Of a stretch of DNA of 64,000 bases, positions 1 through 64,000 are shown piece by piece. Source of the DNA: Scleroderma bovista. Lineage: Eukaryota; Basidiomycota; Agaricomycetes; Boletales; Sclerodermataceae. Location of the stretch: NCBI GenBank assembly GCA_037178675.1, contig JAYMGJ010000096.1:46884-110883 (forward strand). The letters are read 5' to 3'. The notes beneath the pieces are model-generated. The model did no database searches, was not told the DNA's origin, and saw only the letters and a program-made list of their open reading frames with translations. The position numbers were made by a program, and so were the translations under genes. The stretch's first letter is position 1. Every line of letters starts with the position of its first letter.

Positions 1-781
1 ACTATGCCAAATCAACCTCGTGTGTCATCACTCGTATATTTGCTGTAAAGATATCCATCGCTTTCGTTTGTACATATCTATTTGTCCCTATGCTCTACCT
101 ATGCTGCTGTTCTGCCTTGTCCCCAGACCCCTATATATTCTGTTTAATCCCTTGCCTTCCAAATATGTTGCATACTCTTGTTTCACTTTCTATATCACCA
201 TTCTTCAGCGGCAGTGCATGCTAAATATGTATCTGAGGCCCCCTGTGGCCTACCATTCCCCCTGGCGCACGAATGCCCCACCGGTCAGGACGTACGTTAG
301 GTCCCCCTGTGGTCCGCCGCGTTCTCTCCGCGTGTTTTAGTCGTGCCGCCAGAACGTTGTGGGGGGAAGGTTGTGCAGCATCAGGAATTTGACATGTTGC
401 TTATTTAATCCTTATTCAACTTAAATGCATCAAATAAGCTCAAATAAGTCAGCTTCACAATAAGTTGAATCCAGACCACTCGTTTTCTTATCTGAGCTTA
501 TTTCAAACTTATTTCAAACTTTCTTCCATCTTTCTGCTCTTGTAGTGCTTTGTTATCATTTCATTCACCAGTCAAATAAGCCAAAAAAGCAGTTCAATTA
601 CACATATCCAGACAATTAAGTAAATAGAAAAGTGAATGTAAGACGCACATAGAAGCAACAAAAAGCAGGAAATGGTAATTGGCGATGGCAGGGCTCCATG
701 CAGAACTGACGAGCGGGCAATGGAATGGTAATCAATGACAGCGGGGCTCCATACGGAACTGACAAGTGGGAATAGTAGCAA
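1..781. other. No recognisable gene
   Basis: AT-rich sequence with only short, unconvincing reading frames on either strand. Around 410-520 there is a cluster of short related words (CTTATTT/AAATAAG) but no clear tandem array. No domain, RNA gene or element terminus could be recognised. Confidence 0.5.
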
Positions 782-1700
782 TCAGCGACGACAGCTAGAA
801 TAGTCATCCTGTTCTGGGATGTTGGATGGGACTTGCAGCTCCTGGCGGCCGCTAAAGAAAGTCGCACTTGAGGAATGGGTAGTGAAAGAGAGCATCGAGG
901 GAGGGGGGTGCCGAGCAGAGGAGGTTGTGTCAGCCATAGACGTCGCAGGTGACTTCGCAGCGGTAACACCTGCTTTCCACCTCAGAACGTGCCCGCCAAT
1001 GGGCACATCCCTAGCCCTAGTGTTGAGTGCCAGGTCACAGAAGAACAGCGTAGATTGAGTGAGTGTCAACATAGTCAGAGCGTGAGAGAGTGCAGCTTAC
1101 CCAATTTGCAGTGTGGCTGCAATGTTGCATGCACATTGCATGAGGCCATCAGAAGACGTGGACTGGTCAAAACGCAACTCACTCTGCTGCTTTGTTCCCT
1201 CGAGTTGACGCTGCACTTTCACAGTGTTGATCTGTTCCTTCAATGACCTATTCTGTGGAGTCTTCCCTGGAGTTGGGACACTAGTGCGTAACGACGTGAG
1301 TTGTCCAAACTTTATCACAATTTGATCAGCGATCCATTGATTGTACTAGTATAAAACAGTACATTACCTCAGTCGCTGTGGTCCTGTCCTTCGCAGATGC
1401 AACTTCCATTGAGGTGGGTCCAGCATTCTTGGATTTAACTCGTGGACGAGGACGGACAGGCACTGACTTTTTCACTACAGCTTGTTCCACCTCCATCTCC
1501 ACTTCCATATCTGCCAGGCGGGCGATTCCTTTCTTCTTGGCCTGTTCTTTTTCTGCCTGAGCATCTCTGAGCAGCTTGTCGTCAGCTGCCTTTTCTGCTT
1601 TGGTACGCTGCTTTCCCCCGGCTTGGAGAACGATCTCTCCAGGGTGACTGGTTGCATTCTTGGCCCGTGTGCGGGGTCGAGAGGTTTTGTCGACGTCCAT
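782..1700 (-). CDS. Hypothetical spliced gene next to a Plavaka transposase
   Basis: Proposed three-exon gene: 1700-1368, 1309-1101 and 1010-782, with introns of 58 and 90 nt. The phases agree (0, then 2) and the joined frame gives 256 codons with no internal stop. The start ATG at 1700 (MDVDKTSRPRTRAKN) was chosen over an upstream in-frame start because it begins the well-behaved Lys/Glu-rich part. Residues ~35-80 are strongly charged (KAEKAADDKLLRDAQAEKEQ) and probably helical or coiled coil; the C-terminal part is Ser/Thr/Pro rich. I know no function. Basic/acidic proteins of this type are often seen beside transposons in Agaricomycete genomes, and here the gene is divergent to the Plavaka remnant starting at 1822, only ~120 bp away. 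It could be element cargo or a host gene. The exon joins are predictions. Confidence 0.5.
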
Positions 1701-1821
1701 GATCAAGTGCAGGCTCGGGGGTAGGGAATTTGAGGGAGTTTTTGGGAAGGGAGATGAGAGGAAGGGCCCTGACAATTTGTAAGTTTTTGTGTTTGCCCTA
1801 AAAAAAAAAGACTAACAATTT

Positions 1822-3727
1822 ATGGTGGATTTCCATAACGGCGTAACCTGTCAGCCATCGCCTCTCTGCAAAAGCCACCACCTCCCTCTGGGCCTCACTG
1901 TTATGTTTTTGGCTGACCGGAACATTCGCCAGCTTCCATGTGGCCATCCTGGCTGCAATCGGTACTTCAAGACATCAGCTGGGCGCACGAAGCACCGGCA
2001 TGCTCAACATCCTATTATTACACCCTCTGACCCACCTCGGATCTTAACTCCATCGCTACCCTCTTCCACCGGTTCTGAGGAGTTGAATCCTCTTAGCGAC
2101 AATGGCATGGAATCTGGATTGGGGGGTCCTCCCACTCCCTTGCACGCCATAGACTCTCAATTTTATGGCCCTGGAGACAAGCTTTATAGAAATTATCACC
2201 CAAAACTCACTGGTAATGTGACTTGTTTTGTTATAGTTTTAGTTGGTTTACTAACGTCCAAAATCCAGCAAGGCCATGCAATGAGCAAGGTGAATTCCTT
2301 GCCGCCGGGGCCCCTCCAACTCCGGTTGTTACTAACCCAAACGACTGGGCTCCTTTTGATAATCGCATGCAGTTTGAAACAGCTGACTTACTATACACCC
2401 GCATCCAAATGCTGGCGCCACAAATCAACGCCCTAATGGACATTTGGGCAGCTACGCTACTCGAACATGGTGCTAGGCCTCCCTTTGACAACTGCCGTAC
2501 TCTCTACAACACTATTGACGACATCCCGCTTGGTGATGTCAAGTGGCAACGGTTCAAGGTCCAGTACACCGGCGAGATACCAACAGTCAACCCCCCTCCT
2601 TGGATGCAGCAATCTTATGAAGTGTGGTATCGCGACATCCGGGAAGTCGTTCACCGAATACTTGGGAATCCAAGCTATGCAGATGAGATGGACTTGCGTC
2701 CATTTTGTGAGTTTTCATCTGAAGGCGATCAGCGCCAGTATTGTGACTTTATGTCAGGCGATTGGGCCTGGGACCAGGCAGTAGGTGTTTGGGCCCCTTT
2801 CTCTCATTATTTAAATAACCTTTACTTCAATAGGATATAATCTCGGAGGACGAAGCAACACTTGGAAGCACGTTCGTCCCAATCATTTTGGGCAGTGACA
2901 AAACAACAGTATCCGTTGCCACTGGCAACAACGAATTCTATCCGCTTTACTTATCCATTGGCAACGTCCGCAACAATGTTCGTCGTGCTCACCGACATGC
3001 TCTTGTTCTTCTAGGCTTCCTGGCAATTCCCAAAAGTAAGTATATACTATTTTATTGTTTTTGTGATTCTGAACTTATACAACATCCTAGCAACAAAAGA
3101 ACATTCATCGAACGTGGATTTTCGAAAGTTCCGGTGGCAGCTATACCATCGCTCCCTCTCCATGATCCTCAATCCACTCAAGGCTGCAATGACGTCGCCT
3201 GAAGTGGTCAGGTTCGGCGATGGATATTTTCGCCGTGTTATATATGGTCTAGGTCCTTACATTGCAGATTACGAGGAGCAGGCACTCTTGGCCTGCATTG
3301 TCCGAGGATGGTGTGCAAGGTAAGTTACTTCTACACCTTTTGATTTGCTACGCTAATAATAGGTTTTCAGATGCCAAGCACTGCGCAACAATCTGGATGC
3401 TGATGCTCTACTGCGTTGTCGTGAGTTCACAGAAGCTCTCTTCGAAGAGGCACAGAATTTTCTCACTATTCTTTGGGACGAATATGGAACAGTCAGTGAC
3501 CTCGTGGTGAGTGCACCCTATTTATCATGATGTGACCATTAGGATATTCATATCATCTTCAAGCCTTTCACGAACGACTTCCCTCGGGCCGATATCTATC
3601 GCCTCATTGCCCCTGACATCCTACACCAATTAATAAAGGGTTGTTTCAAAGATCACCTTGTGGACTGGGTTGAGACATACCTCAAATTGCGGTATGGACC
3701 AAGGGTGGCAGAGCACATTTTAGATGA
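1822..3727 (+). pseudogene. Plavaka-type transposase, 5' half only (copy 1)
   Basis: This is the N-terminal half of a Plavaka transposase, a fungal CACTA/EnSpm-related DD(E/D) group. A C2H2 finger (CGHPGCNRYF...TKHRHAQH) lies at ~1940-2010. It is followed by family blocks including FYGPGDKLYRNYHPKL, a long central exon (2269-2784) ending MSGDWAWDQA, and the conserved block VPIILGSDKTTVSVATGN (~2880-2935) that leads into the catalytic core. Clear introns interrupt it: 2213-2268, about 2785-2834, the GTAAGT at ~3036, the GTAAGT at ~3321 and the GTGAGT at ~3507. The frame stays open through APDILHQLIKGCFKDHL (~3610-3655). At 3724-3727 the gene stops and copia integrase sequence begins, so the C-terminal half is missing. 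The ATG at 1903 is an alternative start to 1822. Confidence 0.85.
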
Positions 3728-6660
3728 TGGTGCACTCTGATCTCAAATCCTTCCTGGTTATGTCATACCAGAAGTTTAAATATGTTATCACCTTCTACGA
3801 TGACTTCACTTCTCACGCCTGGACCATGCCTCTTCGCTCCAAAGCTGCAGCGATCATGGCTGCCAAAGATTTCCTCGAAATGGTGCAAGTACAACATGAT
3901 ATGCACGTCGTTGGATGGATGTCCAATGCTGGCGGAGAATATAAATCCGATCTGTTTGATCGAGCACTCCTTGAGAAAGGAATTAAAATATATCAAAGTG
4001 TTCCAAGAACCCCCATGCAGAATGGCCGCGCCGAGCAACTAGGGCACACTCTCATGGATAAAGCTGAGTCTATGCAGCATCAAGCCTGCATTCCTGACTC
4101 TTGGTGGGAATTTGCGTTCGCTCACGCAACCCACATTTACAACCGCACTCCAATAGCTCGCCTGCAATGGCGCACCCCCCATGAAATGCTTAAGGGGGAG
4201 ATGCCTAACATCGACCACCTTCATGTATTTGGCTGTGGAGCCTTTGCCTACCTCCCAGCCTCGGCTTGAGCAAATAAAATGGCTCCCAAGTCAGAGCTTA
4301 TGACTTATGTCAGTGTTGCCCCTGGCAATGAGCACAACTTCTTGTTTATGTGCTCCACCAATGCAGTGTTCACCGCTGCCCACGCTGTCTTTGACGAGCA
4401 TCATTTCCCTCGCTGCCCTAAGAACAGGCGCGAACCTCTCAAGAACCCTTTTGGAAGGGCAAATCCAAAACCTACCACCAATCAACCAGAGAATACCCCT
4501 GATGATATTGACAGTGATGATGATGTGGAACATGACCATGGCTACCCACATCCCCAAGCGCAGGATGATGATCTGAAGCACGAGGACCCTGAGGCTCCTG
4601 AGGAAGAGCCTAACCAAATAAATCCTCCCCATATGCCATCTCCAGTGCCTCCACAGGCACCGAGAAACACCTTCACCGGTGAGAAATCCACCACCTCTGG
4701 CACTGCAGCACCCTGGCCGAGCTGAACACTGCCAAAATGTGCCACGACCCCCTGCAGTGAATATCCCTGCCTGCCCCCAACGTGAATGTAGAGCGCCATT
4801 GCGCCCCGGTAACGTGTATGGTGAGTGGCGACATCCTGTTGAGCAACTCCGGGATATTGAAAGTGCCTCTCGATGGCGAGAAACAGTGGGTGAGGCCTCT
4901 AGGCCCCCACAACTGGACACACCAGACCATGTTCCTGGTGGTTTCCCCGACACCTTTGCAATGCCCAGTGAGGAGGATGTGCAAAAGATGTGCGAGGAAG
5001 GGGGAGCAAACCTAGTCTGTTTCCTGATGGGCAAAGCCCTCACAACCCGTGAGCCTCAATATGAGAGCGTCTGCAATTGGTCCTACAAGGACATTGCTCG
5101 CTTACCCCAAGCTGAGCAGAAACTCTGGTGACTTGCTTGCCAAGAAGAGCTCGACGTGCTGCGAAAGCACAAGGTCTTTGAGCTAGTTGACCGTCCCCGA
5201 GACCGGAAGGTCATAAAGAATCAATGGGTCTTCAACATGAAGTCGGATGGCCGCAAGAAAGCCCGCTTAGTAGCAAAGGGCTTCTCCCAGGTTGAGGGAT
5301 TAGACTTCGACCAGGTCTTCTCACCAGTCGTGCGCTTTGAAACAGTGCGCCTTATGCTTGCACTTGCTGCACTAGAAAACTGGTATATTACTGGACTCAA
5401 CGTTTGGAGCGCTTACTTGTATGGCAAGCTCAATGAAGAGATCTACATGGAATAACCTGAAGGGTTTGCAGTTCCCGGGCAAGAGCACAAAGTGCTCCAC
5501 CTCTGGCATGCCCTCTATGGCCTCAAACAAGCCGGCCTAGCTTGGTGGTGCACACTCGATGAGTCTCTGAAAGAGCTCGGGTTTGAGCGCCTTAAGTCTG
5601 AAGCAGGCATCTTCTTCTACAAGAAGAAAGGCACCAACATTGTCATTGGTATCATCTACGTTGACGACACTTTATTCTGCGGCCCTAACAAGGCTGTTGT
5701 TGATGCCATCAAAGCGCAGTTCATGCGCAAATGGGAGTGCAGAGACCTTGGTGAACCTAATGAGTTCCTCTGTATGCAAATCACTCGCAAAGGTTGTGCT
5801 ACTATCCACTTGGATCAATGCGCGTACCTACAAAAGGACATTGAACGCTGTGGCATGCTCAATGCAAAGTCCACAAGCACCCCACTGCCGGCTGGCTATT
5901 ATGCCACCAAAAATACAGAGCCTATTGATGCGGACCTCTGCTCCCATTTCCAGATGGTTATTGGGTCCCTCCTGTACCTTATGTTAGGCACTAGACCCAA
6001 CATTGCTTTTGCAGTCATGCATCTCTCGTGCCATGCCGCAAACCCATCCCAGGACCACCTAAACAAAGCACTGTATATCTGTCGCTACTTAATTGGGATG
6101 CCTTCGTACTCCCTAGTATACAATGGTGGATCTGGTGCTGGCCTGATTGCATGCACGGACTCAGATTGGGGATCAGACCCTACCTCTCGCCTCTTGCAGA
6201 CAGGTTTCTACCTGAAGCTTGCAGATGGCTTGATCAGTTGGACTTCTCATGCGCAGAAGACTATTGCGTACTCGTCCACTGAGGCTGAATACATGGCTTT
6301 GAGCGATTGTGCTCGCCAAGTTACCTGGATTCAAAGTTTGCTTGGTGAGCTCGGCTATAAGCTGAAAGCTATCCCGATTTGCAGTGTTAATCAGGGGTCC
6401 ATATTCATGGCATCCAACCCTGTAACGGAGCCTCGCTCCAAGCACATTGACATCTGCTACCATGGAATCCACGAGTCAGTCGCGAAAGGTAACATAGAAC
6501 TATTCTTTATTGATGGTGCTGAGAATCCTGCCAATCTGCTCACCAAGAACTTACCATGCGAGAAATTCGTGAAGTTCAGAGCTCAACTAGGCTTACAATT
6601 TCCCTCTGGCAGCATCTAGTGCCTTATTTGCTGAAGTGCTCTACGTGCAGCACAGCAAGG
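3724..6660 (+). pseudogene. Ty1/copia pol remnant (integrase, RT, RNase H)
   Basis: Decayed copia polyprotein lacking gag and protease. The integrase core runs ~3760-4270 (VITFYDDFTSHAWTMPL, then PMQNGRAEQ and FGCGAFAYLP). An acidic linker follows, then reverse transcriptase from ~5156 (KNQWVFNMKSDG, KARLVAKGFSQ) with the catalytic motif YVDDTLF near 5655. RNase H spans ~6140-6340 (CTDSDWGSD, STEAEYMALSD). The frame is broken by stops at ~4267, ~5129 and ~5453; the last is TAA where the family has CAA (Gln before PEGF). A frame change lies near 4680. A purine tract just before 6666 and the LTR that follows mark the 3' end. The 5' end is truncated at the junction with the Plavaka fragment. Not functional. 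Confidence 0.9.
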
Positions 6661-6665
6661 GGGAG

Positions 6666-6904
6666 TGTTGAAGTTGCATGTGCACCTGGCGTAAACCGTC
6701 AACGAAGTGCGCACAAGACTGTGACCCATATTAGTGTAGACTTAGTAATAGTCCTCTTTAGAGTAGATGTTACATGTCACACGTCATGTGTCACAGTCAT
6801 GCATCACACTATTTGTTGTATATAAACAGCGTTCATTGCTTATATAATATAACAGCGCTTAACCAGCTACCGCTACCATCTCTGGTTGTACACTCCACCC
6901 AACA
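6666..6904 (+). repeat. 3' LTR of the copia remnant
   Basis: A 239-bp block starting TGTTGAAG and ending CCAACA, directly after the purine tract AAGGGGGAG. It contains a TATA-like TGTATATAAACA near 6816. The terminal inverted dinucleotides TG/CA and the position after RNase H fit a copia 3' LTR. No matching 5' LTR is in the window, in line with 5' truncation. Confidence 0.75.
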
Positions 6905-6958
6905 GGTGAGTTGGAGTAGCAGTTCCTCTATGTACATAGGTATTGCTTCAACACCAAC

Positions 6959-7690
6959 CAGACCAGAAGGGCTGGGTAACAAAGATACCCATGGCTGAGT
7001 TTGCGATTAACTCGAGCATAAGTAGCTCTACGGGTTTTGCACCCTTTGAACTCAATTATGGGCACATGCCCAGGATGATGGAACACGTGGGTGAGGGGTG
7101 ACCCTCAGAGGCACTGGGGGTGAAGGTGTTCGTGCATCAAGCACTAGAGAACCTAGTGATGGTCCATGATGCCATCATTGAGAGCAGAGTTGCTCAGACG
7201 TATCACGCAAACAAGCGGAAGGGTGTGCCACCCAGGTTTGAGGTTGGGGACCTCATATACTTATTGACTCAGAATCTGAACATGCCCAAAGGGTGTGCAA
7301 GGAAATTGATCCCCAAATACATTGGACCAATTAAGGTCATAAGGCGGGACACTGCCAGTGATACCTACAATCTGGATCCACCTACTGAGCTTAAGGCTCA
7401 CAGGATACACCCTACTTTCCACGCCAGGGTGCTGAAGCGGCACAAGCCCAACAACAACGCGCTGTTCCCGAAATGAGATGCACAAGCATTCTACAACATG
7501 GGGAATGATGAGGAGATTGAATGGGTAGTCGACAAGGTATTAGCCCATAGGTGAGCCAACAACAAGGTAGAACTCCTTGTTAAATGGAACCTGGGCAACA
7601 CCACATGGGAGCCATACGCCCACTGTAGGGATCTTGAGGCCCTGGACAGGTACCTCAAACTGCAAGGGGTAGTGTCAATATGACGGCTAC
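6959..7690 (+). pseudogene. Ty3/gypsy integrase C-terminus with chromodomain
   Basis: Fragment of a chromovirus-type gypsy pol. It begins in the integrase core tail (WVTKIPMAEFAINSS, TGFAPFELNYGHMPR), passes a stop near 7099, then stays open 7120-7476. That stretch includes the GPY/F-like block (FEVGDLIYLL, LIPKYIGPIKV) and the HRIHPTFHARVLK ending. A second stop precedes a chromodomain-like segment (VELLVKWNLGNTTWEPYAHC, ~7566-7625). Stops and missing 5' domains show it is dead. 7690-8220 is probably its 3' non-coding tail; no LTR boundary could be fixed there. Confidence 0.8.
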
Positions 7691-8227
7691 CCCGTAAGGC
7701 TGATGAATTGCACGTCAACACGCAGAGTATGGATGCAATCAGGGGGAGTAACCCCCAGGGGATGAGACGAAACCATTGAGGAAGAAACATTAATGCTACT
7801 AACAACAAAAATAAAAATAAACCAAAACAAGACCAAAGGGTGAAAAACACCAAGTTAAAAGCTAATTGGAGTAGATAGTTCCTTTCCATGTGGTAGTCAA
7901 TCATTTTCCTTTTTTATTTATTCATCTCGGACTTCAAATTTCGTAATTTACGTTCCACCTCGAGTTTTACGCTTTTTCTCTCTTACTTTCATTTTCTCAT
8001 TTCATCGCTGCTCATCATGTCTTCACCATCCTGCCCCTCCTCTCCACTGTCATTGCCTGAGCCTCAGCACAGGCACGATAAAAAGTGCTCTCGCGCACCA
8101 TCAGCAAGTTGACAATTGGTCTTAACCCACTTATGGTGTCTGGATGGTCTGAAATCAGAGGGTTAAGATGGATAAGTGAGATAAGTTGGTCAGACCACAT
8201 CAGACCATCAGTCCAGGGGTGTCTGAA

Positions 8228-8853
8228 ATCAGATGGCCAGACCAGCCAGACCAGCCAGACCAGTCAGACCAGTAGTCAGCCAGACAAGCCAGACAAACCA
8301 GACCAACCAGACCAGCCAGAACAGTCAGACCAGTCAGACCAGTACTCAGTCAGATCAGCCAGACCAGCCAGACCAGCCAGACCAGCCAGAGCAGTCAGAC
8401 CAGTAGTCAGTCAGACCAACCAGACCAACCAGACCAGTCAGACCAGCCAGACCAACCAGACCAACCAGACCAGCCAGAACAGTCAGACCAGTAGTCAGCC
8501 AGACCGGCCAGACCAACCAGACCAACCAGATCAACCAGACCAGCCAGACCAACCAGACCAACCAGACCAACCAGACAACCAGACCAGCCAGAACAGTCAG
8601 ACCAGTAGTCAGTCAGACCAGTAAGACCAACCAGACCAGTCAGACCACCCAGACCAGTTGGACCAGTAGTCAGCCAGACAAGCAAGACAAACCAGACAAG
8701 CCAGACCAGCCAGACCAGCCAGAGCAGTCAGACCAACCAGACCAGTCAGACCAACCAGACCAGTCAGACCAGCCAGACAAGCCAGACAAACCAGACCAGC
8801 CAGAACAGTCAGACCAGTAGTCAGTCAGACCAGTCAGACCAGCCAGTCTATTT
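8228..8853. repeat. Minisatellite of CAGACCAGC/CAGACCAAC units
   Basis: About 620 bp of near-uniform 9-10 bp units built on CAGACCAGC and CAGACCAAC. They are interrupted at intervals by a longer punctuation, CAGACCAGTAGTCAGC or a close variant (e.g. ~8265, ~8400, ~8490, ~8605, ~8665, ~8815), so there is a higher-order repeat of roughly 50-150 bp. Long reading frames through it on both strands (Gln/Thr/Ser/Asp-Gln-Pro or Gly-Leu-Val-Trp) are products of the repeat, not genes. Confidence 0.9.
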
Positions 8854-8937
8854 CTTTGGCTACTGAATTCACTCAACATTAATGTGAAATTATTTTATAT
8901 TAATTTTGTAACAAAGAATAAAAAAACTACAGAACAA

Positions 8938-10246
8938 GAAACATGTATTATACATGAATGGGGTGTTGTTGACGTAGATGGCAATGGTAATTGCACTGAC
9001 AACATTGGTGGTGGGTCGTCCAGGGTTGTCGTCAGCGACGGTGAAGGTGGGGGCAATGCTGGGGTTGTTGTCGTCATCACCAGGCGATGCTGGGGCAGAG
9101 GGGACGTATCCGCCGTCATTGACGCGCTGGTGGTGGGGTGGTGGCTGTTGTTGTTGCCGCCGTCATTGCTAGGATATGCTGGGGATGGGACCACTTGGTG
9201 GTCATTGTCGTCACTGGGCCTGAGCTTCGTCACCGTCGTTGTGACTGGGTCTGTCAGAGTGACCAGGGCCATCATTGGATGGGTTCGTCGTCGTCTGGGG
9301 TGGTCGGCAATGTTGTGGTGGTCATGCAATCAACGGTGGTGGTTGGTCATCAGGTGATGTTGGGGTGCTGGTTGCTGTCACCGTTGACGACGGTGGTGGT
9401 GGTGGCCGTTGTTGGGGGAGGTGGTTGGCATCCAATTGGCTGGGGGTCGTCGTCATCGCTGGGCTGGTGGGTGTCAGGTGTTGTCAATGGCTGCATCATT
9501 GGGCAACGTGACGCTGGGCTGGGCTGTTGGGGTTGACGACGGTGGAGGTGGCGGTCGACGCGTCGTCATTGTCGGCGACAACACTGGGGCTATCGTGGTT
9601 GTTAGTGAGGGGAGTGGATGATGGTGGTACATACCTAATAAAACAACAACAGCGTCATCATCACCCTCATCATCGTGGCCCTCGTCGTTGTGGATGATGG
9701 TGGATGGGGAGGCAGAGGTGAGGGTGGGACTTCGAGAAAATTTGAAGTGTGTTGTGATTACAAATTTGATTTGTAATCACAACACACTTCAAATTTCCTA
9801 GTCACGAGACTCTGCAACAACACAACGAAGGTAAGTAACCGATCAATGCACCACTGACGATGACCACCCGCAGCACCTGGTGACGATGACAACATTCCCC
9901 ACACATCCCCCAGCTGCAGCGCCGCCTGAAGACGACGACAATGACAAGACCCCCTCAGCCTCAGCGTCGGTCAGAGATGACAACAGCCACCACCCCACCA
10001 CCAGCGCATTGACAACGACGACGACGACTGGCACAACCTGCACAACGACGATGCCAACAACTCATGGTACAACTACCACCTCATATTTTATTATAATACT
10101 TGTAAGTGTTTTCTTTTCTTTTTTTTTATGTTTCACTAACTATTGCAGTCAACGACGACGTGGCCCACCGCCACCATCCCACCACCGTCGTTGATGATGA
10201 CACGACCACCCCATCAGCCACCACCTGCGTTGTTGACGATGACGTG
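8938..10246. repeat. Low-complexity foldback (GT-rich arm, CA-rich arm)
   Basis: 8938-9640 is GTTGTCGT/GGTGGTGG-rich; 9840-10246 is rich in the complementary words. The halves are partly inverted copies: 9125-9152 and 9978-10005 match as reverse complements over about 28 bp, and 9067-9095 matches 9880-9900 in the same inverted order. The centre is the perfect palindrome at 9738-9796. The CA-rich arm contains a canonical-looking intron, GTAAGTGTTTTC... to TTTCACTAACTATTGCAG (~10099-10148), so it may derive from a spliced low-complexity gene. Reading frames here are Thr/Pro/Asp/His-rich on one strand and Val/Gly/Trp-rich on the other; no domain is recognisable. Confidence 0.7.
9738..9796. repeat. 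Perfect palindrome, 27-bp arms, 5-bp loop
   Basis: Left arm 9738-9764 and right arm 9770-9796 are exact reverse complements (AAATTTGAAGTGTGTTGTG... and its complement), separated by TTTGA. It lies at the centre of the surrounding foldback. A diverged relative of one arm (GGATGTGTTGTGATTACTAA) occurs near 31062, so the sequence belongs to a repeat family. It could be two abutting transposon ends or a cruciform-forming site. Confidence 0.95.
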
Positions 10247-10247
10247 G

Positions 10248-11662
10248 TGTCACGCACCAAACGTGTTTGGTACTGTGGACATGGAGAAAGTTAGCCGATG
10301 AAACTAATGCGAAGAACACACACCCAAGATCTGTTGAAAGATTGTCCTGACTTGAGGGATACAGACAGCCCTCGCTATCCATATCACGCAAAGTCAAGAC
10401 TATCCTTATGCGAAGAATGAATACAAGCTCGTTGTAGCCATCTATCGCACAAGAATGACTATCCTGATGCGAGAGATGAATGCCAACATGGACAGTCATC
10501 TATCGCACAAGAACCGCCAAGAAGCAGAAGAATCCAAGGATTGGTGATCATTTCAGTATGAGAGAGGAATGCAACCTACTGCAGTCCAACTCCCATACCA
10601 GAACAACCAAAGAAGCAGAAGAAACGATAGAGAAACAAAGGAGAAAAGGAAGAATCATTTTTAGCGCCCAAATGTCAAATTTAGGCGCCCAGTGCCGGCA
10701 TTCCGATATTTTGAATAGCTCCGCCATTTTTGAAGCTATCAATCATGTGACTATACCATCATGGAGCCTAGACCATGGTCTATCTGCCTGTCAAGTTCCG
10801 ACGTAAATCCGTTCATTTCCCACGGAGATATTCCACCCGCAATCCAGACACCCACTTCATCACTCACTATGGAGTCCGCATTTTCTCTGGAACGTTTCTC
10901 CGCTATTGCAGCAGACCTCAACTATGTCCTGCTCTTGGGACAGCCTCTCCCTGAGCTCCTGTGTACTGTCTGGTACATATCTTCCCAGCCTTCTCCCTCA
11001 GTCCCTCTCGTTCTCGGTCAGCGCGTTCTCCTCGTCAGTCCTGCGTCATGCACATACTTTGGTCATCTCAAGTCTATCATTAGACTTGAAAATTCATACC
11101 TGGTCGTCTCTGTGTCTCCTGAGTCCTCTGCATATGGTCCTTTCATCCCAGAGTCCTGTCACATCCATCTCCCTCTATCATTCATCTCACTTCCCTGGAC
11201 ACGTCGAATCTGCTACTTGCGATTCTCTTCCCTGCTATCCCGCAACAAACACGAATGAAACAGTGCTCTAGAACCCTTCTTAGGAGCCCTAATAGAGTAC
11301 AGAACCTTCCCCTTACTGCTCAAGGGAAGACTGCACTTTGGGAGCACCAAATTTCGCGTTTTTGCTCTACAGAAGCTCAATCCAAGGGATTTGTGACACT
11401 CTGTGACCAGCTGTGACTCTACTTGTCATTCCAGGCCCCCTGACACTGCTCTTCTGGTCGGATCAATTCTTTTATTATCCCCCAGCCACTCCCATCAGTG
11501 GCACTGCTTCAGAAGCTCATCTCCAGATCTAAAGTTCAATAAATCACAGGTTGTGCTTCCCTTCTTTCTGAGTCACACAGAGTCACTCTGGCTCACTCTG
11601 ACTCACTCTGCTGCGCATTATTCATCCCCTCTTGGCATTACTAATCCCCATTACTCCCCTTA
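10248..11662 (+). repeat. Long LTR family, copy 1 (3'-truncated)
   Basis: Begins TGTCACGCACCAAACG and matches copies at 27135 and 56687 almost base for base. It stops near 11662 where copy 3 continues past its ~58100 equivalent, so about 930 bp of the 3' end, including the TATA box and polyadenylation signal, is missing. It contains an open frame 10761-11258 (165 codons) that is also open in copy 3 (57196-57648). Differences between copies are mainly C/T and G/A changes. Confidence 0.85.
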
Positions 11663-11666
11663 GTCA

Positions 11667-12110
11667 TCACATTGGCGCAGGACCCTCGAACAGTCCATCA
11701 ACTTCACCATCCTCCAGGAACGGACAGTCTGGATGCTGGTCGACATCCATCACCGATGGTGGCTGCACAGCTGATGACGCCAGAGGGATTATGTACAGCA
11801 TGTGAGCATCCGCCATCTGGTCCTGCCAGTCACTATTTGCCTTGCACTCGCCACTGGACACCAGAGGAGGAATGAGATGAAGCTCCATGCCCTGAGATAC
11901 AGTGAGTTTGAGGATCCGCTCGCAGGAGTGGGAGATAGTGTCTCCTGAGGTGTGGCGAGCATCAGCCTCAACCTTGTTACGAATGGTGTCCAGTTCTGGG
12001 TTATCATCCCCAAGATACTGGCCCTGCAACTCCTGCAAGTGTGTCTGACCCCACACCCACGCATCATCAGCGTCATGATAGGTGACGCCATTGGCAGCGA
12101 GATACACTGC
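11667..12110 (-). CDS. Uncharacterised open frame downstream of the GLTP gene
   Basis: Open frame of about 148 codons ending at 11667 with ...DGEVDGLFEGPAPM. It overlaps the last GLTP exon in another frame, and no ATG lies at its upstream end, so it would need splicing from upstream or a start at an internal Met. The composition (acidic, normal amino-acid mix, no simple repeats) looks like real coding sequence, but I recognise no domain. It abuts the truncated end of long LTR copy 1. It may be the remains of a separate gene brought next to the GLTP gene by rearrangement, or an alternative C-terminal exon. Confidence 0.3.
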   Translation of the reverse strand, partial: AVYLAANGVTYHDADDAWVWGQTHLQELQGQYLGDDNPELDTIRNKVEADARHTSGDTISHSCERILKLTVSQGMELHLIPPLVSSGECKANSDWQDQMADAHMLYIIPLASSAVQPPSVMDVDQHPDCPFLEDGEVDGLFEGPAPM

Positions 12111-13013
12111 CACACGAGTCAATTATCCGGGCAATAAAGTCTCTGCGGTATGGAACAGCGCGAACAGCGACCTAGAATTCGGAGAGGGTGCCGAAAATGA
12201 TCAGCAAAGCATTCATTGAAGCCCCGCACGGCGCCCAGTAAGAGTGACATACACCAGCCAAGGACCGTACGATAAAAGAGTGATGGTGTCTCAACACCTC
12301 GTCGTAGGAGCGTTTGAAACACACGTGTAGCTCGACGGATGGATCATTTTGCATGTTTTGCAAGGCTTTGCACAAGAATGTCAGTCCCCTGGATCGGTTT
12401 TGACATATGAGGGTAAGCCACCGCGCACACAATTGTGCTATTTCACAAAACGAGTAGTGTTCTATTCACCGGGTCAGACGTATAAGACAACCGGTTCCGT
12501 GATGGTGCTGCTCTGTTGACGTTTCGCTTCGTACAAGATTCTCAAGTGTGATAGAACTGGCAGAAGCATTCTGATACCGCGACCGAACACCCTGTTTCAG
12601 TCATGACACGGAGAGGGAGAATCAGGATATCAAGTGATAAATAAGTAATGAAACTGAAAATCCATGTAGGAAAATACCTTACCCCAATGTTGCCTCTTAT
12701 GTCTGCCTGTACAAATCCGAAGACGCCCGAACCCAGGAGGTCTGCCGTGTGTGAAACAAGTCAGATATATTTGAAGTCTGGGACAAGGTGGGACTCGATG
12801 GGACGTAATGAGGGCAAGGGAAGTAAGTGGATGTCGCACCGAATAACTTGACTAGCCCATCCGAGGCTTCCAGAAAAGACTCTGTTTCCACACCGTCCTC
12901 AGTGATGGGAACTTCTGCGAACGACTAGGTTGGAAACCGTTACTTCCTCGTTGCTAAATCGAAGAAGATGGAAAGCCTACTTTGACGGTCTCGAAATAGG
13001 GCTTGTCTTCCAT
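12073..13013 (-). CDS. Glycolipid transfer protein (GLTP/HET-C2 family)
   Basis: Six predicted exons: 13013-12981, 12924-12840, 12741-12683, 12591-12470, 12388-12253 and 12171-12073. All phases agree and the product is 177 aa. The fold is followed throughout: MEDKPYFETVK, FLEASDGLVKLFDLLGSG, the signature FVQADIRGNI (Asp53, Asn57), then TRGLTFLCKALQNM, YDEVLRHHHSFIVR (His134-136), and AVRAVPYRRDFIARI. GLTP proteins move glycosphingolipids between membranes in the cytosol; in Podospora the homologue HET-C controls vegetative incompatibility. By eye, two of five family headgroup-contact positions are changed: the Lys after GNI reads Gly60, and the Trp of the LLWLKRGL block reads Arg97. The last ~17 residues after ARI do not look like the family and the protein is shorter than HET-C2 (~208 aa), so the C-terminus may be truncated. 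Confidence 0.8.
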
Positions 13014-13433
13014 GGCAGAGAGAGAGAGAGAGGGAATATTGTGGTTCAAGAGGACAGACCTTGTCACCGGACCCCTGCCCTGTGCCCCGCGCGTTGTTAC
13101 CGCAAGGACAGCCAACAATGCACTTTCAACGTTGATGATCAGATGTTATCTCATTCCGTCTAATCTCGCTTTGTTCAGTCTATGCACACATACATGTCTG
13201 TTTTTTTTTTTCTTCTGCGAGTTGATACAGGTAAAGAAGAAAAACGTTGGCCCAGCGTGCGACTTGGCTTGGACCACGATACACGTGTGGCTGAGCAGCC
13301 CCAAAGCCGCCCACACATTCTATTCAACGTCCAAAAAATGGAGAAAAAAAAAAGGAGACCCTGCGAGGAGGTAAACGACATCGTTACATACGTGCATGTG
13401 CAGGGCTGTTAGGGCAGACACGGTGCGTGCATT

Positions 13434-14636
13434 TCACCTGCTGTGGCTCCGGTAGACGTTTGTCAGGACTTCCTCTTGCGTGGCGTATCGATAGGTCCAT
13501 TCTTCAGAGAGGTTGCATTGCTGGTAGAACTTGCCATTCAGTGCTGGCGTAGCGCGGACCATCGAGTCAGCCAGTCGAAAAAAAACGAGGTAGCGGGTAG
13601 CGTGCGCGTCAGTGGCGGACATCCTGGTGAGTTGCCCGTATAGAAAACTTACCAGGGAATGGAACATGCATTGGAGAATCTGTCCCATCCTCCTCCCCAT
13701 CCTCCTCATCCTCATCTTCAAACGAGGAGTCCGTGTCTTGCCCAACATAGAAGGAAGATCCTTGGGCCACCGCGGCGGTTCCGTTACCCCACTCAAGACT
13801 CTCTTGGTCTCGCCGCTCTATATGCGATTCGGATTCGCCGCCCCTGCGGGAGTCGGTATCATGCCCGCTAAATGACATAATCTCATGCGTCGCCGAGTGT
13901 ACACTGGGAGTCGAGGCTATAGTGCTCGGCGGCTGTGCGACTGACTGATTGTCCTCGAGCATTTGCTCGTTTTCGTCGCACCTAGCGGCTCCCTTCGATC
14001 GGCAAAGCGTGCAAGTTAGCCCGTGCAACGGGGTCCACATTTATCTGCCCGCACCTTAAGTCTACCCACGTCTGGACATTTATTCTTGTGCTTGACCCAC
14101 AGACCGGGGTAATACCGCGATCTCTTGTCTAGGCTAATTTGTTTGCGACAACCGACGCAGGTGACACTTGTCGCCGTGACATTCTCGGCGTATTCATCTT
14201 CATCGAGCTCCTTCTTCCGCTGTTCTTCCGTCTTCCGCTTTCTCTCCCATCCCGCTGATGTTATCGAGGAACTCGTCCTTGTCGGCCCGGCGAATTCGCG
14301 CCCGCCGCCACCGCCCTTCTTCGACAGGCTCTGGTTCGTACTGCCCGACTCCCCGGCGGGGGTCGGTATTGGCGAAGGCGGGGCCAGCGAGGACAAGGGG
14401 GGTGGCGCCTCGGATAGTGGTGGCGGTATCTGTCCTAGCGAGACATATGGTTTTCCGGGGCACGCGTCCCAATGCATGTTCACTAGTTTGTTCACCACGC
14501 TCCAGGGAGCGCGACTGTCGTGCTGAATCACGGCATGGCATCGGCCGCAGGGGATGCAACGTAGTCTGGACCGAGAGCGGTGATGGTAGCTGCTGCTGGG
14601 CCATTCCATGCCTGTAGTGGTGAGCGACATCGTCAT
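13434..14636 (-). CDS. Two-zinc-knuckle protein with acidic tail
   Basis: Three predicted exons: 14636-14055, 13992-13653 and 13543-13434. The introns are 62 nt (branch CTAAC) and 109 nt (branch CTGAC); phases agree and the product is 343 aa. The ATG at 14636 (MTMSLTTTGMEWP) was preferred to upstream in-frame codons because it follows a poly-A stretch on the coding strand and begins just before the first domain. Two related Cys/His modules are visible: CIPCGRCHAV...NMHWDACPG (~residues 25-55) and CVGCRKQISL...VKHKNKCP (~165-190). Both have the form CxxC...W/V...H...C, so they may bind zinc. Between them is a Pro/Ser/Gly-rich linker and a charged helix; the second exon is very acidic (DSSFEDEDEEDGEEDG). 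Such finger proteins are common and often multicopy in Agaricomycetes; function unknown. A further 3' exon cannot be excluded because the stop overlaps a GTGAAA donor-like site. Confidence 0.6.
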
Positions 14637-14999
14637 GTGGTATTTTTTTTTTTGGTTGGTTCGACCGTTGGAACAAGGGTTTGGGGGAGGAGTAGGCTTC
14701 GAACAGGCGAGCGAACCGACCGAGTGATGGCTTTCTCCTACCTTTTTTTTTATTCCTTTCCCTCCTTTTTGTGCTGTCAGTACTTTCCAGTCATTGTTTG
14801 TTGTGGAATGTGGCTTGACAAACCGCGGAGTGTGGTGGACAGTTGTTCCGTCCAGCATTGTTCTCTCGGACCACGCGATGACGAGTGGAGGGATGCATCT
14901 CACATCGACGGAATCAGAAGGGAGACATGGAAGAATGGTTCGGGGGTATGCTTTCCGTTCCATCCTATCTTGTTCATATCATACCAAGCGCTTTTGCTC

Positions 15000-17383
15000 A
15001 TATAATATTACAATCTTAGCCACCGTTGACTCTGGATGGCTGGTTCGGAAGAGTTGGCAGACACACTAGTGGTCCAAAAGGTTACTTAGTGGCATTGTTC
15101 CAAGCGACGAAGTTCATCTCCATTCCGCGGAAATTACAGGGGAGCCCGTTCTTAGAGGTCGTTCACAGTTCACAATTTAACGTGTGCGTCTCAGCAGTAG
15201 TTTTCCTGCACAGCAAGGTGACATGATGTTCCCCTCCGTGATAATGGATATTTCTAAATGCTAACGCTACTAGACCCAAAAGCAAATTCACTTCTTCTCT
15301 CCCACTCTGGATTCATTGCCCGCGGATTCCCTGCGCTGGTGGCTGGAGTTGCTGCGCGCTCTTCCATGCTTGCGTTCCAGAATGAATGTATGAACTGGAA
15401 AGCCAGAGAATTGTTCCTTTTAATCACAGTCGCTCATGTGGGGCCGGCATTGGGTGGCCGAACACTTCTTTCCGTATTTCTAGATTGATCAGGAAACACA
15501 CAGACATCTCTGCGACGTACGAAAGAGGGAATTGCATAGCTTCTTCTGGGGTGCACGAGCAGGTGACTTGATGTCATGCGTGGTTGTGCTTTGTGGCTGT
15601 TGGTCGACGGCCAGCTTGGCAGGTCGTGACGTCAATCGACATGCCTGCGGTTCTGCGCAAGGAAAGACAATGTAGGGATCAGGCTAACCTGCGGGGATAG
15701 AGTTTGGTTCCGTTGCCAGATCTCTGATCTTGAGCTGTCTCTGACCACCTCTCATACCCATTCCTTGTACTGTTCCTCACACTATACAGGTGCAGAGTCG
15801 ATGCCATTCAAGTCGTGGGCTCAATTGTCACCATTGGAAACGGCGAACGGATGTATTTGACATGAATACGTATCTCCTATGCCGCCAGGTGGATGCGAAT
15901 AGAACCGTCCAGAACGGATATGATGTGGACGTCCCAGATTTGAAAACAAGTATTCTCGCCGGTATTCACGCAGGTTAGACCTCTCCCTCAATGACGTTCC
16001 GCCGATAGTTAACCTCCCTATTTCAGTGCAAGGTGCACATACTAATATGTAGGGATGTTTTTGGCAGCGGCAGCAGTTGACAGAAGATCCCATGATCCAC
16101 TAACATCAACCCTGCACCACTTGATAAGCGCGTATTCTATCAGGAGCCATTTCTCAGAAAAAAGTGAGTCAGAGACGTGACATCTTGATCAAGTGGGGTC
16201 GCTTGTGACCAGTGGCTTTGTCAGGCTTCCTCAGCCATTTCAGCCAGTCTCATTGTTCATTATAATTCGGCGGGAGGGGTGGAGGTGGAGGTGGAGGTGG
16301 GTTTTAGATTACTGCATTCCGAATCCTCGTGTCTCCGGCACCGTGTCTCATTCCCAATGCCGCTGACTGTGAAAGTATTTTCTTGCTCGCAGTGTATGTA
16401 CCATTGAGCTGTGGAGGTCCTGTCGAGACTTGTGCCTCATATGTATGAGGTCACCACCTGCCTGTAGTAGGCATCGGGAGTCCAACCTCCCTAAAAATAC
16501 ATTTATCTTGTTGTACAATAGCCGGGAGTTCAACCTCCCAATTTTGCTTGCACACATGGACTAATTTTATTTCATGTCTCGATTTCATTTGTGTACGATT
16601 AGAGCCCTACACTGGCTACACCTATATGGCACCGCTTATGTCACCTGTTAGTGACGGGACTGTACCGCTGTCCCCTTACTAATTAGAGAGAAAGACCTAC
16701 TACAGCCGACTTCAGCGATTACTACAGCACTCAGCAGTGACTTGGGCAGGGCGAAAAACAAGTCCCATTAGATAGTTGATTAGATAGTAGATAGTGTAGA
16801 TAAGGTTATGTCAGCACAACTCGGACCAGACAGTGCGTTATTCCGGTCGCGCCGCCATCGTTTCCCACGATGCCGACACTTTGCTCATCGTCACACACAG
16901 CGAGCACGCAACTTCGTCATTTCTCGCTCATTTTTCTTGCGGTTTTTTCTGTTCTTTCACTACATTGAATTACCATGCTATCTATGTAGTTTCCTTGTAA
17001 TGATTAGTGACAAAAAGTGTAATAACTAAGACCCAGTACGGGGCAATTGTCGGAAGAACGTTCCGACCACTTCCGGTTGATCGACACGTGATCCTATCAG
17101 TATGGCGCGACGGTTGATCGGCACGTGATGTTTTCGACGCGTTTCATTTGTGTAATATTAATTTGTTGACTGGGCTGTGCAAATCAACATGTGTCAGCTT
17201 ACTAAGCTCCTTATCGCCTCCTGGCTTCCTCGTTGCTCTCCTGTCCTCCCCGTTGTCCTCGCTGTCCTCCTCGCTGTCCTCCCCGACCCTCCCCCCGCTG
17301 TCCTCGTTTCTCCTCTGCTTCTCAATGCCTCCACAGGCAACATTTAGATCCAAGAATCGACGCAGGCAACAGATGACATGCGA
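15000..17383. other. No recognisable gene
   Basis: Normal base composition with short frames only. A (GGAGGT)n-like microsatellite lies at ~16271-16301. Two direct copies of GGTTGATCG(A/G)CACGTGAT occur near 17078 and 17113, each containing the E-box-like hexamer CACGTG. A possible short coding start is at 17325 (MPPQATFRSKN), just outside the left inverted repeat. No terminus of the KDZ element could be identified here. Confidence 0.4.
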
Positions 17384-18360
17384 CCGCGTGAAATGGATAC
17401 CAAGGTGAAGTCGGTAGTAGCAGCGTCGACATTGACTGTTTTCTAGGACCATCAGACGCATCTCGCCGTGCTGGGACAATTCTAACCGGGGGGACTGGTT
17501 TACGACAACCGATTGAATCAGACGGGCTCGACACCTTGGCGCAGTGTACGCCCTTTCGCTGTCTTCACCGAGTGTCCTCATTTTTTTTCCCCACAGAGCG
17601 ATGTGCTACAACCTTACCCGAGGTGCCGTTGGGGGTGGAGATGGCCCTTATTAATAACGGTGGTGAGTATTTTGAACCTTGTCGAGCAGCAGAGTCACAC
17701 TGACGATATGATAACGCCTCTTACGACTGTATCTACATATACTAATCAGAATCCAGAGCTTTCTCCCAGCGTACAACGAACTACTTATTAACGATGGCTG
17801 GTGTCATGTGGGTTGCTCGCTTTTTTGTAGTGGAGGACGTGACTGATCGTTCTCTTACCAGGTACCAGGAAGTTCGCTTCATCGCACGCGAACTCGAGCG
17901 TATCCACAAATACTTCATCGTCGTCCGTGTCCTCGTACACACCCAGATCTGCCAGACCGGTCTCAGCCAGAAGAAGGCACACCTCGTGGAGATCCGGGTT
18001 AACGGTGGTTCGGTTGCTGACGAAGTCGACCGCTCGACGCCTTGGGGAAAAAACAGCGATGTTCGCGCGCTGAGGCTTGACCCGCCGTCTCCCGAATTTC
18101 GCAAACTGAAAAGCTTTTTCAAATTAGCTTCGAGCACATGAAGTCTAGGTATGGTTTTGCCCTCAGCGTATACTCATCGCTGACGAACGATCGCAATACT
18201 ATCGCGAAACACACAGTATTCATTTGAAATACCCGGATATCATGTTGTCAGGCAGCAAAGAAAAGCTCCTGTAATCCCTGCTGAACTTTGCAAGATTCCA
18301 TTGATAATTACGGCTACTTGCAGGACTAGTGACGGTAATATTAAATGATTTTATCGAGCG
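17384..18360. repeat. Left inverted repeat of the KDZ region
   Basis: About 977 bp that recurs in inverted orientation at 26143-27134. Both copies share the segments carrying GTILTGGTGLRQ and ERCATTLP(E/K)V(P/L)LGVEM on the transposase strand and, further in, the block ending DGNIKWF. Small indels shift frames between copies, so it looks like a decayed gene fragment; I could not settle which strand originally coded. The inner limit is sharp: homology ends at GAGCGG (18360 / 26143). The two arms bracket the three open genes between them. Confidence 0.75.
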
Positions 18361-18433
18361 GGCTTATAAGCTTACTGAAGCTCTTTACAGCCGCTCCAAT
18401 ACCCTCCCAACTGTCACTACTCTCCGCGTCCCA

Positions 18434-21400
18434 ATGCCTCGACAGACAGCCACTCGCTCTACTTCTCGCAAAGTCAAGATGACTGTATTGGGGCCGAACG
18501 GCCCAAGAACGACCACGGCGGGTCTCCTGCGGATCAGACAAGACCGATTGGACGCTGAGCGGGAGCTCGACATGCAGGCCCAACGTATGTGTTTTTGTTA
18601 TATTCTCTGATAGTTATTTTCATTTTCATGCCAATAGAACGACGTGCTGCAATTTTACCTGTAGAAGCAGCGTTGGAGGTGGGCTTTGAGCCCACCTCCC
18701 ATCATGACTCCGAGTACTTGACGACTCCTTACCTCGACCACTCGGAACCGGCCCACTATGACAACGGATGGAGCAGTGAGGACAGTAACTCAAGTATTGA
18801 AGATGAAGAAGCTCCGGCTACTCCCACATCATCAAGACCATTGATCAACGTATATTCAGCGTACTCACGGCTTCAACAACGGACGCAGTAAGTTGTACTA
18901 TTCACTAACTGCAATGTACGCGTTACATGGTTTACTTTAGCACTTGCAGAGCACGTGGAGACCGCCGTAGACGTGACCTACGATATGCAAGTATGCATTC
19001 TGCGTGGGATGCACAACTTTCTTCCCTTGTTGACGCTTATCTGCTTTGGAAACACCCCCTTGCAACTGCGTCTGAGGAATCTCAGGCAAGAGTGGAGCAT
19101 GATTTCCATGTCACCCGTGTAGGCGTGTTTGGTATGTTGTATTTCTTTCTGTCGCATGCGACAATCTAAACTAACTCATGGTAGACTCGGATCCAAGGTT
19201 TGCAGTTCCCCAGCGGCACGATGAACTTGCAAATGTATCTCTTATTCGCAATGGCTTACTTGGATGCACTCCAACGTCGCCTGAGCTCGCAATCACATTC
19301 CAGTGCTTGGAACTATACCATCAATTGCGACGGCGCCAATCTTCATTCGGCATCCAGGCTTACACAAAGGTCCTCTGTGTATTGCATGGGGTGAGTGGAT
19401 TTAAAATCATACGTGATCGCCACTGATTTGTATTGAGGTTACATATAGGCCTCACTTTCGCGATCAATTTTCCATGGCGTTCGATGTGTATCTCATGATT
19501 CTACGTGCTATCCAATGCCGCATCAACCAAGCACTTCGGCGAGACGATCCTAACTGGCGCCTACAACATTACTGCCCTGCATGCACGTTTAAGGTTTGTT
19601 TTCAACCTCCCTGCCATTGTATCTAATAGTTTTATTAGCAACCCGGTGAACCCGTCCTTGTTCCCTCAAGCCTCAAGGCAATGGATGGCAACAACTCTGC
19701 CAAGCGGATGGATCATGCAGGTCATGCAGACTGTCGTGTATTCCCCAGTACGTACATGATCCCAAGAGCTGATGTAGACATGTTCAAAGACGATGTGCGC
19801 ACGCGAGCGGGTCAGCGTGGCAATGCTGAGCACCGTGATGATGGTGGTTGTGCTGACACATGGCAGGCCGCTAGTGCGGTGGATGAAGATACCGTCAAGG
19901 TGTTCGAACAAACTGGCATCTTCCTTGCTGCCTGTAGACATGGCATCATATTGACATGTGCAGAAATGGTGCGCAGTGGAGAGCTGTATGTGTCCGAACG
20001 TAACGTCAAGCTCATTGTCGCTGACTAGTTTTCATAGCGCCAAGTATCCCCTCGCAACAATCAGCAAACTTATTAGTGTGCATGGTAACGATCAGGCGAT
20101 TGGAAGTGACATCGGGTGCAGTCTTTCTGCCACCTTAGCTGCGTGCTCGATTGCACAGATGGCGAGGGCTGCGAACGTGCAACTCGTCGTGAATGCATTT
20201 CATGGCCATGCACACAACCGTATGTGCCAACTCCAGTATCACCCCCTTTATCTTCCTGGGACAGGTCTTGAAGACTTTGAGACCTGTGAACGTGTTTTTT
20301 CCAGCTCAAACGCCACTGCGGCCCTCATCCGTCATGCTTCTCACTATCATTACGTCCAGTACCTCGAACTTCATTTCAGTCAATGGGACGCTGATAAGTA
20401 TGCAGAGCTGAGTACGTCGCTTCTATTCGCTTGGCCTGACAGTTAATTTGGCTCCAGGTCGCTTCCTCCTTAACAACTACAAGCAGGCTCTCAGGCTCAT
20501 CTCCACAAACACGGCAGAGCTCGATGCATATCGTGCACTGCATCCGAATGAGAACCTAGACTTCGGATCATGGGCGGCAGAAGAACTCGCCTATCTGAAG
20601 GCGATTGAATCTGAACCAAAGCAAGATACACTGAGAGTGACGTATGTAGATGAATTAGAGAAGCTTGCTAAACTTGAGTACGAGTTTGTGAGGTCTGCAG
20701 TGGCGATACTAATACATTTCACAGAAATGCTCTCCAGTCGTCTCGAGACGATAACTTCCTCTCCTATAATCAGTTATCTTTTACGCCAGGGTCAGGTCTC
20801 AGTCACGTGGCCTCTGCAGCTACGAAACAAAGTCATGCAGCGCGACGTGCAGCTGAGCGCCGAGTTAGGAGCCAACAGGACAGAGTTGAGGACCTAGAGG
20901 AACAACTTGGCATCGAGCCAACAGATCGTTGGACCCCGGAGATGCGCGAATATGTGGAGATGCGCGAATACAGTCGACATCGCCAATTTATTCGTGCAGT
21001 AGAAGAACTCGAAAACTTAGTTGTCCAGCGTCTCTTCGAACTCTCCAAGGCAAATTTAGCATCTACAGGTGTGGTTGTCTCATTATCCAATATAAATGCT
21101 AATACTCGGTAGGTTACAAGCTCCGTAAACAAATTTCTAAAGCTATTGTTCGACGGTCCGCGGCTGTGCGACATGCCCTTGAAAGGTACAACAAACTTGC
21201 CGTGAAACAAAGCCCTCCGCGACCCGTGTTGCAGTATAGTGAAGTGTTGTCATATGCAACTCTGGGTGATTTTGATCTACTTAAACACTCTCGGCATGAT
21301 GTCCTAGCCAGGCCGTGGTCGAATACCATGCACCGCCAGATGGCAGTTAAATACTTCAAGTTGCTCAGAGCACACGAAGAAATAAACCGGCTTAATGTTG

Positions 21401-21696
21401 AGGTTAGGCGGCTACAAGCTTGGATAGACAACGAGACCGCAGAAATCAAGCAGATCGCGGCAGCACTTTCTACACAAAGTCCCCTGCTTAGTGCTGAACT
21501 TTGGGCTTTATTTTATCGTCAACAACGCGTCAATATTCAACATCAACTGCGGCTACAATGTATATATGATCTCGAGGGATATTCAGGAGTGCAGCCGGTC
21601 ATAGAACATGAAAGGGGAGGGGAGGACGAGGACGAGGAGGCTGAGGGAGACGAAGCACAGAGATTAGATGCCTGCATCAATGTAATGTCGCGCTAA
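18434..21696 (+). CDS. KDZ (Kyakuja-Dileera-Zisupton) family transposase
   Basis: Ten predicted exons: 18434-18584, 18638-18887, 18941-19131, 19185-19390, 19438-19593, 19639-19985, 20038-20411, 20458-20677, 20725-21068 and 21113-21696. The introns are 44-53 nt, every phase agrees, and the product is 940 aa without a stop. Family blocks in order: WRLQHYCPACTFK (Cys312/Cys315), SSLKAMDGNNSAKRM (Asp334), ADTWQAAS, FEQTGIFLAACRHG, IGSDIGCS (Asp458), VVNAFHGHAHNRMCQ, LEDFETCERVFSSSN (Glu512-518), and HFSQWDADKY. Asp334, Asp458 and a Glu in LEDFETCE are the likely RNase H-fold catalytic triad. The C-terminal ~300 residues are helical and charged, ending in an acidic run. It would cut and integrate its own element. 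The start at 18434 (MPRQTATRS) was preferred to 18329. The openness of ten exons argues for recent activity. Confidence 0.9.
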
Positions 21697-22441
21697 TCAG
21701 TGGACTGTAATCCGTAGTCACTCCAATCGAGTCGATGTGAGACCACAACGTTGTATAAAAATTAAAGTGGATGAGGACATGCCCTATGCCACATTATTCT
21801 GACATGTGGAGTTGTATCAATCATATTGTATATTCAACGGTAGCTCTGAAGGTCTGTTCCCGGCTGCTGCAGTTCATACGCATGTCTTGGGCAGTCAGGA
21901 AAAATATTTGAGTTAAGAGACATACGAGGTTGACTCACCCATAATGTGACACCGATCGTTCTAATAGTGAGCATGTGCCAAATATTATATTGCTGTCGCA
22001 ACATTATGATACTATGGCTCAGCGGTGTCACTCAGTCACCCGGCAGTGGCCTTGTTCGTGTTCTATCACAGTCAACTCGGATGTTTCCATGATTCACCTG
22101 GTAAGATGCTTCAACTCTTAGTCGCACCTACAACGTCACACTACCGCTGCATTGGTTGAACAACCAAACACCTTTTCCCTCTTCGAACGTATCACGACCT
22201 TCAAAGTACTCAACTCATTCAACGCAGCGGCAGTGATTAGCTGCGCCGCTCACTGATCTAACCATGTCGATGAGTAAACGGTTCAATCTACACAAGTGAT
22301 TTGTTTGACTCCAGTGCTTCAGGAGCTTTAGCACATCAAGGTCTAATGATCTTAATTTCGTGTAGTGATACATTGAACTTTAAAAGAACAGTCCCAAGTA
22401 GATGAACCACACCGCATCCGTCTTGCATACCAACCTCTAGT
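21697..22441. other. Spacer between transposase and second element gene
   Basis: Just under 750 bp with no open frame worth calling. It should hold the transposase 3' end and the promoter of the next gene; an AATTAAAGTGG at ~21759 could serve as a polyadenylation signal. No repeat or RNA gene is recognised. Confidence 0.4.
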
Positions 22442-23456
22442 ATGTCCCAGTTCGTGTTACTCCCATCTAAACGTGCAAAGCACAGATTGCCGCGACCTTT
22501 CGACAAGCTCTATTACTTGGACCTTGCCCTTCCGAGTGATGATGACGCGGAAGTAGTAAGTCGACTTGCTTCAAACACATCTGGCGTTGACTGACTCCCC
22601 CACCTAGCACGATTACTTCAACATTCAATTCCATGCGACGTTCGAGTTCCATCCTGGTGTCAAGACATCACAAGAAGAAAATGGCAACAAGAACTTGTTC
22701 ATCAGATCGCCAACCATTGCGCTCGTCAGCACCACTTCGCACCCCGCTGACAGAGAAGTCCAGATGATGATGAAAGGTTTTAGTGACATTCTACTCGATC
22801 GTACACTACCAGGGATCCGGCATCAGCGCTTTGCTCGCTGTTGGGACCGTATTAACTATCCACTCGGTGAGTACATTCTGTGCTAGTTCATTAGTGCTGA
22901 GCTCATCTGTCAACGCTGCGCTCAAGGTTTAACCCCTCACATTGGTACGTGTATCAAGATAATACATGTTTCGTTTAACAAACTTGCCAGCAGATAGAGA
23001 AGTACAACAGTCCCGTGGCATGTCTGTCACACAGTCAGAAGGTTTGCCGGACCACTTGAACCCTGTAACCCAGGACCCCAAATCCAGCGGTAAGTAAACT
23101 AAAAAAAAGCTAGATTACTGGCTAATTATAATCACACTCTGTAGCTCCATCATCACCATCATCATTAGCTGGAGACCACTTCGAAGAAGAGCAAGGTATA
23201 ATTTTAACCTGTTCCATCAGTCCAATTACTAATGCGCCCAATTATTTGGAAAGAAGATCCGTACAAAATCGGAGAGCTGATGAACCATGCATTCGAATTT
23301 TTCTGCCTGCCACGAGGCGTCCTCCGCGAACTGGAGTGGTGTATCTATCAAGTGCCTGGGTTTGAAAGGGCTCGTTGGGATGACGTGTTGCACTCTAATT
23401 ATGTCCCTGAGGACCTTAGGCCAATCGTTCTTGCGCAGATGGATGAAGTGGAGTGA
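22442..23456 (+). CDS. KDZ-region companion gene A (unknown function)
   Basis: Six predicted exons: 22442-22555, 22608-22866, an 18-nt microexon at 22927-22944, 22991-23089, 23145-23195 and 23254-23456. Phases agree throughout and the joined frame encodes 247 aa (MSQFVLLPSKRAKHRL ... VLAQMDEVE). Introns have good signals, such as the TACTAAT branch before 23254. The N-terminal half contains FHPGVKTSQEENGNKNLF; the middle (~residues 125-180) is Ser/Pro/Glu-rich linker; the C-terminal part is a compact helical-looking module (GELMNHAFEFFCLPRGVLRE). I do not recognise the family. It lies on the same strand between the transposase and companion gene B, inside the inverted repeats, so it is probably element cargo or an accessory transposition factor. 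Confidence 0.6.
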
Positions 23457-23762
23457 TACATCTCCCACGCAAATGGTATGTAGTATCATGCAACTCTAAC
23501 TTTGTTACTAGCCTAACATTTTTGATGGTGCTTCTGGTTGCTATCAGCTTTCGAAAGTGTGCAATCCAAGCATGCCCTTGTCAACCCGCTGACAGATTAA
23601 ATTGGATTCCAGAGCGTCATTACAATGTTTTTCATTTCATTTCAACTCCTTGGTACTTACCAATTGGAATGTGGCATGTATTTTTTTTATTCCTTAGAAA
23701 TAAAAGTGCCTCTTCACTCTGGGAGGCTTCACAGTACCCCCCCTCCCCTTGCTCGTTGACCC

Positions 23763-25183
23763 ATGGTTAAAACCACTTCCCCAAAAATCAAAAAAATCCG
23801 GCCTCAACTCACAGATGAACAGAAGAACACCAGAAGAGAAAAATTTGTTGCATTGACGAATGACATTGAGCAAGCACGCACCGTGTATTCAAACAAGATC
23901 GAGAATATTTCCAAGAAACACAGATGGTATGTGTTCCAAAGTGTTACATGGACTTTAATATACACTGTTATTAGGTCTGAGCGCTGGACTTCTCGCCAGC
24001 TATTCATCAGTACATGTGCTCGTCGTCGACCCACTGCATGGAATGGCTTCATTCGTGAGCGCTTGAACGACATAAATGAAAGTAAGTTGATGGATTTTCC
24101 TAAGCTTCTTCTGCGGCTCACATGCGAGTATTTTAGAGCTGTCAAAAGGCTCGCGCTGGAAACTTACTGAATTTATAGCTGCATACCGGGAGACCCTTCA
24201 GCATGACTTCGCACAGCTTACGGAGGCGCACAAATCTAACTACGTCACCCGACTTATACAGGAAAGTGGCCGGAGGCAGGCGATCGTTTGTGACCAACCA
24301 AAGGCCGTGCAACGTAAGATGTCCACAGCATTTGAAACAATGGACAAAGAGGTGTGTTTCATTCGGTGTCGCTAATCTACTACCTAGCTTACTTGACTAC
24401 AGTGGACCTCTTTGTGTGCAAGCCTCAGAATTGAAGGGTTCTATATTGCGGTTCGTGGGGGGGTGGAGGACCTCAGCGCACCCAAAATCTTCTTCTCTCC
24501 GAAGGGCGACAAATTTGTCCGCTCAGTGTTGGATCTTGAACCTCGCCGCTTGGCTCTTAAATTCGAATCTTTTGTCGTCTCAGGCCTTGGTAATTATTTT
24601 AAAGTTTCTGCAAAATTGTTTGATTCATTCTTCATCAGCTGACGGAATTGACTCTCCTGCGCAGCGTGAGTCCCGTCCACTGAACAAGTTGATCAGCGAC
24701 TGTCGCAGCACTATTCAGAAAGGTTTAGGTAAGCACCATCTCTACTGTTCAAATTACTGAATAGACTTCTATCCAATGTTTCTAGATGTCGTTTTGCACG
24801 ACAATGGTATCGCCAGGGCTGTATGCATGAACTACGGCAACTACGAACGCAAGATCGTTGAACGTTTTGGCGTGGAGCTCATTGGTTGGCCCAATGACCT
24901 CCTACCTATCTGCAACCCTGCACAGCTTGGTGGACGTGACCGAGTACAAAAGCTACTTAGCGCATTAACTACTAAGGTCTGTCACTGGAAGAAACTTAGT
25001 GAAGAAGACATGGAAAGGAGGATTATCCTGAATAACGAGCGCCACGCTCGGGGGGAACAGGTCTACAAGCCACGCAAGAGCACTTCGCAGGGGACCAAGA
25101 AAAGTGCTGCAACTGTCCCCTCTGATGCCGGTGACAATGACAACAACAGTGATGGTGATGACGAGGGCGAAAGCACGGCATAA
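23763..25183 (+). CDS. KDZ-region companion gene B (HMG-box-like N-terminus)
   Basis: Six predicted exons: 23763-23926, 23975-24081, 24179-24351, 24403-24589, 24639-24728 and 24786-25183. Phases agree and the product is 372 aa. Residues ~70-125 (RRRPTAWNGFIRERLND then DFAQLTEAHKSNYVTRL) resemble an HMG/YABBY-like DNA-binding box: a Pro-x-x-Trp-Asn-x-Phe start and two later helices. The C-terminal part has NYGNYERKIVERFGVELIGW and GGRDRVQKLLSAL..CHWKKL, blocks I associate with repeated Agaricomycete proteins but cannot name. The tail is basic then acidic (DNDNNSDGDDEGE). Published surveys of fungal KDZ elements describe accessory DNA-binding genes beside the transposase, and this fits that role. 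The 97-nt third intron (24082-24178) could hide a small exon. Confidence 0.6.
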
Positions 25184-25679
25184 TCATGTCAACATCCTTT
25201 CATTTCATTCTATGACTAGTAACTACCATCAAGCTTGGTATACGTTATATTTGATAATTGTCCAATCCTCTTTGGTCCATCTCGATGAGCACCCAACCAT
25301 TGTTGATAACATTACACTCGCCCTCTCAATAAAAGCTGCCAGTGTCCAACTATTGGGACTCGATGTAACCTTGGCCCAGCACTGGGGTCCTTCAATCCAC
25401 GACTGCTGGTCAGCACACGGTGGCGGCTAGAACACGTCGATCGGAGCGTGTCCACTGAACCAAGATTCAGTGTATGCTGAATGTACGTTTACCGGCGCTC
25501 TCGAAGGCACGGGAGTAGGGCATAGTGCAAACTTTATCAACATCATTCTTCCTTCACGTATTATCCTCGCAGCTCCAGCGGCTGTTGCTGTGTCAGACAA
25601 TCCTTTTAGAAAACATAATTATATTCTTAGTAGAGTGCTGCGTGCGGATGCGGAATGTATGTTTACCGGCGCTCTTGGA

Positions 25680-26142
25680 AGCACGGAAGCAACGGTCGTC
25701 GTCACGTCTGGCAGTCGTTTCCGATGATATCAGGGTATTTCAAAAGGATCTTGTGAGTTTGGCGATAGTATTGGCGATAGTTCATCAGCGAAGAGTACAC
25801 GCTGAGAACAAAGTCGGTTTCTCCAGAGGAGGCGAATGAGACGGTCTTCGAAGTCACGTGCAATGGGGACGATGGTGTCCAGGGAATCCAACCACACCAC
25901 GAGGACGCGCTCGTCACGCTGGGGGAATGTCGAGCGAGTGCGCTGGATGGAGGAGAACGAGCACTCACGATGAAGGCGGCATTCTGCTCCTTTTCTGCCT
26001 GAGGAAGGAGGACCATGGTGTCTAGAACCTGTATGCGGGTATCTGCGTCAACATAGATGCAGTCTATCTTTTCGTCGGACGGGCATTCCGCGAGTGCCAC
26101 ATGCATGGCAGCACTGCGAATTTTGACGGCTACGAGGGGGTT
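25680..26142 (-). pseudogene. Gene fragment inside the right inverted repeat
   Basis: On the minus strand a clear coding-like stretch reads KIRSAAMHVALAECPSDEK (~26120-26060), continues DTMVLLPQAEKEQNAAFIV, then in another frame VLVVWLDSLDTIVPIARDF and DRLIRLLWRNR (~25915-25805). The frame switch implies an intron or indel. Segments around 25721-25815 repeat with divergence at 26257-26355, so the region has been internally duplicated. The family is unknown. 25435-25680 holds two diverged direct repeats of GTTTACCGGCGCTCT (~25489 and ~25662). Confidence 0.4.
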
Positions 26143-27134
26143 GTCCGCTCAATAAACCATTTAATATTACCGCCACTAGTCCTGCGAGTAAACATAATTA
26201 TGGGTGGAATCTTGCAGAGCTTGGCAGGGATTACAGGGGCTTTTCTTTGCTGCCTGACAATGTGATATCTGGGTATTTCAAATGAATATTGTGTTTCGCG
26301 ATAGTATTGCCGATCGTTCGTCAGCGATGAGTATGCACTGAGTACAAGGCCATACCTAGTTTTCGTGTGCTTGAGGCTAACAAGCACGTTTTTGAAAAAG
26401 CTTTTCAGTTTGCGAAATTCGGGAGACGGCGGGTCAAGCCTCAGCGTGCGAACATCGCTTTTTTCCCCCAAGACGTCGAGCGGTTGACTTCGGCAGCGAC
26501 CGAATCACTGTTAATCTTGAATCTCCATGAGGTGTGCCTTGTTCTGGCCGAGACCGATCTGACGGATCTGGGTGTGTACGAGGACACGGACGACGGTGCA
26601 GTATTTGCGGATATGCTCAAGTGAGCGTGCAATCTTCCTGGTACCTGGTAAGAGCACGATCAGTCATGATCTCCACTACAAAAAAGCAAGCGACCCACAT
26701 GCACGTTATAAGCAGTTGGTTGTATGCTGGGAGAATGCTCTGGATTCTGATTAGTATATGCAGATACAGTCATAAGAGGCGTCCTATAACTCTATCATAA
26801 TGTCAGTTGACGCTGCTACTCGACAAGGTTCGAAACAGTTCAAAATACTCACCACCATTATCAACAGAGGGCTCCATCTCCACCCCCAACAGCACCTTGG
26901 GTAAGGTTGTAGCACATCGCTCTGTGGGGAAAAAAAATGAGGACACTCGGTGAAGACAGCGAAAGGGCGTACACTGTGCCAAGGTGTCATGCCTGTCTGA
27001 TTCAATCAGTTGTCGTAAACCAGTCCCCCCGGTTAGAATCGTCCCAGCACGGCAAGATGCGTCTGATGGTCCTAGAAAACAGTCAATGTCGACGCTGCTA
27101 CTACCGACTTCACCTTGGTATCCATTTCACGCGG
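26143..27134. repeat. Right inverted repeat of the KDZ region
   Basis: Reverse-complement copy (~992 bp) of 17384-18360, including the conserved segments ERCATTLPKV and NIKWF on the minus strand. Its outer end stops exactly where long LTR copy 2 begins (27135), in the word CACGCGG, so the outer ~60 bp present on the left side (with the MPPQ start) are absent here. Confidence 0.75.
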
Positions 27135-28409
27135 TGTCACGCACCAAACGTGTTTGGTACTGTGGACATGGAGAAAGTTAGCCGATGAAACTAATGCAAA
27201 GAACGCACACCCAAGATCTGTTGAAAGATTGTCCCGACTTGAGGGATACAGACAGCCCTCGCTATCCATATCACGCAAAGTCAAGACTATCCTTATGCGA
27301 AGAATGAATACAAGCTCGTTGTAGCCATCTATCGCACAAGAATGACTATCCTGGAGCAAGAGATGAATGCCATCGTCTGGCAGTCATCCCTCGCACAAGA
27401 ACCGCCAAGAAGCAGAAGAATCCAAGGATTGATGATCATTTCAGTATGAGAGAGGAATGCAACCTACTGCAGTCCAACTCCCATACCAGAACAACCAAAG
27501 AAGCAGAAGAAATGATAGAGAAACAAAGGAGAAAAGGAAGAATCATTTTTAGCGCCCAAATGTCAAATTTAGGCGCCCAGTGCCGGCATTCCGATATTTT
27601 GAATAGCTCCGCCATTTTTGAAGCTATCAATCATGTGACTATACCATCATGGAGCCTAGACCGTGGTCTATCTGCCTGTCAAGTTCCGACGTAAATCTGT
27701 TCATTTCCCACGGAGATATTCCACCTGCAATCCAGACACCCGCTTCATCACTCACTATGGAGTCCACATTTTCTCTGGAACGTTTCTCCGCTATTGCAGC
27801 AGACCTCAACTATGTCCTGCTCTTGGGACAGCCTCTCCCTGAGCTCCTGTGTACTGTCTGGTACATATCTTCCCAGTCTGCTTCCCCCTCAATAAAGCGA
27901 CCACATTCACTCTCCCTCACTGTCTATAAGCTCCCTCTCTGTCTTTGGACTTGTAGGTCACCCAGTGCTGGCCTAAAGCTCCTATATTGCTGTTTATCAG
28001 ATATATCTTGTATCTGATCATTTCTCTAGGCTGAAGCGCAGTCTAGCATCACTGTCCACTCCATCCCATCACTGTCCATCGCATTCTTGAAGCAGGAACT
28101 GTCCCCTTGCTTCCCTGTTGCTCCATCACTGCTATTACCCCCCTGTTGCCAATCTATCATCACTGCTCAATCCCAGGACTCTTCCTAACCACTGTGGTAG
28201 GCTGAAGAGGAGTCAATACCATCCCAAGTCGCATTCCATCCCCATCAGAAGCCCTTCCCTTCCCTCCTGCATCCTGCCTGAAGGCGTGCAGCACATCCCT
28301 CTGAGGAGATTAAATACCAGAAACGCAAAGGAAGACCACCACTCGCATATTGCTGTCATTTGGTGTTGGTTGTTGGTTGTTCTGACCTCTTCCCTCACTT
28401 AGGCGCACA
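27135..28409 (+). repeat. Long LTR family, copy 2 (internal deletion)
   Basis: Starts TGTCACGCACC and ends CTTAGGCGCACA, as copy 3 does. GCGG lies on both sides (27131-27134 and 28410-28413), a possible 4-bp target duplication. Compared with copy 3, about 1.07 kb is missing at ~27877 (CTTCCCAG joined to TCTGCTTCCCCC), removing the TATA box but keeping the AATAAA. The two flanks do not resemble each other beyond GCGG. Confidence 0.85.
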
Positions 28410-29600
28410 GCGGTGGCCAGCATTGCTGTGGCTGGGAGGTTGGTGGGCGTTGGAGGGGCATCATCATTGGATGACGCTGGGATGGGAGTCATCCCATTGT
28501 CACTGTCAATGCTGGGGATGTGGGTGGTTGTGTTGCCACCATTGACGCTGGGGATGGCAGTGGGGTCATTGTCGTTGTCATCGTTGTCAGCATTGATGGC
28601 CATGTTGACGACGTTGACAGTGGGGGTCATTGTCGTTGGTGGCCACATCAATGATGTTGGTGGTGGGGCCATTGTTGCCCTCACATTGGTGGTGGCCATC
28701 GACACTGGTGGTGGAGCAGTGGTGGTGGCCTAGCCATCGTCGTCTGGTCGATGACGTTGCTGGTGGTGGTGATGGTTGGTGTCATCACCGTTGTCCGTGG
28801 TGGGGTCATTGTCATTGTCGTCACTGATGGTGGTCACATCGACGACGCTGGTGGGGATGGTGGCTGTGGGCGAGGCATGTAGTGACGTGGTAAACACTAT
28901 TAGGAAATGTTGATAGTGCAATATGCTGATATAATCATTAGACAAACACATGCACACACACATACTTGAAATTTCTCTAAGTCTCTCATTCTCATTCTCT
29001 TCATCCATCGACCACCATGAAGATGATGACGATGACGCGACCACCACCACCAACACCGACGAAGACATGGCCACCACCACCCTTAATGCAACCACCACCA
29101 CCCCACCACCATCGACAACGATGTGGCCATCACCACCAATGTCGATGACATGACGACCACCACCACCTCTGTCCGCAACAATGACAACGACCCACCACCA
29201 CCGTCATCGATGCAGCCACCAATGACGACAATGACTCCCATGACCACCACCACATGCATCAATGACAATGATGACCCCACTGCCATCATCAGTGCGGCCA
29301 CCACTACCGCATCAATGACGACAACAACGATGACACCACCACCACAACCACCCACGTTGATGATAATGACGACCCACCACCATGACCACCTGCATCAATG
29401 AGACCCCACCACCACCTGTGTCTATGACGACGACGACCCACCACCACTGTTGTCGACGTGGCTACTGACAACAATGACACCCCCACCGATGCCAACAACG
29501 ATGTCGACGTCCCCACCAGCCACCACCAGCGTCAACTACAGTCGACAACGTGACCACCACCCACCAGTGTCATCAACAACAACCCCATTAGTATATAGTA
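28410..29600. repeat. Low-complexity GT-rich then CA-rich DNA
   Basis: 28410-28890 is GTCATTGTCGTTGT/GGTGG-rich; 29010-29600 is rich in ACCACCACC/GACAACGATGAC. The two halves are roughly complementary, like the foldback at 8938-10246, with a ~120-bp AT-rich spacer. Long frames of Thr/Met/Asp/Pro or Val/Gly repeats cross it on both strands and are not convincing genes. Confidence 0.7.
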
Positions 29601-29814
29601 TTTACTCTTTGTACTGTAGGGAATTAATATAAATTGATTGACACAAACATTGAATGAATTAAGGTGATCAAAAAGTACAAGCAGCAAAGGTACTATGGGT
29701 ACTACTGTGAGTACTCTAGAACAGTCTGTGCTAACCTACCCAGTTAGGTACCTTGTTGGGAGAGCTGGGGTTCTGGGATAGCTGTCCAGCTCTGTCCAGC
29801 TCTGTCCAGGGGAG

Positions 29815-30035
29815 GGTTGGTTTGCTGATGAGGGAAGGTCTAGCCTGTAGAAGAAGGGAGAAGGAGCTGTAGTAACCTCAGTAGATGTTCAAGCTACTGA
29901 TATTAGAGTAGTACCTGTAGTGACTACTACAAGTGAGTAAGTGTAGAAAGGAGTGTGTAAAGGACTACTTACCCTCAGTAGATGTTCAAGCTACTGAGGG
30001 ACTAATGAAAAGTACTACTGTGTATGTACACTCAA
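29815..30035 (+). repeat. Diverged LTR fragment related to the 54.5 kb element
   Basis: Shares GGGAAGGTCTAGCCTG, AAGGGAGAAGGAG, AACCTCAGTAG and the duplicated CAAGCTACTGA words, in the same order, with the LTR at 54534-54813. The whole block is diverged and the ends could not be fixed. Just upstream, 29788-29812 has two copies of AGCTCTGTCC. Confidence 0.6.
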
Positions 30036-30083
30036 AGGGCTTATGTAAGCTGCATGGTCATGCACCTAAGTACCTAGTAATGT

Positions 30084-30650
30084 GTGCTGGTTAATTTACA
30101 ACATTGTCGCCCCTATGCCTCACCAGCCATCATCATTGTGACACCATGGCCATCTGCATTGTGTTGTCTGTGTCTGCCTCATGCTGGCATGGATTGGTGC
30201 GCTGTCATCGTCATTGTGACACTGTGGCATTGGCCATCTGTGTCATGTCATCATTGTCGCCGCCACCATGTCTCACCAGCTGTTGTCGTTGTTGTCCTTG
30301 TGATGCCATGGCATTGGCCAACCACATCATGTCACCTTTGTCTGCATTGTACTGGTGTGGACAAGTTGATGTGCTGTTGTTGTCATCACTGTGTCTCACT
30401 AGTTTTCATTGCTGTCGTCATGACGCCATGGCATTGGCCATTGGTGTCTCATTGCCGTCATCTTCATCATGCTAGCGCTGTCACTGTTGGGGCACTGCAG
30501 ATGTGTTGTCATTGTGTCTTCGTCTGCTTCTGTTGGTGTGGATGTGTTGATGCGCCATCATTGTTGTTGTGTCACTGTGGCACTGGCTGTTTGTGTCATG
30601 TTGTTGTCATCAGTGTTGTTCATCATTGTCATCCCTGTGTCAACTCTGAG
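30084..30650. repeat. Degenerate long-period repeat
   Basis: Related units of about 110-180 bp. They contain TGTCTCACCAG (near 30117, 30278, 30391), a TGTGAC(A/G)CCATGGCATTGGCC word and GTGTGGA..TTGATG(T/C)GC. The frame at 30084-30659 is Cys/His/Val-rich because of the repeat and is not called a gene. A diverged relative of the 9738 palindrome arm lies at ~31062. Confidence 0.5.
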
Positions 30651-31427
30651 GGCATGTGAGTACATGTGAGCAGGTGCCAATGGTGTGCATACCTGGCCAG
30701 CTTCCCCTGTTGTGCAGTATATGTGGTGTGTGTGAGATGGGTGGGCTGGTTGGACAGGCCCAAGTACCAAAGCTGTTGCCACAGTGCTGGTGCTGGTGGC
30801 TGTCACACCATGCGAGTGCATGCATGTTTGTTGGGCTCAGGTCATCATTGTCACACAGTGTGTTCATCTGTGCTGACAGCGCTGTATGCAGAGGTGGTGT
30901 GTAATAATGGTTAGTAGACAAAACAATAAAAGAAAAGGAACCATAAAGGCTTACCATCATCTTTTCCATGCAGGTGGTAGTAGCTGTCATTGTTGTTGTC
31001 GTGGGGGGCAGTCAATGCAGTGGAAGTAGTGTGATGGGAATGGGGACTTAGAAGAAATCTGGATGTGTTGTGATTACTAATCAGCTGCATGTTCAGGTCT
31101 GCTCAGCAACACTCAATGCCCGTCGCCCACACACATGGTCCTCACAAATATATAAGTATCGCTCATTGTTTCTTGTTTGTTTTGCTCACTAACTACCATT
31201 ACAGTCTGTACACCTAGCCAGAACAACACAAGTATTGTAAGTTTTATTTTTTGTTTTGTTTATGACCTCCTACCCTCTTTCTACTTGTTTTCAAGAAATC
31301 CATACCATGAACGTGGACATGTGCAACAAAGAAGATGTTGATGAAAATGTAGGTGTGCTACCCGAGAGAGACAGATCACAATAGGGATAGGGATTGTGAC
31401 GATGAACAAAATAATGAATGCATGTGT

Positions 31428-31841
31428 ATTACCATGCCTATCATAATGTGCTAACTTGCCATTACCTGTAAACTTTGTGTGAAGCTCAAAGCCTTATATG
31501 GCCACATATGCCATTATCCAATAGGATGTATATTGCCATGCCTATATAATGGGCTAACTTGCCATTACCTGTAAACTTTGTGTGAAGCTCAAAGCCCTAT
31601 ATGGCAACATATGTCATTGTCCAATAGGATGTGTATTGCCATGCCTATCATGATGTCCTAACTTGCCATCACCTGTAAATTTTGTGTGACACTCAAAGCC
31701 TTATACAGCCATATATGTCATTATTGAATAGCATGTATATTGCCATGCCTATCATAATGGGCTAACTTGCCATCACCTATAATCTGTGTCAAGCTCAAAG
31801 CCTTATACAACCATATATAACATTATCCAACTTATGATCAA
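31428..31841. repeat. 104-bp tandem repeat, four copies
   Basis: Four head-to-tail units begin with ATT(A/G)CCATGCCTAT at 31428, 31532, 31635 and 31739, a period of 103-104 bp. Each contains GCTAACTTGCCAT(T/C)ACCT and AAGCTCAAAGCC. A fifth, partial unit begins at 31953 after ~110 bp of unrelated sequence. Not coding. Confidence 0.9.
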
Positions 31842-32554
31842 TACAGGGTTCAGCCAATCTGATAAATCATGTCCTTGTTTAAGGACATGAGAAGTGTGAT
31901 CAAGTGTTATCTGACATAGACTGAATGGGCTTACAGAACTGATAGTTTGTGTATTACCATGCCTATCATAATGTGTTAGGTTACCATTACCTATAAAACT
32001 TGTGTGAAGCTTAAAGCCTTATAAAGACTTATAAGGCCATGCATGACTATCCTTGTCAGATAGTCACATGTTAGACACAGTACTTATTGCAAAGTGCATA
32101 TACAGCATTATCGGAAAAATTCAGTCCCGGTGATGAATGGGAGATAGATTGATCAGTACTCAGTATTGCAAGGTGGGCAGTGCAGCTGTGCAGGTGGGTG
32201 GGTTGCATTCAATGCTGTTGCAATGGCAGATGGGATGTTGCAATGGTGGATGGGGACAGGTGGACAGAGGTGCAACAGTACGTTGCAATAATTAACTGGT
32301 GAATGGGCTACCGTGAACAACGCAACACTTAAATACAGTAGTTACCGTATGTGTTGCAACAAACCTACAGGAACAGGTGGTAGTACCATACACATTTGTA
32401 TACCTCATGCAATCTGAATTAGGTGAGAGCTTCTCTGTGTGCACCACATTTCTACAATGTATCACTAAGAGAAACAGGAAGATCATTACACTGATAAAAA
32501 CTCAAACCACAGGTATCATAGCAAGGTCAAGTAATCAATATCTGTCTCAAATAC

Positions 32555-35500
32555 CTAATTATCTTCAGGAACAGGTGTGTAACATCTATGCCAAGCAGGG
32601 CCATGAGCCATCTTGCTCAAATCAAGCTCAGGACTACCACTTGGGATTACCAGTTGTGTCCAGGGAGTATAATGAAACAATTTATGGTATGATGGAGGCA
32701 CCCACAGCAACAGTTTCCCATTGGGACCCACAATCCAGCCATCATTCTGCAAATGAATCAGGTCTCGGCAGTCCCCATTGACATTAGACATGTTAATGAA
32801 AAGACTCTGAGCATCATGGAGTGCATGTGCAGCTGAAGATGAGAAGTGGATTGGTGGGAGTGTACTTGAAAGGGAATTTGTAGTTTGCTCTATAAGGGTG
32901 TTTCCCACATTGCCACCTGTCTGTGCATCCAAAAGTTGGATTGTCTTATCCCAAGAACCTGACACAATGTGCCTTCCATCTGGTGAGAATGCAACTGACA
33001 AGACTGTGTCTGTGTGCCCTTGGAGTGGGTTGCCCACCTGGCCACCTGTCTGTGCATCCCAAAGTCGGATTGTGTTATCCCAAGAACCTGACACAATGTG
33101 CTTTCCATCTGGTGAGAATGCAACTGACAAGACTGAGTTTGTGTGCCCTTGGAGGGTGTTGCCCACCTGGCCACCTGTCTGTGCATCCCAAAGTCGGATT
33201 GTCTTATCCCCTGAACCTGACACAATGTGCCTTCCATCTGGTGAGAATGCAACTGACAAGACTGTGTCTGTGTGCCCTTGGAGGGGGTTGCCCACCTGGC
33301 CACCTGTCTGTGCATCCCAAAGTCGGATTGTGTTATCCCAAGAACCTGACACAATGTGCTTTCCATCTGGTGAGAATGCAACTGACAAGACTGAGTTTGT
33401 GTGCCCTTGGAGGGTGTTGCCCACCTGGCCACCTGTCTGTGCATCCCAAAGTCGGATTGTCTTATCCCCTGAACCTGACACAATGTGCCTTCCATCTGGT
33501 GAGAATGCAACTGACAAGACTGTGTGTGTGTGCCCTTGGAAGGGGTTGCCCACCTGGACACCTGTCTGTGCATCCCAAAGTCGGATTGTTTCATCCCAAG
33601 AACCTGACACAATGTGCCTTCCATCTGGTGAGAATGCAACTGACAAGACTGTGTCTGTGTGCCCTTGGAGGGGGTTGCCCACCCGGCCACCTGTCTGTGC
33701 ATCCCAAAGTTGGATTGTCTTATTCCAAGAACCTGATACAATGTGCCTTCCATCTGGTGAGAATGCAACTGAGTTGACTGAGGAGGTGTGCCCTTGAAGT
33801 GGGTTGCCCCCCCAGCCACCTGTTTGTGCATCCCAAAGTTGGATTGTCTCATCCCAAGAACCTGACACAATGTGCCTTCCATCTGGTGAGAATGCAACTG
33901 ACTGGACTGACTCTGTGTGCCCTTGGAGTGGGTTGGCCACCTGGCCACCTGTCTGTGCATCCCAAAGTCGGATTGTCATATCAAAAGAACCTGACACAAT
34001 GTGCCTTCCATCTGGTGAGAATGCAACTGAGTTGACTGAGGAGGTGTGCCCTTGGAGGGGGTTGCCCACCTGGCCACCTGTCTGTGCATCCCAAAGTCGG
34101 ATTGTCTTATCATAAGAACCTGATACAAAGTGCCTTCCATCTGGTGAGAATGCAACTGACAAGACTGAGGAGGTGTGCCCTTGGAGGGGGTTGCCCACCT
34201 GGCCACCTGTCTGTGCATCCCAAAGTCGGATTGTCATATCAAAAGAACCTGACACAATGTGCCTTCCATCTGGTGAGAATGCAACTGAAAAGACCAAGTT
34301 TGTGTGCCCTTGGAGTGGGTTGCCCACCTGGCCACCTGTCTGTGCATCCCAAAGTCGGATTGTCTCATTGGCTGAACCTGACACAATGTGCCTCCCATCT
34401 GGTGAGAATGCAACTGAGTTGACAATTGTGTGCCCTTGAAGTGGGTTGCCCACCTGGCCACCTGTCTGTGCATCCCAAAGTCGGATTGTCCCATCAGCTG
34501 AACCTGACACAATGTGCCTCCCATCTGGTGAGAATGCAACTGAGTTGACAAAGTTTGTGTGCCCTTGGAGGGGGTTGCCCACCTGGACACCTGTCTGTGC
34601 ATCCCAAAGTCGGATTGTCATATCAAAAGAACCTGACACAATGTGCCTTCCATCTGGTGAGAATGCAACTGAAAAGACCAAGTTTGTGTGCCCTTGGAGG
34701 GGGTTGCCCACCTGGACACCTGTCTGTGCATCCCAAAGTCGGATTGTCTTATCCCCTGAACCTGACACAATGTGCCTTCCATCAGGTGAGAATGCCACTG
34801 TGTTGACTGAGAAGGTGTGCCCTTGAAAAACCTGTTGATTTCTGGGCCAGTCATCCTGTTGTCCTACAGCAACTTGTGCAATTCCTGCAAACCTTTCAAT
34901 CAGGGACTTTGCCAATACTGAATTTGATGGTGAAAATGGCAATGCTGTCAAGTACAGGTGAGGAGTACTCTTGTCAATGATCCCAGAAAAACTTTGCACA
35001 AATTTGATCCCATCCTTGATGAACATCAAGAGGTCTTTATATTCCATTCCCCTCTGCTATTTCAGTGTTATGAAGAGGACATCACATGTTGCACATGAAT
35101 AAACTCACCTGAAACCATTCCTCAGCAGAAATCAGTGCCCCACAGGCCTCCCTAATCAACTTTGATACACCAAGGGCCTCCAACCAGAATAATATCTGTT
35201 CTCCAGTCACCAGCCCCCTCACTAATTCTGCCAGGTCTTGCTCAAATGCCACAGCTTGGAGGTGGGTTGCCCAGAATTGACATGAATACAACAAATGTGG
35301 TGGAATGTTTTCTTCGACCCTCTTTTCCAAGTCTGTCACCTCCGAGTTGGAGATGTATGATGTTTCCAGTTTGCAGATATTGAAATGAAGGCCAGCTTGC
35401 ATGACAGAAAGCGAGGCAACAGCAAGATTACGATGTGCCTCACCTTGCTGAATAAAGAACTCCCCACTTCGTTTCTCATCGAGCAAAAAGTCATAGAATG

Positions 35501-37762
35501 AAGCATGCAGGGGGCGGACAGGAGTAGATAGCTCATTGGCACCGGCAAGTAGTGATGCCATGAAGTTGAGGATCAACCCTACAGGATAGCGGTCATCCTC
35601 CTGAGGGAACCTGTCACGCATAAAGTCCAATGCACTGATAGGGAGCGGCTCCTTCAACCACAGGATCTGCCGCATGACAGAACGAAAGTCCCGGCGGTCA
35701 TCGGACCCTCGGAAAAGATCCTTCAAAAATGTGGTATACATTTCGTCGAGAAGAGTCCTTCCGTCGCCAGGAGCATGAGACATGATTTGACGGAAACGGT
35801 CCCTCGGGATCACTCCGCTTCGGGGGGACATGAAGTCGCATGCCAGACGTGCCCATTCGAACACCCCACCAGATTTCGCAGCGAGCTGTTGGAAATTTTC
35901 GTCGGAGAACGGGTCACGAAGACTTTTCAGACGGGTAGAAACATAGAAGTGAATGTCGCGTATAGTCAACTCCGCACCAATGGCATCGAGCGACCTGGCA
36001 TAGACGTGCGGACAGGTGTTTAATGCCTTCCCAATGTCCACGAGTGGCCGAGAAGTCAGGAGAATCCGCAAGTTGGCCGGAAGTTCCGCACCGTATGCAG
36101 CAAGGACCTCAAGTACAGTCGCCCTCGTGCGCTCCGCACCACTCTCATCCAAAGCATCAATAACCACAACAACATTTCCGGTGGGAGAACCCTTCAATTG
36201 GGAAAGGGGTTCGAGAATGAGTTTGTTCCACTGTGCTGCGATATCTGTCGTGTCCCTCAATGAATGGTTTTTGGCCGTCACCTCAACCAGAAGCGGTCGC
36301 AAACGGAGGTCGCGATGAGCCAAGTCACGTGCAATGGTGAGGAAGAGCTTCGTATGGAGCTGCTCGTGGTGTCTAACGCGACTGAAACAGAAGCACGATC
36401 CGAGCATGCCGAGATTCTGGGCCTGCCGAGCAACTGTGTGCGCTATGGCTGATTTCCCCTTTCCAGCCTGCCCGTAAAGGCAGAAGATGCGCGGTGCAGC
36501 AGCATCTGTGTTGTTGATCCAATCAACGATTTCATTCAAGATCTCGACTCTCGTGCCATCTAGGCACTTCTTTGCCTCATTGAGTCCGACTCTGTCTGCA
36601 CAGGTCAAGCAGTTCGAGCTAAAATCTTCGTAGATCTGTTGAATGCCATATTGGATGTCTGGAATTGGTTGATCTCGAAGCTCGAGCACCAGCTTCTCTA
36701 ACTTCCGGTTATAGTTGGCGACCTTGGTCGTTGTCTCCGAGGGAACATTCTTCCCGAGCCACGACCCTGTGGAAAAGATGAATCTCATGAAGACTACAGG
36801 AATAGATGGCGTACAAAAATCATTGGTTTCCGAGTACTTTGTGATGAACATTGCGCATTCCTGTATAACTTGGGCGATCTCCACTAGGACGTCCTTCGTC
36901 GCATTGATCTTCGATGAAGACGTGTTTTCCAGGATGAGCTCGTAAGTTCGTTCGATTCCAGTAACAAGACCTCTGATAGATGCGTCGAAACTCGCTTGCG
37001 ACAGCATCAACTATCCAGATTGCCATTAATCAAGGATATCGGGGGTGATCGATGCATACCTTGGAGGCCCTGTTCAATGCACTCAAAGCCATTTGAGCGT
37101 GTGGATGGATCTATGGGTGATTATCAGTCAAGCTTGACCGTCTGCCATTGGGATGACAAACTCCAATAATGCCATTGATGACTGTAGAGAAAGAGCTAAG
37201 GGTTTGGCGATATCCAGTGTCTACGGGACCGTGCGCATCAACAGCAATCTCCGCTTGGCCAGGAATGGGGTCCATATGTGCGTCCTGTGTGTGGCCGAGT
37301 ACTGTCAGAACAGGTTGGATATCGCCTGGCACCTGGTGGGATCGATAAGCGCCAGCAATGCATGGCTGCATGTGCACGGACCTCGTGGGTAGCAGTAGCA
37401 CGTCCTTCCCCCGTGGTTTCTCCAGGACTGGTGAAGGTGGAAGGTTTCAGTACGACAGCACTGACGTTTTCAACGTCAGCCGCTATGGACTGGATGTGGT
37501 TCACCGCATGGAAACTCTTCAGAACCAGCTCGCGGATACGTAGATAACATCGTACCTCCTCGAACACAGAAGATGGCCCTTCGTGCCCCACTGAGGTGGT
37601 AGGGTTAGTGACAAATGGCTCGTGAGTATGTAGGAGTCCCTCACCCTCCTGCTGTCGTCTACGCTGAAACGGCACCAGAGCACCAAAACGCGACCAGAAT
37701 GTGCTGTGGGATTTGTGTTGACCAGACTGGCTGTCTGCAGTCTTGCGGGTTTTCTTTGTCAT
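32555..37762 (-). CDS. NACHT-WD40 NLR protein (NLR 1, open)
   Basis: Six predicted exons: 37762-37382, 37332-37162, 37110-37060, 37010-36815, 36766-35109 and 35053-32555; introns are 48-55 nt. The product is ~1651 aa with no stop. Order: a ~190-residue N-terminal region with no recognised effector domain; a helical segment (NATKDVLVEIAQVIQEC, NYNRKLEKLVLEL); a NACHT NTPase with P-loop GQAGKGKSA (~365-372) and Walker B VVVVIDALDES (~466-475); a winged-helix/helical part; then 15 WD40 units of 43 aa and a C-terminal module (GWIVGPNGKLLLWVP ... HGPAWHRC). The 48-nt fourth intron would also read in frame; removing it restores the family-like NDFWSWLGKN. NACHT-WD40 proteins are cytosolic STAND switches: the propeller senses and the NTPase oligomerises. 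Relatives include Podospora HET-E/HET-D. The exon-1 donor is weak. Confidence 0.85.
32890..34850 (-). repeat. Coding WD40 array of 129-bp units (NLR 1)
   Basis: Fifteen consecutive units, each GHTxxVxSVAFSPDGRHIVSGS then xDxTIRLWDAQTGGQVGNPLQ. One unit (GHTIVNSV, ~34410) is a codon short. Between units the DNA is nearly identical except at codons just after GHT, the residue before SVAF, and the SGSxDxTI triplet (WDE, FDM, GDK, ADG, YDK, WDN). Two complete units repeat as a pair near 33000-33500. Fifteen units suit two seven-bladed propellers plus one. Confidence 0.95.
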
Positions 37763-37905
37763 CGCTGGTGAAGTTATATGTTGATGCGGATGGTTTGGTC
37801 TTACAAGTAGGAGAGGGCAAAGGGAGAGAGTGAACCGCAGTTAACTCCACGGTGAGGCCTTGAGGCATCCACGGTCTGGTCGGAAGAGTCCGGTCCGCCA
37901 CCGTC
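37763..37905 (-). promoter_or_regulatory. Conserved upstream block of NLR 1
   Basis: The ~140 bp before the start codon is conserved with 43352-43488 upstream of NLR 2 (GTTAACTGCGGTT, CTCTCCCTTTGCCCTCTC, AAGACCAAACCATCC, ATAACTTCACCAGCG just before ATG). The pyrimidine-rich tract fits a fungal core promoter. No TATA box is obvious. Function is inferred from position and conservation between the two arms only. Confidence 0.4.
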
Positions 37906-38061
37906 CCGACAGAATTCCAACTGTCCAGTGTCCTTCGCCCCCTCTTTTGTTCGTCATGCTCACCTGCACTCTCCTAGCATCGGCTTCCTAGCCCATTTCC
38001 CTCCGGCTCGCCTGCAAACTGGACCAGCACGACTGGTTGAGATCGGGACGATGGGACGCGT

Positions 38062-38510
38062 TCAGTGAGCCATCAGACCTGCTTGACTAACGAGAGACGC
38101 ACTTAAACATCCCTGGCTCTCCATCAACGTAGGTAACAGATGAGGCTCAGCATGTCCATCGCCCCATTCCCACCCCAGCACGATTTCTTCGTCAGCGCGT
38201 AGATCGCGCAGTGCGAAGACTCTGTGAATGACAATGTTATTTCGTCTGTATTCGAATCCATGTCCGCCCCCGCCCCCGCACCCGAAGTGGGGAAAATGAA
38301 AGTGATAATGGGAATCCGACACGTCCGTTAAAGAAGGTGGAGGTTCGTCGATATCCTCCGTCGCAGTTGTTGACTCTCCCAATGTCGCTTACCTTTCCCG
38401 ATCGCCACCCTCGCCCTTTTTCTTCTGCCTTCGTGCACCCCGACACATCACCAGCCTCACAACCGCATTCGGCCAGCACCCACACCGTGCCCATCTTGCC
38501 TTCCAGCCTC
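38062..38510 (-). pseudogene. SET-domain protein remnant (C-terminal part)
   Basis: Minus-strand sequence carries two SET-domain hallmarks in different frames. RCGCWPNAVVRLVMC (~38455-38500) resembles the (R/N)xGCxPNAVxRPVxC block. NNIVIHRVFALRDLRADEEI then VLGWEWGDG (~38155-38260) resembles the C-terminal substrate/AdoMet block. They are separated by a frame break and Gly/Lys/Glu-rich sequence. Upstream (38510-39180) no further convincing SET sequence is found, although frames are open. Probably a decayed lysine methyltransferase gene. Confidence 0.5.
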
Positions 38511-39223
38511 CGCATCCTGCTCGACCCCATTCACACCATTCACCTGTGCAGCCTCCTCTCCTCCCTCTGCCTTTTTTTGCCCTTGCCTTAGGCTCGAAAC
38601 CTCCCCATTGGTGCCCGTCATGCCTGTCGCAGAGCTGGTGCTGGTGTTGCGCATCCTCATTGCTCCGAGCCTCTTCCTCTGTATCATGGCTACGCGCTCT
38701 CGCTCCTCGTCTGGGAAGATTCCTTCGCCACATACCCAACACCTCCATTCCTCAGGGTTCCTCCACGATTCCAAAGCACGCCACATGACACCATCTCGAG
38801 CAGTGACCATGCAACCTACCCAGTAGCGTACCAATAACGACCAGGGCACTCTTTGCAACGCCTCGCTGCAATGAACACTCAACCACCTCCGCCCTGCTTC
38901 CATTCTGTAGGTGTGCACGCACAGAATCTATGGTCGGTTAGAAATGGGGATGTATGACGCTAAACTTTGCTGCTCGACAGCTACACAGGCCTTGGCAGAT
39001 ACCCGGCATGGATTCATCACGACCTCAGGGCTACATATCCACTTATCTGTGACGCACCCGACCTCGACCTTTCCTTCTATGCGTGAGCGCAAACCTCGAT
39101 AGGAAAAGCAAGTTTTGTATTCCAGATGTAGTAGCGTATCCAGGACTAGTTCTCTAGGTATTCCCCGTGAGTACATACACCCATGATGTCATCCCGCACA
39201 GAACAAGAAAAACCAATCACTGA

Positions 39224-40165
39224 ATGGGGTCTGAATCCAGGAATCATCCGTCGACGACTCTCCGCACTCTCGAATCCGAATCCGAAGTCGCACAGTTCCT
39301 CAGCCAGTTCCACGGGGCCCATGAACCTACCTCTACGGGTCCACAGACTACTTTTCTCGACCACAGCGCGTCTCTCATCCATCGCAGTGATCACTTTGTT
39401 ATCCTCGCCGTTCCTGACGCACGCGCTGCAGATGCCCTGACCGCGTATCTCCCCCGTTTCTGCAAAGCAGCTTCGATCCCTGCATCGCCAGTGTTGTTCC
39501 TCCCCGTCCCAGAAACTGCTGTGAAACACGTTCGCGACCTCCTTGCATCCCTTCGCTTCGACCCGCTCGCTGTAGGCATCATAGGTGAAGCAGCTGCGCA
39601 GGAATATTCGCTTCCTTACTAACGAGGACGGAGAGTCAGGCATCGTGTCGAGGCATTCGTTTCACGAAGGTTCGAGGGTGGCTGCCAAGTGGATCAAGCA
39701 GCAGTTCGAGCAAACCAGTGTAACATGCAGGTTAATGGCATTCGCGGAGGGCTTTGCACCACATGTGATCTGGTGAGCCTTTTCAGTCTTGACGGCGCAC
39801 TTGTTTGATACATATACAGTCGATACAATGCCACGACAGATACGTTGAATATTGTCCTCGTATCGGGGCACTATGGCCTACGTGGCTCATTTGGCTCAGA
39901 CGGGCGATTCAAACATCTACAGATACTTTAGGCTGCGCTGACACATTGAATGCATATACGTAGGCGCCTGGTGCAGGCGACATTAGCGACAGGCCAGGGT
40001 ACGATTTATTCCAGGTCCGCTCCATCTGCAAAGTGCAGGTACGTCCTGTTCTCTTTGTCACCTGGCTTGTTATGATGCCGATGGTCGATGCAGTTCGCTA
40101 CACTCCTCCATGCTGCTGGCTTTGATCTCCCCACCGGGACTAGTCTCGATGATTTGGATTGATCC
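39224..40165 (+). pseudogene. M28-family metallopeptidase remnant
   Basis: Order matches fungal M28 aminopeptidases: an N-terminal region ending VRDLLASLRFDPL (to ~39570), then LRRNIRFLTNEDGESGIVSR, HSFHEGSRVAAKWIKQQFE, FAEGFAPHVI, an intron with GTGAGC..ATACAG (~39773-39819), CRYNATTDTLNIVLVSGHYG and LRGSFGSDG, where the His of the S-x-H-Y-D/G block would be a zinc ligand. The junction near 39570-39590 needs a frame change not explained by a normal intron. The usual Asp after HY is Gly here, the DDDGSGT block is not found, and later frames (to ~40165) do not follow the family. A broken, 3'-degenerate gene. Confidence 0.6.
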
Positions 40166-40344
40166 TAGCTGTGACGATGGTGATCAAGCTATTCTGATAT
40201 CCCCGAGAGTTGGGAGGGGTAATCTTATGTTTTATATAACACCGAGGTATTGTCGAGAAATTACATCTCCTTGCATAGATAGAAAGACAGACCAACAGTG
40301 CTACAGAGATGCTTCGTGTTGAGCCTGGTCATAATGCCCCCATA

Positions 40345-42681
40345 CTATACGACCTCCACCACACTTGTCTCCCCTATCGCCTTTCTATCCACTGAGGTTG
40401 CATCCGACTCAGCTTCCTTGTGTTCCCTATCTATGTTCGGCACCGGTCCAGTGAACCAGTAGACGCCCCCATACACGGGGAAGTAGTACCATGCAAGTGA
40501 GAGCAGGAGCACGCCGCCCAGGACGACTATGGTGTAGTTCATAGAAGTAGCATTTACCCCAGGTGATGTGGGGAACATGAAAATGATGGTCATGAACGCC
40601 ATGAACGCTACTGCAACAAAGCCAATCTGCGGATATGATGTCAGCGCCAACGCCAAGAGCGAGTGAGAAGGGGGAAGGAACCTACAAAGACACCTAGGTC
40701 AAATGGCCCGGGCTTGAAGTCGTTATCAAACACGAAACATGCCATGATAGGTATCGCGTATGCAACGTAGAGAGCCGCGATCGATACCGCAAACACGGCG
40801 TTCGTCGCCTGGGCACCCGGAAACGTGAGTGCGCCGAAAAGAGCCGCCATCACGACGGAGAACCAGACGGTGTTGACTGGCGTTCTGGTGTAGTTGTTCA
40901 CGCGGTAAAGGATGCCCGAGAAGGGGAGTGCGCCGTCCCGCGAGAAGGCAAAGCATTGACGCGAGGTTGCGAGGACCTGCAAGAGAAGGGTCGGCCACGT
41001 TAGTATGGCGTTGCTCTGGTTGGTACAGACTAGCAGACATCATCATGCTAGATCCCATCATGTATTTAGTGGAAAGGTGATAAGAAGGGACATACAAGGA
41101 ATGGAAGAATAAACGTACTGTGCTGCGACGACGAACGACCAGAGTGCCAGGGTGCCTCGGTACTCGATATCCGTGCCCATGCAGAACACAAGAGCGATAT
41201 TAATGGCTGAGATGCAAGGCAAGTGAGAAGGATGCACGATGTCAGGAAACTTGGACGGATGGGGCACACCTATTCCGAGGAAGCCAGAAATAGCGATGGA
41301 GCCGACCTGTGGATGGTCAGAGTCTGGTGGGAACCAGGGGACGCGGGACGCACGATTGCCCATGGGATAGCGATGGCAGCGTTCGAGGCTTCCAGCAGAG
41401 TCGAACAAACCTGCAGATAATCAGCATCAGATAACCACGCCGAAACATGTCCGCATATACGTACAGATTGTCCAAAGGGGGGTCATGAAGGACATGATAA
41501 ACGCAAAGCCATTTGGCCAGCCATCAACTATGCATGAGATGAGACAGTTCATTTGCACGACATTCACGGATGTGAGAGAAAACGTACAGTTTCCGAGGGC
41601 ATAGCTGGCGGTGTTCTTATATTCTTTTGGCGTTGCGACTGGGAGGGCAACTATCACCGCTAAGCAAAGACTGACCATATGCAAGGTCGACATCAAGACA
41701 GCTTTCGAGATTCTAAGAGATATGCACAAGACGTTGATGGTAACAGAGTGTTTGCAGCCTGGCAGGTGTGGCTGTTGCAAGGCGGCACACAATACCATGA
41801 GTGAGAAGGACTGCAAGGTATATGCCACTGACGATAGCGTGAAGTTGATGAGGAGAGTAGAAGAAATACCGGCGTACTAGGTTTGTGCTTGGGTTGCGAT
41901 AAATGTTTGGCCGCATCCGATGCTTGTGGCAGCATTGATTTGGACGGCACAGCCCCAGTCGACAAAGGCTTCATCAAGTGCATGTCAGTAGGCACAGATC
42001 TTGGAAGATAAAGCAAAATCCAGCTCACTGATCGACGTAATATTCCCGATCGTGTTTGCGTCTACGCACCGAATATTGTCACGCGGGTAGATCTAACAGT
42101 GACAAAATACGTACACCCGACGATCCAGCAGAGCAAGTTTCGTCAGTGAGGAGAGGAGAGAGCGTGCGTCCAGTAGTAGAGCTACAGACGTCGGACGTCA
42201 AAAGCAATTTAGATTCCCTTACAACAGAACACTTACACACCACCAGACGTCGGTGCAGAGGAGCCAAGCTCCACCATGGCCAAGCCGACACAGAGAATGA
42301 AAAGCGAGGCTACAAGCCACTGGGATGGCTTCACTTCAGCATCTCCACTCTCCAAAAGGTACCACGATGCAATACATACCCCCCACACCATAGCAGACGC
42401 GCCACCATTCGGCAGGGCAGACAAGAACAGAACTGTACACGTTTGCTTACTGTAATTCGATGGTAAAATGGATGAGACATACGCAATGGATGGGAGGAGG
42501 CCAATAATGCTGAAGGAGACCCCGAACACCTACGAGCGTCCCACGAGTGGGTGTCGACTGGCTTGAGAGACGGAGAAGGCGCACCTCTAAATGGATTGAA
42601 TGCGTGTTTGGACTCCTGCGTATATCCAAGCTGAGCAATGAGTGCTTCATCTCCCCACGCAATCGCCTCTCTGGAGGTCAT
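40345..42681 (-). pseudogene. APC-family amino acid permease, probably inactive
   Basis: Fungal amino acid/GABA-type permease with many introns. N-terminus MTSREAIAWGDEALIAQLGY (42681), then VFGVSFSIIGLLPSIA, ALPNGGASAMVWG, LGSSAPTSGG, RNLLCWIVG, NTIGNITSIS, ALWSFVVAAQ, SRQCFAFSRDGALPFSG, NYTRTPVNTVWFSVV and the last membrane segment ending WYYFPVYGGVYWFTGPV. About 12 membrane helices are expected. Damage: TGA at 42145-42143 where the family has Trp (SP-K/H-W-RNLL), and frame changes near 41740 (after LARLQTL) and ~41390 (before EASNAAIAIPWAI). If those are real, the protein is not made; some may be misread introns. Confidence 0.65.
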
Positions 42682-43351
42682 CCTGGGCGAGGCCAGTAGG
42701 AGACTGCAACGCGAGCTCGGAAGAAGCCTGGTGGGTATATAAAGGCAGACGGGCTATGGGAGAACGGTGATACATCGATGGTTCGAATAGCAAGAAAGCT
42801 GAACTGCGATCAGATCAGAATATGTCTAACCAGTACTTGCATCGCGATCGCCGTAAACACGAGTGTTCCATATTCAAGTAAGCTGGTCGCCAGTCCTCGT
42901 GAGTCTCAGGTTGATCAAAAGATTCGTAACAATGTATAGTAACTGATAGGGAAATGTGTGTATTGCACGGATGGGTGGGAAAACGAAGTGGCATCTCCGT
43001 CAGGCTTTGGAGACCACTGAGGAACTAGTGAGCGGGAGTAGCAGTAAATGCTGAGTGACCAGGGTACTGAACGCATCCATGATGGAGGAGGGGCACAACG
43101 ATAGCAGGATGTGACCCACTTTGTGAGTCGTACAGGATAGTATGATATGAAGGCAGCAAGCGCAGGGATGTGGGGGACAAGGCCGTGCTGGTCCAATTGG
43201 AGAGGGAAACAGGCTAGGAGAACGCAGGTGAGCGTGAGGAACAAAGGCGGAGGGGCGCATGAAATATTCCAGTGAGTGGGGCGAAGGACGATGTGCTTGG
43301 GACGAGAGGCTCCGGCGCCTGGCAGGTCCACAACCAGCGCTACCACATGCA
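42682..43351. other. Intergenic, nothing recognised
   Basis: Upstream of the permease remnant and of NLR 2. Only short frames are present. No repeat, RNA gene or clear promoter element was found. Confidence 0.4.
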
Positions 43352-43488
43352 ATGCGGGTGGACCGGATTCGGACCAGAGCGTGGATGCCTCAAGGCGGTG
43401 GAGTTAACTGCGGTTCGCTCTCCCTTTGCCCTCTCGACCTGCTAATTGTAAGACCAAACCATCCTCTCAACGTATAACTTCACCAGCG

Positions 43489-46400
43489 ATGCCAAAGAAG
43501 AACCGCAAGACTGCAGACAGCCAATCCAGCCAACGCAGGGTATGCAAATCCCACACCACACGAGGGGGGACTCTGATGTCGTTGCAGCATTCTCCTTACC
43601 TGACTCCCTCTGCCTCTGGGGGGCCGAGGGTCTTGACTAGGTCCCAGCGCAGACAACAGCAGGAGGCTGAGGGACCACCACGCCCTTCCGATTCATTTGT
43701 CGCTAACTCTGCCACTTCAGTAGGGCAAGAAGGGTCATCTGCTGTGTTTGAAGAGGTATGATGTTGTCTACGCATCCGCGAACTGGATCTGAAGAGTTTC
43801 CATGCGGTGAACCACATCCAGTCCATGGCGATTGACCTTGAAGACGCTAGGGCCGTTGTAATCACTTCCACCGGTCCTGGAGAAACCACGGTGGAAGGAC
43901 GTGCTGCTGCTACCCACGAGGTCCGTGCACATGCAGCCATGCATTGCTAACGCTTATCGATCCCACTAGGTGCCAGGCAATATCCAACCTGTTCCGACAG
44001 TACTCGGCCACACACAGGACGCACATATGGACCCCATTCCTGGCCCAGTGGAGATTGCTGTGAATGCACACGGTCTCGTAGACACCGGATATCGCCAAAC
44101 CCTTAGCACTTTCAGTACAGTCATCAATGGCATTACTAGAGTTTGTCATCTCAATGGCAGACGGTGAAGCTTGACTGATAATCACGCATAGATCCATCCA
44201 CACGCTCAAATGGCCTTGAGTGCATTGAACAGGGCCTCCAAGGTATGCATCGATCACGCCCGGTGCCATCGATTAACAGGATTATGGATAGCTGATGCTG
44301 TCGCACGCGAGTGTCGACGCATCTATGGGGGGGCTCGTCACTACCATCGAACGAACGTATGAGCTCGTCCTGGAAAACAGGTCTTCATCCAAGATCAATG
44401 CCACGAAGGACGTCCTAGTGGAGATCGCCCAAGTCGTACAAGAATGCGCACAGTTCATCACGAAGTACTCGGAAACCAAAACTTTCTGTACGCCACCTAT
44501 TCCTGTAGTCTTCATGAAACTCATGTTTTTCACAGGGTCGTGGCTCAGGAAGAGTGTTCCCTCTGAGACAACGACTAAGGTCGTCAACTATACCCGGAAG
44601 TTGGAGAAGCTGATGCAAGAGCTTCGAGATCGACCAATTCCAGACATCCAATATGGCATCAAACAGATATTCGAGGATCTTAGCTCGAACTGCTTGACCT
44701 GTGCGGACGGAGTTGGACTCAACGAGGCAAAGAAATGCCTCGATGGCACGAGAATCGAGATCTTGAATGAAATTGTTGACTGGATCAACAACACAGACGC
44801 CGCTACACCGCACATCTTCTGGCTCTACGGACAGGCTGGAAAGGGGAAATCGGCCATAGCGCACACAGTTGCTCGGCACGCCCAGAATCTCGGCGTGCTT
44901 GGATCGTGCTTCTGTTTCAGTCGTGTTAGACAGCACGAACAGCTCCATACGAAGCTCTTCCCTACCATTGCGCGTGACTTGGCTCACCACGACATCCGTT
45001 TGCGACCTCTTCTGGTTGAGGTGACGACCAACAACTATTCATTGAGGGACACGGCAGACATCGCAGCACAGTGGAACAAACTCATTCTTGAACCCCTTTC
45101 CCAGTTGAAGGGTTCCCCGACTGGAAATGTCGTGGTGGTCATTGATGCTTTGGATGAGAGTGGTGCGGACCACACGAGGGCGACTGTACTTGAGGTCCTT
45201 GCTACATATGGCGCGGAACTTCCAACAAACATCCGAATTCTCCTGACTTCTCGGCCACTCATGGACATTGAGGAGGCATTAAACACCGGTCCGCATATAT
45301 ATGCCAGGTCGCTCGATGCTATTGATACAGAGTCGACCATGCGCGACATTCACCTTTATGTTTCTACCCGCCTGAAGACTCTCCGTGGCACGTTCCCCAA
45401 CGAAAATTTCCAACAGATCGCTGCGAAATCAGGTGGGGTGTTCGAATGGGCACGTCTGGCATGCGACTTCATCTCCTCCCGAAGCGGAGTGATCCCGAAG
45501 GACTGTTTTCATCAAATCATGTCTCACGCTCCTGGCGACGGAAGGACTCTTCTCGACGAAATGTATACCACATTTTTGAAGGATCTTTTCCGAGGGTCCG
45601 ATGACCGCCGGGACTTCCGTTCTGTCATGCGGCAGATCCTGTGGTTGAAGGAGCCGCTCCCTATCAGTGCATTGGACTTTATGCGTGACAGGTTCCCTCA
45701 GGAGGATGACCACTATCCTGTAGGGTTCATCCTCAGCTCCATGGCATCACTGCTTGCTGGTGCCAATGAGCTATCTACTCCTGTCCGCCCCCTTCATGCT
45801 TCTTTCTATGATTTTTTGCTCGACGAGAAACGCAGCGGAGAGTTCTTTATTCAGCAGGGTGATGCACATCGTAATCTTGCTGTTGCCTCGCTTTCTGTCA
45901 TGCAAGCTGGCCTTCATTTCAACATCTGCAAACTGGAAACATCATACATCTCCAACTCGGAAGTGGCAGACTTGGAAAAAAGGGTCGAAGACAACATTCC
46001 ACCACATCTGTTGTATTCGTGTCGATTCTGGGCAACCCACCTCCAAGGTGCAGCATTTGATCCAGACCTGGCACAATTAGTGAGGGGGCTTGTCACTGGA
46101 GAACAGATGCTATTTTGGTTGGAGGCTCTTGGTGTATCAAAGTTGATTAGGGAAGCCTGTGGGGCACTGATCTCTGCTGAGGGATGGTTGCAGGTAAGTT
46201 TATTCATGTGTAACATAGGATGTCATCCCACTAACATTGAATTAGCACAGAAGAATGGGGTATGAAGAATTGTTGATGTTCATCAAGGATGGGATCAAAT
46301 TTGTTCAGAACTTTGCTGGGATCATTGACAAGAGCACACCTCACCTGTACTTGGCAGCATTGCCATTTTCACCATCAAAGTCAATATTGGCAAGATCTCA

Positions 46401-48322
46401 GATTGAAAGGTTTGCAGGAATTGCACAAGTTGCTGTAGGACAACAGGATGACTGGCCCCAGAATCAACAGATTCTTCAAGGGCATACAGGCTTTGTCTGG
46501 TCAGTTGCATTCTCACCAGATGGAAGGTACATTGTGTCAGGTTCTTTGGATAAGACAATCCAGCTTTGGGATGCACAGACAGGTGGCCAGGTGGGCAACC
46601 CCCTCCAAGGGCACACCTCCTCAGTCCAGTCAGTTGCATTCTCACCAGATGGAAGGCACATTGTGTCAGGTTCAGAGGATGAGACAATCCGACTTTGGGA
46701 TGCACAGACAGGTGACCAGGTGGGCAACCCCCTCCAAGGGCACACCTCCTCAGTCTACTCAGTTGCATTCTCACCAGATGGAAGGCACATTGTGTCAGGT
46801 TCTTTGGATGAGACAATCCGACTTTGGGATGCACAGACAGGTGGCCAGGTGGCAACCCCCTCCAAGGGCACACCTCCTCAGTCCAGTCAGTTGCATTCTC
46901 ACCAGATGGAAGGCACATTGTGTCAGGTTCAAGGGATAACACAATCCGAGGATGCACAGACACCAGGTGGGCAACCCCCTCAAGGGCACACCTCCTCAGT
47001 CTACTCAGTTGCATTCTCACCAGATGGAAGGCACATTGTGTCAGGTTCAACAGACAGGTGGCCAGGTGGGCAACCCCCTCCAAGGGCACACCTCCTCAGT
47101 CCAGTCAGTTGCATTCTCACCAGATGGAAGGCACATTGTGTCAGGTTCTTTGGATAACACAATCCGACTTTGGGATGCACAGACAGGTGGCCAGGTGGGC
47201 AACCCCCTCCAAGGGCACACCTCCTCAGTCTACTCAGTTGCATTCTCACCAGATGGAAGGCACATTGTGTCAGGTTCTTTGGATGAGACAATCCGACTTT
47301 GGGATGCACAGACAGGTGGCCAGGTGGGCAACCCCCTCCAAGGGCACACCTCCTCAGTCCAGTCAGTTGCATTCTCACCAGATGGAAGGCACATTGTGTC
47401 AGGTTCAAGGGATAACACAATCCGACTTTGGGATGCACAGACAGGTGGCCAGGTGGGCAACCCCCTCCAAGGGCACACAGACTCAGTCTACTCAGTTGCA
47501 TTCTCACCAGATGGAAGGCACATTGTGTCAGGTTCTTTGGATGAGACAATCCGACTTTGGGATGCACAGACAGGTGGCCAGGTGGGCAACCCCCTCCAAG
47601 GGCACACCTCCTCAGTCCAGTCAGTTGCATTCTCACCAGATGGAAGGCACATTGTGTCAGGTTCAAGGGATAACACAATCCGACTTTGGGATGCACAGAC
47701 AGGTGGCCAGGTGGGCAACCCCCTCCAAGGGCACACAGACTCAGTCTACTCAGTTGCATTCTCACCAGATGGAAGGCACATTGTGTCAGGTTCTTTGGAT
47801 GAGACAATCCGACTTTGGGATGCACAGACAGGTGGCCAGGTGGGCAACCCCCTCCAAGGGCACACCTCCTCAGTCCAGTCAGTTGCATTCTCACCAGATG
47901 GAAGGCACATTGTGTCAGGTTCTTTGGATGAGACAATCCGACTTTGGGATGCACAGACACGTGGCAATGTGGGAAACACCCTTAAAGAGAAAACCACAAA
48001 TTCCCTCTCAAGTACACTCTCACCAATCCACTTCTCATCTTCAGCTGCACATGCACTCCATGATGCTCAGAGTCTTTTCATTAACATGTCCAATGTCAAT
48101 TGGGACTGCCGAGACCTGATTCATTTGCAGAATGATGGCTGGATTGTGGGTCCCAATGGGAAACAGTTGCGATGGGTGCCTCACTCATACCATAAATTGT
48201 TTTTCTATACTCCCTGGACACATCTGGTAATCCCAAGAGGTATTCCTGAGCTTGATTTGAGCAGGATGGCTCATGGCCCTGCTTGGCATAGATGTTACAC
48301 ACCTGTTCCTGAGGATAATTAG
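43489..48322 (+). pseudogene. NACHT-WD40 NLR protein (NLR 2, disrupted)
   Basis: Same architecture as NLR 1: exons 43489-43920, 43970-44140, 44192-44242, 44292-44487, 44536-46193 and 46246-48322, with introns at the same places. It has P-loop GQAGKGKSA, Walker B VVVVIDALDES, ~12 WD40 units and the same C-terminal module (GWIVGPNGKQLRWVP). Breaks: codon 91 is TGA (43759-43761) where NLR 1 has CGA, a CpG-type C-to-T change; one base is lost at ~46850 (GTGGCAACC for GTGGGCAACC); and short deletions lie at ~46955-46970 and ~47048. The first two WD indels nearly cancel, the third does not. Translation from the in-frame ATG at 44295 could bypass the exon-1 stop, but the frame then ends at ~47157 inside the propeller. 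Confidence 0.8.
46475..47975 (+). repeat. Coding WD40 array of 129-bp units (NLR 2)
   Basis: About twelve units; starts of the GGGCACAC word at 47213, 47342 and 47471 give an exact 129-bp period. Units alternate SSVQS/SSVYS/DSVYS and LDE/RDN. A 258-bp pair (47342-47599) is repeated essentially unchanged at 47600-47857, suggesting recent unequal exchange or conversion. Confidence 0.95.
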
Positions 48323-48539
48323 GTGTTTGAGACAGATATTGATTACTTTGACCTTCCTATTATTTCACCTGTGGTTTGAGTTTTTTTCAGTGTAATGATC
48401 TTCCTGCATCTCTTAGTGATACATTGTAGAAATGTGGTGTGCACAGTGAAGCTCTCACCTAATTCAGATTGCATGAAGGTATACAAATATGTATGGTCCT
48501 ACATAAACTAAATCATAGGATCATCAGCAACCTAACAAA

Positions 48540-50145
48540 TTTTCTGAAGGTCTGAAAAACTCTAATCATCTGAAAAAAGCTGGCATCAGTAGAGTGAATC
48601 TGATATTCTGAAAAGAACCAAAATTCTGGTGTTCTGGCTCTCTGATGATCTGAAAGTCTGAAAACATCTGATATCAAAACTTTTCAGAAATTCTCAGACA
48701 GTTCAGACCATCAGAGGCCCAGAAGATCAGATTATCAGTGATTCTCAGAGCATCAGACAACCAGGCAGTAAGAAGAGCTAACTTCCAGACATTCTCAGTG
48801 ATTTTCAGTGATTCTCAAACTGTTTCAGTGATTCTCAGATCATCAGGTAATCAGATATTCAGAATAGCAGAAATCAAGATTTCCAGATCTTTTGTACTTC
48901 AGACACTAAGGGTATTGTCAGACTATTTCATCTCATCAGATGGTCAGTCCATCAGGCCTCCAGATATTCTCTGATTATCTCAGAACAAAATTTCATCAGA
49001 CAGTCAGAATAACAGACCTCCAAGGTCATTCAGATTATCAGAGAGTGAGTACATCAGACCCTTTGATATTTTCAGAATGTTTCAGATATTCTCTAATCAT
49101 TAGATGATCAGATAGTCAGGAGAGCAGTTATTCAGTTCTTTTCAGACCACCAGATAGCAAGTACCTGAGGTTTTCAGATTGATTCAGAATATTTCAGATC
49201 ACAAGGCAGTCAGAAACTTAGGATAGTAGTCCACCAGTGGTTTCCAGTCCACCAGAACATTAGAACAAAAGTCTCCTAGTTGTTTTCAAATGATTAGGTA
49301 GTCAGAGACTCAGTATCACAGTCCCCCAGTTGTGCTCAGATCATCAGAACATTAGAAAAAATGTATCCTAGTTGTTCTCAGATTATCATGTAGTCAGAGA
49401 CTCAGTATCCCAGTCCCCCAGTTGTTCTCAGACCATCAGAATATTAGAACACCAGTCCCCAGTTATTCTCAGATCATCATGTACTCAGAGGCTTTGTATA
49501 GTAGTTCTCCAGCTGTTCTCAGATCATCAGATAGTCAGAGATTCTGTGTAATAGTCCCCCAATGTTTCTCAGACCATCAGAACATTAGAACACCAGTCTC
49601 CCAGTTGTTCTCATATGATCAGGTAGTCAGATCATCAGCAAAACAGCACTTTTCCCACCCCAAGTTTTGACATGTTACATGAGTGATTCAGTTTCTACAC
49701 TCTAACCCAGTATGTAAAAGGCTTATTTTGGATACAAAGAAGGTTCAGTGAAACTTTTAGGTAAGGTCTATAGGCCAGTTTTTTTGTTCATTTTCTGTAC
49801 AGCTCTGTATTACTGGGTACCTTTCTGTAATTTTCTGTAATTAGCTGTACAGACTCTACAGAGCAAAGGGTTGTTTTGCTGATGATACTCAGTATCACAG
49901 TCCACCAATTGTTTTCAGATCATCAGGCAGTCAGAGGCTCAGTATTATAGCCCCCTGATACTTCCCAGACCATCAGGACATTAGAACATCAGTCCCACAG
50001 TTGTTCTCATATGATTAGGTAGTAAGAGACTCAGTATAGTAGTCCCCCAATTGTTCTCAGACTATCAGAACACTAGAATACCAGTCCCACAGTTGTTTTC
50101 ACATGATCATGTAGTCAGATATTCAAGTATAGCAGTTCTCCAGTG
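48540..50145. repeat. Degenerate CAGATCATCAG minisatellite
   Basis: 48540-49250 is built of loose CAGA(T/C)xATCAGA words. 49250-49660 and 49880-50145 are more regular: ~45-bp monomers in A/B pairs, CCAGTTGTTCTCAGACCATC + AGAACATTAGAACACCAGTC alternating with CAGATCATCAGGTAGTCAGA + GACTCAGTAT. The gap 49660-49880 is unrelated. Nothing coding. Confidence 0.75.
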
Positions 50146-50484
50146 GATTTAGTATTAGTTGATAGACCACACTAGCACATATATTGTTTGCAGAATACAA
50201 TTGTCCCTCAATTTGAATATCAGCTTGAATACTTCCTTTGAACTCCTCTCAGTCCTCCTCTGTTGCCTCTGCCTTCTGGCAACTCCAACCTTTCATCAGA
50301 CCTGCATATCTCTGTCCTTCTGTCCTCTGAAATACAAGGATGTAGGTACTATCACAAGGGCACAGTACATATGCTGAAACCAAAGTCCTCACAATCTCTG
50401 CAACCTCTCTGCCTGTTGTCAACACCCAAGTTTGTACAAAAGGCCAAGAAGAATATGAACAAAAGAAAACACAACAGGCATTCT

Positions 50485-51429
<945 letters not shown>

Positions 51430-52002
51430 AGTAGTGTTGGGCTTGGGTGTGGTATTGTCATGCGGTTCAAGACCAATGAGGACCAATCTTGGGATGTTGT
51501 AACCAGTCTCCTTGAGTTTGGCATTGAGCACACACAAGCCCAAGAACAGGGTCAAAAAGGTGACGAGGAAAGAGAGGAGGAAGAGGCAATGTTGAGACAT
51601 GTGTGGACACTTGTTTCTGCAGTTGCCTTGGCAGTTCAAATCTCCTCTGCCTCCTCCTCCTTGTCCTTGTTGCTCAAGCCCAATGCTGGTCATGGCAAAT
51701 ACACAAAAAAAAGGACATAGTAAAGTGGTACATGTGACCTCACAAGGATGAGATAAATCAATAAATGTCCTTCCATGAATTTTTCCAAGTCCAACAATGT
51801 CCTTTCTGATGAATTCTGTTCACATGTTGAGGGGATATGGTCAACCAAAGTTGAGTAGTTTTTTTTTGGTAAACAAGTCACATGGCCAAGTTGCCTGGAA
51901 AGGACAGTAATTACTTGCAAGACTTGGGATAAGCCATCTAGTACTAGTAATATCAGATTTATAGAGATTTGTCAAATTGTAATTCAATTTGGTATACTGT
52001 GA
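51430..52002. other. No recognisable gene
   Basis: Sequence between the reductase remnant and the Plavaka copy 2 end. Frames are short or low complexity, and no element terminus was recognised. Confidence 0.4.
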
Positions 52003-54297
52003 TCAGAAAGCTAATTGAAATGCATGATAATCAGAATACTTGTTAACATAGAACAAAAGAAAAGCAGAAAGTGAATCTGAATAGTGCAAATCATGTGGTA
52101 CACACTCATTACCATAAATGCCTATCAAGTGAGCTGGTCTCAAGATACTATCCAAATGAATAACACCCACTAAAGGATCACCACTTTCATCATACTCATG
52201 CTCAACCATCCACATACCTGTGCTTGCACAGGGCTCATTTCCATTAGTTGTGAATCACTGTACTAAAGTACATGGATAGTGCACATTTTGAAAATCAAAT
52301 GAAAAGAATAGCAACACCTGAGCCAGATATAATCCCTGAAATCCTGGAAGAGTGGGATCCCTTTCTACAAACACACAGTCATAGTGAGGTGGTCCATTTC
52401 TCCATGAGGAAGTTGCATGAATACACTGCCAATGCATCCCATTTTCCCCAGAGAGATCACTTGGAGCATAAAATGTTGCAATTGCTGAACTAAATGAATA
52501 TCCTGAATCAATCACCCTTGGACATTTAGAGATATCAGGAGGGTCCATATGTTCTGAGTTTCCTAGGTGCTATTGAGAAAATGCAGTTAATAAGAAATAA
52601 TGTTATTCCATTACATTATTTAGAAGAAAATTCAAACTTACATGGTGTTTGTGCAAGTACTACAACTGCACTTATTTTTTCACCACTATCCATCTCAGCT
52701 TCCTGAAGATGAGTGTCATTATCAAGTAGAGAATGTTCAATGACATCTTCATGGTCCACAGCATCAATATCTTGTGGTAACAGTGGTTTATCCAAAAGGC
52801 CTAAAGGACAATGATTGAATATATCATACATTATTCCCAATTTATTAGGCTTACCTTGAGCAAAACATTTTGCTTGAAATTGTGCCAGCTTATCTTGACA
52901 CTGGTTAATTAGAAGCACTTGTCCCAGCTCCTCATTTTTATTGGATCTCCAATAAGGCATTTTGACAGCTCGAATATGCTTGGACTCTACAATAGAAGTA
53001 GAAATGCCATTTGGAGCACCAAAAAGCTCTATAGCTTCACAATAATGTTTGAGTGCATGAATTCAAGGAATAGATATGCCCTCTGTTTCAAAATGTTGGA
53101 GAGCATTATCAAGAGCATCCAAATCTGCCTCATCCAGACTTGATTGACGAACAATATAACAGAAATCCAGAAAGGCTGCAAGGGCTTGTACCATTTGATT
53201 AGGTACATATCCTGCAATAGCTGGAAGATAAACCTAATAAAACATGAGCTCTTATAAAGCTGAATGGTAATACTAATATTCCAACCTTCATTAATCCCTT
53301 GGAATCATTCCCTGTCCACTGTTTAAATCCATGCCCTTCTGGAAATTGTCTGAGGCCAGGAAAAGGTGGTACAGCTGCAATCCTACACCACAATTAAAGC
53401 AAGTCACATAAATTATCAATTTCAACATACCAACAATCAATATCAGCCATAACAGCTTCAAAGTTATTCTTGTAGTGCTTCTTTAAATATGCCTCCACCC
53501 ATGTCACAAGATGATCCTTGAATGTGCCCTTAATAATTTGATGCAAAATATCTGGAGCAAGAAGCTCATGAATATTTGCATGTGGAAAGCTAGTGGTGAA
53601 GGGCTACAATAGAAGGATGTATTATAAGCTTGAATACTATTGTGTCACTATTAGTAAGATAGTTACCAAAATATCATCCACTATCCCATATTTTTGCCAT
53701 AGGATATGAGATGCAAATGCATTCATTAAAACCGGGGTATATTCATGATTGCGCAATATAGCATCAGGATCATTATTCAAATCAGCATGATTAGCAGTGC
53801 ATCTAAATAATGATGAAATCATTACTATACTATTTAGTGATTAAATTGCCATCACTTACTTTGGACACCACCCTTGAACTATGCAAGCTAATAAAGCTTG
53901 TTCAGGATAGTCAGCAAGATAAGGACCAAACCTATATATTGCTTTGCAATAATGTCCATCAGCACATTTCACTATTTGAGGTTTTGACATTGCTGGGTGC
54001 ATAGCATGGAAGATAGCTCCCAAAGAAGTATGAAAAGGTGCCTCTGAAAGGTGCAAAACTCTGGATCAGATTCAAATTCTCTGTCTGCTGAAAGTAGTCT
54101 TATTAGTAAAATATATGATATACAGTACAATTTTAATGACTTACTCTTGGGTATTGAAAGGAATCCTAGTAGGCTCACAGCCTCACCATGTGCACATCTC
54201 ATCCCATTGTGCACATTCCCTATAGAAACATATAGTGGATAATATTCATTGTTTCCAGTGGCAATTGAAACTGTGGTTTTGTTGCTGCCCAATATAA
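52003..54297 (-). pseudogene. Plavaka transposase copy 2, C-terminal half
   Basis: Reads from GSNKTTVSIATGNNEYYPLY (54292) through YRFGPYLADYPEQALLACIV, APDILHQIIKGTFKDHL, PFPGLRQFPEGHGFKQWTGN, QALAAFLDFCYIVRQ, to the C-terminal blocks CIHATSSWRNGPPHYDCVFV and ILRPAHLIGIYG. These are the parts missing from copy 1. Several small introns are visible and stops interrupt the stretch 52560-53030. The N-terminal half lies at 61441-62938; the break at 54298 is the edge of a TIR element. Confidence 0.85.
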
Positions 54298-54959
54298 TTA
54301 GGGATCAGTGTGGGTATACTCATGGGTATCTGAGAGCTTACCCATACCCATACCCACCATGGGTAAGTACCCACCATCATGGGTGTGGGTATTCCTGTGG
54401 GTATTTACCCTGTCATAGGTGGGTATCACATGGGGAGGTGATGACCATATCACACATGGTGGTAAGGGGGTTGGTATGGGTGACTACCATTGTGATGCCA
54501 GTAACTGGCTACAGGTACAGGTGGCCACCATATTATAGAAAGGTGGTGGTCTGCACAGGGAAGGTCTAGCCTGAAAGAAGGGAGAAGGAGAGCTGTAGGT
54601 AACCTCAGTAGTCTGGCAAGCTACTGTTATATTAGTATATACCTGTAGGTAACTACAAGGTATCAGTATGTAGATGTGGTCAGTATGGAATGGTACTCAC
54701 CCTCAGTAGTCTGGCAAGCTACTGAGGGAACTATAGTAATAGAAACTACTGTAGTGCGATGTATGCTTATGTAAGTATATAAACAAACCATAACAGTCTG
54801 TTTATCTCCAACACTCCCCCATAAACAGAGTGGTGTGATGGAAAGAAAGGATAGTAAAAGTAATCAATGAATGTACTTAGCTATATCCAATAAAATGTTG
54901 TTCCAAATGAATGTGTCCAATTCAAATAGAATTTGAGACTTGTTGATGCCAAGGTTTGT

Positions 54960-57900
54960 TGAGTGCATGACTTCTGCATCATTGCCCAATTTGGTAAGTC
55001 ACATCGCACCCATATCTCTGCTGATTGCAGTGTGTGCAGGAGCTCATCCGTAGTCTCTGTCATCACACCAAGGCTCCCCCTGCTTCCTATACTTGAAAGT
55101 AAGTTTACTAACCCTTCTGATTCACTTTTTAGGTCTCCATGTCGACTGGATCATGTTAATGCATCCAAGGTGAGTTGTCTCAACTTCCTGCGCATGACTG
55201 ATGTTTCTAGGTTTGATCTTGATTTGCCCATGTTGATGCCTGGGTCTATAGACCATATAGGCATGGTTCGGGTCAGTTCTGCATGGCTGCGTGATGTGTG
55301 CACGTCTCAGGTGAGTCGTTTCATTTTGTTGTGCTTGGCTGATGTTTATTCACTTGAACTTGAGCCTTCCGCATTGCCATCAACACCTGACAGTTCCATA
55401 TGGACATCTTTTGGGTTGGATGGATGGTATGGATGACACTGGTAAGTCGTTGTTTTGAATTCTTCGATTTTGGCACTTGAGCTGACTTCCTACAGCCAGC
55501 AGCACTGCTTTGACTCATTTCGAGTTGACGTTGCCACTGCTTGTCGTGTTGCCCATGTTGCCATCATCTCCATTTCGGTCACCATCACCCTCAACAGCCT
55601 TTTCGACCTCAATGCTTGGCACAAATGCCTTGACTCTCTCCACACACATGCTCTCGACTCGTCCAAAGACGATCTGTCAATTCATGGTGCCCAATGCCTC
55701 AACTGGCACATTTGACGGTACATACATGTCGCTGTCTCCAATGCTGACCCTTTTCCATTGACTGGTAGGCTTTGCCGTCACGATTTCAATCCCATTAGGT
55801 GAGTTTCATGTCTCTGACTCTTTTGTGCACATTCTAACGTTCTTCATTGCATTTTCAGCCATTTCCATCACGTTTCCAATGCAGTGTGTGTCTGTGTGTA
55901 TGCTCGGCACATCTGCATGGCTCCCGCAGCCATTTTGTGCATCTGGAGTCCATCTCGTGGTCTCCATAGGTAAGTCTGGCATATTCGACTTGTTTTGACA
56001 TGTTCTGACAATTCTGCTATCATTTGTAGCTATTATCATGTCCATTTCAATGCATGGCACATCTGTGTGCCTGTTCAACATTTCTGTGGGGTCTCCACAG
56101 CCGTTTGGCTCATCTGGAGTCCATTTTGTGGCACTAATAGGTGAGTCTGGCAGTTTCTTTCGCCTTGGGGGTATGCTGACGATTTCTGTCACATTTGCAG
56201 GTGTATTCACGTGCATCTGAACACTTGGCACATCTGTGTGCCTGTTCAATGTGTCCATGTGGATTCCAACACCATCCGTCATGTTTACGATGCGTTTCGC
56301 ATCCCTAACACCTAGGTACATCTCTGCACCCTCACCGTAACTTATTCCATCCATTTCAGTGCTGTCCGACATCCTCAACATGTCCGTCAACTCTCTCGAC
56401 ACATCTGCCTGGCAGCTCAACACATCTGCTCAGTTTCCACAGCCGTTCATGTCACCTGCACATGATCTCATGCCTCCAAGGTGCACGCGCAGTATCCCAC
56501 CACCGTCTGGGCTCTCCGACTGGATCAACATGGTCTGGAGCTGCATGAGCTCATTCAGAGCATCTATGTGCTCAATTCCACGGTCTGGACTGCTGGCAGT
56601 CTTGTCAACACTTGCTCACCCACTTGTACTGCCCTCGCAGCCCTCTGACTCAACACCATCAACATTTACAAGCCTGAGTCACTTGTTGTCACGCACCAAA
56701 GGTGTTTGGTACTGTGAACATGGAGAAAGTTAGCCAATGAATCAATGTAAAGAATGCACACCCAAGATCTGTTGAAAGATTGCCCCGACTTGAGGGATAG
56801 AGACAGCACTCACTATCTCTCTCACACAAAGTCAAGACTATCCTTATGCAAAGGATGAGTACAAGCTCATTGTAGCCATTTATCACACAAGAATGACTAT
56901 CCTGGTGCAAGAGATGACTGCCAACGTCTAGCAGTCACCACTCGTGCAAGGACCAGCCAAGAAGCAGAAGAATTCAAAGAAGATGACTGTTTTTGGTATG
57001 AGAAAGGAATGCAAGCAACTGCAGTCCAACTCCCATACCAGAGCAACCAAAGAAGAAGAAGAAACAATAGAGAAACAAAGGAGAAAGAGAAGAAACAAAT
57101 TTTAGTGCCCAAATGTCAAAATTAGGTGACCAGTGCCGGCATTCCAATGTTGTGAATAGCTCCACCATTTCTGAAGCTATCAAGCACGTGACTATATGGT
57201 CAGAAAGCCTAGACCGTGGTCTATCTGCCTGTCAAGTTCCGACATAAATCTGTTCATTTCCCACAGAGATATTTCACCCGCAATCCAGACCTCCACTCTA
57301 TCACTCACTATGGAGTCTGCATTTTCTCTGGAACATTTCTCTGCTATTGCAGCAGACCTCAACTATGTCCTGCTCTTGGGACAGCCTCTCCCAGAGCTCC
57401 TGTGCACTGTCTGGCACATATCTTCCCAGCCTGCTCCCTCAGTCCCTCTTGTTCTCAGTCAGTGTGTTCTCCTTGTCAGTCCTGCATCGCGCACGTACTT
57501 TGGTCACCTCAAGTCTATTGTTAGACTTGAAGATTCATATCTGGTTGTTTCCGTGTCTCCTGAGTCCTCTGCATATGGTCCTTTTGTCCCAGAGTCCTGT
57601 CACATCCATCTCCCACTGTCATTCATCTCGCTTCCCTGGACATGTTGAATCTGCTACTTGCGATTCTCTTCCCTGCTATCCCACAGCAAACATGAATGAA
57701 ACAGTGCTCTAGAACCCTTCTTAGGAACCCTTACAGAGTACAGAACCTTCTCCCTACTGCTCTAGAGAAGACTGTACTTGGGGAGCACCAATTTTCACAT
57801 TTTTGCCCTACAGAAGCTCAACCCAAGGGATTTGTGACACTCTGTGACCAGCTGTGACTCTACTTGTCATTCCAGGCCCCCTGACACTGCTCCTGTGGTC

Positions 57901-59965
57901 GGATCAGTTCTTTTATTATCCCCCAGCCACTCCCATCAGTGGCACTGCTTCAGAAGCTCATCTCCAGATCTAAAGTTCAATAAATCATAGGTTGTGCTTC
58001 CCTTCTTTCTGAGTCACACAGAGTCACACTGGCTCACTCTGACTCACTCTGCTGCACATTATTCATCCCCTCTTGGCATTACAAATCTCCATTATTCCCC
58101 TTATCAATCACTTACCAATCATCCTTCAAATCATGCTTATTATGCTGCTTATCAATTCATGACTCATGCCCCTATGATTCATATGCATTATGTCATCACA
58201 TATGCTCATTTAGCTTTGATCTACTCATCCCATGCTTTCCCCCCCTCTCTTTTGGGCCCCATGCAATGATCTCTCCATATTCTTAGTTATGCACCCCTTT
58301 TTACCTATGTTTTTGCTCTTTCTTTTGGCTCAGCAGCTTGTTTAGGCTCTCCCCATCAATTACTCAGCCTGATTACACTGCTTACTGATCGCTTACCAAT
58401 TCCTTACCAATCTCTTACCAAGCACTTTGTCATTTGTGCTTACTGGGCCACAGCCCCTCCTGTATATAAACCAGCAGCCAAAGGCTGCAAGGAAGTGTCT
58501 GCTTCCCCCTCAATAAAGCGACCACATTCACTCTCCCTCACTGTCTATAAGCTCTATCTCTGTCTTTGGACTTGTAGGTCACTCAGTGCTGGCCTAAAGC
58601 TCCTATATTGCTGTTTATCAGATATATCTTGTATCTGATCATTTCTCTAGGCTGAAGTGCAGTCTAGCTCATCTGTCCACTCCATCTCATCACTGTCCAT
58701 CACATTCTTGAAGCAGGAGCTGTCCCCTTGCTTCCCCCTTGCTCCATCACTGTTATATCCCCCCTATCATCAATCTATCATCGCTCTTCACTCCCAGGAC
58801 TCTTCCTAACTACTGTGGTAGGCTGAAGAAGAGTCAATCCCATCCCCAGTCACATATATTCCCCATCAGAAGCCCTTCCCTTCCCTTCTGCACCTTGCCT
58901 GAAGGCGTGCAGCATATCCCCCACAGGAGATTAGATACCAGATATGCAAAGGAAGACCACCACTTGCATATTGCTGTCATTTGGTGTCGGTTGTTGGTTG
59001 TTCTGACCTCTTCCCTCACTTAGGCACACATCATATGAACCATCTGCATGCTCAACAGCTGCATTAGATGTGTTCTCGCTGCTTTTTGGGTCACTCACCT
59101 TGCTGCTCGCATATACTAACCACTCCCCCTCGAGCGGCAGTTCATGTGCGCTAGGTACATTTGTGTTTGTGTTTTTGTCGTGCTGACAGCTTTCTTTGCA
59201 GTAAAATTTTGTTTGTTGAATTCACAATTGGTATTCATGATCCCTGTTGCCCTTGTCAACTCCACAGACCCTCTCCACCGGTTCTCTGCCCAGCATGGCT
59301 GTCCTGTTGATGTCCGCATCCATTTCGGGTGGTTTGGCCAACTGGACCATTCTGATCATGTGTCCTGCCATCACGACACTGTCTGCTGCCTCCTGCTTGC
59401 ACTTGCCTGGCTTGCCATCAATTGGCAGCCTCAGTGTCAGCAGCAGTGAGTTTTGCAGTACATTTTGTGTTTTGTGTGGCACGCTTTTGAGTATTGCAGG
59501 TATCATCTCTGCACCCTTGGTGCTAGTGCCCTTCACCGATGTCTCTAGGCTCGTGTGTGGGTCTTTGGTGCATCCAACATTTCTGATGTTGACATCTTTG
59601 ATGCCTTGAGTGAGGGCTTTCATTGGTAGGTCTTCCCATTCTGCACCTATGGCTGCATTCTTGCTTGTAGGAGTTTCTGCTGACAGATCACATTTGGCAT
59701 CGTTTGTGCAGGTCACAAGTTTCTTTGTGTGGGGGTCCACAATTGGTTTGTGGTTGCGGAAACAATTTGCAAGGTAGTTGAAAATTTCATGCGTGGTGTC
59801 AAGTTTCCGAATAGGGCGTAGAATAGTGATAGGGACTGTAGTGTAAAATGTCCATTTCAGTATGGCATCTAGACACTCCCAGTCGTAGCTCCCATCATCT
59901 GGTTGCCAGCCAGCTAGGACTCCGAGTGGTTCTGTTATGTCCATGGCTGTGGCCTCAATCACCTT
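54960..59965 (-). pseudogene. Copia gag, split by a long LTR
   Basis: The 5' part (59962-59222) is open for ~246 codons and includes LDAILKWTFYTTVPITILRP and KLDTTHEIFNYLANCF, the capsid-like pattern of fungal copia gag. It is interrupted at 59030 by long LTR copy 3, and the remaining gag lies at 56686-54960. There an open stretch (56423-55806) contains tandem 171-bp (57-aa) units (PNGCGDPTEMLNRHTDVPC, QNGCGSHADVPSIHTDTHC). Further units downstream are broken by stops. No zinc knuckle was seen. Confidence 0.65.
56687..59030 (+). repeat. Long LTR family, copy 3 (complete, 2344 bp)
   Basis: Begins TGTCACGCACCAAAGG and ends CTTAGGCACACA (TG...CA). It has a TATA box (TGTATATAAACC, 58461) and a polyadenylation signal (AATAAA, 58512) ~50 bp apart, as in an LTR U3-R junction. 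It contains the conserved open frame 57196-57648. No target duplication is seen (CTTGT versus TCATA), so it may be a solo LTR formed between different elements. It lies inside copia gag. Confidence 0.85.
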
Positions 59966-61014
59966 TGCACAGTAAATTTTCCAATTTCATCCATTCTCTG
60001 TGAGCTCGGGAACTTTGACCATTTCACTTGTTTTTCCAGTAAGTTCCTTTTCTCCTGGTACTTCCTTTCCTCCTGGCTAGACAGAGCCAGGGCTCATAAC
60101 CTATAGAAAGGTGGTGGTCTGCACAGGGAAGGTCTAGCCTGAAAGAAGGGAGAAGGAGAGCTGTAGGTAACCTCAACAGTCTGGCAAGCTACTGAGGGAA
60201 CTATAGTAATAGAAACTACTGTAGTGCGATGTATGCTTATGTAAGTATATAAACAAACCATAACAGTCTGTTTATCTCCAACACATATTACTGTATGACC
60301 TGTTATGCATGATCATTCTGCTGGTACTAGTAGGTGCAGGTGGTTGCTATCATTATGCATAGCCTGACATACCACCCACCAGCCACAGGTAGGGAGACCA
60401 CCAGCCTGGCTATCATCACAATCAATGATACTGGTCAGAAAATCACCACCACTCATGACAACAACAACAATAGTGACCATTGATGTATCACCCTGTATGT
60501 CCCTACTGCCACCCCTATGTAGGTAACATTGTTGGTGACAATAAGGATGATCTCTACCTCTGTCATCACCACCACCCACTATAACAACCACCAATGTGTA
60601 TTAACAATGATGACAGTAGTGACAAACCCATTACTGACACTGATGATGACAACAAACCACTATGGCAGCCACCAACACTAATATTGATAATGACCAGGAT
60701 CACAACAACAGTAAACCTCACCACTGGTTATGACAATGACTTGATGGAAATGGTCCAGTAAATAAGTCAGGGTCAAGTAGGATTACTTGTAGTCTTGCTG
60801 ATGGCCATATGGTCATGTCAGCCTATGTCAAAATCAATACATGGCAACATTAGTACACACTACAATCCCAGGGGTTTACCCATAAATACCCACATCCATA
60901 CCCACATTACCCCTGAATACCCACCATGTGGGTGTGGGTGTGGGTGTCCAAAACCTCTACCCATACCCATACCCACAACCCAGGTGGGTTACCCATACCC
61001 ATGCTGTTCCCTAA

Positions 61015-61440
61015 ATATAATAGGGACAAACATTGCCCCATGATTTTCTGTGTAATGAACCAACTTTTTATCTTATCTTATCTTAGTGTACAGCTGTATC
61101 TTATCTACCTAGTCTACCCACACCTCATGCTGTACATGCTGCCTCCCTTGATGTCACTCTGCATAGCCTTAGCTTTACTATGACATCACTAGCATAACAT
61201 TGCACAGTAGCATAGCCTCATGGATGACCTTGCATAGCCCTCGTGTAGAGTAGTATATATACTGTGCAATACAGCACCCAGAGGCTCTCCATTCAAGCTC
61301 ATCTTTGGTCTTTGCCCTAGCCTCTTGACTCCTATCCTCTCAGAGTCTCTGTGTGTAGTTGGGTCCTTGGTGTTTTTGCCTAGGGTTGTCTCATTCTATT
61401 TGAATTAGCTTCAGCAGAGCATGTAAATGTATATCATAGT
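61015..61440. other. Unassigned insertion, LTR-like
   Basis: Foreign to the Plavaka gene on either side. It contains four TTATC words in a row (~61070-61086), a TATA-like GTATATATACTG (~61252) and a pyrimidine-rich tail ending TAGGGTTGTCTC, as in an LTR, but no TG...CA ends with a target duplication were found. Confidence 0.35.
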
Positions 61441-62100
61441 ATGCTTACACATTGATTCCATGCCCAATTTCCTGTCATGAGATTAGACCAAACATGCTGA
61501 CCATTTTCCCCATACACCAATTTTGGAGAGTAGTCAATGTGGTTCTTGAAGTCAGGATTTGATAATTGATGGTCCAAGAGTATTTGTGGATCACGAAAAA
61601 CCACCTCATATGTAGCTCATTTCCAACTTGATACACTTGGGTCATCAGCTGATGTGGTTGCCTCAGCTGATTCCATCAAGAGAGAAGTCCATGGGGCATC
61701 TCCCTCTGAAATAGCATCAATGGAGCCATACACATCTTCACTACCAGAAAATGGAGGGGGGCCATTATGTTTTGACATGCTGGCCCAAATATGCATCAAC
61801 TCACTTATCTGTTCACCTGGCATTTTATTTTGATGAAAGATGAAATCAGCAAGCTCAAAGTGGGGTCGGCTTTCAAAGGGATGCCATGGATTTTTATTTT
61901 GAGGAGCAGATTGAGGTGGTGGAACATTCTCTGGAAGAAAGTTGCCACCCTTTGGATCAATTGGTGTACCTAGTAGCAGTACCATTGCAAGCTACTAGTA
62001 AGTCAACTGAAATAATCCAGAAAAATAAATCCACCCACCATCAAGAACTGGATGCTTGATATAATACCCCCTTGAGCTTCAACCTTCTCACCTTCACCCT
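61441..62100 (-). pseudogene. Plavaka transposase copy 2, central N-terminal part
   Basis: Reads KVEAQGGYYIKHPVLD, an intron, GTPIDPKGGNFLPENVPPPQ, PWHPFESRPHFELADFIFHQ, MHIWASMSKHNGPPPFSG, a TGA stop at ~61618, then ATYEVVFRDPQILLDHQLSN, DYSPKLVYGENGQHVW and LMTGNWAWNQC followed by a GTAAGC donor at ~61449. It continues at 54297 after the nested insertions. Confidence 0.85.
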
Positions 62101-62105
62101 TGCTG

Positions 62106-62728
62106 TGTCAAGACTGGTTCTTCACCGATCTGATCTCTACGAGGGGTCAGGGGGTCAGGGGTTGGTCTAGCGGTAAGACCGAGATGCTACGTAGCGTAGT
62201 CACGCTTCCCGAATGATAGGAAGGCCGACCGAGGGTCTGACGGAGAGTCCGAGGGTAAACGGTCTACGACCGAGTGCTTGCACGAGACAGAGACAGAGAG
62301 TGTGAAGGGAGAACAGATGAGAAGTATCTTATTTGATATTCGAACTGAACTACAACAGACCGAGTATCTAGGTATTTATACTGAGTGGAACAGATGAGGC
62401 AATGTACGGGAAGTCGGGATTACCGACGAATGACGAGCGCAGTCGCGCTGCGCGCTGAGTAAGTATGGTAAGTGCGATAACCGGATTACCGATGAGTATC
62501 ATATTAGTAATTCAACGGGACGGGAACGTATAGTAACTGGAAACAAGAAAGGAAACATATTAGGTAATCGTACAGGGAGACAGAACAGACAACATGCTCA
62601 CCAATCGGTGGCGATACAGGACAGATAGAGAGAAACGGAAAAGGGAGTACATACAATAAACGGACGGCGAACGCGTGGACGCGATCGGACAATAGGGTAC
62701 AGGGTGATCGGATGTCACGGTCGTGACA
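62106..62728. repeat. 623-bp solo LTR with perfect 5-bp TSD
   Basis: TGTCAAGACTGG at the left end, GGTCGTGACA at the right end (TG...CA), flanked by TGCTG at 62101-62105 and 62729-62733. It has a short tRNA-like box-A word GGTCTAGCGGTAAGACC near 62165. It sits between the zinc-finger exon and the next exon of Plavaka copy 2. Confidence 0.9.
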
Positions 62729-62733
62729 TGCTG

Positions 62734-62938
62734 CCACTTGCAGCCTTTGGTTGGTGTTGTTGAGGATGGCAGAATGTCTTATGGTGTTTTTATGGACAGC
62801 ATTGTGATGTTGAATCAATCCTGCAGTGGAAATAAATCCCTTTCAACAGTCAGGGTTGACTGGGTCACTGCAATAGTATCTTTGAGGTTTGTATGATTTT
62901 GAAGACCCTGTAGTAGCACTTGTAGACTCCATCATGCT
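62734..62938 (-). pseudogene. Plavaka transposase copy 2, N-terminal zinc finger
   Basis: Starts MESTSATTGSSKSYKPQ (ATG at ~62935); then CSDPVNPDC, a TGA stop, KGFISTAGLIQHHNAVHKN. This is the same C2H2 finger type as in copy 1 at ~1940. Separated from the next exon by the solo LTR. Confidence 0.8.
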
Positions 62939-63345
62939 ACACTAATAACAAAGCAGATGGTGACACAACATTTAATTGCATCCACATCAGACATACAAAG
63001 TAGTTGCATAAATGAGATGTGAGACTCATGAGAGTTATTGTCATGTGATACTACTAGTGGCTTACCTGTTGGGCCATGCTTGGTGCATGGAAAAATTTGA
63101 GGCAGCAAGTTGAAACTTGTTTCAGCCAAACACTCAATTCTCACACTTCGTACTATGAACACATCAGCTCATGGCACCAACTACTTGAGCAGACAATAAG
63201 AACAAGCACCCTGGGTATTGTGTCTTGTCCAAACCTCCACAGACTACCCAGTCACCTTTGAAGACAAAGGCAAAGTCACAGCTGGAGTGGGACACAATTG
63301 TCAATGACATTGCTGCAATTTTTGGTAGTCAGCACAGTAATTTAA
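62939..63345. other. No recognisable gene
   Basis: Sequence upstream of Plavaka copy 2 with short frames only. No terminal inverted repeat was recognised. Confidence 0.35.
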
Positions 63346-63349
63346 TTCT

Positions 63350-63720
63350 GCAATGTGTATCAATTTTGGGTCTGACCCAGTTTTGCAATGGTTGACAACT
63401 TTTTTGCTCAACAGGCCTGACCCAGTTTTGCAGTACTTGACAACTTTTTTTCTCAACAGGCCTGACCCAGTTCTGCAATGTCAGCCTGACCCAGTTTTGC
63501 AGTAATTGACAACTTTTTTCTCAACAGGCCTGACCTAGTTTTGCAATGTATCTACAACATCAGCCAGTCCCAGCTTTGCAACACTTGTCAATTTTTTTGT
63601 TCAACAGGCCTGACCCAGTTCTACAATTTTTATCAAACATCAGCCCATCCCAGTTTTGCAGTGATTAATGTCCCTCAGGCCTGTACTGGATTTGCAATAA
63701 TAGAAAACATTGGCCTGGCC
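63350..63720. repeat. Tandem CCTGACCCAGTTTTGCAGT units
   Basis: About six to seven imperfect units of ~60 bp (some shorter), each CCTGACCCAGTTTTGCA(A/G)T followed by TTGACAACTTTTTT(T/G)CTCAACAGG. The units become more diverged to the right. The (T)nCTCAACAGG end looks like a splice acceptor in each unit, but no matching exons were found. Confidence 0.8.
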
Positions 63721-63825
63721 CAGCTTTGCAAGCATTGGCTGGCATCAGCTAGTCCCACCTTTACAGGCAAATGTACATGTCCGATGACCCACTTTTGCAA
63801 GGGTTTTTGACTGAACTATGTGCCT

Positions 63826-64000
63826 TGTTGGATGACTGCTGAGTACGATGTATGGTTCCATGACCCAAAGGTAGTGCCAGAGCACCAACTCATGAACCCT
63901 GACTTCAAGGGTGAGATTGATTATGCTGTGAAGGTTGTTGTTGATGAAGATGGGCACTGCAAGGTGTGTGACTTGATGTCCAGCCAGTGGGCATTTGAAC
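63826..64000 (+). pseudogene. Plavaka transposase copy 3, fragment to window end
   Basis: Open frame reading MTAEYDVWFHDPKVVPEHQL, MNPDFKGEIDYAVKVVVDED, LMSSQWAFE, clearly the same block as YEVVFRDP..QLSNPDFKNHIDY..LMTGNWAW in copy 2. It runs off the right edge. No upstream exons were recognised; the tandem array lies immediately before it. Confidence 0.75.

What the first reader, a model, noticed from the sequence alone, without database searches (positions are those of the whole stretch)
32385..48505. Divergent pair of NACHT-WD40 NLR genes in a large inverted duplication
The two NLR genes are mirror copies with the same six-exon structure, conserved promoters and 3' flanks, pointing away from each other around a ~5.4 kb core. 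One copy is open end to end; the other is broken. An inverted pair can exchange sequence by gene conversion or hairpin-mediated rearrangement, and one copy could serve as a donor of WD40 units for the other.
Basis: seen in the sequence. Interest (0 to 1): 0.85.

Follow-up and report, generated by a model that had tools for sequence, protein, structure and literature searches.

The report
Repeated head-to-head fungal NLR block
In a mushroom-forming fungus, two mirror-image immune-receptor-like genes are not a private inverted duplication but one of several scattered copies of a larger block whose receptor genes have traded pieces with each other.

Summary
The inverted arms are real: 32380-37899 (-) and 43357-48502 (+), about 87-90% identical around a 5.46-kb core, each a NACHT-WD40 NLR of a fungus akin to Scleroderma. 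The whole NLR-core-NLR block recurs head-to-head on three other contigs and in parts elsewhere, so the divergent pair predates the block's spread. Mirror arms share long tracts in two sibling blocks (C501b, C425), not here. WD40 hypervariable residues fall largely where Podospora has them. Of 23 WD units compared, the mirror arm is tied-best for one and sole best for none, so a donor role is unsupported. The right gene's break is clustered small deletions and may be an assembly error. NLR 3' flanks are swapped between positions, so the NLRs mark recombination junctions; a clean core flip is not shown.

The parts
32380..37899 (-). Left arm: NLR gene (X-side), with 5' region and about 175 bp of 3' flank
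   Evidence: nearest relative C364 (97.3% over NACHT exon)
37045..37800 (-). Left NLR 5' exons (basic N-terminus and first part of the helical N-terminal region)
   Evidence: tblastn of Scleroderma citrinum P0019/P0016; frames printed; no Pfam family at its cut-off
35082..37010 (-). Left NLR NACHT exon, open (P0002)
   Evidence: Pfam NPHP3_N 3.5e-23, NACHT 4.8e-05 (23.7 bits, under its cut-off)
32555..35056 (-). Left NLR WD40 exon, 15 WD40 units of 129 bp (one of 126), open (P0001)
37900..39228 (.). Core piece X, beside the left NLR; recurs beside NLRs on C501 (twice), C316, C88, C359, C425, C295; no Pfam match in the ORFs tried
39224..39971 (+). Fragment like the N-terminal part of an M28-type aminopeptidase (reading by eye); its own ORFs have no Pfam match, but the adjoining piece that the window lacks has Pfam M28 in C501b
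   Evidence: translations; PF04389 2.1e-11 on L048:5328-5570
39228..39229 (.). Junction where the four other cores compared (C316, C425, C501b and the partial C501a) have 1.31-1.42 kb more; it holds a short-chain-dehydrogenase piece in C501b
39971..39973 (.). Junction where the same four cores have 721-723 bp more; it holds the M28 piece in C501b
40345..42753 (-). Amino-acid permease gene in several exons (AA_permease_2); limits approximate
   Evidence: PF13520 5.5e-14 on 40641-41039, 0.0037 (below cut-off) on 42233-42529
43357..48502 (+). Right arm: NLR gene (P-side, beside the permease)
   Evidence: nearest relatives C425m (NACHT), C501a (3' end 99.3%)
44292..46265 (+). Right NLR NACHT exon, open
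46246..48322 (+). Right NLR WD40 exon, 12 units; frame lost by clustered small deletions in three units (about 46.84-47.11 kb)
48310..50110 (.). Right 3' flank: 48400-50110 is 99% to C425:19676-21377, 48310-50540 is 99.4% to C626:25441-27671; on C425 it follows the X-side NLR, so the core is reversed there relative to this flank

Best explanation
The locus is one degraded copy of a dispersed segmental-duplication block: NLR(-) - X - M28 piece - permease - NLR(+). The two NLRs belong to two paralogous lineages (X-side and P-side) that were already head-to-head before the block was copied. Since then the copies have recombined with each other (gene conversion and/or ectopic crossover): mirror arms inside a block in some cases, other loci in others. 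This makes mosaic NLR genes and swaps 3' flanks. The WD40 arrays change largely by their own expansion and contraction, with diversifying selection on a few binding-surface residues, as in Podospora HNWD genes. Shown: block recurrence, non-sisterhood of the arms, mosaicism, the hypervariable sites, purifying selection on NACHT. Inferred: that the proteins are non-self receptors triggering regulated cell death, that recombination across inverted arms is the cause of the flank swaps, and that the right copy was lately functional.
For: Block: the permease side of the core matches at 92-93% on C501, C425, C316, with X and NLR pieces in the same order and the NLRs in opposite orientation. Four of four same-contig NLR pairs under 15 kb apart in the list (pieces of one gene merged; list a lower bound, 69 of 217 candidates scored) are divergent, but they are copies of one block, so not independent. 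Ages: NACHT dS between arms 0.237 (window) and 0.244 (C316) exceeds dS between block copies of one side (0.181, 0.199). Lineages: {W_L, C364, C316p, C359m, C88} 100/99; W_L+W_R rejected, dlnL 232. Mosaicism: the nearest copy changes along the gene; three of seven X-position genes carry P-type NACHT. Mirror exchange: C501b mirror pair rank 1 and C425 tied third of 55; arm dS 0.118 (C425) and 0.100 (C501b). Array: units 10/12 and 11/13 on the left, 6/8/10 and 7/9 on the right are (near-)identical two-unit copies. Codons mapped from Podospora 7, 9, 25, 27 have pN 0.484 on the left against 0.032 for the codons outside the seven mapped positions; 1 of 20000 random 4-codon sets reaches it. NACHT dN/dS 0.19-0.34 in the ten pairs computed.
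Against: The assembly is fragmented (850 contigs), seems to hold both haplotypes in places, and several contigs end inside block copies (C249, C295, C364), so copy number and some joins could be wrong. The mirror exchange is partial: over the whole NACHT exon the C425 arms are rejected as a clade (p 0.0035) and the C316 arms strongly (p 7e-49); only the C501b arms are not rejected (p 0.17). Site-shuffling p values assume even rates along the gene and 30 of 55 pairs look significant, so only ranks are used. No expression data. The N-terminal region has no Pfam family at its cut-off and the structure model is poor (pLDDT 55), so cell-death output is not shown. The window's own mirror pair shows no recent exchange.
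Confidence: 0.75

Rival explanations
1. In-situ inverted duplication: the two NLRs are mirror copies of one gene at this locus, diverging since and exchanging sequence.
For: Arms are inverted, collinear and about 87-90% identical.
Against: Each arm has a closer relative elsewhere in each of the four segments compared (5' region, NACHT, pre-WD, tail); sisterhood rejected; the whole block recurs elsewhere.
Confidence: 0.07
2. Core inversion polymorphism: the inverted NLR arms recombine and flip the core between orientations, C425 (with C359) being the other orientation at the same place.
For: C425 carries the same right flank at 99% but after the X-side NLR; C425 and C359 hold what look like the two ends of one inserted element at 50104-50110, so they may be one allele of this flank.
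Against: Inside the block C425 is mostly 92-95% identical while the flank is 99%; a third 99% copy exists (C626); C425's left flank does not match the window and the window's left flank is largely repeat-derived, so the second breakpoint cannot be tested. Ectopic crossover between blocks fits as well.
Confidence: 0.2
3. Plant-style sensor/helper NLR pair, kept head-to-head for co-regulation.
For: Divergent orientation is kept in four blocks.
Against: 5.5 kb (window) to more than 7 kb with other genes lie between; both members have the same architecture and 90.5% NACHT identity; as assembled, three of four blocks have one broken NLR. [quoted passage not shown]
Confidence: 0.06
4. Assembly artefact: collapsed or chimeric contigs of a repeat-rich dikaryon produce the mirror arrangement.
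For: Some contig ends lie in block copies; clustered small deletions in the right array; published warning that such arrays assemble badly (PMC12222747, passages).
Against: The same joins are seen on four contigs with roughly 6-16% divergence from the window block.
Confidence: 0.1

Closest known systems
Podospora anserina HNWD genes (het-d, het-e, het-r) and other fungal NLRs with high internal repeat conservation (PMC1805685, PMC2873952, PMC12222747, PMC4986451; passages read)
   Same: NACHT plus an array of near-identical WD40 units; hypervariable residues at mostly equivalent positions; variable unit number; exchange among paralogues; recent array changes within the gene
   Different: Different N-terminus (no HET match seen; no Pfam family at cut-off); basidiomycete; here the genes also sit as inverted pairs in a multi-copy block that carries other genes; published position 10 is not variable here and unit position 28 is
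Head-to-head NLR pairs of Sordariales (PMC12258605, passages read) and of plants (as told there)
   Same: Divergent neighbouring NLR genes
   Different: Here the two are close paralogues with other genes between, and the pair has been copied as a unit; no sign of sensor/helper specialisation
Basidiomycete MLKL-like NLR N-termini (BaMLKL, PMC9815663, passages read)
   Same: An all-helical N-terminal region is predicted for the relative P0016, compatible in order of helices
   Different: Not established: no profile match and low model confidence

Membership tests
Fungal NLR with highly conserved WD40 repeats (HNWD-like in the broad sense) | STAND NTPase (NACHT) module | tested here: met
   NPHP3_N 83 bits (cut-off 24.8), NACHT 23.7 bits (cut-off 26.7, below) on the left gene; P-loop GQAGKGKS visible
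Fungal NLR with highly conserved WD40 repeats (HNWD-like in the broad sense) | WD40 array with very similar units | tested here: met
   15 WD40 stretches; one-unit self-offset identity 91% at DNA level
Fungal NLR with highly conserved WD40 repeats (HNWD-like in the broad sense) | Hypervariable sites at the published positions | tested here: met
   All four codons of Paoletti et al. (7, 9, 25, 27) map to variable unit positions 40, 42, 15, 17; of the seven positions of the 2025 study, position 10 is nearly invariant here and 39 only moderately variable
Fungal NLR with highly conserved WD40 repeats (HNWD-like in the broad sense) | Effector or signalling N-terminal domain | tested here: inconclusive
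   No N-terminal Pfam family at its cut-off in P0016, P0019 or four window 5' ORFs (best 25 of 28 and of 31 families shown for the two proteins); all-helical, low-confidence model of P0016
Fungal NLR with highly conserved WD40 repeats (HNWD-like in the broad sense) | Controls allorecognition or other non-self response | not testable with these tools
   Needs genetics or fusion assays
HNWD genes proper (HET-NACHT-WD40) | N-terminal HET domain | tested here: not met
   No HET family among the hits shown for relatives P0016 and P0019 or for four window 5' ORFs; the window's full spliced N-terminus was not assembled
Sensor/helper head-to-head NLR pair | Two unlike NLRs, often with a shared promoter | tested here: not met
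   Same architecture, 90.5% NACHT identity, 5.5 kb with other genes between
In-situ inverted duplication | Arms are each other's closest relatives | tested here: not met

The most novel reading that the evidence does not exclude
The inverted NLR genes act as recombination ends of a self-propagating cassette: exchange between mirror arms and between blocks flips or re-pairs the core and the flanks, so that 5' halves (N-terminus, NACHT) and 3' halves (WD40 array, flank) are combinatorially re-joined across the genome, a repertoire-building route for which the searches made here (listings) showed no report in fungal NLRs.
Probability: 0.2. Interest if true: 0.65.

Novelty: new variant of a known kind. 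Interest (0 to 1): 0.4.

Why it matters
Fungal NLRs are thought to diversify by exchange among paralogues, but the genomic arrangement that brings paralogues together is, as far as I saw, described mainly for Sordariales. A repeated head-to-head NLR block with measurable mirror-arm exchange in some copies and none in others offers a natural test of whether inverted pairing speeds receptor diversification in a basidiomycete.

Tried and rejected
Simple flip of the core at this locus: one side fits (C425 right flank 99%), the other cannot be tested because the window's left flank is largely repeat-derived.

Subtelomeric position: no exact (TTAGGG)4 in the assembly; uninformative.

SET-domain reading of core piece X: my impression from a translation only; Pfam finds nothing, so dropped.

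Structure of the N-terminal region: whole-protein model of the S. citrinum relative P0016 has mean pLDDT 55; no fold search was made on it.

Site-shuffling significance of shared tracts: 30 of 55 pairs pass Bonferroni (a first version with 12 sequences, 53 of 66 was distorted by the long tail of C88 and is not used), so only ranks are used.

Rule 'X-side intact, permease-side broken': as assembled the X-side NLR is open in the NACHT and WD exons in 4 of 4 blocks and the permease-side NLR in 1 of 4 (C316). Too few and not independent; two of the breaks are small deletions that may be assembly errors. An earlier thought that both C425 arms are open was wrong: C425m has a 1-base deletion in its NACHT exon.

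Rows dropped: the 5' alignment left out C501bm; the 11-sequence tract test left out C88, C364, C61 and the outgroups; unit comparisons use only units followed by exactly 129 bp or the last unit (144 units in all; left unit 2 and right units 2-4 not compared, so 23 of 27 window units) and, for selection, internal 129-bp units without stops (131).
Full report
What is there. The window is the end of a 110.9-kb contig (C96) of a 51.8-Mb, 850-contig genome. The nearest matches with names are Scleroderma citrinum proteins at about 81%, so the source is a fungus of that kinship. The arms are confirmed: 32380-37899 (-) and 43357-48502 (+), 87-90% identical. Both carry a NACHT exon and a WD40 exon. The left gene is open in these exons, with 15 WD40 units. 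The right gene has 12 units and loses frame.

The right gene's break. Units 2-4 of the right array have 128, 118 and 100 bp. By eye: one base missing from a GGG run, losses of 1-5 bases, and one of 29. All six later internal units are exactly 129 bp and some are identical to each other. Such clustered small losses in one stretch can be real, but they are also what poor assembly of these arrays may give; a 2025 Podospora study reports unreliable short-read arrays and one probable false homopolymer deletion (PMC12222747, passages read). I therefore do not treat the right gene as a settled pseudogene. Its NACHT exon is open and shows purifying selection against its relatives (dN/dS 0.19-0.20 in the three comparisons with C425m, C316m and C275).

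The arms are not sister copies. Over the NACHT exon the left gene is 97.3% identical to C364 and 90.5% to the right gene; the right gene is 94.9% identical to C425m. Over the 5' segment the right gene is 96.3% identical to C425m and 87.1% to the left gene. Over the 3' tail the right gene is 99.3% identical to C501a and 94.3% to the left gene. A tree of 18 copies rejects left+right as a clade (dlnL 232, p 1e-44).

The block. A search with the core alone showed that it recurs in order beside NLRs. Fetching the surroundings and comparing gives NLR(-)/core/NLR(+) blocks on C316, C425 and C501 besides the window, and partial ones on C501 (second place), C249, C61, C359, C88 and C295. The core holds an amino-acid permease and, in C501b, an M28 peptidase piece and a short-chain dehydrogenase piece. 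The window's core lacks 1.31-1.42 kb and about 722 bp that the four other cores compared have (C316, C425, C501b, partial C501a), so it is a reduced copy. Permease/M28 pieces also occur on contigs such as C19, C496, C572 and C841 that have no match in the capped NLR lists, so the NLRs and these genes may have been joined at some stage.

History. NACHT dS between arms is 0.237 in the window and 0.244 in C316; between blocks for the same side it is 0.181 (left/C316p) and 0.199 (right/C316m). So the X-side/P-side split is slightly older than the spread of the block. In C425 and C501b the arms are closer (0.118, 0.100). There the arms share long tracts: the C501b mirror pair has the longest tract of 55 pairs (496 bp) and the C425 pair is tied for third (316 bp), while the C316 and window pairs rank 43rd and 47th. 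In 300-bp windows the mirror arm is the clear best match at 99.3% (next 94.0) in one window of C425 and 99.7% (next 96.7) in one of C501b. This exchange is partial: over the whole NACHT exon the C425 arms (p 0.0035) and the C316 arms are rejected as clades, the C501b arms are not (p 0.17). Exchange with other loci looks at least as common: three of seven X-position genes carry P-type NACHT, and C316m shares a 460-bp tract with C501bp, the second longest.

Flank swaps. The sequence after the NLR 3' end matches across positions: W_R (P) with C425p (X) at 99%, C425m (P) with C501bp (X) at 94% over 218 bp, C249m (P) with C316p (X) at 94% over about 180 bp, this last one lying about three hundred bases beyond the end of the NLR match on C316. 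Matches within one side also occur: the tails of C359m and C425p (both X) are 99.8% identical. So in the cross-side pairs a switch between the 5' and 3' neighbourhoods lies within or next to the NLR. For C425 the core is reversed relative to the shared right flank; by eye C425 and C359 carry the two ends, one the reverse complement of the other, of one insertion at 50104-50110. A third 99% copy (C626) and mostly 92-95% identity inside the block keep me from calling this a simple inversion allele.

WD40 units. In 131 internal units, amino-acid variation is greatest at unit positions 42, 15, 17 and 39, counted from VAFSP, then 40 and 28. Podospora codons 7, 9, 25, 27 (PMC1805685, passages) map to 40, 42, 15, 17. 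Of the seven positions of PMC12222747, position 10 maps to 38, which hardly varies here, and position 28 of this unit, which does vary, is not among them. At the four codons the left array has pN 0.484 and pS 0.393 against pN 0.032 and pS 0.072 for the codons outside the seven mapped positions; the right array pN 0.357 and pS 0. 1 and 4 of 20000 random 4-codon sets reach these pN values. For the left array pN is only slightly above pS, so the excess is weaker there than in the pooled set of 100 units (0.442 against 0.191). Recent array changes include two-unit duplications inside each array. The mirror arm is tied-best for 1 of 14 left and best for 0 of 9 right units compared; two right units are identical to units of C425m. 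The Podospora study of 143 mutants likewise concluded that new repeat rearrangements were intragenic (PMC2873952, passages).

How it most likely works. By kinship with HNWD genes the intact copies are cytoplasmic receptors whose WD40 propeller reads a variable partner and whose NACHT module oligomerises. Output is probably regulated cell death; this is inference. The N-terminal region of the relative P0016 is predicted helical in a poor model, in line with, but not showing, the MLKL-like N-termini reported for basidiomycete NLRs (PMC9815663, passages).

State of the other pairs. In the NACHT and WD40 exons read here both arms are open only in C316. In C425 the permease-side arm has a 1-base deletion in its NACHT exon. 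In C501b the permease-side arm's WD exon stops after three units at 30922, with a matching WD piece about 7 kb away. The X-side arm is open in all four blocks. The small 5' exons were not checked in these copies.

Literature. Searches listed no report of a repeated inverted NLR block in a fungus; I saw listings only for these, apart from the papers named. The library lacks most subscription papers. In Sordariales 13 of 225 two-NLR clusters were head-to-head and 16 of 272 clusters were paralogous copies (PMC12258605, passages).

Noticed in passing
window 2217-2837 (+): Fragment of a Plavaka transposase (Pfam PF18759, 1.6e-32).
   Followed up: no
window 3724-6616 (+): Retroelement pieces: integrase core and RVT_2 reverse transcriptase; 3757-6956 is 91% to C626:21707-24909.
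   Followed up: no
window 27132-27885: About 754-bp element at 94-99% identity in more than 30 other places (only 40 of 2123 candidates scored).
   Followed up: no
window 12124-27135: Stretches 99-100% identical to C51:65063-69401 and to parts of C615:32146-43193, perhaps the second haplotype of a dikaryon.
   Followed up: partly
window 50104-50110: Site of an insertion with inverted ends in another copy: C425 carries one end, C359 the reverse-complement end.
   Followed up: partly
window 48295-48310: C501a and C626 are both interrupted at this spot at the NLR 3' end by related repeat-like sequence.
   Followed up: partly
window 31412-32033, 49192-50144, 8236-8846: Internally repeated stretches; parts of 31413-32135 also recur at 92-98% at more than 20 places.
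   Followed up: no
G000 C501:22428-23745 and 30922-33473: One sibling NLR has a WD40 piece about 7 kb away from its NACHT part, as if split by an insertion.
   Followed up: no
G000 C88:3952-5871 and 11995-13418: Same kind of split, about 6 kb, in the C88 copy.
   Followed up: no
G000 blocks C96, C316, C425, C501: As assembled the X-side NLR is open in NACHT and WD exons in 4 of 4 blocks, the permease-side NLR in 1 of 4; few, not independent, and partly small deletions that may be assembly errors.
   Followed up: partly
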